This document shows positions 1 through 43,209 of a DNA stretch of 43,209 nt, piece after piece. The translations under genes and the position numbers were made by a program. The notes beneath the pieces were generated by a model that was not told the DNA's origin, searched no databases, and saw only the letters and a program-made list of their open reading frames with translations. The DNA is from a bacterium. GTDB lineage: Bacteria > Hydrothermota > Tepidihabitantia > B3-TA06. The stretch lies in NCBI GenBank assembly GCA_012517375.1, contig JAAYVC010000009.1:1-43209 (forward strand), read 5' to 3'. Each line of letters opens with the position of its first letter. Within the stretch, counting starts at the first letter, position 1.

Positions 1-562
1 CTCGCTATCCTCTGAAGTATTTGATTCAGCCGAGTTCAGGCTTTCAGCTCATCCAGCCCAGGTTTTTCCATATCCAAGGTTAGAGGATGATGTCTTTAAG
101 GATGTTTCCTTCGCACTTGAGGGAAATCCTAAAGCCGTGGCAATTTTTGAGCCTTTAATAAAACGCATCGGTGGAAAAACCTTCCCTTTGTGTAGGGAAA
201 ACAAACCTTTGTACCACACGTCCTGTGTTATGGCTTCAAATCTCTTGATAGGTCTGCTTAAATGCGCAGAAGGATTGGGGCTTCGAGCAGGTCTGGAGGA
301 AAAACAATCCAGGGAGATTGTGTTGCGATTCGCATTTGAAACCATTACTACTGCATCAGAACAGACCTCTTTCGATAAAGCATTATCCGGACCTTTACTA
401 AGAGGAGATATTGAAACCATCAAGATGAATCTTGCTTCCATTAAGGGTTCTGACGAGGAAATTATTTACAAGTTATTATCTAAGATATTAATCGATGTCG
501 CAAAAGAGAAAGGCCTTCCCATCGAGAAAGCCTTTGAAGTTCGAAAAATCCTTGATTCTTAA
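1..562 (+). CDS. DUF2520 / Rossmann-like oxidoreductase family protein, 5'-truncated
   Basis: The reading frame is open from base 2, so the gene starts before the window and only about 186 C-terminal residues are seen. The first visible part carries the motif SAHPAQVFP, which matches the HPLQTF-type motif of Rossmann/DUF2520 proteins. The helical DUF2520 domain follows, with YHTSCVMASNLLIGLL and, near the end, GPLLRGDIETI. These proteins resemble F420-dependent NADP reductases and ketopantoate reductases, but their substrate is unknown. The GTG at 137 is internal, not the start, because the conserved HP motif lies before it. The gene converges on the OmpA-family gene, with one base between the two stops. 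Family assignment is good; the function is not known. Confidence 0.75.
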   Translation, partial: SLSSEVFDSAEFRLSAHPAQVFPYPRLEDDVFKDVSFALEGNPKAVAIFEPLIKRIGGKTFPLCRENKPLYHTSCVMASNLLIGLLKCAEGLGLRAGLEEKQSREIVLRFAFETITTASEQTSFDKALSGPLLRGDIETIKMNLASIKGSDEEIIYKLLSKILIDVAKEKGLPIEKAFEVRKILDS

Positions 563-563
563 T

Positions 564-2237
564 CTATTCTGATACTATAACAAACTCAATCCTGCGGTTT
601 TCTTCCTGACCTTTACGGGTCCTATTGTCACCTATAGGCCTCGTTTCTCCATACCCCCGGGACATTAAACGTGTTGAATCAATGCCTTGATTGATAAGCC
701 AATCTCGAACTGCATCCGCACGCTTCTGTGAAATCTCAAGGTTCGTCTGTTCATCCCCTATGCTGTCAGTATGTCCTTGAATCTCAATACGGACATCCGG
801 GTATTCCTTCAAAAAAACCGCTACTTCTTCCAAAGCAGGGTAACTATCTTCCAATATCTCTGCACTACCAGGTCTGAAGAAGATATTTTGAAACTCAGGC
901 AATTCCCGAGGTTTTGGAAGACCTAAACCGACATTGAGTTCTCTAACATCTCCATCCTGAAGAGTAAGCCCAACATTTTCAGATGCATAACCTTCTTTAG
1001 AAAATGTTAACGAGTAGCTACCTGGCGGAAGAGTTACTTTGAAAATTCCCAAAACGTCCGTTCTGACCTCAGGGATTGAGGAATCACCGAATGAAACAAG
1101 CACACCCTCAATTGCTTCGGCAGATTTATTGTCTCTGACAATTCCCGATAATTGAGCCCGTGGCTCCTTTATTTTAACGAGGGCGAAATCAAGGAGTTTA
1201 GCTTCCTTGTCTTGGAGAATAATTCCCTGTTCAATCCATTTGTATCCTTCGGCCTCGGCGCGCACTCTATATGCCCCGGGGGAGAGTCCCAGCGTGAATA
1301 TTCCCGTCAGTGAATCGGCATAGACGGTTTGAATCTCGCTGCCAGGAAAGCTTATCTTTGCGGAAAGACCCTCTCCTGTCTCCTCGCTTATGACTTTTCC
1401 TGCAAGAGTCGCCATGGGAGGTTTTGGCGGTTTCATCAAATCGAATCCGACTGAAACGCCTATTTCAATCTTCCACGGTGGAACAGAGTTGCCAATACCT
1501 ATCGGCGCCGACAGGTCGAACGTCACTCCGCCTGCAGGAGCTGTTTTCATTCGTATTAAAGGCACTAAGGTCATGTTGGAAATCGAAAAAAATGAATCCA
1601 TCGAAGCGCGATTCGACACCTCGCATCCAAAAGAAAGGAATTTAAGAGGGGATACCTCTATGGATATTCCGTAAGGTAGAGTGGAACCTGAACCAAGAGA
1701 ATCGAAGGATATACCGTAGCCTGCATTGATATTGAAATTTACCGGTTCAATACCCAGACCGAATATCAATCTGCCGTCAAAAGCGGAAGTAGTAGGTGGT
1801 TGTGTTGTCGAATCACCGTTCCAGAAGCTTGATGTGGAAAAATCACCTAGCGCAAGCAGTCCTGGTGAGATAAAAAAACGTTTATTTGCGCCCAGATAGA
1901 AAGGGTATCCAATCTTTAATGCCGGGGATATCTTAATCGGACCAATGAGGTAATTATTGTCGTCAGTTCGGTAACCATCTCCGTGGACTGCGGCAGAAAA
2001 CTCCAAGAAAGAAAGAGGAGCAAAACCTATAGACGAATAAACGTGTCCGTAAACATCATTCGAATATCCGCCGCCTAGATGAAGAACTGATATTGAAAGT
2101 AATCCCTGTTTCTGAGGGTAAGAATAGAAAACATCCAGAAAGCCATTCTGTGCCCATCGATTCGGGCTGGCAAAACCGCTAGTGACGCTTAAGGCAAAGC
2201 TTAAGATTGCCCATAAACTCAAACTTGTTTTTTTCAT
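564..2237 (-). CDS. OmpA-family outer membrane protein with two carboxypeptidase-regulatory-like domains
   Basis: The precursor is about 557 aa. A signal peptide (KKTSLSLWAILSFALS) leads into a glycine- and aromatic-rich beta-barrel-like region up to about residue 265. Two carboxypeptidase-regulatory (transthyretin-like) domains follow, each with a GxFxxxLxPGxYxxxxxxxGY pattern. The last 110 residues are an OmpA/MotB peptidoglycan-binding domain (FFRPGSAEIL, GHTDSIGDEQTN, SQKRADAVRDWL, NRRIEF). It probably anchors the outer membrane to peptidoglycan. The ATG at 2237 is preferred over the GTG three bases upstream because GAGGAGG then sits 6 nt away. It lies 27 nt downstream of tRNA-Glu and seems to share a transcript with it and the PpiD-like gene. 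Confidence 0.85.
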   Translation of the reverse strand: MKKTSLSLWAILSFALSVTSGFASPNRWAQNGFLDVFYSYPQKQGLLSISVLHLGGGYSNDVYGHVYSSIGFAPLSFLEFSAAVHGDGYRTDDNNYLIGPIKISPALKIGYPFYLGANKRFFISPGLLALGDFSTSSFWNGDSTTQPPTTSAFDGRLIFGLGIEPVNFNINAGYGISFDSLGSGSTLPYGISIEVSPLKFLSFGCEVSNRASMDSFFSISNMTLVPLIRMKTAPAGGVTFDLSAPIGIGNSVPPWKIEIGVSVGFDLMKPPKPPMATLAGKVISEETGEGLSAKISFPGSEIQTVYADSLTGIFTLGLSPGAYRVRAEAEGYKWIEQGIILQDKEAKLLDFALVKIKEPRAQLSGIVRDNKSAEAIEGVLVSFGDSSIPEVRTDVLGIFKVTLPPGSYSLTFSKEGYASENVGLTLQDGDVRELNVGLGLPKPRELPEFQNIFFRPGSAEILEDSYPALEEVAVFLKEYPDVRIEIQGHTDSIGDEQTNLEISQKRADAVRDWLINQGIDSTRLMSRGYGETRPIGDNRTRKGQEENRRIEFVIVSE

Positions 2238-2264
2238 CACGTACCTCCTCGCCGAAGGTTTTTA

Positions 2265-2336
2265 TAGCCCCAACGGGAGTCGAACCCGTGTCTTCACCTT
2301 GAAAGAGTGATGTCCTTACCACTAGACGATAGGGCC
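2265..2336 (-). tRNA. tRNA-Glu (UUC)
   Basis: On the minus strand the 7-bp acceptor stem (5' GGCCCTA with 3' TGGGGCT, including G-T pairs), a D arm, a 7-nt anticodon loop CTTTCAA with anticodon TTC, and a T arm with TTCGACT all fold as a 72-nt tRNA. The 3' CCA is not encoded. It lies 9 nt after the stop of the PpiD-like gene and 27 nt before the OmpA-family start, with no clear promoter of its own, so it is probably cut out of an mRNA. Confidence 0.95.
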
Positions 2337-2345
2337 TAGATTTTT

Positions 2346-4139
2346 TTATTCCCCTCCGAAGTAATTCAATGCGCTTCTGAAATCCTTTATCTCCGGTTTT
2401 GTAAACAAGTCCTTGCTTAAATCATCCAGTAGATCGTTGTGCTCATTTTCAAGAGCCTGCTGGATTAGCTCTGCCTCATCATTGGGACTGCGTTCAAGAC
2501 AGCGGAAGTACCCGTAGCCTATATCGCATTTAACGGGCCCGGTCATTTGACCTGGTTCAAGAGCATAACACGCGCCTGCCATTCTTGGACCATATCTTGT
2601 TTCCGCTTCAAAGTAAGAACTGAACTTCAAAGTATCAATGCTTACATGCGGAACCCCGATGAAAGAAGAAAAAGGCTTACCGCTTGCAACGGATTGTCTT
2701 AATTTGTACGCGTACACTTTTTGAGCCTCTTTTGCTTTTTCCCTGATAACTACCTTCTTGATGAAATCGCGATTACTATCAAGAGGAATAAGGACTTTTT
2801 CCGTGATATCTACTGTTGCAAAGAGATAGTATATGCCGTTCGTCTCTGGGAAAGGCTCGCTTATGTCGCCCTTTCTGGATGACAGAGCATACGTTTTGAC
2901 AGCCTCGTTATAAGGAAAGTATGGGACAAAGACATCTCTATCCTCAAGAACATAAGGACCCTGACGAGATACAAGCTGGTATTGAGCTATCAAGGAATCC
3001 AAGTTCTTAGCTTTCCTCGCGGTTTTCCTAAAATCTTCTATCTTTTCCATCACATTTCTGCGGGTTGAATCGCCCGCTTCTATCGCAAGGAAAATCTCCC
3101 TGTATTTGAGCGTATCCTTGGATTTCTCGATAAATTTAGGTATATGCCATGCTCCTCTGTCGTAATATAACGATCCGATTTGACCAGCCGAGAGTTTACT
3201 GAGCTCCTCGAATTCCGCGGCATCCAGGGTTGAAACAGGGCGCTCAACAAAAATAGAAGAATCTCCAGTGAAATCAATCGCGACCTGCTCGAAATCTGCG
3301 CCAGCTCTGATAGCAGCTTCCGCATCTTCGGCTCTTAGTTTAATATTCATACTGTCATCTGGTGAAGGCAATACCGGAAACATCAAGGTTCTTAGAATCC
3401 ACCATTTGTCTCGTTCAAAACTCTTGATGTTTTCCTTATAATATGTCTGTATCTGTTCTTCCGTTACCGTAGAATCAACCGGCGGCAGTTCGTAAACGAA
3501 TAATGCCTCAAGAACCATCTTAGTTCCGGCCTTGGATTGGGCGTCTACAACTTGAGCTACGGTCAACCTGAAACCATTCATTACATCGTTGCGAACTATT
3601 TCTTCCTGACGGTTTCTCGCAAGCAATGATTTATGGTATTCAAAAGCCTGCCTATATTGCTGGGGCAAATTAGGTGCGCTAAGCACCTGCCAGTAACGTT
3701 CGTAATTGAACTGGCCGTTGACATAAAATGATGTGTCGTTTGATATCCACTGAGGCGGAACGACCTTCAAAATCTCGGAAGCTTCATCGTCGCCTACAAC
3801 AACTTTTTCCTTTTTAAGTATCTCGGTCCATCTTGCTTTTTTTACAACTTCTTCCCAGGCCTGGCTGTATAACTTTGCCCTTTCTTGTTTCGTCAGCTGA
3901 TTAAGATTGACATCCAAACCGGATGCATTAATTAGCTCGTAAATTGCATTCTGATAATCAACGACTTTTATTTTTTCCTTACCCACAACGGCTAAAGTAC
4001 TGTCAGATCCCTTCCTCCTCGAAATGCTAGCGCTGCGGCCAGTAATATCCATACCCCAAACGAAAATAATAGACGCTACAAATGCCAATAGGACGACAAA
4101 CATAATGATCGTTGCTCTCTTACGAAGGTTAATTATCAT
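2346..4139 (-). CDS. PpiD/SurA-like peptidyl-prolyl isomerase, membrane-anchored periplasmic foldase
   Basis: 597 aa. A basic N-terminus and one transmembrane segment (about residues 12-30, IIMFVVLLAFVASIIFVWGM) are followed by a SurA-N-like helical region. One or two degenerate parvulin-type domains come next: about 240-345 with GADFEQVAIDFTGDSS, and about 350-460 with a GDISEPF motif. The architecture is that of PpiD, an inner-membrane-anchored chaperone that helps outer-membrane proteins fold. Length and single anchor match PpiD (about 620 aa). The start ATG follows GGAGG by 8 nt. It has its own promoter and sits upstream of tRNA-Glu and an OmpA-family gene, a plausible client. Isomerase activity is uncertain because the domains are divergent. 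Confidence 0.8.
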   Translation of the reverse strand: MIINLRKRATIIMFVVLLAFVASIIFVWGMDITGRSASISRRKGSDSTLAVVGKEKIKVVDYQNAIYELINASGLDVNLNQLTKQERAKLYSQAWEEVVKKARWTEILKKEKVVVGDDEASEILKVVPPQWISNDTSFYVNGQFNYERYWQVLSAPNLPQQYRQAFEYHKSLLARNRQEEIVRNDVMNGFRLTVAQVVDAQSKAGTKMVLEALFVYELPPVDSTVTEEQIQTYYKENIKSFERDKWWILRTLMFPVLPSPDDSMNIKLRAEDAEAAIRAGADFEQVAIDFTGDSSIFVERPVSTLDAAEFEELSKLSAGQIGSLYYDRGAWHIPKFIEKSKDTLKYREIFLAIEAGDSTRRNVMEKIEDFRKTARKAKNLDSLIAQYQLVSRQGPYVLEDRDVFVPYFPYNEAVKTYALSSRKGDISEPFPETNGIYYLFATVDITEKVLIPLDSNRDFIKKVVIREKAKEAQKVYAYKLRQSVASGKPFSSFIGVPHVSIDTLKFSSYFEAETRYGPRMAGACYALEPGQMTGPVKCDIGYGYFRCLERSPNDEAELIQQALENEHNDLLDDLSKDLFTKPEIKDFRSALNYFGGE

Positions 4140-4177
4140 TCGTTATTCCTCCAAATTCAACAGTGTACATGTTGTGA

Positions 4178-4205
4178 ATTCTATCAGAATCCCTGAGAAA
4201 GTCAA
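4178..4205 (-). promoter_or_regulatory. Promoter of the PpiD-like/tRNA-Glu/OmpA transcript
   Basis: On the minus strand TTGACT (4200-4205) and TAGAAT (4178-4183) are separated by 16 bp. It lies directly after the stop of the phosphoesterase gene and about 40 bp before the PpiD-like start. The leader contains an imperfect palindrome (CAACA, 7 nt, TGTTG at 4159-4175) that could be an operator. Confidence 0.6.
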
Positions 4206-4937
4206 CTATCTGCCGTATGAAAGCCGCCTGCCTAAAGATTCCGGTAATCCTGCATTAATGATCTTGGATTGCGCAGAAGCTATATCGTACTCCACTCTAA
4301 TAAGACGAACGCTCTTTTCTTTTGTATTTACTCTCAAGTAACAAGCTCGAGGATTCCCATCTCTTGGCTGCCCCACACTTCCAGCATTTATTAACAATGA
4401 AGTATTACCATCCCAGAAAGCTTCTTTCGATTCGACAAGATCAGTCTTTCCATCTTCTTTGCTGTATTTGACAATAAACGGCTGGTGCGAATGTCCAATA
4501 ATCCCAAGCGATGATGATAGACTTGCCCATTGACCGGCAGCCTGAGATAGGGTTAAAATATATTCCCAACCATCAGGCTTCTTAAAATTCGCATGCGATA
4601 TACATAATTCGTTCGATTTTAGAATTAAAGGCAAAGAATCCAAATATATCCTTGAAGCGCTTTTTATTTTATTTTTTGTCCAGAGTATCGCCGATTGTGC
4701 ATCACCGTTAAAATATTCAATGGATGTACGTTCAAGAACCCCCCAATCATGGTTACCTGCGACGGCATCCGCTCTTAATTCTCTTATTATCGTTATGCAT
4801 TCATCTGGTTCAGCTCCATAACCTACTATGTCGCCGCAAATATAATATTTTTCAGCACCCCATTTTTTTGCGTCTTCTATCACTTTTCTAAGTGCGTCAG
4901 CGTTTGAATGGAGATCTGATAAAACGGCTATCTTCAT
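4206..4937 (-). CDS. Calcineurin-like metallophosphoesterase
   Basis: 243 aa from the ATG at 4937. The longer frame back to 5015 runs inside nusB, and the conserved domain begins at the chosen ATG. The metal-binding motifs are in order: DLH (D8, H10), GDIVGYG (GD about 35-36), GNHD (61-64), SHANF, and GHSHQPF near the C-terminal third. The GDIVGYGAEPDEC stretch is typical of a small soluble group of Metallophos_2 phosphoesterases (COG0639-like). The substrate cannot be told from sequence. The start lies 4 nt after the nusB stop, so translation is probably coupled. It is the last gene of the rml-rib-nusB operon. Confidence 0.85.
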   Translation of the reverse strand: MKIAVLSDLHSNADALRKVIEDAKKWGAEKYYICGDIVGYGAEPDECITIIRELRADAVAGNHDWGVLERTSIEYFNGDAQSAILWTKNKIKSASRIYLDSLPLILKSNELCISHANFKKPDGWEYILTLSQAAGQWASLSSSLGIIGHSHQPFIVKYSKEDGKTDLVESKEAFWDGNTSLLINAGSVGQPRDGNPRACYLRVNTKEKSVRLIRVEYDIASAQSKIINAGLPESLGRRLSYGR

Positions 4938-4941
4938 CTGC

Positions 4942-5370
4942 TCAGATTGTGACTTCGCGCTTATACAAAGAGTCGAGAACGCCGTTAACAAATCGTGCCG
5001 AGCCATCCGTTCCATAGAATCTAGCCAGTTCTACCGCTTCATCTATCGAAACCTTTGGGGGAATCTCAGAAATAAAAAGGATTTCGCACGCTGCAATTCT
5101 CAGTATTGCTCTATCCACATATGATAGCCTGTCAAAGCGCCAATCCGTTAAAGATCTACTCAATGCTGAATCAATAGCAGTCATGTTGTTGCAAATCATT
5201 GAAACAAGCGACTTAAGATATTGAACCGCCTTTCCTCTTAATTTGCGTCGATTTACAACCTCTTGTGTAATAATAGAAAATTCCTCATTCATTAAATCAG
5301 TTCTGTAAAGTATTTCTACAGCGGCTATCCGGGCTCTGGTTCTTGCCCCCTTCTTGGTTTCTATTTTCAC
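4942..5370 (-). CDS. nusB: Transcription antitermination factor NusB
   Basis: 142 aa, normal family length. NusB binds boxA RNA with S10 to prevent termination in rRNA operons. It shows RTRARIAAVEILYRTD at the N-terminus, ALSRSLTDWRFDRLSYVDRAILRIAACEILF in the middle and PPKVSIDEAVELARFYGTDGSARFVNGVLDSL at the end, the standard NusB signature. The start codon is GTG, preceded by AAAGG. It is the fifth gene in the operon, 30 nt after ribH. The ribH-nusB order is common in bacteria. Confidence 0.95.
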   Translation of the reverse strand: MKIETKKGARTRARIAAVEILYRTDLMNEEFSIITQEVVNRRKLRGKAVQYLKSLVSMICNNMTAIDSALSRSLTDWRFDRLSYVDRAILRIAACEILFISEIPPKVSIDEAVELARFYGTDGSARFVNGVLDSLYKREVTI

Positions 5371-5400
5371 CTAAACCTTTAAGGAATAAATTGAACTTTT

Positions 5401-5862
5401 TTAGGCGCCACGGGCAAGGTTGGCCATCTCGATTGCCGCAAGAGCGGCATCCCAGCCTCTGTTGCCTTGTTTTACACCAGCTCTTTCTATTGCCTGCTCG
5501 GTTGAATCCGCAGTGACAATTCCATATATCACGGGTATTTCAAGTTCCAGACCCAAAACGGATATACCTTTTGCCGCTTGCGAGGCCACGAACTCGAAAT
5601 GCGGCGTTTCTCCGCGGATTACCGCTCCGAGACATACCACTGCATCTATCGTTTTTTCCTTTGCCATAATTTTTGCAGTGTGCGGTATCTCAAAGGTTCC
5701 TGGAACATAGCGAATTTGTACAGTTTCGGCTTTGTGCCTTGATAGACAATCCAATGCACCTTCAAGGAGTATTTTAGTTATACGCTCGTTAAACCTCGAG
5801 ACTACTATACCGAAGTTTAAACCCTTAGCATCAAGACTGCCTTTTTGTTCTATAACCTTCAT
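5401..5862 (-). CDS. ribH: 6,7-dimethyl-8-ribityllumazine synthase
   Basis: 153 aa, typical of lumazine synthase. It condenses 5-amino-6-ribitylaminouracil with 3,4-dihydroxy-2-butanone 4-phosphate, the penultimate riboflavin step. Visible motifs are the N-terminal [13 protein letters not shown] substrate loop, [20 protein letters not shown] (phosphate and catalytic region with the conserved His), [17 protein letters not shown] and [14 protein letters not shown]. The ATG overlaps the ribBA stop by 4 nt (ATGA) and is preceded by GAGGAGG. It acts downstream of the DHBP-synthase half of RibBA encoded just before it. Confidence 0.97.
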
Positions 5863-7085
5863 TCGGATTCCTCCTCTTTGTTTGAAAAATCCAAAATATG
5901 CCCCATTTTATCTCTCTTTACTTCTAGGTAAAATCGATTGTGTTCATGGGGCTTTATCTGAACAGGAACACGTTCTACTACTTTCAATCCATATCCTTCA
6001 AGACCAATTCTCTTTGCAGGGTTGTTCGTCATAAGACGTATGCTAGTAAGGCCAAGGTCGGCAAGTATCTGAGCTCCTATTCCGTAATCACGCGAATCCG
6101 ACGGAAAGCCTATCGCTAGATTTGCCTCAACCGTATCAAGACCTTGATCCTGTAATCTGTAGCATACGAGTTTATTTAGAAGTCCTATCCCCCTACCCTC
6201 CTGACGCATGTACACAAGCACGCCTAGTCCCTCTGATTCTATTCGTTTCATCGCCTCATGCAACTGTTCTCCGCAATCACACCTGCCTGATCCGAAGACG
6301 TCGCCGGTCAAGCACTGAGAGTGAACACGAACAAGAACATTTTCCTTTCCTTCAACTTCGCCTTTTACAAGCGCTATGTGATGTTCGCCTTCTATCACCG
6401 TTTCGAAAATAATCAGTTTGAAATCACCAAAACTTGTGGGCAAAGGTGTCGAAAAAAGACGCCTGACAAGTTTTTCGCTTCGCTGACGATATGCTATAAG
6501 ATCTTTGATTGTGATGATATCCAGTTCAAACTCGTCAGCAATCTCGAAAAGTTTCGGTAATCTTGCCATTGAACCATCAGAATCCATTATCTCGCACAGA
6601 AGCCCTGCCGGTTTCAAACCAGCAAGCCGTGCAAGATCAACCGTTGCTTCTGTATGGCCTACTCTTCTCAATACACCCCCTTTTTTTGCAACTAAAGGGA
6701 ATATGTGACCTGGTCGAGCAAGATCCGAAGGACGTGTAGAAGGATCGACTAGCGATCTTATTGTTTTAGCTCTATCAAATGCCGAAATTCCTGTGGTTGT
6801 ACCGTGTTTATAGTCAACTGAAACAGTAAAGGCAGTTCCATGCTTCTCGGTATTCTCATCAACCATAGGAGGCAATTCAAGCTCAGTTGCTCTCTCTTCA
6901 GTAATTGGCGAACACAGAAGACCTCTTCCGTGTTTTACTATGAAGTTTATCATTTCAGGAGTCGCCTTCTCGGCGGCTGCAATAAAATCACCTTCATTCT
7001 CCCTGTCTTCATCATCAACGACTATAACTACCTTACCCTTACGGATACTCTGGATTGCTTCTTCAATGCCTGCAAACTTCTTCAT
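5859..7085 (-). CDS. ribBA: Bifunctional DHBP synthase / GTP cyclohydrolase II
   Basis: 408 aa from the ATG at 7085. The start is set by an ATGA overlap with the rmlB-like stop and an AAGGA site 5 nt upstream; an earlier start at 7103 is less likely. The N-terminal half makes 3,4-dihydroxy-2-butanone 4-phosphate ([11 protein letters not shown] at 24-34, [27 protein letters not shown]). The C-terminal half is GTP cyclohydrolase II, with the zinc site [20 protein letters not shown] and RQEGRGIGL. Both activities appear intact, so this protein supplies both branches of riboflavin synthesis. ribD and ribE are not in the window, and no FMN riboswitch is visible. Confidence 0.97.
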
Positions 7086-8110
7086 AGTTCCTTGCCGTAC
7101 CATGATTTTGTATATTCTTTAAATCTTCCATCATTCCTTCGCACTTTCCAGAATCCGGGATTGTTTTTGTACCAGTCTATTGTTTCAGATAGCCCTTCTT
7201 CAAATCTCTTTTCGGCAGACCAACCAAGTATATTCTTAGCTCTTTCAGACGATGCTATCAACTTAACGACATGACCTGGTCTATCGTTGTGGGTCTTGAG
7301 TAATCTTTTAGGTTTTTTAAGCCGCTCAAGAATTTTCTCACCTATCCAGTTGATGGAAAAGCTCCTGCCTGTTCCCCCGTTTATCTCTTTGCCTATAATA
7401 GAAGCATAATTTTCCATCTGAAGCCCTGCTTCAATAAGGGCTACACCGTCTTTGACCCACAACCAGTCCCGTTCTGCTTCTCCGTCGCCGTATACGTACA
7501 AAGGAAGCCCAAGAATTGCATTTGTTGTAAAAAAAGGAATCAGTTTTTCCGGGTGTTGGCGAGGACCGTACATGTTAAAAAGCCTTAGAATTACTACAGG
7601 CAGCCTATACGTTCTGAAGAACGAATATGCAAGACGATCCGCAGCTGCTTTTGTAGCCGCATAAGGTGATTGCGGAGCAAGAGGATGATGTTCATCCATG
7701 GGTGTTTTTTGAGCAGATCCGTAAACCTCACTGGTTGATATTTGAATAATCCGCTGGACTTTGGAACGCGACAGAGCTTCGTAGAGATGAGCCGTTGACA
7801 CAAAATCGTTCTGTACAAATGATTCAATCTCAAGTATCGAACGGTCAACATGCGTCTCTGCGGCAAGATGGACGACTGAATCAACCTCTTTAAGCAAAGG
7901 TGAAACTAGTCTTTTCGAACCTGCATCACCTCTAACGAAACGAAAACCTGGATCTTTGCGTATCGAGTTAGGAAGAGTATCCAGACGCCCGGGATAGATG
8001 AGCTTATCAACGACCGTGACATTAGTTTCGCCCTTTTCAATAAGGGATTCAACGAGATGCGAACCAACGAATCCAGCGCCACCAGTAATGAGTATACTCC
8101 TTTTTTTCAT
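7082..8110 (-). CDS. RmlB-like NDP-sugar 4,6-dehydratase (extended SDR)
   Basis: 342 aa, with the extended short-chain dehydrogenase fold. It has the NAD-binding GGAGFVGS (10-17), the RmlB-type HVDRS (87-91), the catalytic YAATK (Y150, K154), [14 protein letters not shown] and NDRPGH. The overall match is to dTDP-glucose 4,6-dehydratase, an early step in deoxysugar and rhamnose synthesis. One key difference is that the catalytic TDE triad is TSE here (126-128), so the usual Asp is Ser, and the DRRYA that normally follows RPGH is lost. It may be a divergent dehydratase, epimerase or decarboxylase. It overlaps the cupin gene upstream and ribBA downstream by ATGA. Confidence 0.8.
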
Positions 8111-8571
8111 CCATCCCTCTTCGACCAGTCATAAGGAATCTCCCCGGAGTGGGGATTAATTCGGAACTCATCAGGCTCATCATAATTATACAGCTCCGTA
8201 GGTATATTGATAAAAAAGGCAGGTTCAGTTCCTATCCCTTTCATGCCATGCGCTACACCCGGAGGAATAGATACGAGCAACGCATTCCTGTCTCCAACAA
8301 ATAACTCCATCAGATTACCTTTTGTTGAAGATTCTGGTCTTGAATCGTACATTACGAGTTTAGCCATGCCTCTAATGACACACAAATTATCTCTTTGAAT
8401 ATGATGATAATGCCAACCCTTAATCGCATCAGGATAAACAACAGAAAGGTAAGCCTGGCCAAACTTTTCGAAAAAAAAGTCATCCGATCTCAATATCTCC
8501 ATAAGCCAGCCACGTTCATCAGGAATTACCTTAAGTGCCTTGATCTGAACACCTTCAATACTTGATTTCAT
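8107..8571 (-). CDS. RmlC-like dTDP-4-dehydrorhamnose 3,5-epimerase family cupin
   Basis: 154 aa with a single cupin fold. The N-terminal PDERGWLMEI matches the DxRG motif of RmlC epimerases. KGWHYHHIQRDNLCVIRGMAKLVMYD provides the catalytic His region and the beta strands, and IPPGVAHGMKGI is the second cupin motif. It is shorter than classical RmlC (about 180 aa), as in many archaeal and candidate-phylum homologs, so epimerase specificity is inferred from family and from the adjacent RmlB-like gene. It is the first gene of the operon. The promoter ends 6 nt before the ATG and there is no ribosome-binding site, which points to a leaderless mRNA. Confidence 0.75.
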   Translation of the reverse strand: MKSSIEGVQIKALKVIPDERGWLMEILRSDDFFFEKFGQAYLSVVYPDAIKGWHYHHIQRDNLCVIRGMAKLVMYDSRPESSTKGNLMELFVGDRNALLVSIPPGVAHGMKGIGTEPAFFINIPTELYNYDEPDEFRINPHSGEIPYDWSKRDG

Positions 8572-8577
8572 GGGTGA

Positions 8578-8606
8578 AGTTTAGACTTGTTTCCCGCTAA
8601 AGTCAA
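8578..8606 (-). promoter_or_regulatory. Promoter of the rml-rib-nusB operon, leaderless type
   Basis: On the minus strand TTGACT (8601-8606), a 17-bp spacer and TAAACT (8578-8583) are followed after only 6 nt by the ATG of the RmlC-like gene. The predicted transcription start falls on or next to the start codon. Confidence 0.65.
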
Positions 8607-8642
8607 CCTATGATTATCTTAATTTTATTTGTGTAATATTTC

Positions 8643-8670
8643 TTGACATTGCGAATGTAACCGTTAACAT
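8643..8670 (+). promoter_or_regulatory. Promoter of dnaE, leaderless type
   Basis: TTGACA (8643-8648), a 16-bp spacer and TAACAT (8665-8670). The dnaE ATG starts 5 nt after the -10 box, leaving no room for a leader or ribosome-binding site. Confidence 0.65.
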
Positions 8671-8675
8671 CAGTA

Positions 8676-11600
8676 ATGCCTCAAAGAGATTTCGTGCACT
8701 TGCACCTGCACACAGAATATAGTCTGCTTGATGGTTCAATTAAGGTTGACAAACTTGCTGACCAAGCCCACAGATTCAAAATGCCGGCAGTCGCGATTAC
8801 CGATCATGGCAATCTATTTGGAGTTGTTCCATTCTACAAGGCAATGCAAAAAAAGGGAATAAAACCGATAATTGGTCTTGAAACCTACGTAGCTTCAGGA
8901 AAGCTTACGGAAAAGGGTGATACTCCCGCTTCAGGGGAAACTTCTCATCATCTAACGCTCATTGCATCTTCGAATATTGGATACAAGAATCTCGTGAAGC
9001 TTTCATCTGCAGCTTATCTTGAGGGTTTTTACTACAGACCCAGAATCGACAAAACCATCCTTGCAGAACACAACGAAGGTCTTATTGCTCTTTCAGGTTG
9101 CTGGTCCGGTGAGATTTCTTCATGTTTAATAAGAGGCGATATTGAAGGCGCAAGAAAAGCTCTCGGTTTTTTTCTTGATCTTTTCGGCAGGGACAACTTT
9201 TTCATAGAAATTCAGAATCTTGGAATGCCTGAAACACATGATATGATTTCCCGTGCGGTATCACTTGCAAAAGAGGAGAAAGCGAACCTTGTGGCAACCA
9301 ACGATTGTCACTTTCTTAACCGCGAAGACGCTGAAGCTCATGACGTTCTTCTTGCAATTCAAACAGGGAAAAAAGTAGCTGACACCGAAAGAATGAGGTT
9401 CGAATCAAGTGAAATGTATTTTAAGTCTGCAGATGAGATGTCTCTTCTTTTCAAAGATATTCCTGAAGCTCTTGAAAATACTCAGAAAATTGCTGAAAGA
9501 TGCATGGTCACTCTTGACGTTGATGGAAGAAACTTTAAATTACCAAGATATCCAATTCCTAAAGAGTTTTCATCGAGTATGCAGTATTTGAAGGACATCG
9601 CGGAAAGAGGTTGCAGGGAGAAGAATTTATGGGGAGAAAAAAGTTATGAACAACGTCTGGCTCACGAGCTCAAGGTCATTGAAAAAATGGGGTTCGCAGG
9701 CTACTTTCTTATCGTCAAAGACATCGTGGATTTCGCTAAACGAACAGGGATTCCTGTCGGGCCAGGTCGCGGATCAGCAGTTGGCAGTCTTGTACTTTAC
9801 GCACTAGGTATAACAGAACTTGATCCTCTGCATTACGGGTTGATCTTTGAACGTTTTTTGAATCCTGATCGAATAACATTACCTGATATTGATATCGACT
9901 TTGCAGACGATGAAAGAGAGAAAGTGATTCACTATATACATGAACGCTACGGGCAGGAGAACGTTGCGCGCATAATCACATTTGACACTATGAAAGCCAA
10001 AGCAGCCATAAGAGACGTTGGTCGGGCAATGGACATTCCGCTAGGTGAAGTAGACAAAATCGCTAAGTTGATTCCTATGAATGACAGCCTTGAACAGGCA
10101 CGCAAATCACAAAAAGAACTCGCCGAACTTATCGAGAGCGATATTCGATACCAAAGACTATTCAAGATTGCCGAAAAACTTGAAGGCGTATCCAGACACG
10201 CTTCCATTCATGCTTCAGGTGTTGTAATCACTCCAGAACCATTAACGGAATTTATACCTCTCTATAGAGCTTCCGATGGCGGAGTATCTACGCAATTCGA
10301 CATGAAAGCTATTGATTCCATGGGTATATTGAAACTTGATATACTTGGATTACGTACTCTTTCTGTAATTAAGATGAGTGAAAGAATAGTAAAAGAAAGA
10401 GGGGGTTCTTTGAATTGCGCAAGAATTCCTTTCGATGATAAGAAAACATTCGAACTCCTGCAGAGAGCCGAAACGGCGGGCATTTTTCAGTTGGAAAGCA
10501 GAGGAATGAGAGACATACTCAGAAGGCTAATGCCTACTTCTATAGAGGATATCTCAGCTGTTATAGCCATTTACAGACCTGGACCTTTGGGAAATATTGA
10601 CATCGACGATTTCTGCAGAAGGAAAAACGGTCAAAGCGAAATTAAGTATTTGCATCCTAACCTTGAACCCGTTCTCGCAAGCACTTATGGTATGTTCGTA
10701 TACCAAGAGCAAGTAATGCAGACAGCTAGAGCTATTGCGGGCTTTTCTTACGTCCAGGCCGATCACCTCAGGAGGGCTATGGGTAAAAAAATACCGGAGT
10801 TGATGGCTCAGATGAAAGAGCAGTTTTTTGAAGGCGCTTTCAAACATGGGGTGGACAAAAAAACAACACAGGAAATATACGATCAAATTGAGCCTTTTTC
10901 CGGATACGGCTTCAACAAATCACACTCTGCGGGCTACGCGCATATATCATATGCGACCGCTTACCTAAAAGCTAACTTTCCTCTTGAGTTCTTTACTTCT
11001 CTTTTAACCAACGAAATGGGGCATTCAGAAGCAAAGATGTCCCAGTTTATAACCGACGCCAAACAATATGGAATCAATATTCTAAGACCAGACATCAACA
11101 AAAGCTCATACTCTTTCAAAATTGAAGATACTTCTATACGTTTTGGCTTAGGAGCCGTAAAGAACGTTGGCAAGGGAGCTGCAGAGCTCATTGAAAGCGA
11201 AAACTCAAAAAGACACTTTAAAGATTTCAGGGATTTTCTTGAACGCACGAAGGGATCGGTGAATCGAAAGTGCGTGGAATATCTAATTAAAGCTGGCTGT
11301 TTTGACTCAATGGATCCAAACAGGGAATTGCTTCTCGCTCATTTGATAGATGAAATGGCAAGATTAAACGACAAGCGTGGTCTGCTTATGGAGAAACAAG
11401 CCGGTCTCTTCTCGAGCGAATCGGCTGAAAAGCAACAAAAACAACCTGTAAAGTCAAAGGAATTCAAGCCTTCAGATTTTTTAAATTATGAAAAGGATGC
11501 TTTTGGTTTCTATTTGTCCGGTCACCCGATGGAGGAATATCGCGATATTTACGAAGGCTTGGATTTGACACCCATTGAAGAAATTGACGATAATTCAGAT

Positions 11601-12110
11601 GGAAAGAATCTTGCCGTTGGAGGAACAGTCTCCGCAAGAAAAGCAAAAAGGGATAAGAAAGGGAACGAATACTCAATTATTACGTTAAGAGATTTTACAG
11701 GCGAGATTGATGTTTTTGTTTTTGCACGTCTTTATGAACAACACCGCGATATATTAAGAACGGACGAGCCTATCATCTTCAAAGGCAGAGCATCCGCATC
11801 AGAAGACGATGCAAGACCTAAATTATTTAGCGAAGAGATAATACCGTTTTCAGGCGCAAGAGCAAGAATAAAATCAGTAATAGTTGATCTTGATGAAAAA
11901 ACAACAAGGGAAGACTTGATTGTCATTAAATCTCTTCTTTCTGAATTTCCTGGCCGCTGTTCGGTTTATCTCAACGTTTATACCGACAAAACAGGGGAAA
12001 AAACAAAGGTATTATGCCGAGACTCAAAAGTTTCTCCATCCCCAGAACTTATTGAAAATCTTCGGCGCAAGCCTGGGGTCCGCAAGGTTAAACTCCACGG
12101 GACATTGTAA
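8676..12110 (+). CDS. dnaE: DNA polymerase III alpha subunit (DnaE type)
   Basis: 1144 aa, normal for a DnaE1 replicative polymerase. The N-terminal PHP domain begins with HLHTEYSLLDG. The polymerase core has GPGRGSAVGSLVLYALGITELDP (palm) and PDIDIDFADDERE (about 405-417) with the catalytic aspartates. A tandem helix-hairpin-helix and an OB-fold (NLAVGGTVSARKAKRDKKGNEYSIITLRD) lie in the last quarter. KSHSAGYAHISYATAYLKANFP is the family fingers/beta-binding region. The ATG start coincides with the predicted transcription start. The gene is monocistronic and divergent from the rml-rib operon. Confidence 0.98.
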   Translation: MPQRDFVHLHLHTEYSLLDGSIKVDKLADQAHRFKMPAVAITDHGNLFGVVPFYKAMQKKGIKPIIGLETYVASGKLTEKGDTPASGETSHHLTLIASSNIGYKNLVKLSSAAYLEGFYYRPRIDKTILAEHNEGLIALSGCWSGEISSCLIRGDIEGARKALGFFLDLFGRDNFFIEIQNLGMPETHDMISRAVSLAKEEKANLVATNDCHFLNREDAEAHDVLLAIQTGKKVADTERMRFESSEMYFKSADEMSLLFKDIPEALENTQKIAERCMVTLDVDGRNFKLPRYPIPKEFSSSMQYLKDIAERGCREKNLWGEKSYEQRLAHELKVIEKMGFAGYFLIVKDIVDFAKRTGIPVGPGRGSAVGSLVLYALGITELDPLHYGLIFERFLNPDRITLPDIDIDFADDEREKVIHYIHERYGQENVARIITFDTMKAKAAIRDVGRAMDIPLGEVDKIAKLIPMNDSLEQARKSQKELAELIESDIRYQRLFKIAEKLEGVSRHASIHASGVVITPEPLTEFIPLYRASDGGVSTQFDMKAIDSMGILKLDILGLRTLSVIKMSERIVKERGGSLNCARIPFDDKKTFELLQRAETAGIFQLESRGMRDILRRLMPTSIEDISAVIAIYRPGPLGNIDIDDFCRRKNGQSEIKYLHPNLEPVLASTYGMFVYQEQVMQTARAIAGFSYVQADHLRRAMGKKIPELMAQMKEQFFEGAFKHGVDKKTTQEIYDQIEPFSGYGFNKSHSAGYAHISYATAYLKANFPLEFFTSLLTNEMGHSEAKMSQFITDAKQYGINILRPDINKSSYSFKIEDTSIRFGLGAVKNVGKGAAELIESENSKRHFKDFRDFLERTKGSVNRKCVEYLIKAGCFDSMDPNRELLLAHLIDEMARLNDKRGLLMEKQAGLFSSESAEKQQKQPVKSKEFKPSDFLNYEKDAFGFYLSGHPMEEYRDIYEGLDLTPIEEIDDNSDGKNLAVGGTVSARKAKRDKKGNEYSIITLRDFTGEIDVFVFARLYEQHRDILRTDEPIIFKGRASASEDDARPKLFSEEIIPFSGARARIKSVIVDLDEKTTREDLIVIKSLLSEFPGRCSVYLNVYTDKTGEKTKVLCRDSKVSPSPELIENLRRKPGVRKVKLHGTL

Positions 12111-12204
12111 AGAAAACTTTTGCCGCTTGCGAGGGAATGTCTTCAAAAAAAGATTTATTGCATTCAGAAAAACCAATTTAACAAAAACAAAATCGAGTAC
12201 TAAA

Positions 12205-12293
12205 CGGAGAGGGCGGGATTTGAACCCGCGACCCCGGTTTCCCGGGGTACACGATTTCCAGTCGTGCTCCTTCGGCCGCTCGGACACCTCTCC
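12205..12293 (-). tRNA. tRNA-Ser (GGA)
   Basis: An 89-nt class II tRNA on the minus strand. The acceptor stem GGAGAGG/CCTCTCC is perfect. The anticodon stem CACGA/TCGTG holds loop CTGGAAA with anticodon GGA. A long variable arm (CCCCGG/CCGGGG type) and a T arm with TTCAAAT follow. CCA is not encoded. A T-rich stretch follows the 3' end, but no clear hairpin does. Confidence 0.97.
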
Positions 12294-12303
12294 ATTTATG
12301 TTA

Positions 12304-12331
12304 AGTATATCGAGATTGTACTCAAGGTCAA
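12304..12331 (-). promoter_or_regulatory. Promoter of tRNA-Ser
   Basis: On the minus strand TTGACC (12326-12331), a 16-bp spacer and TATACT (12304-12309), ending 10 bp before the mature tRNA 5' end. It is back to back with the pcm promoter. Confidence 0.65.
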
Positions 12332-12344
12332 CTCTGCAATCTAT

Positions 12345-12373
12345 TTGACCTGAAACGCCATTTATTATATAAT
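12345..12373 (+). promoter_or_regulatory. Promoter of pcm, leaderless type
   Basis: TTGACC (12345-12350), a 17-bp spacer and a perfect TATAAT (12368-12373). The pcm GTG begins 5 nt later with no ribosome-binding site, the same geometry as dnaE and rarA. Confidence 0.7.
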
Positions 12374-12378
12374 AGCGT

Positions 12379-13002
12379 GTGTCGGATTTCAGCATTCAGG
12401 CAAGAAAACTCCAGGAGATTCTGATATCGAAAGGAATAGATAACCAAAAAGTGCTTGAGGCTTTCAGCAAAGTACCGCGTCACCTTTTTGTCCCAAAAGA
12501 GTTCGAACACAAAGCCTACCTTGACTTATCTCTTCCAATCGGTAAAGGTCAAACCATATCTGCTCCCTCCACAATGGCTTTTATGCTGCAAAATATTAAC
12601 ATAATCCAAACCGATAAAGTTCTGGAAATCGGTACTGGATCTGGTTTCCAGACAGCTCTATTAACGAAACTAGGAAAAGAAATTTTTTCGATTGAACGAA
12701 ATCTCGAACTTGTCAAAGAAGTTGAGAAGAAACTAGTTGCGGCAAACTGCGGGGTTGCACATCTTAGAGCAGGCGATGGAATGCTGGGCTGGTCAGAACA
12801 TGCTCCTTACGATGCAATAATCGTCAGCGCAGGTGCAAGCGAAATACCTAATGCACTTATAGATCAACTAAAGATCGGCGGAAGAATAGTTATTCCATTA
12901 AAAGGTAAAATAAATCTCATTATTAAAAGTTCTCATGGAGTACGCATTCGGGAACTTGCGGACTGTAATTTCGTCCCTCTTCTTCCTGGTCATACAAAAT
13001 AA
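12379..13002 (+). CDS. pcm: Protein-L-isoaspartate O-methyltransferase
   Basis: 207 aa, normal length. It repairs isoaspartyl residues using S-adenosylmethionine. Family motifs are VPRHLFVPKEF near the N-terminus, PIGKGQTISAPSTMAFML (substrate region), LEIGTGSGFQTALL (SAM motif I), RAGDGMLGW and YDAIIVSAGASEIPNALIDQL, then GGRIVIPL. The GTG start lies 5 nt after a perfect -10 box. No ATG is available upstream, and the next residues already match the family N-terminus. Confidence 0.95.
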   Translation: MSDFSIQARKLQEILISKGIDNQKVLEAFSKVPRHLFVPKEFEHKAYLDLSLPIGKGQTISAPSTMAFMLQNINIIQTDKVLEIGTGSGFQTALLTKLGKEIFSIERNLELVKEVEKKLVAANCGVAHLRAGDGMLGWSEHAPYDAIIVSAGASEIPNALIDQLKIGGRIVIPLKGKINLIIKSSHGVRIRELADCNFVPLLPGHTK

Positions 13003-13082
13003 AAAAACTGATATTGGATTAACTCTATGTAGGATCTTTTCTTAAATACTTAAGGAATACTCATTTCTGTTGTAATTTATTG

Positions 13083-13110
13083 TTGACATAACCCTAAGCT
13101 CTTGTATAAT
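13083..13110 (+). promoter_or_regulatory. Promoter of tRNA-Pro and the hpt operon
   Basis: TTGACA (13083-13088), a 16-bp spacer and a perfect TATAAT (13105-13110), ending 9 bp before the tRNA-Pro 5' end. No second promoter lies between the tRNA and hpt. Confidence 0.75.
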
Positions 13111-13119
13111 CTAAATCTG

Positions 13120-13194
13120 CGGGGCGTAGCGCAGCCCGGATAGCGCGCTTGGTTCGGGACCAAGAAGTCGGTGGTTCAAATCCACTCGCCCCGA
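13120..13194 (+). tRNA. tRNA-Pro (CGG)
   Basis: A 75-nt tRNA with perfect acceptor pairing CGGGGCG/CGCCCCG, anticodon stem CTTGG/CCAAG and loop TTCGGGA giving anticodon CGG. The T arm contains TTCAAAT. The discriminator base is A and CCA is not encoded. The hpt start codon lies only 8 nt downstream. Confidence 0.97.
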
Positions 13195-13202
13195 TTTTCA
13201 TA

Positions 13203-13736
13203 ATGGAACAAAAGCCTAGGATAATCCCGCTTTTGAGCGCGGAGAGAATTGCCGAAAGAGTTTCTGAACTGGCGGCTGAGATTTCGGAGGACTACGCGGG
13301 CAAAAACCCAATCATGATAGGAATACTTCGGGGTGCATGGGTATTTCTGGCTGATCTGTCAAGAGCTATGACGATTCCTCACCACGCCGACTTTGTTCAG
13401 CTTTCAAGCTATGGTTCTGGAACCACTTCTTCAAAGGACGTGCAAGTTCTTAAAGATATACAGTCAGGAATCAAAGCACGGCATGTCATACTTGTCGAAG
13501 ATATCGTGGATACTGGATATTCTCTGTCAAAACTTATCAATCTGCTGAAGGATAGAGAACCTGCATCTCTTGCCGTATGTTCCTTGCTTGATAAGCCTCA
13601 GCGAAGGGAAGTCGAGGTACATATTGATTATCTTGGGTTTTCGGTACCTAACAAGTTTATTGTCGGCTATGGACTCGACTGGGATGACCGTTTCAGGCAT
13701 CTTCCCTATGTCGGCGTACTCGAGTTCGAAAAATGA
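13203..13736 (+). CDS. hpt: Hypoxanthine phosphoribosyltransferase
   Basis: 177 aa from the ATG at 13203; the frame further upstream runs through tRNA-Pro and is not coding. It salvages hypoxanthine and guanine to nucleotides with PRPP. The PRPP motif HVILVEDIVDTGYSL is at about 94-108. IGILRGAWVFLADLSRAM holds the N-terminal PPi-binding loop, VQLSSYGSGTTSS the flexible loop, and VGYGLDWDDRFRHLPYVGVL the C-terminal base-binding region. There is no ribosome-binding site: the ATG is 8 nt after the tRNA-Pro 3' end, so tRNA processing would release a near-leaderless message. Confidence 0.96.
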   Translation: MEQKPRIIPLLSAERIAERVSELAAEISEDYAGKNPIMIGILRGAWVFLADLSRAMTIPHHADFVQLSSYGSGTTSSKDVQVLKDIQSGIKARHVILVEDIVDTGYSLSKLINLLKDREPASLAVCSLLDKPQRREVEVHIDYLGFSVPNKFIVGYGLDWDDRFRHLPYVGVLEFEK

Positions 13737-13737
13737 T

Positions 13738-14202
13738 ATGCCTGTGAGCCGAAGTTTTCAAATAGGCGTCATAGGTGCAAGGTTTTGCTCACCTAAGATT
13801 TCTTTTATTGCCGAAGAATTGGGGGTTCTAATTGCCAAAGAAGGATGGACGGTGATTTGCGGCGGTCACGGCGGAGTTATGGAAGCCGCTTGCAAAGGCG
13901 CATATGAGGTGGGTGGTGTAACTATCGGGATTCTCCCTGAATCAAACGAGGCAAAGGCTAACCCTTATCTTACACATGTGATAAAAACCGGAATGGCCGA
14001 GGCTCGCAACGTAATAATAGTTCAAACTTCAGATGCCCTGGTTGCTGTTGACGGCAAATATGGAACCCTTTCTGAGATTGCACTTGCTCTTGCCCGAAAG
14101 AAGCGCGTATTAGGGATCGAAACATGGAATATACCCGGTGTGGAAGAGGTAGGTGGACCTGAACAAGCAGTACTAAGGATCAAGGAGATTTTAAGTGAGT
14201 GA
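13738..14202 (+). CDS. LOG/SLOG-family protein of the TIGR00725 type
   Basis: 154 aa from the ATG one base after the hpt stop; the longer upstream frame overlaps hpt. It has a Rossmann-like SLOG fold with IGVIGA near the N-terminus, CGGHGGVMEAACKGA (the GGxGxMxA nucleotide/phosphoribose loop), GILPES, EARNVIIVQTSDALVAVDGKYGTLSEIALAL and VLGIETW. Relatives include cytokinin-type phosphoribohydrolases and TIGR00725 proteins of unknown role. The canonical PGGxGTxxE loop is DGKYGTLSE here, as in the TIGR00725 group, so phosphoribohydrolase activity is uncertain. Linkage to hpt fits nucleotide metabolism. Confidence 0.8.
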   Translation: MPVSRSFQIGVIGARFCSPKISFIAEELGVLIAKEGWTVICGGHGGVMEAACKGAYEVGGVTIGILPESNEAKANPYLTHVIKTGMAEARNVIIVQTSDALVAVDGKYGTLSEIALALARKKRVLGIETWNIPGVEEVGGPEQAVLRIKEILSE

Positions 14203-14482
14203 TGCAAGACTTCATGTTGTTATTCAAGGGCTCGTGCAGGGCGTTAGCTTCCGCTACTTCACAATCCGACTGGCTGAAAGACTTAATTTAACGGGATGGG
14301 TCCGAAACGTCGGAAGCGATAAGGTAGAAACAATCGCGGAGGGGAAGGAGGATTCGCTTAAAGCATTTCTCGATGAGTTAAGGATTGGGCCGCCATCGGC
14401 AAGGGTTACGAAGGTAGACGTGGAGTGGGAAAAGCCTACATTCGAGTTCGAGGGCTTCCGCGTCGCCTACGAGGAATGGTGA
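14195..14482 (+). CDS. acyP: Acylphosphatase
   Basis: 95 aa, the usual size of this small alpha/beta enzyme, which hydrolyses acyl phosphates. The substrate loop VIQGLVQGVSFRYFT carries the catalytic Arg, and GWVRNVGSDKVETIAEG carries the catalytic Asn. GPPSARVTKVDVEW and FEGFRV complete the fold. The start is GTG with AAGGAG 6 nt upstream, and the gene overlaps the LOG-like gene by 8 nt. It is the last intact gene of the tRNA-Pro/hpt transcript. Confidence 0.95.
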   Translation: MSDARLHVVIQGLVQGVSFRYFTIRLAERLNLTGWVRNVGSDKVETIAEGKEDSLKAFLDELRIGPPSARVTKVDVEWEKPTFEFEGFRVAYEEW

Positions 14483-14489
14483 AGTGGAA

Positions 14490-14511
14490 TTATCCGCAGA
14501 TTACACAGATT
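14490..14511. repeat. Left 22-bp terminal inverted repeat of the GxxExxY cassette
   Basis: This 22-bp sequence, beginning TTATCCGCAG, is the exact reverse complement of 14903-14924. It continues inward with a partial tandem copy (ACAGATTTCACAGATT) up to the start codon of the enclosed gene. Confidence 0.9.
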
Positions 14512-14521
14512 TCACAGATTA

Positions 14522-14895
14522 ATGGAAGAAGATAGAAGAACATACACAATCATTGGCGCGGCAATGGAGGTTCACAAAATACTTGGTCACGGTTCCCTTG
14601 AGCCTGTTTATCAAGAAGCCTTAGCTCTAGAACTTACGAATCGAGCTATCCCCTTCAAAAGAGAAATTGAGTTAACAATATTCTATAAAGGAAACAACTC
14701 ACCGCTTCCTATCGTGCCGATTTTATTTGTTACGACTCCATTGTCGTAGAGCTTAAAGCGCTGTCCAAAATAGGAACAGTTGAAGAATCCCAATTGATTA
14801 ACTATCTCAAGGCAAGTGGTCTTGAAGTAGGCTTGTTAATCAACTTTGGTGCTGTTTCTCTTGAATACAAAAGATTCGTTCATACTAAAAAGTAA
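14522..14895 (+). pseudogene. GxxExxY family protein, frameshifted
   Basis: The first frame (14522-14749) encodes [29 protein letters not shown] and reaches FYKG, then runs into a stop. The +2-shifted frame continues the homology with [20 protein letters not shown] and YLKASGLEVGLLINFG up to TAA at 14893-14895. One missing A in the run at 14691-14695 explains the break; repaired, the protein would be 124 aa, the usual GxxExxY length. The hallmark GxxExxY is present (GSLEPVY). The family's function is not established. It is flanked by perfect 22-bp inverted repeats. The frameshift could be real decay or a sequencing error in an A-rich stretch. Confidence 0.8.
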
Positions 14896-14902
14896 TCGGC
14901 GC

Positions 14903-14924
14903 AATCTGTGTAATCTGCGGATAA
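14903..14924. repeat. Right 22-bp terminal inverted repeat of the GxxExxY cassette
   Basis: An exact inverted copy of 14490-14511. It ends 5 bp before the stop codon of the leuD-like gene, so the cassette abuts the neighbouring operon. Confidence 0.9.
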
Positions 14925-14929
14925 AATTC

Positions 14930-15430
14930 CTATTCAATTCCCAGTTTCTTCCTCGTAGCCGGTATCAGCCCGCCCTGACCGAGAAGATCCAGAATAAAGG
15001 CAGGAAGTGGTTCGAATGAGATTTCTTTTCCGGTTGTTTTATTTTTGAGCGTGCCTTTTGCCAGATTCACCTCTATTTCATCGCCTTCTGAGACATGCTT
15101 GCGGACATCAGGTACTATTGCGATAGGCAAGCCGAGGTTGATGGCGTTCCTGTAGAATATGCGTGCGAATGATTCAGCCACGACACAACCGATACCGAAG
15201 TAGCGGATAGCAGTGGCCGCCTGCTCCCTGGAGGAACCGCAACCGAAGTATTTGCCTGCGACGATGACATCGCCAGGTTTTGCCTTAGTACGAAAATCCG
15301 GGTAGACCGTTTCAAAGAGGTACTGCGGGGTCTCTTCGGCATCCGTTACCTTCATGTAGCGACCTGGATAGATAACGTCGGTGTTGACGTCGTCGGGGAA
15401 TATCCATGCTTTGCCTTTTACAGAATCCAT
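14930..15430 (-). CDS. leuD: Aconitase-superfamily hydro-lyase small subunit (3-isopropylmalate dehydratase type)
   Basis: 166 aa, the short (archaeal-like) form of LeuD; E. coli LeuD is about 200 aa. It has FPDDVNTDVIYPGRYMKV at the N-terminus and the swivel-domain motif FGCGSSREQAATAIRYFGIGCVVAESFARIFYRNAINLGLP. The small subunit sets substrate choice in isopropylmalate isomerases, homoaconitases and 2,3-dimethylmalate dehydratases. The specificity loop (GRYMKVTDAEE) is not the YLRT type of known LeuD. The start is 1 nt after the large-subunit stop, with GGAGG inside its 3' end. The lyase next door argues against simple leucine synthesis. Confidence 0.85.
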   Translation of the reverse strand: MDSVKGKAWIFPDDVNTDVIYPGRYMKVTDAEETPQYLFETVYPDFRTKAKPGDVIVAGKYFGCGSSREQAATAIRYFGIGCVVAESFARIFYRNAINLGLPIAIVPDVRKHVSEGDEIEVNLAKGTLKNKTTGKEISFEPLPAFILDLLGQGGLIPATRKKLGIE

Positions 15431-15431
15431 C

Positions 15432-16706
15432 TTATGCCTCCATATATTTGCGCGGGTCGGTAATCACACCTTCCAAAGCCGATGCCGCGACAGATGCAGG
15501 GGATGCAAGGTAAACGAAGGCTTCGGCCGAGCCCATACGCCCCTGGAAGTTGCGATTGGTCGAGGCAATTGCGACCTCGCCTGGAGCAAGACAACCCTCA
15601 TGAGCGCCAAGACATGGACCGCATCCGGCATTTACGAGGACGGCGCCCGAATCGACCAGGGTTTCTATGATGCCTTCTTTTAGAGCGTCTGAGAAGACTT
15701 TCCATGACGCGGGAACTACAAGGAGTCGGACTTCTTTATGAACCTTCTTGCCCTTGAGTATCTTCGCAGCTTCGCGGAGGTCATCGAGTCTGCCGTTAGT
15801 GCATGAACCTATTACGGCTTGATGTATCTTGGTCCCCTGGACGTCGGTGAGGGGCTTAACATTATCTACTCCATGGGGACAAGCTACCTGAGGCACTAGT
15901 TTTGCAGCGTCTATGTGATTCTCTGAAAGATATGTAGCGTCAGGATCGGCTTTCAGCATCTCGTAGTGCCCTCTGGCACGCGGCTTAACCCACTCTTCAG
16001 TTATCTCGTCGGGTTCCACGAAAGCGACCTTTGCTCCGGCCTCCATCGCTAGATTAGAAAGTACCATGCGGGATGAGATGTCCATTGCCGAGATTGTGGA
16101 ACCTGTGAACTCTATCGCCTTGTAGTCGGCGCCGTCGGCTCCGATCGTTGCGATGATGTTGAGTATCACGTCCTTTGCATACACGCCCTTAGGGAGCTTG
16201 CCGTCCACTACGAATTTGAGGCTTTCGGGTACAAGCAGCCAGAGTTCGCCGGTCGCCCATACCGCCGCCATCTCTGTGGCGCCGATGCCGGTTGCAAAAG
16301 CCCCAAGGGCGCCTGCCGTTGTCGTGTGTGAATCGGTGCCTACGAGAAGGATACCAGGGCGTGAAAAGCCTTCTTCTACAAGCACCTGGTGACAGACTCC
16401 GATGTTGATGTCGTAGAAGTTCTTGATGCCCTGGGCCCTTACGAACTCGCGAAGCTCCTTCTGACCAGCGGCGGTGCGTTCAGATTCCGCGGGAACGCGG
16501 TGATCGAAAATGATCATTATCTTGTCAGGATCCCAGACCTTCTTTACGCCTATCTTCTCAAAAGACAGCTTGACCATGCGACCGTTTTCGTGCGACATGG
16601 CAACATCCACTTTTCCTGAAACTATCTGACCAGCGTGAACTTCCTTCTGCCCTGACTTTTTTGCAAGGATTTTTTCGGCTAGAGTCTGCGGACTCGTCAT
16701 TGGCAT
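15432..16706 (-). CDS. leuC: Aconitase-superfamily hydro-lyase large subunit (3-isopropylmalate dehydratase type)
   Basis: 424 aa, matching the short LeuC/HacA class. It carries FDHRVPA, GTDSHTTTAGALGAFATGIGATEMA, IGSCTNGRLDDL and NAGCGPCLGAHEGCL. The three [4Fe-4S] ligands are C302, C362 and C365. Together with the small subunit it would dehydrate and rehydrate a 2-hydroxy diacid. Candidate substrates are isopropylmalate, citrate/methylcitrate-type acids or dimethylmalate. The ATG follows AGGAG, and the TAG stop of the lyase gene overlaps that site. Codon use is richer in G and C than in the dnaE region. Confidence 0.88.
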   Translation of the reverse strand: MPMTSPQTLAEKILAKKSGQKEVHAGQIVSGKVDVAMSHENGRMVKLSFEKIGVKKVWDPDKIMIIFDHRVPAESERTAAGQKELREFVRAQGIKNFYDINIGVCHQVLVEEGFSRPGILLVGTDSHTTTAGALGAFATGIGATEMAAVWATGELWLLVPESLKFVVDGKLPKGVYAKDVILNIIATIGADGADYKAIEFTGSTISAMDISSRMVLSNLAMEAGAKVAFVEPDEITEEWVKPRARGHYEMLKADPDATYLSENHIDAAKLVPQVACPHGVDNVKPLTDVQGTKIHQAVIGSCTNGRLDDLREAAKILKGKKVHKEVRLLVVPASWKVFSDALKEGIIETLVDSGAVLVNAGCGPCLGAHEGCLAPGEVAIASTNRNFQGRMGSAEAFVYLASPASVAASALEGVITDPRKYMEA

Positions 16707-16714
16707 AGTAACTC

Positions 16715-17626
16715 CTATTTAGCTCCGTATTTCTGGCTAACGACCGACTTCGGCAGGAAACGCTTCTCGAGTTCCGTATATTCAGGCAGTCCGACTACTT
16801 TCTTGAACTCGGCAAAAGTGCATAAAAGATCGGTTCTGTCCGGCATTATCCCGCGCTCCTTGAGAACGAACAGGTATTCACGAAGCGCCTTGACGACCAC
16901 GAACATGGTTCCAACCGGTACCGAGATACGGGCGACACCAATGGCTTTGAGTTCTTCTACCGGGATGAGCGGTGTCTTGCCGCCGACTACTGAATCGAAG
17001 AGATTGACTGATACAGGTGCGTTTATGCGCTTCACCGCATCGAGGATCATCTCCTTACTCGTGGGTGCTTCCAGGAAGATCATATCGGCTCCGGCTTTAG
17101 CATAGGCGTTCGCTCGCTTTATCGCATCCTCGTAGCCGGAAATAGCGATTGCATCCGTCCGTGCATTGATGACGAAATCAGGATCCAGCTTCTTTCTTGC
17201 CTCAACTGCAGCCTCGATTTTAAGAACCATCTCCTCCTCAGACACTATCTGCTTACCCTCCATATGGCCGCAGCGCTTGGGAAAAACCTGGTCTTCTATG
17301 TTGAAACCAGCAGCTCCGACCTGGATGAAATCCTGAACGGTTCGAATCACGTTAAGAGCGTTTCCAAAGCCTGTATCGCCGTCACCCATAACGGGGATAT
17401 TGACTTCCTGCGCGATGCGCCACGTCATATCGAGCATCTCGTTCCATCCCAGAAGCCCGACGTCCGGTTTTCCTAAGAGGCATGCTGATATTCCGAATCC
17501 TGAAGCCTGGGTAAGCTCGAACCCTGCTTCCTCGATTAGTTTTGCACTAAGTACATCATAGCAACCAGGGGCAACAACCGCCCTGCGCTCGTTTATCATC
17601 TTCTTTAATTGAGTGGTTTTTTTCAC
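16715..17626 (-). CDS. Isocitrate lyase/PEP mutase superfamily lyase (methylisocitrate or dimethylmalate lyase-like)
   Basis: 303 aa, the size of PrpB and 2,3-dimethylmalate lyase. The (beta/alpha)8-barrel motifs are visible: GCYDVLSAKLIEEAGF, MGDGDTGFGNALNV (metal Asp residues near 82-84), FNIEDQVFPKRCGHMEGK with the catalytic Cys119 of true C-C lyases (PEP mutases lack it), and INARTDA. It should split a 2-hydroxy tricarboxylate or substituted malate into pyruvate or glyoxylate plus a second acid. GTG start with GGAGG 6 nt upstream. It is first in an operon with an aconitase-type dehydratase, as in the dimethylmalate branch of nicotinate fermentation. No citrate-synthase-like gene is seen. 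Confidence 0.85.
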   Translation of the reverse strand: MKKTTQLKKMINERRAVVAPGCYDVLSAKLIEEAGFELTQASGFGISACLLGKPDVGLLGWNEMLDMTWRIAQEVNIPVMGDGDTGFGNALNVIRTVQDFIQVGAAGFNIEDQVFPKRCGHMEGKQIVSEEEMVLKIEAAVEARKKLDPDFVINARTDAIAISGYEDAIKRANAYAKAGADMIFLEAPTSKEMILDAVKRINAPVSVNLFDSVVGGKTPLIPVEELKAIGVARISVPVGTMFVVVKALREYLFVLKERGIMPDRTDLLCTFAEFKKVVGLPEYTELEKRFLPKSVVSQKYGAK

Positions 17627-17656
17627 AAATTTCCTCCAGTTGTTTCAGCGTCGATA

Positions 17657-17685
17657 AGTATAAATGGCTTTTTGCATCAAGTCAA
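17657..17685 (-). promoter_or_regulatory. Promoter of the lyase-leuC-leuD operon
   Basis: On the minus strand TTGACT (17680-17685), a 17-bp spacer and TATACT (17657-17662). The leader of about 25 nt has a GGAGG site. Its -35 box is only 4 bp from the -35 box of the divergent rarA promoter. Confidence 0.7.
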
Positions 17686-17689
17686 CGAA

Positions 17690-17717
17690 TTGACTACGGT
17701 AATGTAACCCCTATAAT
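17690..17717 (+). promoter_or_regulatory. Promoter of rarA, leaderless type
   Basis: TTGACT (17690-17695), a 16-bp spacer and a perfect TATAAT (17712-17717). The GTG at 17723 is 5 nt after the -10 box and no ribosome-binding site exists. Confidence 0.7.
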
Positions 17718-17722
17718 GATAT

Positions 17723-19075
17723 GTGGATATGTTCACAGACAGGAAAACAAATATGGATGCGGCAGAGGCTCCCCTTGCCGAACGGATGCGGCCGCGAAAT
17801 CTGGACGAGTTCACTGGACAGGAACATCTTGTAGGAAAAGAACGACCTCTCCGAAAACTGATAGAATCCGGTCGGCTTCCATCGATGATATTCTGGGGTC
17901 CCCCGGGGTCTGGAAAAACTTCCTTGGCTTTTCTGATAGCGACCCTAGTAAACGCCGACTTCGTGGCAAAGAGCGCGGTTACCGCAGGAATAAAGGATAT
18001 CAAGGAAATCGTCGAACGCGCGAGGCTCGTCTGGAAGGCGCATCATAAGAGGACTATTCTTTTTTTAGATGAGATACACCGTTTCAATAAGGCTCAGCAG
18101 GACGCTTTTCTTCCGCACGTCGAGAGAGGAACCATAACCCTGATTGGAGCGACAACCGAGAATCCCTCCTTCGAGGTTATAGGTCCGTTGCTCTCACGCT
18201 CGAGGGTTTTCGTTTTCAATCCCTTGACTACCGAGGATTTGAAAAGAATTATGCTCCAGGCATTGTCCGATGAACGCGGGCTTAGAGCGCTTAAACCCGA
18301 GGTTCCGGATGAGGCGCTCGATTTCATAATGAAGGTATCGGACGGAGACGCGCGGCGCGCCCTGAATGCCCTTGAAGCGGCAGTGAACGTGACTGAGCTT
18401 GACGAGAACGGACGAAGAACAGTGACCGTTAAGGTTGCGGAAGCCGTGCTTGAAAGAAAGTTCTTGCTGTACGACAAGGCCGGAGAGGAGCATTACAATC
18501 TCATATCCGCCTTCATTAAGTCTATGAGAGGTTCAGACCCCGACGCCGCCGTTTATTGGCTGATAAGGATGATAGATTCGGGTGAGGACCCCCTCTTTCT
18601 TGCAAGAAGGATGGTTATACTCGCGGGAGAGGACATAGGGCTCGCCGACCCGCAGGCCCTGGTCGTAGCCAACGCTGCAAAGGATGCTGTGCATTTTGTA
18701 GGATACCCAGAGTGTGTTTTTCATTTGACGGAAGCGGCTATATATCTTGCTCTTGCTCCTAAATCAAACGCTACATTGAGAGCGATTCAAGCCGCGCGCA
18801 AGGATGTTCAGGAGACCCAGGCGGAGCCAGTGCCGATTCATCTAAGGAACGCTCCAACAAAGCTCATGAAGGAACTTGGGTACGGAAAGGAATATCAGTA
18901 CCCGCATTCGTACGAGAATGCCGTTGAGGAACAAAACTACCGTCCTCAAACAATAGAAAAACACACATATTACGATCCGTCGGAAAGGGGATTCGAGGCA
19001 AAACTGAAGGAAAGACTCAAAACACTCAGGGAACAAAAAAAAGCAATTAGGGAAGCAAAAAAGAAAAAGAATTGA
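17723..19075 (+). CDS. rarA: Replication-associated recombination protein A (MgsA/RarA AAA+ ATPase)
   Basis: 450 aa, normal length. RarA acts at stalled replication forks with SSB. It has APLAERMRPRNLDEFTGQEHLVG at the N-terminus, Walker A GPPGSGKT (59-66), Walker B LFLDEIHRF (about 113-121), the sensor region GATTENPSFEVIGPLLSRSRVF, and the C-terminal tetramerisation region (PEDIGLADP-like GEDIGLADPQAL, YLALAPKSN). The GTG start is chosen because it sits 5 nt after a perfect -10 box; the ATG at 17729 is the alternative. It stands alone, divergent from the lyase operon. A lysine-rich tail closes it. Confidence 0.96.
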   Translation: MDMFTDRKTNMDAAEAPLAERMRPRNLDEFTGQEHLVGKERPLRKLIESGRLPSMIFWGPPGSGKTSLAFLIATLVNADFVAKSAVTAGIKDIKEIVERARLVWKAHHKRTILFLDEIHRFNKAQQDAFLPHVERGTITLIGATTENPSFEVIGPLLSRSRVFVFNPLTTEDLKRIMLQALSDERGLRALKPEVPDEALDFIMKVSDGDARRALNALEAAVNVTELDENGRRTVTVKVAEAVLERKFLLYDKAGEEHYNLISAFIKSMRGSDPDAAVYWLIRMIDSGEDPLFLARRMVILAGEDIGLADPQALVVANAAKDAVHFVGYPECVFHLTEAAIYLALAPKSNATLRAIQAARKDVQETQAEPVPIHLRNAPTKLMKELGYGKEYQYPHSYENAVEEQNYRPQTIEKHTYYDPSERGFEAKLKERLKTLREQKKAIREAKKKKN

Positions 19076-19108
19076 ATCAAAAGATCATCTAGTTCAATCT
19101 CAATACCC

Positions 19109-19136
19109 TTGACATAAACTTAAATTAGCTTATTCT
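19109..19136 (+). promoter_or_regulatory. Promoter of the 19166 surface-protein gene
   Basis: TTGACA (19109-19114), a 16-bp spacer and TATTCT (19131-19136). The leader of about 23 nt contains GAGGAGG at 19154-19160, a normal Shine-Dalgarno layout that contrasts with the leaderless promoters nearby. Confidence 0.6.
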
Positions 19137-19165
19137 ATCTTAAGTAAATCCAAGAGGAGGATTTC

Positions 19166-20269
19166 ATGGAAGAAGTGAGTGTAAGAAAAGCCCTAGGAGG
19201 GTCCGCAATCCTGATCGGGGTTGCATGTGTAATCCCCGCTTTTGCGTGGGTACAAGCGCCATCCGAGGAAACAGGCTACTACTACATGTACGATGACAAG
19301 TCTGATCCACCGTTTATATCGCCAGAGCTTCCGCCTATGCCTGAACCACCTTATTCGGACTATTCAATATGGGAAAAACCTGGATCGGTTAGATGTCCAC
19401 CGTATAACGACCGACCATATAGATATGTAATTCCAGACTCTTTCTGGTTGTATGGGATATGGTATGGACCAGGAGAAATAATGTACATTTCACCTGATGG
19501 CTGGCTCAGCTTTGATCCATTTTCCTATCCAGATGGATTCTACGCGCCGCCGAATACAATTCCCCCTATCCCCAATGAGAATGCCCCTAATGTATTGCTT
19601 TCAGTTTTATGGAACGATTATTATCCTGGTGGTCCTGAGCCTAGCTGGCGCTATGTATATTTCTATTACGATACTGTTGCGAATTCTCTTTTCGTCGAAT
19701 GGCATAATATGGCTTCTGGTGAGACTCCTGCGTTCAGATATGAATTCATGGCTATTATGCAATTTGGAGGCAAGGAATTGCTTGAAGAAATAGCAGGTGG
19801 TGAGATGTTAAGTACTCACTTCATACATTTCATTTACCACAATACGACTGCCGAATCATGGGAAACGGAGAATCCTGCAACCGGCATCGAGGATGTATCC
19901 GGTACAAAGGGTATATACTACCAGGGTACTATCGAAACAGAAACAGATAGCTTCCACGTGATAAGAATAGGCTATAAAGGACCCAAAACCTACATTGAAG
20001 AACCAGTACCGCTTCCCTCAACCGAAATGGAAGTTTCATACATAGCGAACCGAGATGTTGGAATCAGCTTCACCTTATCAAACCCTTCAAGAGTAATGCT
20101 TAAAGTCTTCGATGCATCAGGCAGGCTCATAAATACTCTTATTAATGATAATCTTGAAGCAGGCAATCATACTGTGAATTGGAATATAATAGATGTACCT
20201 AAAGGTGTCTACTTCGTCACCCTTCTGGAGAAAAGAGGAAATCACGTTCAGAAGGTTGTAATAAACTGA
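19166..20269 (+). CDS. Secreted protein with type A C-terminal sorting domain
   Basis: 367 aa with a signal-peptide-like N-terminus (hydrophobic stretch about 11-28). A Pro/Tyr/Trp-rich region of about 100 residues follows, then a beta-rich domain with repeated aromatic residues (WNDYYPGG, WRYVYFYYDT). The last 70 residues (VMLKVFDASGRLINTL, GNHTVNWNIIDVPKGVYFV, QKVVIN) are a clear type A sorting domain of the kind recognised by type 9 secretion or related systems. It is likely secreted to the cell surface. I do not recognise the central domain. It has its own promoter and a strong ribosome-binding site, so it is probably well expressed. Confidence 0.75.
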   Translation: MEEVSVRKALGGSAILIGVACVIPAFAWVQAPSEETGYYYMYDDKSDPPFISPELPPMPEPPYSDYSIWEKPGSVRCPPYNDRPYRYVIPDSFWLYGIWYGPGEIMYISPDGWLSFDPFSYPDGFYAPPNTIPPIPNENAPNVLLSVLWNDYYPGGPEPSWRYVYFYYDTVANSLFVEWHNMASGETPAFRYEFMAIMQFGGKELLEEIAGGEMLSTHFIHFIYHNTTAESWETENPATGIEDVSGTKGIYYQGTIETETDSFHVIRIGYKGPKTYIEEPVPLPSTEMEVSYIANRDVGISFTLSNPSRVMLKVFDASGRLINTLINDNLEAGNHTVNWNIIDVPKGVYFVTLLEKRGNHVQKVVIN

Positions 20270-20271
20270 GA

Positions 20272-21438
20272 CTAAAAAGTTATAATTCTCTTCAACTCTG
20301 AAGAAAGAATCTCTAGAGCTTTTTGGAATTTTTTCTTGTTAGCAGGCATTTGCGGCCAGCGGTTGAGACCGGACGGATGAGGCAGGACTATTATTGAAAC
20401 CTTGCGATTAAAGATGCGGCTTTCAACCCTTTCTCCGACCAGATTCATGCCGGCTTCCTTACCAAGGATGGTCTTTGAGGAAAGTGACCCAATCAGGATG
20501 AGGAGTTTAGGCCTTGCGTGAGAAAACTCTTGTTCCAACCAAGGCAGACAATTCCCTCTTTGTTGGGAGGAGGGGGACGCGTCGTCTTTGCCATTCGGTC
20601 CGACACCGGGCCAGCACTTGGCGACTGCAGTTATGTAGGAATTGGAGCGAATATGGTCTTCTGAGCAGCCGAGGGTATTAAACCAAGACCAAAGTTTTTT
20701 TCCGGCAGGACCCGAGAACGGAATGCCTTTTTCTATCTCCCGCTTTCCAGGAGCCTGTCCGATGATCATGAGCGGGCGGCTCGCCCCGCCTTGGAATATT
20801 GCCCTTGGAGAAAGAAAATCCTTACAACGCATGCATCCTTGAAGTTGCCTGGCAAAAATCCGGTATGATTCTTCCTGTTCTGCAACAACTCTTTTGCGAT
20901 TTTTCAGGGAGTACAAACAACCGCAATAATCCTGACGATAAAGCTCAAGCTTCGCCGACCACTCAAGGCTTTTTTTGAAACCTTCCGACTTTTTGAAATC
21001 CTCGGACAAAAATCTGATGCCGTACTTGTCGGCAAGTTCTTCACCTATATTTTTAAGCCAATCGAAGGATTTGTGCGGGCTAATTGAAAGAGTAGACGTG
21101 AAATACTCGAATTTCATATCTCTGGCAAGTTTAGCTGTTTCCTCGAGTCGCAAGCGATAACAAACCTCGCATCTCTTCCCCCTTTCAGGCTCCCTTTCAA
21201 GACCCTTTACTGCATGCTTCCATTTCTCGATATCGTATTCTCCCTGGATAAGTGGAAAACCAAAGTAATGTGAAACTTCACGCGCATCAACAAGACGCCT
21301 CTCATATTCATTATAAGGCTCTATTTGAGGATTATAGAAAAATCCTGCAGTCTCGAAGTCGTCCTTGAGACGTTCATAAACAACTGTTGAGTCTGGGGCG
21401 CAGCAGATATGAAATAAAAGTTTAGGTTTGCTAATCAC
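20272..21438 (-). CDS. QueH - uracil-DNA glycosylase (family 4-like) fusion protein
   Basis: 388 aa. Residues 1-190 match epoxyqueuosine reductase QueH, with adjacent C12-C13, R89-C90-x2-C93 and Y171-C172-G-C174 as metal and [4Fe-4S] ligands; QueH does the last step of queuosine synthesis in tRNA. Residues 200-388 match the iron-sulfur uracil-DNA glycosylases: C202-x2-C205, GQAPG (227-231), PFSGPAGKKLW, VAKCWP (C275), C297 and LPHPSGLNRW (H354). Both halves keep their key residues and are joined in one frame by a short linker. GTG start with a weak ribosome-binding site. It is last in the PorV-purA transcript and converges on the surface-protein gene. Confidence 0.85.
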   Translation of the reverse strand: MISKPKLLFHICCAPDSTVVYERLKDDFETAGFFYNPQIEPYNEYERRLVDAREVSHYFGFPLIQGEYDIEKWKHAVKGLEREPERGKRCEVCYRLRLEETAKLARDMKFEYFTSTLSISPHKSFDWLKNIGEELADKYGIRFLSEDFKKSEGFKKSLEWSAKLELYRQDYCGCLYSLKNRKRVVAEQEESYRIFARQLQGCMRCKDFLSPRAIFQGGASRPLMIIGQAPGKREIEKGIPFSGPAGKKLWSWFNTLGCSEDHIRSNSYITAVAKCWPGVGPNGKDDASPSSQQRGNCLPWLEQEFSHARPKLLILIGSLSSKTILGKEAGMNLVGERVESRIFNRKVSIIVLPHPSGLNRWPQMPANKKKFQKALEILSSELKRIITF

Positions 21439-21471
21439 GCTTTACGGCGAGAATAGTTTTAGAGCCATTCT

Positions 21472-22755
21472 CTAGAAAGGAAATCCTGGAAGCTCAATGG
21501 TCGCTTCGCGCTCCTCGCCTACCGAGACAAACCAAATCGGGAGATCAAGTTCTTTTGAGATAGTATTTATGTAACTCTGAGCAGCCTTAGGCAGATCTGT
21601 AAAATTGCGAACATCTGCGGTTGATCTTTTCCAGCCCTTCGCTTCCTTATATATAGGCTCGCCCGGATTATCATCCCAAGGTGAAACGGTCAATGCTGTC
21701 TCACCGTTTGGTTTTCTGTAGCCAGTACAATATTTAATAGCATCAAAGTAATCAAGAACGTCAAGCTTCGTAATTGCAAGCGCATCAACTCCATTAAGCC
21801 TAATCGCGTACCGAAGCATCGGTAAATCAAGCCATCCACAGCGCCTGCGTCTGCCTGTAGCCGCTCCGAACTCGTTGCCAAGTTTCTGAAGCTGGGCTTC
21901 AACTTCTCCTGTAGCTTCCGTCGGAAAGGGACCAGCGCCAACACGCGTCGCATAGGCCTTAGTGAGTCCAAGAACTTTATCTATGATTTTAGGCGAAACA
22001 CCAACACCAGTGGGTATAGACGTAGTTCCGGTATTCGATGATGTAACATAAGGATAGGAACCGTGATCTACATCCAGAAGAACGCCTTGAGCTCCCTCAA
22101 AAAGAACTTTTTTTCCGTTCCGCAAATATTCATACACTTCATCCGATACATTGCCGACGAGACCTGTAAGTTCTTCACGAACAAACTTTAGATTATCAAG
22201 AATCTGGTTTTTATCGAATGTTTTTTCTTTGTAAACCTCTTGAAGTATGGAATTCGCATGATTTAATTGAAGACCTAAACGTTCTGCAAGAGATGGAAGG
22301 AAAAGATCACCGACCCTTAAACCGTAGCGAGAGCTTTTCTCTTCGTAGCAAGGGCCTATTCCCTTGGCGGTTGTTCCTATCTTTTTTTCACCTCTTGCCT
22401 CATCCCTGAGCCTGTCAATAAGAATATGGTGAGGAAGAATAAGATGCACACGGGGATCGATCATGGTTCGAGCACGGTATTCAATACCGTGCTCTTCAAG
22501 CTTCTTCCATTCATCGAAAAGAGTCTCGGGATGCAACACACATCCTGAGGCTAATGCAACCTTGACATTGGAATTAAGTATCCCTGCAGGCATCTGTTGA
22601 AAAACCCATTTCTTCCCTCCAACTACAACGGTATGACCTGCATTCGGCCCGCCTTGATATCTTACGTCTAAATCAAAACGGGCCGAGAGCTTATCAACAA
22701 GCTTGCCTTTGCCCTCGTCGCCCCACTGCAATCCTATTAGCGCAAGGTTTTTCAA
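21472..22755 (-). CDS. purA: Adenylosuccinate synthetase
   Basis: 427 aa, normal length. It makes adenylosuccinate from IMP, GTP and aspartate, the first committed step to AMP. GLQWGDEGKGK near the N-terminus is the P-loop, GPNAGHTV follows, then KGIGPCYEEKSSRYGLRVGDL, EGAQGVLLDVDHGSYPYVTSSNT, and GRRRRCGWLDLPMLRYA. The start must be TTG at 22755: no ATG or GTG lies between the upstream stop and the conserved motif. It begins 4 nt after the stop of the PorV-like gene, probably with coupled translation. A perfect 12-bp inverted repeat lies within it. Confidence 0.97.
   Translation of the reverse strand: MKNLALIGLQWGDEGKGKLVDKLSARFDLDVRYQGGPNAGHTVVVGGKKWVFQQMPAGILNSNVKVALASGCVLHPETLFDEWKKLEEHGIEYRARTMIDPRVHLILPHHILIDRLRDEARGEKKIGTTAKGIGPCYEEKSSRYGLRVGDLFLPSLAERLGLQLNHANSILQEVYKEKTFDKNQILDNLKFVREELTGLVGNVSDEVYEYLRNGKKVLFEGAQGVLLDVDHGSYPYVTSSNTGTTSIPTGVGVSPKIIDKVLGLTKAYATRVGAGPFPTEATGEVEAQLQKLGNEFGAATGRRRRCGWLDLPMLRYAIRLNGVDALAITKLDVLDYFDAIKYCTGYRKPNGETALTVSPWDDNPGEPIYKEAKGWKRSTADVRNFTDLPKAAQSYINTISKELDLPIWFVSVGEEREATIELPGFPF
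22470..22494. repeat. Perfect inverted repeat inside purA
   Basis: Two 12-base arms (GAGCACGGTATT and its exact reverse complement) around a single central base. It lies about one fifth of the way into purA and leaves the reading frame intact. Confidence 0.85.
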
Positions 22756-22759
22756 ATCT

Positions 22760-23911
22760 TCAGAAAGTGTAGCTTAACGAGAACTTTCGGTTAGTCGTTT
22801 TAAAGTCATATATGTTTTCATCTATTCCGATATCGAGCTGGAACCCTGCGTACTTTATGCCTGCCCCAAAAGTTACCCCTACTTTTTTTAATTTGCCGTG
22901 TTCCTCAAAAAGAAACGGGATAAGCCCGATATGCTCATTGAAGCCGTTTTCATCCTCCACAAAGAAACCGCCCCGGGCGCCTGTCTTATCAAAAAAGTAA
23001 CCTCCTCTAATCGTAAGTATTTCCCTGAAGATAGATAGCTCCATACCTATACTGCGCCAGCTTTCAGAGATTTCGTAACCAAGCTCCTCACCGAATGTCA
23101 TTGAATCGACGTCAGGGGGATCGATTGCAAACATTCCGACAAGGATCTTTGATATGTCTGATGTCAGACGCAACCCGACTATTTCGTATTGCGCCTGACC
23201 AGTATCCTTGGACATTATACTCAAAGGTTTATAACTTGCGCCCAGTCTCAAGGAAAGCGGCAATGGGTCAGGTTCTGAAGTAGCTGAAAAAGATATAGGC
23301 GGACCAAGGTTTTGCAGATCCACACCTAGATTTAAATTACTTAAGGGCTTATAAAGAACCCCTGCGTCAACAGCCCACGAAACGGCTTGACCTCTTGTAT
23401 TTTGCAGCTCAGGGTATAGATCAATAACCCATTGCGGAGCAAGAAACGAATATATGAATTTTGCGCCGCCGCCGACTCCGACCTTGGGAGCTATCTGCCT
23501 TCCATAAGCCAAACCAAGAGAAAAATCAAATGTAGTATAGCTACCAAGGTTTGAGCCATTTACAACAACGGGGGTTTCACCTGTTGTTAAATATATACCG
23601 TTAAATGAAAAAGTCCCGATTTTCGTAAAAGGTGAAGATACCGAAAGATATTCATAATACATATCCGGTGCTAGCGCAGGAAGCCAGTTAACATGCATAA
23701 TAGAGAGGTTAATCTTATCCTGAAAACCTAAACCTCCCGGGTTATAGAATGTGGCAGAAGCATCATCAGCAATTGCCGTAAACGAACCCCCAAGGGCTGT
23801 AGGACGCGATCCGGGCCATATGGTGAGAAACACAGCACCAGGTCTGTGTTTAGCTGCGCCTAGCAATAAGCCGGATAGTCCCAACATCAGTAATGCTGTT
23901 CTTTTAAGCAT
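22760..23911 (-). CDS. PorV/PorQ-family outer membrane beta-barrel protein
   Basis: 383 aa. A signal peptide (LKRTALLMLGLSGLLLGAA) precedes the PorV signature PGSRPTALGGSFTAIADDASATFYNPGGLG, then alternating beta strands ending in KFSLSYTF with a terminal aromatic residue, as expected of a FadL-like barrel. PorV-type proteins shuttle cargo or form channels in type 9 secretion. The ATG at 23911 is used; a TTG three bases upstream is an alternative. An AAGGAGGT site lies 9 nt before the ATG. It is the first gene of a transcript with purA and the QueH fusion, an odd mix of functions. Confidence 0.82.
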   Translation of the reverse strand: MLKRTALLMLGLSGLLLGAAKHRPGAVFLTIWPGSRPTALGGSFTAIADDASATFYNPGGLGFQDKINLSIMHVNWLPALAPDMYYEYLSVSSPFTKIGTFSFNGIYLTTGETPVVVNGSNLGSYTTFDFSLGLAYGRQIAPKVGVGGGAKFIYSFLAPQWVIDLYPELQNTRGQAVSWAVDAGVLYKPLSNLNLGVDLQNLGPPISFSATSEPDPLPLSLRLGASYKPLSIMSKDTGQAQYEIVGLRLTSDISKILVGMFAIDPPDVDSMTFGEELGYEISESWRSIGMELSIFREILTIRGGYFFDKTGARGGFFVEDENGFNEHIGLIPFLFEEHGKLKKVGVTFGAGIKYAGFQLDIGIDENIYDFKTTNRKFSLSYTF

Positions 23912-23946
23912 CAATTATCGACCTCCTTAATGGTCATTATAGTGTA

Positions 23947-23975
23947 AGTATAGAATAATTATGCTGTCATGTCAA
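23947..23975 (-). promoter_or_regulatory. Promoter of the PorV-like/purA/QueH-UDG transcript
   Basis: On the minus strand TTGACA (23970-23975), a 17-bp spacer and TATACT (23947-23952), with an AAGGAGGT-containing leader. Confidence 0.7.
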
Positions 23976-24110
23976 GTAGCAATTTCTGTGCCAACCTGCT
24001 TCTATCTAAGTCAATGTTCTTAATAGGTTATACTAGTCAATCAGAATAAAGAAGCATCCCCCTAAACCTTTTGTATAATTCTTATATTACTATTGTTTAA
24101 AGTATTACAC

Positions 24111-24138
24111 TTGACAGTTGGCGGACACAGAATAAACT
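24111..24138 (+). promoter_or_regulatory. Promoter of the lipoprotein-VWA operon, possibly leaderless
   Basis: TTGACA (24111-24116), a 16-bp spacer and TAAACT (24133-24138), with the ATG 7 nt later. AAAGG sits only 2 nt before the ATG, too close for a normal ribosome-binding site. Confidence 0.55.
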
Positions 24139-24145
24139 AAAGGCT

Positions 24146-25135
24146 ATGGGCAATAAAACTGGCTCCGTGATCTTACTGATCTTATTTCTTTGTGTTTCAT
24201 GCGCTAGACAGGGAGCTATACCTAATCCTGACAAGTTCCCTCCCCATCTCTTATCTGTCTCTTCGCCTAATCGTAATGAGCTTCATCTTAGATTCGATGA
24301 AGTTATCGATCCTGTAAAAGTATTGAAAGAAACCTATCAGATTCTATCTCCCAAAGATACCGCAGAAATCCGTTTCATCACGGCCAGCACTGACAATTCG
24401 AAAATACTTGTTTTTTATACATCCCCTTTGCTGCCTTCAGAATACAGGCTAATAGGTCTTGCGACTGATAACAGCAACAACGCTTCTTCGATTAATTCCA
24501 GATTCACGGCTTCTGAGCGAAAGGATTCCATTCCACCAAGCATCAATGCTTTTCCTAAAGATACCTTAACTGTATTCCCGTATAGAGTCACTTTAGAGGC
24601 AAATGAACCTTTGGACACAAGCGACGGTTTCAAAGTAATTCATCTGCCTACAGTTTCAAACATTTCGTATTATTGGAGACAGAACCTGAAAAAACTCGAC
24701 ATCAATTTTAAGGACAGCTCATTGATTAAACACCCTTTATATATATTAATTCCGCAAGGGATTGCTGACTTTGCGGGAAATAAGACAAGAAATGGTTTGG
24801 CCTTTTTTGAATATGCAGATTCAGCCCTCGAATTAAATAGAGTTTTTGGAAGGGTTGAATCATCATCTCCCTCTAAAGGACCCATACTATTGCTTTTTAA
24901 AGATCATGATTCCTTATTCGCCGCTACACTAACTGACAGTTCGGGGCGCTTCAGTACCGCAATTGAGAAAAAAACTTCAGTTACAATTGAGGCATGGGCA
25001 GATATAGACGGGGACGGTTTTTTTGAAGAAAACGGGCAGTTAATCTATGCAGGAGAAACCGATGCTTTAAATATTATCACTAATATACCAGTTCCCCCGC
25101 GTTCCCTAGAGCAACTTATCCAAGAAAAACCGTGA
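24146..25135 (+). CDS. Lipoprotein with Ig-like (SbsA-type) domains
   Basis: 329 aa. A hydrophobic signal ends in a lipobox-like LCVSC with lipidated Cys19. The mature part starts with PPHLLSVSSPNRNELHLRFDEVIDP, the pattern of an SbsA-type Ig-like domain that begins after a Pro-Pro and carries a LxFxExVD core. A second such domain lies at about 125-220 (PPSINAFPKDTLTV, ANEPLD). The last 100 residues (GRVESSSPSKGPILLLF, WADIDGDGFFEENG) resemble a prealbumin-like domain with an acidic DxDGDG loop. It is likely tethered to a membrane. Its GTGA overlap with the next gene suggests they act together. Confidence 0.7.
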   Translation: MGNKTGSVILLILFLCVSCARQGAIPNPDKFPPHLLSVSSPNRNELHLRFDEVIDPVKVLKETYQILSPKDTAEIRFITASTDNSKILVFYTSPLLPSEYRLIGLATDNSNNASSINSRFTASERKDSIPPSINAFPKDTLTVFPYRVTLEANEPLDTSDGFKVIHLPTVSNISYYWRQNLKKLDINFKDSSLIKHPLYILIPQGIADFAGNKTRNGLAFFEYADSALELNRVFGRVESSSPSKGPILLLFKDHDSLFAATLTDSSGRFSTAIEKKTSVTIEAWADIDGDGFFEENGQLIYAGETDALNIITNIPVPPRSLEQLIQEKP

Positions 25136-26952
25136 AATTTTTAAACTGGCTTCTTCGCGCCTTTCTGATGATTCTGACTTTGTTGTTATTTATTCCTGAG
25201 ATAAAACTACCGATGTTTTTTTCAAAACCTCGAGTTGTTATACTGATAGACGATTCTAAAAGTATGAATGAAGAAGGAAAAATGAATCAACTAGGTACGT
25301 TACAATCAAAATTGCGAAGATTGCAGACTGTATCAAATCTGAAGTATTATTATTTTTCTGATTCGTTGCGGCCCGGAAAAAGTTTATCATCTGTAACCTT
25401 TGGGGGAAAAAATACGGATATATTCGGAGCGCTATCAAAATTAGATAACTCCAATTCTGATGCAATCTTAATGATATCAGACGGCAGAAACAATAGTCAC
25501 AATAATCCAAATCTGAAAATGAGCGATATCCCATTATGGGCACAACCCATCGGTTCAGGTAACGTTGCAGACTTATCAATAGAAGAAGCTTTTCTAGTAT
25601 CAGATTCCATTAACTCTATTTCAAATCAACTCTTAAAGATAAGGTTGAGATCTACTTTTAAACAGGAAGTAAAAGACGAACTACAAGTTTTCGAAGGATC
25701 AAAACTTCTTGAAACAATCGATCTTCTTATACTGCCATCAAAACTTACGGAAATCACAGTTCCTGTCACGGATTTGAAGCCTCAATCCGAACTGCTTATC
25801 GTTTTAGATTCTATTGAGGAAGAAGACCGTCTTGACAATAATAGTATTAGCGTAACTAATCCTTTCAATCCGTCGAGTATTAACGTCTTGTTTATTGCTG
25901 GGGTTATTTCAAGAGAAACAGAGGTAATAAGAAACGAACTGAATAAGATCAATGATTTCAATGTTGAATCAGCGATTGAACTAGCTTCCGGGAAACCACT
26001 TTCTGCCGCAAAGCAAACATATGATGTTGTAATCATAGGACCATTACAACATAATATATCGAAATCAACAGTCAATTTGATTAAGGGTTATTCAAACAGG
26101 AAAGTACCTATTTTATTCATCCAATCCGCCTCCGGTATTCCTGCCGACTTAGCAGATTTGTTTCCTTTACAGGCAGTAAAATCAAGAAATAATACCAAGG
26201 ATATATCCACTCCTATCTCAGATATTTTTTTCTCGACGTGGGAACCCGAAAACCTGCACAGTGAAGAGACATCCTATTCGAACAAACCTGGAACACAAGC
26301 CCTCTACGGAAAAAAGGGAAACATCTTTCTCGCTTCAATGATGCCTGCTAAAAGAATTCTTGCCCTAGAAATGCCTGATTTGCCTGCACAAACAGAGTGG
26401 AATCAAGAAGGTTTCAAATTCTTCTTGAGAGCATCGGTTCGTTACCTTCTAGATCCAGAAGGGTTTCCTTTCAGGATAGTTACCAACAATTCTTCTGCGA
26501 ACTACATTTCTATGATACTTGAATCTGAAATACCAGTTAGCGCCGGTTCTCTTGAAGCATGGCTCAACCCGGATTCAATTAAGCTTGTTCCCGCTTTCAT
26601 TTCATCCAATAAGATTAAACTCACAGCTTCTGTCAATGCCCCGAAAAAGGAATACTTTCTTGAAGTACGATGGGGAAAGAAAACTTACAGCCCAGGAAAA
26701 GGCTTTAAAATAATGCCGCAAGAACCCGAATCACCTTCCCGTGGAGCAAATATCGATTTTCTCAGATCACTCGCGGAAAACAATCGAGGCCAGTTAATAA
26801 CTTCACCCGAGGGATTCGAACTTTTCATGAATTCACTTCCAAAAAGAAAAACACTTATTTTGAAACCTTTACAAACACCTATAATTGTGATTCTTATAGG
26901 ATCACTTTTAATGTTGGAGATATGGCAAAGACGAAAAAAAGGCTTACCTTAA
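25132..26952 (+). CDS. Membrane-anchored VWA-domain protein
   Basis: 606 aa. The N-terminal transmembrane segment (about 5-28) is followed by a von Willebrand A-type domain with the metal site DDSKSM (D40, S42, S44) and ISDGRN in place of the classical TDG loop. A middle part with VLFIAG and VVIIGPL resembles the glutamine-amidotransferase-like domain of BatA-like and aerotolerance-type proteins. A second transmembrane segment (about 582-600, IVILIGSLLMLEIW) precedes a short basic tail. Both ends are membrane-anchored with the body outside. GTG start overlapping the lipoprotein stop. I cannot assign a specific role. Confidence 0.65.
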   Translation: MKFLNWLLRAFLMILTLLLFIPEIKLPMFFSKPRVVILIDDSKSMNEEGKMNQLGTLQSKLRRLQTVSNLKYYYFSDSLRPGKSLSSVTFGGKNTDIFGALSKLDNSNSDAILMISDGRNNSHNNPNLKMSDIPLWAQPIGSGNVADLSIEEAFLVSDSINSISNQLLKIRLRSTFKQEVKDELQVFEGSKLLETIDLLILPSKLTEITVPVTDLKPQSELLIVLDSIEEEDRLDNNSISVTNPFNPSSINVLFIAGVISRETEVIRNELNKINDFNVESAIELASGKPLSAAKQTYDVVIIGPLQHNISKSTVNLIKGYSNRKVPILFIQSASGIPADLADLFPLQAVKSRNNTKDISTPISDIFFSTWEPENLHSEETSYSNKPGTQALYGKKGNIFLASMMPAKRILALEMPDLPAQTEWNQEGFKFFLRASVRYLLDPEGFPFRIVTNNSSANYISMILESEIPVSAGSLEAWLNPDSIKLVPAFISSNKIKLTASVNAPKKEYFLEVRWGKKTYSPGKGFKIMPQEPESPSRGANIDFLRSLAENNRGQLITSPEGFELFMNSLPKRKTLILKPLQTPIIVILIGSLLMLEIWQRRKKGLP

Positions 26953-27680
26953 CAATACTGTCTATTCTTTTGTTGTTGCATGGCAACGCAAGTGCTCAGC
27001 CGTCATCGCGCGAAAAAGTATTACATGGTGAAACTGTCATTGCACAAACAAATCAACTCGAAGAATCAAACAACAGCAATTCACAAGAGAAAGACTTAAG
27101 CCAAAGATTCGCGGATTGGATGGAAGGCGGAGGCCTAGGAAACCGTCTCGTTGTGTTTTTCTTATCCATGTTACCTATTTCGGAATTGAGAGGCGCTGTT
27201 CCACTGGGAATACTCGCATTCAAAATCCCATGGCTTGAAGCATCATTGATTGCATTGCTAGGAAATATCCTGCCTGTAATTCCTATTCTTCTCTTTCTTG
27301 ATGCAATAATGAAGCTTCTTGGAAAAATGCCTATCTTCAAACGTTTTTTTGAATGGCTCAGGAAAAGAGCTCAACGAAAAGGGGGATTAATAGAGCGCTA
27401 TGAATACTTAGGACTGTTCATATTTGTCGCTATCCCCCTCCCTATGACAGGCGCCTGGACAGGAGCCTTAATCTCTTCTGTATTGAGATTGCAGTTTCTA
27501 CCTTCTATTGTAACGATATTCCTTGGGGTCATCACGGCTGACGTAGTAGTAACATCTTTTACTCTTCTTGGATGGTGGGGTCTACTTACGGCTTTGATTG
27601 TGTTGCCTGTATTATGGCTTTTCTCATATTGGCTGGAAAGACGAAAAAAGAAGGGGTTAACGAATTCCCAGGATGAGTAA
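26922..27680 (+). CDS. Small multidrug export protein (COG2426) family membrane protein
   Basis: 252 aa. A signal-like hydrophobic start (LTILSILLLLHG) and a polar region of about 50 residues precede a domain of four or five transmembrane helices. Its typical signature is LPISELRGAVPLGILAFKIPW, then GNILPVIPILLFLDAIMKLL, a basic loop, FVAIPLPMTGAWTGALISSVL and a final hydrophobic pair. This matches the Sm_multidrug_ex family, whose transport role is only weakly documented. The N-terminal extension is longer than in most homologs. It overlaps the VWA gene by 31 nt, indicating coupled translation. Confidence 0.8.
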   Translation: MAKTKKRLTLTILSILLLLHGNASAQPSSREKVLHGETVIAQTNQLEESNNSNSQEKDLSQRFADWMEGGGLGNRLVVFFLSMLPISELRGAVPLGILAFKIPWLEASLIALLGNILPVIPILLFLDAIMKLLGKMPIFKRFFEWLRKRAQRKGGLIERYEYLGLFIFVAIPLPMTGAWTGALISSVLRLQFLPSIVTIFLGVITADVVVTSFTLLGWWGLLTALIVLPVLWLFSYWLERRKKKGLTNSQDE

Positions 27681-27696
27681 AATATGATTAAAAAAA

Positions 27697-27771
27697 CGGA
27701 GCCGACGAGACTTGAACTCGCGACCTCTAGCGTGACAGGCTAGCGTTCTAACCAAACTGAACTACGGCTCC
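27697..27771 (-). tRNA. tRNA-Asp (GUC)
   Basis: A 75-nt tRNA on the minus strand with perfect acceptor stem GGAGCCG/CGGCTCC, anticodon loop CTGTCAC (anticodon GTC) and a T arm with TTCAAGT. CCA is not encoded. It converges on the membrane-protein gene ending at 27680. Confidence 0.97.
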
Positions 27772-27802
27772 TCATTCATTCTCAAACCTTCAGAGGATGA
27801 CA

Positions 27803-27830
27803 ATTATATTAATAAGAAAGCTCGTGTCAA
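27803..27830 (-). promoter_or_regulatory. Promoter of tRNA-Asp, embedded in the upstream hairpin
   Basis: On the minus strand TTGACA (27825-27830), a 16-bp spacer and a perfect TATAAT (27803-27808). The -35 box covers the loop and the base of the right arm of the terminator hairpin at 27814-27847. Confidence 0.7.
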
Positions 27831-27847
27831 GCAACACGAGCTTTCTT
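27814..27847 (-). terminator. Strong hairpin terminator after the exbB-tonB operon
   Basis: A perfect 14-bp stem (AAGAAAGCTCGTGT and its complement) with a 6-nt loop, 30 bp after the last stop of the operon. Read on the minus strand, the descending arm ends in CTTTCTT and AT-rich sequence follows, as expected of intrinsic termination. Confidence 0.8.
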
Positions 27848-27876
27848 CATTTCTAGAATTCGCCAAAAAGAGGTGC

Positions 27877-28701
27877 CTACTGAAACACAAACTCGACCCT
27901 GGCGTATTCAGGGACTTCTTGAACGTTTATTTTTGTGTGATAAAGCCTTTCATCCAGATATTGTTTTGCTGTTTCTGCAATATAAGTATCGGAGGCTTTA
28001 ATAAGAATACTCGTAAATCCCTTTTCTTTTAGACGATTAAGGACATATTGGTAATAGTTGGCGATTTTCTGAGAAACTGCTCCCACATCGTAGGACGCAA
28101 TTTCCGCTTCCTTCACTGCAACAACATTTTCATAAGCTATTCCGTTTAAGTCTATCGGACGGCCTATCTTTCTCATCTGAGAACCGTCTTTAGTATTCAG
28201 AATGATGATGAAGGAATACACGTCTCCAACGGCCATTACCTGACTGGGGTCGTCTCCCCTGCCGTCCCAGCTTATTGTCGCCGGGAGGGCTCCGTTCTGC
28301 TGGATTGTCCTGAAAGTGTTCCCGCGAGCGTCGAGTATGTTAACGGTCCAGCTGGCAATGTTTCTTTCCTGGTAAGATGAAACGTCGATTGCCAAGGTTT
28401 GACGATCGAGGTCGTAGAAGGATGTAACATTAACAGGTACGCGCAACAGGAAAGGGTCGGCCATGAATGTGCTTCGTCCGACCGATTTTTCGACCTGAGT
28501 GATGAGATTGTCGTCAAGGATGAAACGCGTGCTGCCGAGCATTATTCCTATGGGCTGGTAGGGATCTATCTCGTAGTAAAAAGCCTTAGGTTTGTATTCA
28601 ATTAGACCAGTCTCAGTTACTTCGTATATTTTTTCTTGAGCCCGCATGAATACGGGCATAAGAAACAGTATTCCTAAAGAGATACCGAGTATCCTTGTCA
28701 C
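27877..28701 (-). CDS. Periplasmic protein with FlgD-like Ig segment, TonB operon
   Basis: 274 aa. Signal peptide ending near MRAQ at about residues 20-22. A central stretch SWTVNILDARGNTFRTI followed by SWDGRGDDPSQVMAVGDVYSF is the FlgD Ig-like pattern, here placed internally. The C-terminal 70 residues (YYQYVLNRLKEKGFTSILI, AETAKQYLDERL, ARVEFVF) resemble the helix-strand order of OmpA domains but lack the peptidoglycan-binding motif. It may be a periplasmic or outer-membrane partner of the ExbB/ExbD/TonB complex. GTG start with AGGAGG 6 nt upstream; that site overlaps the tonB stop. No function is assigned. Confidence 0.6.
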   Translation of the reverse strand: MTRILGISLGILFLMPVFMRAQEKIYEVTETGLIEYKPKAFYYEIDPYQPIGIMLGSTRFILDDNLITQVEKSVGRSTFMADPFLLRVPVNVTSFYDLDRQTLAIDVSSYQERNIASWTVNILDARGNTFRTIQQNGALPATISWDGRGDDPSQVMAVGDVYSFIIILNTKDGSQMRKIGRPIDLNGIAYENVVAVKEAEIASYDVGAVSQKIANYYQYVLNRLKEKGFTSILIKASDTYIAETAKQYLDERLYHTKINVQEVPEYARVEFVFQ

Positions 28702-28711
28702 TTGCTGCCTC

Positions 28712-29677
28712 CTAGGTCAAGATAAATCTGAAAGTGACCACCGCTGAACGTTTTGCAATTCCGCTTTCAGAAGGTTTAAACTTCCAACGCGCAAGAGAAG
28801 ATTTTACCTGTGCATCCCAATCAGGATAGCCGGTGCTCTTTATTACAATCATCGTTGGCGAAACATTGCCTGCCGCATCCGCTGAAAACTGGATGCTTAC
28901 GTTAACGTTGCTTAAACCCTTCTGGCGCGCCCACGGTGGATATGCCGGCATGGCACTGCTTACAATATCCGCAAATGATAAATCTCCGGATAGCGAGAAT
29001 CCGGATTTCTGGCTGCCTGCAGCCTGAGCTGCATCGCCGCCGTTTGTCTCCTGAGCGACCAGCGTGGGCTTCTTAATCGCTTCTGAACCAAGCTGAGTTG
29101 CGCCTTCGTTCAGTTCAATGCTTCCTCCGGTAGCGGCTATTTTTTCAAAGGGACTGACGTTGCCTACGCCGCCCGTACCTCTGGCAAGGTTAATGGGCGC
29201 TTGCGAAAGAATCTCTTCAGTGGATACTTTGGCGTTGGGGTTAATTCTGATTACGTCACCGGAAAAACTAGCCTGGCTCTTATCCAGTGAAAAGTTATCC
29301 ACCGACATTTTCGCCTGCGACGTAAACTTCCCGGCGCTGAGATCGATTGGTGCAGCTTCTTCCAGCCCGGTCGGGCTTGTAAGAAATTGCTGTTCTCTCT
29401 GAACAATTTGCTGAGCCTTGGGTGGAAGCGACTCGTCGTAGGAAGTCACCTCAGTCAGTGTTGCGTCACTCTCCTCAATTTTAGTTCCTGTAAAAAGTCC
29501 AAGGGCGAACATTATTATTAGAGCATGAAGCAACGCCGAAACTGCCATTCCTATCCATAGCCGCTTGTTTGAGAACATCTCGGCAAGACCTCTTCCTGTA
29601 TTCACGAGAGCCAGTCTCCAAGCGTGTCCCCAATCCCTGGGCCTCAGATTAGGCTCGAAACCCAGAATTTTAACCAT
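28712..29677 (-). CDS. TonB-family energy transducer
   Basis: 321 aa. About 45 cytoplasmic residues precede one transmembrane helix (about 45-64, AVSALLHALIIMFALGLF). A long periplasmic region of about 170 residues leads to the C-terminal TonB domain (YPPWARQKGLSNVNVSIQFS, GYPDWDAQVKSSLARWKF, VTFRF). It would carry the force of the ExbB/ExbD motor to outer-membrane partners. The cytoplasmic N-terminus is longer than in E. coli TonB and the spacer is not the usual Pro-rich one. AAGGAG precedes the ATG. No TonB-dependent receptor gene is in the window. Confidence 0.85.
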   Translation of the reverse strand: MVKILGFEPNLRPRDWGHAWRLALVNTGRGLAEMFSNKRLWIGMAVSALLHALIIMFALGLFTGTKIEESDATLTEVTSYDESLPPKAQQIVQREQQFLTSPTGLEEAAPIDLSAGKFTSQAKMSVDNFSLDKSQASFSGDVIRINPNAKVSTEEILSQAPINLARGTGGVGNVSPFEKIAATGGSIELNEGATQLGSEAIKKPTLVAQETNGGDAAQAAGSQKSGFSLSGDLSFADIVSSAMPAYPPWARQKGLSNVNVSIQFSADAAGNVSPTMIVIKSTGYPDWDAQVKSSLARWKFKPSESGIAKRSAVVTFRFILT

Positions 29678-29689
29678 TTCAATACTCCT

Positions 29690-30118
29690 TTATCCTTCGG
29701 CGGGCTTTTTCCTTGCCTTTGTCGACAAGGCAATTCGTTGCGCTCCCGATTCTCTTACCAGTGCGAGAAGATCCATTACCCACTGCGAGGGAACGGATCT
29801 ATCCGCGCGAATAACTATAAGATAATATGAATCGGCGCTCATCTTATTGCTTATAGCGCGTTCAATTGCAGGCTGAGGCATGAGGGAATCGTTTAGATAG
29901 AGATTTCTGGTTCCGTTCGGATCAACTTGAAGCGTAAGCGTGAGATTCTCCTCAGTCTTGCGTTCCATCGTGTTCGCATAAGGCACTTCGACAGGCGTAT
30001 TCTCATGAGTTAAAAGCTGATTAGCCGTCATCATCATCATCAGAACTACGAGCAAGGCTACTCCTGCCATAGGAATGATGTTAGGCATAAGCGAACGCGA
30101 TTCTTTCTTTGCAGGCAT
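29690..30118 (-). CDS. ExbD/TolR-family protein lacking the motor Asp
   Basis: 142 aa. Short basic N-terminus, one transmembrane helix (about 12-32, IIPMAGVALLVVLMMMMTAN) and a periplasmic ExbD domain (LTLTLQVDPNGTRNLYLND, YYLIVIRADRSVPSQWVMDLLALVRESGAQRIAL). The Asp normally in the helix of ExbD (LxDV) is replaced by Ala-Gly, so this copy should not carry protons. Start overlaps the upstream exbD stop by one base (TGATG), with AAGGAGG before it. The partner gene just upstream keeps the Asp. Confidence 0.85.
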   Translation of the reverse strand: MPAKKESRSLMPNIIPMAGVALLVVLMMMMTANQLLTHENTPVEVPYANTMERKTEENLTLTLQVDPNGTRNLYLNDSLMPQPAIERAISNKMSADSYYLIVIRADRSVPSQWVMDLLALVRESGAQRIALSTKARKKPAEG

Positions 30119-30552
30119 CAGCCCCCTCCTTCTTCAAGAGGAACGCCTCTAAGAAGAGCCAGCTTACCGGCTTTCTTATCCTTAGCCATATCAAGAATCT
30201 CTACAACCGCTCCATGGCTGACTGCTCCATCAGCGCGAACAACAACTAGCTTATCTACGCTGCGCTGCAGCAGAAGTTCAACTAGAGCCGGAATCTTGTC
30301 TTTCTCTACAGGTTCATCATTCAGGAAATAAGTTCCGTCTGCCCTGATGTAAATGGCTACCTTAAACTCGCTGCCTTGATCGGCTCCGCCAACGGTTTGC
30401 ACGCCGGGCGCCTTTACGAAAATGCCGCTCTCAAGCAGAGCGGGCAGAGTTACTATAAAGAAGATGACAAGACTGAGAGCGACATCCACAAGCGATGTAA
30501 TATTAGCCTGTCCCGCGACGTGGCTTCTCTTGTCAGGCTTTCGGATTCTCAT
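30118..30552 (-). CDS. exbD: ExbD/TolR-family protein, motor type
   Basis: About 144 aa from the ATG at 30552; a GTG at 30561 is the alternative. The transmembrane helix NITSLVDVALSLVIFFIVTLP has the conserved Asp (LVDV) that carries protons in ExbD and TolR. A periplasmic domain follows (FKVAIYIRADGTYFLNDEPV, VDKLVVVRADGAVSHGAVVEILDMAK). Its start lies inside the 3' end of exbB, so the two are coupled. With ExbB and the second ExbD it would form the ion-driven motor for TonB. Confidence 0.92.
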   Translation of the reverse strand: MRIRKPDKRSHVAGQANITSLVDVALSLVIFFIVTLPALLESGIFVKAPGVQTVGGADQGSEFKVAIYIRADGTYFLNDEPVEKDKIPALVELLLQRSVDKLVVVRADGAVSHGAVVEILDMAKDKKAGKLALLRGVPLEEGGG

Positions 30553-31255
30553 AAGATCCACCCTTGGAAAGCGAGATGAGCTTCATCAGCTTGCGCAAAA
30601 ATGTCTCAAGCTCATCCACTATGTCAGTGGATTTCTTTGCAAAATAGTTGTAGAAGAAGATGGTCGGAATAGCGATAACGAGACCAAACTCTGTAGTGTA
30701 CAATGCTACACCCACTCCAGCTGCTACTACAGCCGGACCGCCTGATCCGCTTACAGCTATGTTCAAGAAAGCCTGTATGAGTCCTACAACGGTTCCCAAA
30801 AGACCCATTAGAGGTCCTACGTTGCCAATGGTGTTGATCCCAGCCAAGAAACGTTCCATCTGAACTCGCTGCTTGAGGATTTCGCTTTCCATCATCTCGG
30901 CTATCATATCGTCAGGAAGCGTATAGTTCTCGAATGCGACGCGAACCACGTGAGCAAAGGGAACGTCATGATTCTTTACAAGAGCTAGTACTTCAGGGAT
31001 GCCACCGGTAGTAAAAGTTTCTTTAACCTTTTCAAAGTATTTGTCTGCGTTAACACGCCGCTTGCCGAAGTATATAAATCTCTCTACAACCAGCGTTATC
31101 GCTGCAAGAGAGATCAGGGCGAGAAGTCCCATTGTTGCGTCGAACGATGGATCCCATGGAAGTATCATCCTTACGAATGATTCCGTAGTTGACATGCCCG
31201 TAGTTGGCGCGGCACGGGTGAAGAGAAGCGTAACTATATCAATCAGTTGCTTCAT
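30533..31255 (-). CDS. exbB: ExbB/TolQ/MotA-family proton channel
   Basis: 240 aa with the standard three helices: one near residues 40-58 (LLALISLAAITLVVERFIYF), then IGNVGPLMGLLGTVVGLIQAF, then ALYTTEFGLVIAIPTIFFYNYF. The conserved GLLGTVxGxxxAF and GLVxAIP motifs of the channel are intact. The N-terminal 35 residues before the first helix are an extension. ATG start with GGAGG 6 nt upstream. It is first of the five-gene operon and has its own promoter. Confidence 0.93.
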   Translation of the reverse strand: MKQLIDIVTLLFTRAAPTTGMSTTESFVRMILPWDPSFDATMGLLALISLAAITLVVERFIYFGKRRVNADKYFEKVKETFTTGGIPEVLALVKNHDVPFAHVVRVAFENYTLPDDMIAEMMESEILKQRVQMERFLAGINTIGNVGPLMGLLGTVVGLIQAFLNIAVSGSGGPAVVAAGVGVALYTTEFGLVIAIPTIFFYNYFAKKSTDIVDELETFLRKLMKLISLSKGGSYENPKA

Positions 31256-31287
31256 TCAATTCCTCCTTATGGCGAAGCTTAGGCAAA

Positions 31288-31316
31288 AGTATAATCCTCT
31301 TTTGCTAGTTTGTCAA
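31288..31316 (-). promoter_or_regulatory. Promoter of the exbB-exbD-exbD-tonB operon
   Basis: On the minus strand TTGACA (31311-31316), a 17-bp spacer and TATACT (31288-31293), about 30 bp before the exbB start. Confidence 0.7.
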
Positions 31317-31319
31317 GAC

Positions 31320-31340
31320 CATATCCCCTGATGGGATATG
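31320..31340. promoter_or_regulatory. Palindrome directly upstream of the exbB -35 box
   Basis: CATATCCC and GGGATATG, a perfect 8-bp inverted repeat with a 5-nt centre, starting 3 bp from the -35 box. It is a possible repressor or activator site. CTAGT and ACTAG outside it (31305-31309, 31342-31346) could extend it as RNA. Confidence 0.4.
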
Positions 31341-31414
31341 CACTAGAGCCTGCAACTAAATGATTGTTTTTACTATGACTAAGACGTCTAAAGCGCCTCG
31401 AATGTTTACGGAAC

Positions 31415-31440
31415 GAACCGCCTATGCGGGGTTCTTTTTT
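31415..31440 (+). terminator. Plus-strand hairpin terminator with no obvious gene
   Basis: GAACCGC, a 4-nt loop and GCGGGGTTC (stem with a small bulge), followed by six T. No plus-strand gene precedes it, so it may end a short RNA starting near 31302. Confidence 0.45.
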
Positions 31441-31598
31441 AACAATAAACATGCTGGTGCCAATCTCAATCATACTATCTGCATTTTGAGCAGAAATCAT
31501 CTCGTGTCAATAGGATAGATGCTTTACGTGAAAACCTAAGTCAAAAACCTGAACTGATAGCTAAAAAATAGTCCCCATGATTTAGGATAATTCAAATT

Positions 31599-34115
31599 TC
31601 ATTTAATCAGGAGTTCTGCAGACTTTTTCAAATCGTCGATGTCAGCGCGTGAGTTTTTAACAAATTCACTATCCTTGTGTAAACGCTCAAGCTTCTCAAG
31701 AACTTCAAGTGCCTTTTTACCGTCATCTTTACGAGCGAGGGGGTCATTATTGCCGGCTCTTTTGACGAGCGAAAAAGCAAGGAAGTAAAGTACCCTTGAA
31801 GAGTATTCATCCGAATCGGAATATGATGAAAGATAAATCTCGGCCTGACGTATGGTTTTTTCCCAGTCTTTTGCTAGCACAAGAGTCCTTACAAGCTCGA
31901 ACGAAGCCTCGGACAGAATATCATTTACTTCTGGAAGTCTGCGCCATTGAATAATGCTCTCTAATTTTGCAACCGCTTCCGGGTAGTCGCCTAACTCTAT
32001 CTCCATTCTTGCAGCTTGCAGAAACAGAGTCGGCAGATAAGGACTTTCAGGATTGATATTCTTCATCCTGGCAATAATCCCGATCAAGTGATCGATTTGC
32101 CAGAGCGCTGTGTCTTTTTGAGCGGTTCTATAATAAAAAGTTTCCAGCGCCAGGGTAGAGTTCTGAGTTCTGCTTAACCTTTCCGCAAATTCCTTGGCTT
32201 GTTCTTCGTCGCCCTTAGCCATTGCATTATCAAAAATTACAAGGAGTATCTCTTTATAAATATCGGAAAATTGAAAGTGGTACAATTTAGCTTGTTCAAT
32301 CAATTTCTCTAGTGTTTTTTCGGCTCTATCCGGGTGCCCCATCTGTATCTGGGCGCGTGCAAGCCTTGACCACGCATCGCGAATCTCTTCTGAAGCCGGA
32401 AATGCCGCAAGAAGGTCTTCATATGCTGAAGCTGCCAAGTCGAAACGGCCGCTTTGCTCATATGAACGTCCCTCAAAGTATAGCCCCTGCATTCGCATCT
32501 CTGGAACCGAAGAAAAGTTTAAACGCGAGAAAACTTCCGCAGCCACGCGGAAGTCTCTGGCTGCGTAATAATTTAATCCTTCGAGAAAAATAATAGTTTG
32601 AGACTCCATTTCGGTCGGCTGATCGGCGGATAATGCCGTTACTATTTTTTTTACTTCTCCCGTATTTCTGTCTGTTAAAAAACCCCAAGCCAGCCCGAAA
32701 TAGCCTTGATGACGCAGTTCTTTATAAGAGCTCTGAATAGCGTATTCGTAATATGGTCTTGCCATTTTCTCATAGCGCCCGCCAGAGTAGTAGTATGCGT
32801 CTCCAACAGCCACATGAGCTGCCGTAGCGAAATAATCCTCTTCTCTTTTTCCAAGATTTGAAGCAAGGACCTGACCACGATTCTTGACTGCATCGGCAAG
32901 GGAAAGTGTCAGCTGATATTCTTTTTTTTCATTCTCACATGCTGCATAAACGGCAAGAATAATGTTCGACATGCTTGAAATACTAGACATATCCATACTC
33001 TGTATCATGTTGCCTAGGATTAACAGTGCACTAGTATAGTCCGCCTTGCGTATATACCCAGAAACTCTAAGCAAGTTGTACAAGTCGGATGCCTTTCGCT
33101 TTTCGAAATACGCCTGTGTAGTCGGGTCGCCGGCACCGCCTCCTATAATCCATTGAGAATAAGCGGCATACGACGGGTTTTCAGAAGCTTTTTTAAACCA
33201 TGTCCTGGCGGCATCCGGTCTGTTCTCCATCCATTCAACCCTGCCGCGAATCATGGCAAGCGCACGTTCAGGAAGAAGCCACTGGTAAAGGAATGTGTCC
33301 GGGACCGCAAGATGCGCCTCTCTGGACTTTTTTAGACACAGGAGAGCCTCAGCCATGTCATATTTAACAAGCGAGCTATAAGGCGTGCGAATCTCGGAAA
33401 GAACCTGCAGAGAATCATGAGCTTGGCTATAAAGACCTGCCTTTACCAGACGGTGCACCCTGAGATATCTGCCAACATTTCCGGAAGGTAATGTGGAGAC
33501 TGAATCCTCCAGATGGTATCTTAAAGCTTGAGCCGTAACCTCTCTTGACGGTAAAAATCTTTGCGCCTTCCTTGCGTCTCTTTTGACAAAAAGAAAGTAA
33601 AGAAGAGAATCCTTTGATGGAATCTCGCCCTTCTCAAGATATGAAACAAGCGAGCGGATGTATTCCATAGGGGCGCCTGAAGAAGCTTCCTTATCCGCCT
33701 CAAGGGTTTTAAGGCTTGCCTTTACGCCAGAAAGGTCACCTCTTAGCCAGTCTGCCGTGATTCGATATAAAAGTATCTGACGGCGTGCATCGGGAGGAGG
33801 GTTAAACGTAAGCTGCATTTCGAGCGATTTAAGCGCGCTGTCAGGTCTGAGTCTTGCAAGCTGCTCATAGGATTCTGACAGGGCAGGCATCAAGGGATTA
33901 CCCCCAAGTTCTGATAAGAGTATGGTGGCATCAATGCACTTTTCAATCTCATCGTCAAGGGAAAACCCCGTTTGCGCGAATAGATATTCATCCGTGACCC
34001 ATTCAGGCAACTTATACGCAAACTTCGGCTTGCGCTGAAGCACTTCTGATGCCTCGACCTGCTGAACCCCCAGATTCCCCTGACCGATTAAAAGTATTGT
34101 AAATATAAAACTCAT
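31599..34115 (-). CDS. Large periplasmic TPR-repeat protein
   Basis: 838 aa. A signal-like N-terminus (SFIFTILLIGQGNLGVQQVEAS) is followed almost wholly by helical TPR-type repeats, clear at YFGLAWGFLTDRNTG, AAEVFSRLNFSSVPEMRMQGLYFEGRSYEQSGRFDLAASAYEDLLAAFP, and DPDRAEKTLEKLIEQA-like repeats. The C-terminal tail (LERLHKDSEFVKNSRADIDDLK) resembles the tails of the 886-aa and frameshifted TPR proteins upstream. TPRs are scaffolds for protein contacts; the periplasmic location is inferred from the signal. AAGGAG lies 7 nt before the ATG. It is the last gene of the cluster. Confidence 0.75.
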   Translation of the reverse strand: MSFIFTILLIGQGNLGVQQVEASEVLQRKPKFAYKLPEWVTDEYLFAQTGFSLDDEIEKCIDATILLSELGGNPLMPALSESYEQLARLRPDSALKSLEMQLTFNPPPDARRQILLYRITADWLRGDLSGVKASLKTLEADKEASSGAPMEYIRSLVSYLEKGEIPSKDSLLYFLFVKRDARKAQRFLPSREVTAQALRYHLEDSVSTLPSGNVGRYLRVHRLVKAGLYSQAHDSLQVLSEIRTPYSSLVKYDMAEALLCLKKSREAHLAVPDTFLYQWLLPERALAMIRGRVEWMENRPDAARTWFKKASENPSYAAYSQWIIGGGAGDPTTQAYFEKRKASDLYNLLRVSGYIRKADYTSALLILGNMIQSMDMSSISSMSNIILAVYAACENEKKEYQLTLSLADAVKNRGQVLASNLGKREEDYFATAAHVAVGDAYYYSGGRYEKMARPYYEYAIQSSYKELRHQGYFGLAWGFLTDRNTGEVKKIVTALSADQPTEMESQTIIFLEGLNYYAARDFRVAAEVFSRLNFSSVPEMRMQGLYFEGRSYEQSGRFDLAASAYEDLLAAFPASEEIRDAWSRLARAQIQMGHPDRAEKTLEKLIEQAKLYHFQFSDIYKEILLVIFDNAMAKGDEEQAKEFAERLSRTQNSTLALETFYYRTAQKDTALWQIDHLIGIIARMKNINPESPYLPTLFLQAARMEIELGDYPEAVAKLESIIQWRRLPEVNDILSEASFELVRTLVLAKDWEKTIRQAEIYLSSYSDSDEYSSRVLYFLAFSLVKRAGNNDPLARKDDGKKALEVLEKLERLHKDSEFVKNSRADIDDLKKSAELLIK

Positions 34116-34148
34116 CCAGACGCTCCTTGAAGATTTAAGATATGATAC

Positions 34149-35935
34149 TCACTTAACGTTGCCGTTGCAAGCCTTTTCACTTTCTGCTATCTTTTGCTCT
34201 ATATCGGCTGATATACCCCCTGATTTATAGAATTCTGTATCCTGATAGTTGCTTTTAATGATTCTAAAATTGTCTAGCGCCTTGCAGGAACCCTCCGGTA
34301 TATTAGAATAGGATAATGCCAGATAGTAGTAGATTTCTGGTAATAGAGGAATATGCTCTTGTTTTACATCTTCACCGTACTCGAGCCATTCTTCAAGTTC
34401 ATTTATCGCCTGGTTGTAATTGACAAGGTTGTAGTAGCTTTTGGCTAAAATGACGAGGGCTTCCGGCATTATTGACCTCGCCTCTTCACATTCCTTCAGG
34501 AGCTTTATTTTTGAAAGGATATCCCGTGCATCTTCATAATCACCTTTTTCAAAATCAGACTTCCCTATATTGTAAAAATTCTCGATGCTAAGGGATTTAA
34601 AGAATTGTTCGCAAGAGGAGTCTTTTTCTGGTCAAGCGAAGTATAATACTCGAAAAGCGACAAGACGCCATAGGCGTATGCATTCTTGTAAACTTCGCTA
34701 CTTTTATAAAGTCTTTTTTTGACTTCTTCCGTAACCTCTACTGCCTTGTCTACCTGTTTGGCAAGGATGCGAAATACAATTATCTTCTTTGCCGCCTTTC
34801 CTGCCCATTCCGAATTAGGGTAATTTTCAAAGACTTCTGAGTATTTATCGAACGCTTCGGAGTACGATTTGTAGTGCTTTTCGAGAATTATCCCAAGGAG
34901 GTACAAGACCTCCGGCTTGAGGTCGTTTCTCGTGATCTCCACCGAGTTATATTTTGAGATCCAGCTTTCTAGTTCAGCTCTAGCCTTCTCATAGCGATTC
35001 TGGCCTATGTAGACTTTGGCTCTAATTAAGCTTATATCTGAAAAATATGAGGAATCGAATTGATATTGGGATGATTGAAGCTGTCGCTCAAGGATATCAT
35101 ACTGACCTGCTTTGAGATAAAACTCCATTATCTTTATTATTGCTTTTTGAGACTCCGGTAACTTAGGAAAACTGTCGATGATACATTGATATATCAATAG
35201 AGCATCCCCGTAGTATTGTATCTTTTCATAGGTTTTTGCAAGTAAGTATCTAGTTTTAGGCTTCAACTGGACTACCTCTGGTTCATCGAGCGTATCGTAC
35301 TTCCCTAACCATGTTTTAAGCTCATCGATTGCATAGTAGTATTTTTCGGACTGGTAGTATACGTTTGCCAGTTGATAAGATACATCAGGCATCATCCCTT
35401 TTACGGCTTGGCTATCGGGCCAGCTCTTTAGTTCCAACAAAATGTATTCCGTTTTTGTATAGCTCGAATCGAGCGCCAAAAGAAAACTCATCAAGAACAA
35501 CGGTTGCGGCGTCAGATGTTTCATTTTTTCCTCATCAATCAATTCTTTTATTTTTTCAACACTTATTTCTTCTGGACGATAAACTTGGGTACTTCTGTAA
35601 TTGCTGACCCCACAATAATCCCTGGCTAGCTTCCTTATGAATTCACCCGCCTTATCTCTCTGACCCATGTCTTGGTAATAATTGTATAGTACAGACAATC
35701 CGTGCCGGTAGGCTTCTCTATAAATGCCCTTATCCTTTTTTTTAATACGATCAGTTATAATCTCCACCGAATCTATATCTCCTGCTGCCGTATAGATATC
35801 AATCATTTTCAAGTATGCTTCGGCTGCAATTGTTGAATCGGGGTAGTTTTGAATTATTTCAAGGTAAGTGGAAATGCTATCTTGCCAGTTCTCGACCTCT
35901 TTGATTTGAAGGAATAGACCTAAAAGAATAAACAC
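34149..35935 (-). pseudogene. TPR-repeat protein interrupted by a single-base frameshift
   Basis: Two frames join into one protein. The first (35935 to about 34625) ends YGVLSLFEYYTSLDQKK, then goes out of frame and stops at 34565. The other continues as SSCEQFFKSLSIENFYNIGKSDFEKGDYEDAR and runs through MPEALVILAKSYYNL to TGA at 34149. Adding one A to the A5 run (T5 on the plus strand at 34623-34627) restores a 595-aa protein. It is closely related to the C-terminal two thirds of the 886-aa protein, including the tail NYQDTEFYKSGGISADIE. GTG start with AAGGAGG 5 nt upstream. Only a short hydrophobic N-terminus is present. The break may be real or a homopolymer error. Confidence 0.82.
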
Positions 35936-35966
35936 TTTTCCCTCCTTGAATTAGATTTGAAACGTT

Positions 35967-37574
35967 CTACTGCGTCTGCAGGCGGCAGTCGTCACGAAGT
36001 TTCGTAGCCCATTCCCGATTCGATTCCGCCGCAGGCGCTCTTGCAAGATAGTCTTCAAGCATGGTGATTGCCTTGCGGAACATGTCTTTTGACTCCGTCG
36101 GACTAGCGCTCTTGATGGATTGCGCTTTAGAAGCATAGGCAACACCAAGCATTAATGCCATATCCCAGGTGAAATCGGACACGTACTGGCTTTTGAATCT
36201 TTCTCCCTCTGTTATTAGTTTATCCCAGTCCTTGAGAGGGTAAAAGCAATATAGCCGCAATGACCTTGAGCTCTTAATTACATCCTCGCTTGCTTGCGAA
36301 GCCGTAGCCAGAGCGGTCCAGGCAAGACATTTTTCATACTTTGCTTCATCGTAAAAGCGGGTCGCCAGCTGCATTTGATAAATGGGCAGGTCTTTTGAGT
36401 TAGGTACATCTTGAGCGAAATTCTTCAAAAGATTCTCAAGACTATCAGTTGGAAGTATTCCGTAATTCCCTGCCAGAGCTTCGGCTGCAAGCCTTGAATA
36501 ACACATGTCAAGACCCGTATTGGCAGAAGCTGCACCCCAACCTTTGCGGATTAATTTCCAGTTATCTATAGCATCGTTTAATCTTCCGGAATTGTAATAT
36601 GCCTGAGAAAGATTAATGCGTATATCCCTGATAGCCGAACTGTCCTTGACAAGGCTAAGGGCTTTATTGAAATACAATACTGCTAGATCATAGTTTTCAG
36701 TGGAAAAGCTAAGCCATCCAACAAGATAGGTTGCAGACAGTGCTTTAGGGTGATTGGGATAATCGTCGGCTACACGGCGAAGATATTGTAAAGCTGTAGC
36801 CTGTTCACCCAGTCTGTCATAAGCTAGTCCCTTATAGTATAGATTTTTAGGAACCAGAGACTTGGCCAAAGGTCCCCATATGCCTTCGACTGGAATCTGT
36901 TGATATTCTTTGTCATCAAAGAAGTATCTGATCGCCTCGTCAAACCGTCCCGAGTTGAATTCATTAATCCCCTGACCGTAGAATGTTGATATGATCAGAT
37001 CCGGCGACACAGGTCTAAATGTATCTTTGAATACAGTTCTTGCCTCATCGTACCGCCCGAGATGCATGAGGCACCACGCTAGACCGTGATGAGCGTATTC
37101 GTAAACCTCGGAAGCCGGGTAATCGTCCATGAGTTCGCGGTAACGCAGCATAGCATCCTGGTATTGTTCCTGATAGTAATAAGCTTCTGCCATGTTAAAA
37201 AGCATATGAGGTCTGAATGTCGGATCTCCCTGAGGGTAGCGAGCGATATAATCTTGAGCGTCATTCAGAAGCGCGGCATAATTCCCTTTTTCATAAAGGT
37301 CTAGTATTATTAAATTCTCAAGGCCGTCTCTGTAGGCAGCCAGTGACTCCATTTTTTTTACAAGATCCTTTAATGCAGTAACTTGTTCCGGCGAAAAACC
37401 CCCTTTTATCAATTCAATACTGGAATGAAACAATCCGTGCGGTTTCTGCTCCCTTATTACACCCTTGTACTCTTCAATAAGAGTCATCTGCATTTCCCCT
37501 TGAATCTGGAGGGGAAATGCAGATGAAATTACGAGAAAGGTTAAGACAAACCTTAACCAATCTTTCGTTTGCAT
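35967..37574 (-). CDS. Periplasmic TPR-repeat protein
   Basis: 535 aa. Signal peptide DWLRFVLTFLVISSAFPLQ, then tandem TPRs (GNYAALLNDAQDYIARYPQGDP, MAEAYYYQEQYQDAMLRYRELMDDYPASEVYEYAHHGLAWCL, KNLYYKGLAYDRLGEQATALQYLRRVADDYPNHPKA, AYYNSGRLNDAIDNW). The spacing is 34-36 residues, as in BamD-type repeats. The ATG lies inside the end of the 886-aa gene (22-nt overlap), so translation is coupled. A perfect 15-bp inverted repeat spans the end of the signal-peptide coding region. Confidence 0.78.
   Translation of the reverse strand: MQTKDWLRFVLTFLVISSAFPLQIQGEMQMTLIEEYKGVIREQKPHGLFHSSIELIKGGFSPEQVTALKDLVKKMESLAAYRDGLENLIILDLYEKGNYAALLNDAQDYIARYPQGDPTFRPHMLFNMAEAYYYQEQYQDAMLRYRELMDDYPASEVYEYAHHGLAWCLMHLGRYDEARTVFKDTFRPVSPDLIISTFYGQGINEFNSGRFDEAIRYFFDDKEYQQIPVEGIWGPLAKSLVPKNLYYKGLAYDRLGEQATALQYLRRVADDYPNHPKALSATYLVGWLSFSTENYDLAVLYFNKALSLVKDSSAIRDIRINLSQAYYNSGRLNDAIDNWKLIRKGWGAASANTGLDMCYSRLAAEALAGNYGILPTDSLENLLKNFAQDVPNSKDLPIYQMQLATRFYDEAKYEKCLAWTALATASQASEDVIKSSRSLRLYCFYPLKDWDKLITEGERFKSQYVSDFTWDMALMLGVAYASKAQSIKSASPTESKDMFRKAITMLEDYLARAPAAESNREWATKLRDDCRLQTQ
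37485..37525. repeat. Perfect 15-bp inverted repeat near the 5' end of a TPR gene
   Basis: Arms CATCTGCATTTCCCC and its exact complement flank an 11-nt loop. It covers codons about 17-30 of the 535-aa TPR protein and the frame stays open. Confidence 0.9.
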
Positions 37575-40213
37575 TGTTCTATTAGCCTGTCAACATCAGC
37601 AGACACGCCAGTGCGTTTGTAAAAATCGCTATCCTTGTATCTATCTTTTATCGTCTGAAGATTGGAAATAGCTTTCCGATAGTTGCCTGCCCGAACCTGC
37701 GGCGACTGTTCAGATTCAGCAAGCCTCATGTAAGATAAACCAAGATAATAGTAAACGCTCGGAGCCAAATCGAGCCGTGCATTGTCTCCTTGTTCATAAT
37801 AACGCGTCCAGGCTTCAAGCTGCGTAATGGCATCCTGATAGGATTCACTGGAGATATAAACTCTTGCTAGCTGAACAGTAATTTCAGGCATCCTGTCTTT
37901 CGTAGCGTTATCGTCAGGCCAGTTTTTGAGTTCTACAAGCACGTTTTTAGCTTCATCGTATGTTTTTTGCTCGAATAAAAGGACACTCAAAAGAAAGAGA
38001 GGATCAGGCAGATACGCGCTGCGGGGATTTCTTGCTCTGATTTTCTCTATCTTTTCCCTGAGATCCGCAATGTCCGCAACTGATGTGTCCCGCATGGCTT
38101 GACGATAATACAGCACTTCGATAGGCTCTGTGGTTCCAAGTTCGCTGGTAAGTCTCTTTGCGTAGACCTCTGCAGTGGCTTCATCGCCAATTCCCTGGTA
38201 GTAATCGAAAAGGGAAGCCAAACCGTATCCGTACGCATCCTTGTAAACAGGCCTGTTTCTGGTCATTTTCCCCTTGATTTCTTCGGTTTTTGCCACTGCT
38301 TTATCCACTTGCTTGGCGCGAATGAAGAACTCTATAATCTTTCGTGACGCCTCGCCGGCCGTATTACGCTGAGGGAATGAATCCGCAATGTGCTGGTAAA
38401 CCTGAAGAGCATCTCCGTAAAAGTTCAACTGCTCAAAGCACCTGCCGCGCCAGAAGAGCGCGCGATCGATGAGACTATCGGCTATTTCATTATAGTGAAT
38501 ATCAGATGTAGCTTCCTCGCGTCTAACTGCGATGCGCATATCGTTCCTGTAAGCAGCCTCGTCAAAGAACCAGTTGGCAGCATTCTGGTAATCCCCTTTA
38601 TAAAAATGAGCAAGACCCTGGCCATAGGCGGCAAGAACAAGCGCATCCGTTTTCAATGTGTTAGCAATAATATTATCGAAGCTGGCAATAGCGTCATCAA
38701 AACGTCTCGCTTCCATGTTGTACCAAGCAATCGAAACCTTTGCAAGAGTGCTCATGTAAGATTCGGGGTACTTTTCAAGAATCGCTTGATACAACACTCT
38801 GGCATCTTCGCGCCGCTTTATGTTGCGAATTTCTCCTCTAGTATATGATGAGTAATACGTTGCATCCGCTTGGTTGTAGAGAAGGTATGCACGCCAATCG
38901 CCGCCGTATTGAATCGCAACCGAGTCTTGCTTGAACAGCGAAAGGTACGTTTTCGGTCTCGACATTGCGTCGCTATAGCTCGCTTGTTGATCTTGCCGGT
39001 TGAGAGCTAAGAGAGCCATCGTCATGGTTCCTTCGTATATCAGAAGCTCTTCTGGTGGCGCATCCGCGTTAGGAATATTCGTAGTAACCGCATTATAATA
39101 GTTGAGCGCTTGAGTGTAATTTGCCTGATCAAATTCAATATTTCCGAGAACCATACTGGAGAGATTCTCCATCATACCCTGGCCGCGGTTCGTAAGAGCA
39201 ATCCTTCCGAGCCTTTGGGCCTCTGCCTTGGCTATATCAAGATTCCCTTCTTTACGATTTATCTCGTAAAGCCGATACGTTGTGTAGAAATCAACCATCG
39301 AGTTTGGAGCTACAATTCTTGCCTGCTCAAAGGAAAACATCGCGCTATCCGCCAACTTGAGTTCTCTGTATGCCTCGCCTCTCATAAAGTAGGCATGGGC
39401 GGCAAGGACCTGACCATTCCTGTTAGGATCGGTAAGCTTGCTCAACAAATCGACAGAGTAGCGGTATTCCCTATCGTGGTAGTAAGTACAAGCAAGGTAA
39501 TACTCAGCAAAAGGTCTCAGAGCGGTCTGCGGATACTTTGTCATGAAATCTCTAAAAACATTCTTTGCCGTTGCGTAATCCATATTGAAAAACGACATCT
39601 CTGCGCGGCTGAAATCGACAAGTTCTTCCAGGTTGGTGTCATCCGACAATTCAGTAAGTATTGAACGAATATCGCTGAAAAAGGCCGGATCGCGCGAATT
39701 TATCAGGCTTCGCGCAAGGAAAAGCTTGTCTACCGGGTATTCCTTATCTTTTAGATGATCGAATGCAGTTTTATAGTCTTTGCGAATGAGATAATCCGCG
39801 ATACCCATTCCGCCCATGTCCTGCGCTTCATCAAGGAATCTCTGCGCCCTCTGCACCTCGCCTATCTGGAAGTAGCACAAGCCGAGAGAAAACTTGATTT
39901 GAGGAGCAAGGTAGGCGTAACGGGAGTCGGCGGGGATGTCTTCGTTCAGGGCTTTTTCCAGAAGCGAGATGGCGACCTCAAAGCGCCCTAGATTATAGGC
40001 GCATTGAGCGGTCCTGTACTTCATTTCCGCCGCAAAACCGCGAGAGCCGGCATCGCGTATGAGACCGTTGTAGGTCTCATACGCCTGCTGGTAATTTCTC
40101 TGGGAAAGAAGCTTCTCGGCCTTCTCGTAATCGGACATGAATTTGTCCGTTGCCTGACCGAAGAGAGCCCCGGCAACTATAAGTATTGCTACTAGGGCTG
40201 CTGCCTTCTTCAT
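37553..40213 (-). CDS. Large periplasmic TPR-repeat protein
   Basis: 886 aa. Signal peptide KKAAALVAILIVAGALFGQ, then TPR repeats over nearly the whole length (RNYQQAYETYNGLIRDAG, LGRFEVAISLLEKALNED, YATAKNVFRDFMTKYPQTALRPFAEYYLACTYYHDREY, DALQVYQHIADSFPQRN, SYQDAITQLEAWTRYYEQGDN). The C-terminal tail (IKDRYKDSDFYKRTGVSADVDRLIEQCK) is shared with the next two TPR paralogs. AGGAG lies about 7 nt before the ATG and overlaps the PorV-like stop. Large TPR lipoproteins such as PorW/SprE work in type 9 secretion, but this protein has no lipobox, so any such role is inference. Confidence 0.8.
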   Translation of the reverse strand: MKKAAALVAILIVAGALFGQATDKFMSDYEKAEKLLSQRNYQQAYETYNGLIRDAGSRGFAAEMKYRTAQCAYNLGRFEVAISLLEKALNEDIPADSRYAYLAPQIKFSLGLCYFQIGEVQRAQRFLDEAQDMGGMGIADYLIRKDYKTAFDHLKDKEYPVDKLFLARSLINSRDPAFFSDIRSILTELSDDTNLEELVDFSRAEMSFFNMDYATAKNVFRDFMTKYPQTALRPFAEYYLACTYYHDREYRYSVDLLSKLTDPNRNGQVLAAHAYFMRGEAYRELKLADSAMFSFEQARIVAPNSMVDFYTTYRLYEINRKEGNLDIAKAEAQRLGRIALTNRGQGMMENLSSMVLGNIEFDQANYTQALNYYNAVTTNIPNADAPPEELLIYEGTMTMALLALNRQDQQASYSDAMSRPKTYLSLFKQDSVAIQYGGDWRAYLLYNQADATYYSSYTRGEIRNIKRREDARVLYQAILEKYPESYMSTLAKVSIAWYNMEARRFDDAIASFDNIIANTLKTDALVLAAYGQGLAHFYKGDYQNAANWFFDEAAYRNDMRIAVRREEATSDIHYNEIADSLIDRALFWRGRCFEQLNFYGDALQVYQHIADSFPQRNTAGEASRKIIEFFIRAKQVDKAVAKTEEIKGKMTRNRPVYKDAYGYGLASLFDYYQGIGDEATAEVYAKRLTSELGTTEPIEVLYYRQAMRDTSVADIADLREKIEKIRARNPRSAYLPDPLFLLSVLLFEQKTYDEAKNVLVELKNWPDDNATKDRMPEITVQLARVYISSESYQDAITQLEAWTRYYEQGDNARLDLAPSVYYYLGLSYMRLAESEQSPQVRAGNYRKAISNLQTIKDRYKDSDFYKRTGVSADVDRLIEQCKRKIG
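40055..40084. repeat. Perfect 12-bp inverted repeat near the 5' end of a TPR gene
   Basis: Arms GCGTATGAGACC and its exact complement flank a 6-nt loop. It lies about codons 43-53 of the 886-aa TPR protein, with the frame intact. Confidence 0.9.
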
Positions 40214-40216
40214 ATC

Positions 40217-41521
40217 TTATCTCCTAACGCCTTTCCAGTCAACCTTCACAAGCTGACCGTCGTAGACAATCTGGTCCCCAAGCTTATCAAAAAGCTTGAT
40301 TGAATAGTAATAGGTGCCATTGTCTACCTGGCCGCCGCGGATATTATCCACGCCGTTCCATGTGAATTTTGCTGGCAGTTCGTCGATCTCGCCGTATACG
40401 TCACGAGTCTGACGATATCGGACGTTTCCACCGGCATCTTTAATCTCGAATATCCAGCGCTTGGTTCGGTTCTTGAACTGGGAGTTACCGTGGACAACTA
40501 TCTCTGCATAATCTGCAGGCGAATTAAGCTGTGCCGGCTTTGATTCAACCCAGACGCCTGCGACGCTCTTGAGATCAAGATTCAATGAAACCTTATGGAT
40601 GGGGTCCAGATTAAATTCGCTTGCATGATTCATCATGAAGGCGTAATTGATTTCAAGTCCAAGGTTGCGGGAAAGTTCGGTGATGATGCCAAGGCCAGCG
40701 CTAAAGAACCTATCGTTTACGCCAAGACGGATGGCAAGCGGCTTTGCAGGATAAACTTCAAGGCCTTCGTACCAGCCGAACTTTGAGTTGTCGCCGAGAG
40801 TGTAGGAGATATCCGAACCGAGCTTTACGCGGTCATCAAGAAGCCTGAGGCCGAGACCGGCGCGGATGATGCGCGGGTTTGCAGGCTCCATACCGCTGCC
40901 CGTAAAGTCCATTGTAGCGCCGAGGATATTCTTGACTGCAACACCTAAGGTTATCATATCATAGGAGAGGGAGGGCACAAAACTCATGGGATAGAACGAA
41001 AAGCCTGCATCGACATCAAAGCCAAGAGCCTGCTCGTCGGCAAGCTGGCTGAACATGAGTTTCGGGGCAACACCAACGCCGAGGAATCCGAACTTCTTGG
41101 CATAGCTTATCAAAACGCCTGAATTGTTCATGCTCTGGTCGCTGATGGGCTGTCCGTCAGGACCAACGGGATCCTCGATAGCGCCGAAAGCTCCAGTGTA
41201 GGTAAGGCCGAATGTGCCGAAGGTCGCCCAGGGCATGTTGAACGAAAGAACGCTCTGAGCGCATCCGCCGTACAAGGAACCGCCCATAAGGGCAAGCTGT
41301 GCAGAGTGAATTTCTGCAAGGCCTGCAGGGTTGTATAGAACGGCTTCGCCCTGATCGGCAAGTCCGGTGTTGGCCTGACCCATTGCAAGCGAACGGGCGC
41401 TTCCGCCAGCCTCGAATAACATGGCTCCGCTGCCGCCCACTGCCGATGAATCCAGTTGGGCAAAAGCCACGCCGGCGATTAGGGGAAGAAGCACGATTGC
41501 GAGTAAATATTTTGCTTTCAT
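40217..41521 (-). CDS. PorV/PorQ-family barrel with C-terminal FlgD Ig-like domain
   Basis: 434 aa. Signal peptide KAKYLLAIVLLPLIAGVAFA, then FEAGGSARSLAMGQANTGLADQGEAVLYNPAGLAEI, the PorV-type signature, and beta strands to about residue 320. The last 100 residues are an Ig-like FlgD-type domain (KRWIFEIKDAGGNVRYRQ, FTWNGVDNIRGGQVDNGTYYYSIKLFDKLG). The second of two adjacent ATG codons is chosen because AGGAGG is then 5 nt upstream. It is 16 nt after the stop of the Ig-like surface-protein gene. Likely an outer-membrane partner of that protein and of the TPR proteins. Confidence 0.82.
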   Translation of the reverse strand: MKAKYLLAIVLLPLIAGVAFAQLDSSAVGGSGAMLFEAGGSARSLAMGQANTGLADQGEAVLYNPAGLAEIHSAQLALMGGSLYGGCAQSVLSFNMPWATFGTFGLTYTGAFGAIEDPVGPDGQPISDQSMNNSGVLISYAKKFGFLGVGVAPKLMFSQLADEQALGFDVDAGFSFYPMSFVPSLSYDMITLGVAVKNILGATMDFTGSGMEPANPRIIRAGLGLRLLDDRVKLGSDISYTLGDNSKFGWYEGLEVYPAKPLAIRLGVNDRFFSAGLGIITELSRNLGLEINYAFMMNHASEFNLDPIHKVSLNLDLKSVAGVWVESKPAQLNSPADYAEIVVHGNSQFKNRTKRWIFEIKDAGGNVRYRQTRDVYGEIDELPAKFTWNGVDNIRGGQVDNGTYYYSIKLFDKLGDQIVYDGQLVKVDWKGVRR

Positions 41522-41537
41522 CATTGCCTCCTAGACC

Positions 41538-43199
41538 TTACCAGATCACCATGAGGTTTTTCCTGAGCACCTCAGTGCTTAGGTTAGTTAGTGTAATCTT
41601 AAGCACTGCCTGGTACATGCCGCTCGATATTGAGTTGCCTTTACCATTTTTTATATCCCAGGAGATAGTCTGCTGACCGGGCTGAACAGGTGTTCCTGAT
41701 GTAAAGATATTCTTATAGACGACATTGCCGTAAATATCTGTAATGAGAAGCATAACTTCTGCTGCACCAGCCTGTTCTACTTTATAGGAAAAATTGATGG
41801 CATTGTGTCCGGCTGCACCGTACTTCCAGGGATTGGGAGCTATTGTAAGCCCGGTAATGTCTTTGACATTAAGAGTCACATTTCTAGTTTGTTCCCCGGC
41901 AGTTACTTTTAGAACGTATGTTGTTTCAGCACTGGCCCAGACCTCTGTCTCGGCTATTCCGTTTACAATGGTCAATTCCCATTTGCCGTCGACTATTTTT
42001 GTGGAATCTTCTATATGGAAAGACTCTTTAGGGCCTTCAGCTAGCTCCACGTAAGCGTAATCTAATGCTACTGGCTTCGCACTTTCATACGCTTCAATAT
42101 GAAGGGTAGAATGGACATCCTTTGGTACAATCGCAGGATTAAGTGTAGCCGTTAATGAGTCAATCCCTGCCAATACTTCTACGCTGGTGTTATAAGACGT
42201 GTTCTTTCCGTTGCTGTCTTTGGCATAAATATTAGTCGGGCTATCAGTCGTGAATTTAACATTCACATTATCGTTTTTGCCTGATTTGATGGTGTCGTCC
42301 GTAGTGCTTGTTAAATCGGTGTTGTTGCCAGATTCAAAGACGTTAACTTCATATGGCCCATAACTGGTAACTACATTCCAGCACTTATCGACCGCCCAGA
42401 TTTTAACTATGTAGGGCGAACCGACGCTTGCCTTACCGGGAGTCCCTGTTGTGCCTGGGTAGGCTTTCTTTTTAGGGCCGTTTGCGGTAGTCGAATCATC
42501 ACCTGGAAGATTCACTTGATCAGGTGCTAGAATTTGAAGTTGCGTCACGGCGCCTGCATTGACTATTACGTTACAAACATCCTGAGTATAACTTCCGCCT
42601 TTTACTGTAACCGTACGTGAGCCAGCAGTGCGAAGTTCGATTTTGTTCACTCCAACGTTAGCAGTCTCAGGTACATGGCCGAAAAGATCAGTAGTTTCAA
42701 GTTCCGGAATATCAGAGCCGCCTTTGTCGTTATACCACTTATCAACTACATAAACGTTATAATCGGCACTATCGCCTGCGGTAACTGAACCTGTACCGGT
42801 TTTGCCGGTCGGAGTTCCCGGAGCGTATGTCTGTCCAGGCGCAACAATTAACCATTTTGAGGAGGCTCCGGCGTTGATATCAAAGGCATCTGATTCGCCG
42901 ATGTCTCCGTCAATAGGATCAACACAACGCAGCTTGACACCATTCCCCGCATAAGTAAATTCAAGGGGAAAAGTAACTTCTGACGTACCGTCGAAAGTCG
43001 TATCCGTGGGAATAACAAACTCTTTAGCATCGGATCCAACCACGAGATAGAGTTTGACATTTCCCGTATTTTCAGTTGCAGTTATTGTGATGTCATACTT
43101 TTGTCCGACAGTTGCCGGATTCGGGATGCCCTCGAAAGTAAAATTTTGCGCGAGGGCAATAGTAGCAAGAAGGACGGTAAGAAGAAGAATCTTCTTCAT
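41538..43199 (-). CDS. Secreted Ig-like repeat protein with FlgD/type A sorting tail
   Basis: 553 aa. Signal peptide KKILLLTVLLATIALAQ. The body is a series of beta-sandwich repeats with a shared layout: a hydrophobic opening strand, APGQTYAPGTPTGKTGT, SVTAGDSADYNVYVVDKWYN, seen again as ILAPDQVNLPG..., PGKASVGSPYIVKIWAVDKCWN, and more weakly near residue 330. A final domain (IAPNPWKYGAAGHN, VMLLITDIYGNVVYKNIFTSG, ISWDIKNGKGNSISSGMYQAVL) is a FlgD-like sorting domain. The second ATG is chosen because GAGGG is then 5 nt upstream. It is the first visible gene of the cluster; the promoter is off the window. Confidence 0.8.
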   Translation of the reverse strand: MKKILLLTVLLATIALAQNFTFEGIPNPATVGQKYDITITATENTGNVKLYLVVGSDAKEFVIPTDTTFDGTSEVTFPLEFTYAGNGVKLRCVDPIDGDIGESDAFDINAGASSKWLIVAPGQTYAPGTPTGKTGTGSVTAGDSADYNVYVVDKWYNDKGGSDIPELETTDLFGHVPETANVGVNKIELRTAGSRTVTVKGGSYTQDVCNVIVNAGAVTQLQILAPDQVNLPGDDSTTANGPKKKAYPGTTGTPGKASVGSPYIVKIWAVDKCWNVVTSYGPYEVNVFESGNNTDLTSTTDDTIKSGKNDNVNVKFTTDSPTNIYAKDSNGKNTSYNTSVEVLAGIDSLTATLNPAIVPKDVHSTLHIEAYESAKPVALDYAYVELAEGPKESFHIEDSTKIVDGKWELTIVNGIAETEVWASAETTYVLKVTAGEQTRNVTLNVKDITGLTIAPNPWKYGAAGHNAINFSYKVEQAGAAEVMLLITDIYGNVVYKNIFTSGTPVQPGQQTISWDIKNGKGNSISSGMYQAVLKITLTNLSTEVLRKNLMVIW

Positions 43200-43209
43200 C
43201 ATTTCCCTC

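Follow-up and report, generated by a model that had tools for sequence, protein, structure and literature searches.

A contig from a WOR-3 bacterium carries genes for a predicted PorV-like outer membrane barrel and its surface protein beside genes for an ExbB/ExbD/TonB motor. Here, outer membrane parts of the type 9 kind are paired with such a motor, and the known type 9 motor is undetected in this phylum; the pairing prompts the question what powers type 9 parts outside Bacteroidota. The window, that is the whole stretch of DNA analysed (43,209 nt), is one whole contig (C9 of the host genome, G000), and the gene block therefore stops at the contig edge. All unit genes of the window were recovered on the minus strand at the positions of the original prediction:

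41538..43202, minus strand: Ig-like surface protein, 554 aa, with a signal peptide and a C-terminal NPW/NPF...FlgD-like domain; first gene of the unit
40217..41524, minus strand: PorV/FadL-type outer membrane barrel, 435 aa, with an extra C-terminal FlgD-like domain
37553..40213, minus strand: TPR886, core TPR protein, with a signal peptide and no lipobox Cys
35967..37574, minus strand: TPR535, accessory TPR protein
34149..35935, minus strand: frame-broken TPR gene, split into ORFs 34565-35935 and 34149-34469, which lie in different frames
31599..34115, minus strand: TPR838, accessory TPR protein
31288..31316, minus strand: promoter-like site upstream of exbB (consensus match only, 11/12)
30533..31255, minus strand: ExbB/TolQ-type proton-channel subunit, motifs GLLGTVVGLI and ALYTTEFGL
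30118..30561, minus strand: ExbD1, transmembrane Asp kept (D26, codon 30484-30486, in NITSLVDVALS)
29690..30118, minus strand: ExbD2, with Gly (G19, codon 30062-30064, in NIIPMAGVALL) in place of the transmembrane Asp
28712..29677, minus strand: TonB, with SxxxH (SALLH) in the membrane helix, a long linker and a canonical C-terminal domain
27877..28701, minus strand: 274-aa envelope protein that closes the unit, with a FlgD-like domain and, C-terminally, an OmpA-like fold

Composition and conservation of the unit

Within the window, successive gaps in the first block, from the Ig-like gene to TPR838, are 13, 3, −22, 31 and 33 nt, and those from exbB through exbD1, exbD2 and tonB to the last gene are −29, −1, 12 and 10 nt. 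Because 343 nt and the promoter-like site lie between TPR838 and exbB, the two blocks may form two transcripts. Of 32 examined clusters from many WOR-3 families, 28 show exactly the order Ig/CTD protein, PorV-like barrel, TPR protein, ExbB, ExbD, ExbD, TonB and FlgD+OmpA-like protein, with all genes on a single strand. Twenty-five of these 28 clusters have eight separate genes and the other three have exbD1 fused to a second exbB. The genes flanking the unit vary between clusters. This linkage goes far beyond chance expectation, and a fortuitous neighbourhood was judged unlikely from synteny. Across WOR-3, the eight genes are inherited together as a conserved, operon-like unit, which bears out the proposal that the PorV/TPR genes and the exbB-exbD-exbD-tonB genes form one set; the comparison with relatives that goes with this proposal shows the whole order kept and the flanks changing. 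Of 147 WOR-3 genomes, 89 have the last gene at full length, and both halves of the unit are retained where it is split (contigs C10 and C138 of genome G008; 156-160 kb and 661-665 kb of genome G049). Matrices of pairwise distances, compared among all eight proteins, show correlations of 0.81-0.96, which partly reflect common vertical descent.

Four TPR scaffolds had been proposed. TPR genes are indeed present, but only one is core: TPR535 and TPR838 occur only in the host family among the loci examined, and the remaining gene is frame-broken. A core of four TPR scaffolds was rejected, a single TPR protein being conserved in the unit. The gene taken to encode about 595 aa proved to be two ORFs in different frames rather than one intact gene. 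Its frame switches at an A5 run (34623-34627); it has a good Shine-Dalgarno sequence and a GTG start, resembles the C-terminal half of TPR886 and was not found at the equivalent place in three other genomes (G002, G005 and G006). The frameshift may mean that the gene is broken or that the assembly is wrong here.

Surface protein, barrel and last protein

The C-terminal domain of the Ig-like protein matches FlgD and, weakly, PorU/PorZ and CHU_C. A FlgD-type tail was found in 12 of 12 examined and a CHU_C match in three of the 12. By sequence, this domain resembles a type 9 sorting domain, and the FlgD-type sorting tail originally predicted for the first protein is retained as a type 9-like C-terminal domain whose match is statistically weak except to FlgD. 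FlgD-like tails are frequent in the host genome, where we counted 59.

The barrel matches the NCBIfam PorV_fam model at 1e-19 and 71 bits, below the cut-off of 90. In its AlphaFold2 model (pLDDT of 76), the closest solved structures are PorV chains of the type 9 system (8gl6_F, 3.3e-9; 6h3i_F, 5.2e-8), with FadL behind. The barrel is thus PorV-like by modelled fold, in agreement with the original prediction, whose additional FlgD domain is weak in the window protein and supported in relatives. The barrel showed no recognisable TonB box. A homologous FlgD-like domain occurs in the last protein of the unit, 5.0-6.4 kb away in 40 genomes. Sequence searches of solved structures with profiles of these two proteins gave FlgD/OmpA matches that were weak only.

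The last protein, predicted to be periplasmic with FlgD-like and OmpA-like parts, does contain the FlgD-like domain, and its C-terminal part has a beta-alpha-beta-alpha-beta-beta fold. Four of 14 relatives match Pfam OmpA (best E-value of 0.0029), and Foldseek with its model gave a weak best hit to FlgD (0.0024). The OmpA-like part of the protein seems to be without the Asp region that commonly binds peptidoglycan.

An ExbB/ExbD/TonB motor with two ExbD subunits

The TonB C-terminus matches E. coli TonB (1.4e-10), and the features that define a TonB system are all present, namely SxxxH in the membrane helix, the TonB C-terminal domain, ExbB and ExbD. As read from the protein sequences, the motor is composed of ExbB, two ExbDs and TonB with coupling motifs intact. 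Exactly one ExbD of the two retains the proton-carrying Asp in 37 of 38 clusters; in 28 clusters the second ExbD has lost the residue, and in nine the first has. Because the loss is reciprocal, it suggests a heterodimeric ExbD axle working with one Asp, located in either subunit. For 5:2 rotary motors, this reciprocal loss serves as a natural experiment with consequences for current models of rotation; the one-Asp axle is testable with purified ExbB/ExbD or by engineering E. coli.

An ordinary nutrient-uptake TonB system lying by chance beside surface-protein genes would account for the canonical TonB and ExbB/ExbD, and the seven Plug-domain matches of the host genome would be its possible clients. 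Yet Pfam scans of the cluster proteins revealed no Plug-domain receptor, no Plug match is listed on contig C9, and the joint order is conserved phylum-wide with changing flanks. In addition, a separate TonB motor (type C) adjoins a Plug-domain gene within the class, and the TonB of the unit is therefore probably not the housekeeping TonB. Synteny and this second motor led us to judge a housekeeping role unlikely, and chance placement of a nutrient-uptake system very improbable.

Role of the unit and comparison with known systems

Several type 9 parts are encoded elsewhere in the host: SprA on contig C119 (326 bits summed; cut-off of 200), PorU on contig C22 at 24040-27144 (449.9 bits; cut-off of 420), and a second PorV at 22760-23914 of the window (169 bits; PorV_fam cut-off of 90). 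On the other hand, GldL was found in none of 61 relatives' genomes with a model that was positive in two Saprospiraceae, and GldM in none of the same 61 with a model lacking a positive-control genome. The absence of the known PorL/PorM motor from the original prediction is in line with these counts, and the search for type 9 parts elsewhere has a divided outcome, with SprA, PorU and PorV present and GldL/GldM undetected. We found no open-licence paper dealing jointly with WOR-3 and type IX secretion.

Could the cluster be the motor of WOR-3 type 9 secretion, in place of GldLM/PorLM? A PorV-like barrel and a TPR protein adjoin its proton motor, and SprA and PorU are present where GldL and GldM are undetected. 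Distribution, however, largely rejects this reading, which we consider improbable. SprA (SprA_N) occurs in 137 of 147 WOR-3 genomes, against 89 for the full-length last gene of the unit, and in many families where the cluster was not found. The cluster is therefore neither an obligatory type 9 motor nor a self-contained secretion system. The TPR-motor part occurs at one locus (L169) with no adjoining PorV or Ig gene; together with the SprA-positive families devoid of the unit, this indicates that its parts are not strictly obligate. As a general motor, the type C motor is the more plausible candidate: it also occurs in lineages that lack the cluster, and frequently lies close to another PorV gene. 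The cluster had been proposed as a possible new secretion or surface system and perhaps a distant, TonB-energised version of the type 9 system: a self-contained secretion system is not supported, given SprA and PorU elsewhere in the host, while the TonB-energised version survives in the linkage of a TonB motor to the PorV-like block but not as a system with its own translocon.

Rather than a general secretion motor, we favour a dedicated machine, spanning the envelope and driven by ExbB/ExbD/TonB, that acts on a PorV-type carrier and the surface protein belonging to it; we give this reading about even odds (0.5). The Ig-like protein would be exported via the host SprA/PorV/PorU machinery and would stay at the cell surface, attached to a PorV-like carrier of its own. 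The periplasmic FlgD-like domain of the carrier, the TPR protein and the FlgD+OmpA-like protein would build a scaffold below the outer membrane. ExbB and an ExbD1-ExbD2 heterodimer would use the proton-motive force to push or pull this outer membrane assembly via TonB, in a manner similar to Agl-Glt or GldLM. The motor could serve to free cargo and carrier from the translocon, or else to present or move the surface protein. Against this reading weigh the missing TonB box and Plug-domain receptor, the parts not being strictly obligate, the weak sorting-domain match with its frequent FlgD-like tails, and the possible division into two transcripts. More tentatively, such a TonB-energised machine may be ancestral to WOR-3: in bacteria whose type 9 system is devoid of GldLM, a half-powered, one-Asp ExbD1-ExbD2 rotor with ExbB would release or move a surface protein that is exported by the type 9 route and sits on a PorV-type carrier of its own.

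Like type 9 secretion, this dedicated machine would combine a PorV-type barrel, putative cargo with a type 9-like CTD, a periplasmic TPR protein and a proton motor. It differs in having ExbB-ExbD-ExbD-TonB instead of GldLM, an additional FlgD-like domain on the barrel, a translocon outside the cluster, and a TPR protein that is not a lipoprotein (its N-terminus has no lipobox Cys) and scores far under the PorW/SprE cut-off (43.6 bits; cut-off of 250).

Tol-Pal resembles the unit in its TolQ/TolR-type motor, YbgF-like TPR protein and OmpA-like protein. That the unit does Tol-Pal work in outer membrane integrity or division is consistent with a core TPR protein scoring above the YbgF/CpoB cut-off, with the OmpA-like last protein, and with a host family lacking the Tol-Pal-like type A locus. 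However, the unit has a canonical TonB domain and contains no gene similar to TolB, with its propeller, or to typical Pal, the OmpA-like match being weak and the usual Asp region seemingly missing. PorV and CTD proteins are foreign to Tol-Pal, and the unit coexists with a separate type A locus in other WOR-3 (family f6). We regard this reading as the least probable.

The Myxococcus Agl-Glt and Nfs systems share with the unit one TolQ-type and two TolR-type subunits, a TonB-domain transducer, TPR proteins, outer membrane barrels and a surface protein (PMC3169522 for the AglRQS subunits; PMC5349195). Gliding or surface traction, with an adhesin and its carrier pulled along the envelope by the motor, would also suit an Ig-like exported protein, such domains being frequent among adhesins. 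Nevertheless, relatives gave only weak, generic TPR-type matches to the GltE and GltC models, with no specific Glt homologue detected. AglQ and AglS are both described with an Asp (PMC9389320), unlike the ExbDs here, of which one has it, and the WOR-3 genes form a single compact, operon-like unit. Gliding of this kind therefore seems unlikely.

In Myxococcus Oar/PopC, ExbB, ExbD and TonB, all found in the unit, power protein passage across the outer membrane (PMC11658791); Oar is a plug-containing TonB-dependent barrel, whereas the WOR-3 barrel is PorV/FadL-like. Finally, loci of Ignavibacteria and others (L089, L092, L110, L113, L116 and L139) also have a large TPR gene upstream of exbB-exbD-tonB, but with at least one intervening gene, no PorV-like or Ig partner in place, and a single, Asp-bearing ExbD.

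Composition and conservation of the envelope cluster

The host genome comprises 2.54 Mb (97% complete), and the window is its whole contig C9 of 43,209 bases, in which the cluster lies on the minus strand and extends to the contig edge, the region upstream of the Ig-like gene falling outside the contig. Named relatives of the cluster ExbB come from candidate division WOR-3, TA06 and Stahlbacteria, and our genome searches indicate that the host belongs to the same phylum. The genes of the original prediction were found in place: an Ig-like protein ending in a FlgD-type tail, a PorV-like barrel, intact TPR proteins of 886, 535 and 838 aa (TPR886, TPR535 and TPR838), exbB-exbD-exbD-tonB, and a last protein of 274 aa. 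The remaining predicted TPR gene, of about 595 aa, is however interrupted: a frame shift at an A5 run (34623-34627) divides it into two ORFs, each resembling the C-terminal half of TPR886. Since it is preceded by a Shine-Dalgarno sequence and a GTG start, either the gene broke recently or the assembly is wrong here; no counterpart was found at the corresponding place in three other genomes (G002, G005 and G006). Outside the cluster, host contig C12 (40129-41724; stretch L047) encodes an unbroken 598-aa paralogue of the C-terminal region of TPR886, and G001 and G003 carry several more, some in tandem.

In a structural model, the solved structures nearest to the barrel are those of the type 9 protein PorV (8gl6_F, 6h3i_F), followed by FadL, and all 13 aligned relatives match PorV_fam. 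The barrel carries an extra C-terminal FlgD-like domain homologous to that of the last protein, in which it is combined with a C-terminal fold whose topology is that of OmpA (4 of 14 members match OmpA weakly). The C-terminal domain of the Ig protein is conserved, beginning NPF/NPW and ending V-x-W in nearly all members; it matches FlgD in all of them, and CHU_C, PorU and PorZ at weak scores. TonB has the membrane motif SxxxH and a canonical C-terminal domain. The host genome also contains 59 FlgD-Ig-type domains at 59 places, many ending large proteins, likely a sizeable repertoire of surface proteins or type 9 cargo.

When the window proteins were mapped to other families of the class, the Ig, PorV, TPR, exbB, exbD, exbD, tonB and 274-aa types appeared in one order on one strand. 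The predicted linkage of the PorV/TPR and motor blocks is thus borne out in relatives, with the exact order kept in 28 of the 32 clusters examined (exbD1 being fused to a second exbB in 3 of the 28) and retained in deep WOR-3 families. In the other families of the class each unit has a single TPR gene, usually abutting or overlapping exbB; TPR535 and TPR838 were seen in the host family only. A phylum-wide search found the last protein at full length in 89 of 147 genomes; in 40 of these the barrel's FlgD-like domain was detected on the same strand at a distance of 5.0-6.4 kb. Flanking genes vary from family to family, so the unit has real borders, and pairwise distances of its eight proteins correlate at 0.81-0.96, compatible with joint vertical inheritance. 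In two genomes (G008 and G049) the unit is split, its parts persisting at two sites. On G049 contig C1 (651-665 kb; L068, L057), the Ig-PorV-TPR half lies about 8 kb from a SprA gene and the motor half 500 kb off; this is one case only, and frame breaks are numerous in that assembly.

ExbD pairs and other motor loci of WOR-3

Asp25 in the membrane helix of E. coli ExbD binds protons (PMC11658791). The window ExbD1 keeps this residue (D26) and ExbD2 has Gly there. Exactly one Asp per pair was found in 37 of 38 clusters with two ExbDs, the sole exception (L165, family f34) having Asp in both, together with two ExbBs. A tree splits first from second ExbDs; the second has lost Asp in 28 clusters (G, A, C, N or S instead), and in 9 others (families f16, f20, f21, f30, f32, f33 and f37) Asp is kept by the second and replaced by Asn in the first. 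Since few evolutionary events probably lie behind these losses, 37 of 38 does not equal 37 independent cases, and the reciprocal pattern of loss is a stronger argument than the count. Judging from these sequences, ExbD1 and ExbD2 would form a heterodimer. In some deep WOR-3 families the unit contains two ExbBs (L164, 6599-7687; L166, 5678-6781; L165, 8869-11181); in L164, L166 and probably L170 a single ORF of about 365 aa joins the second ExbB to the Asn-bearing ExbD.

Both ExbDs carry Asp in the three pairs checked of a second, separate TonB motor of the phylum (type C). Motor loci of WOR-3 outside the unit include:

L059, 6713-8829 (host contig C41); L064; L077, 241-10402: type C TonB motor, exbB-exbD-exbD-tonB
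L061, 6229-10390; L076, 4153-8290: Tol-Pal-like locus, with lipoprotein, YbgF-like TPR, TolQ, TolR, TolA-like and about 410-aa proteins

The type C motor is followed by Por_Secre-tail proteins and by a protein of about 930 aa with a Plug domain; many genomes have a further PorV-family gene about 10 kb away. The Tol-Pal-like locus occurs in other WOR-3 families and appears to be missing from the host family, which, with the whole host genome covered, has just two MotA/ExbB-type genes. In Ignavibacteria, Atribacteria and Omnitrophota (L087, L088, L089, L092, L110, L113, L116, L139), exbB-exbD-tonB has a large TPR gene upstream of it but no PorV or Ig partner in the unit, which suggests that the TPR-motor pairing may predate WOR-3.

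Relation to type 9 secretion

The cluster had been proposed to be a distant, TonB-energised version of type 9 secretion. Homologues of SprA and PorU lie elsewhere in the host genome and score above the cut-offs, as do members of the PorV family. GldL had no match in 61 genomes with a model that was positive in two Saprospiraceae, nor had GldM, with a model that lacked a positive-control genome. An obligatory motor role does not hold: SprA_N is present in 137 of 147 WOR-3 genomes, including those of families f9, f11, f12 and f17 and, within f3, of genus g8, where the search found no full-length last protein, and the unit is therefore not an obligatory type 9 motor. It may instead serve one cargo and its carrier, in the way that gliding Bacteroidota supplement type 9 export with the movement of adhesins. 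If WOR-3 has a motor for type 9 export, the type C motor is the better candidate, and its distribution looks wider than that of the window cluster.

The top PorV-family match in the host genome (169 bits, over the cut-off) is a 'UPF0164' gene of the window (22760-23914), which outscores the cluster barrel. Next come purA and a gene fusing QueH (epoxyqueuosine reductase) to a uracil-DNA glycosylase-superfamily domain (388 aa, 20272-21438; kept in G002 and G004), an arrangement retained in the host family.

Proposed mechanism and known analogues

We place the unit, a new variant, among trans-envelope machines of the TonB/Tol/Agl type rather than among type 9 systems. The Ig-like protein would be exported via SprA and then remain on its own PorV-like carrier, while ExbB and the ExbD pair would drive TonB to act on the outer-membrane assembly via the TPR and FlgD/OmpA-like scaffold; adhesin movement is one possible outcome among several. 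WOR-3 and type IX secretion were not found together in the open-licence literature, a scope that makes this weak evidence of novelty. Known analogues of such a mechanism are Agl-Glt (PMC5349195, PMC3169522), GldLM and TonB-dependent secretion by Oar (PMC11658791).
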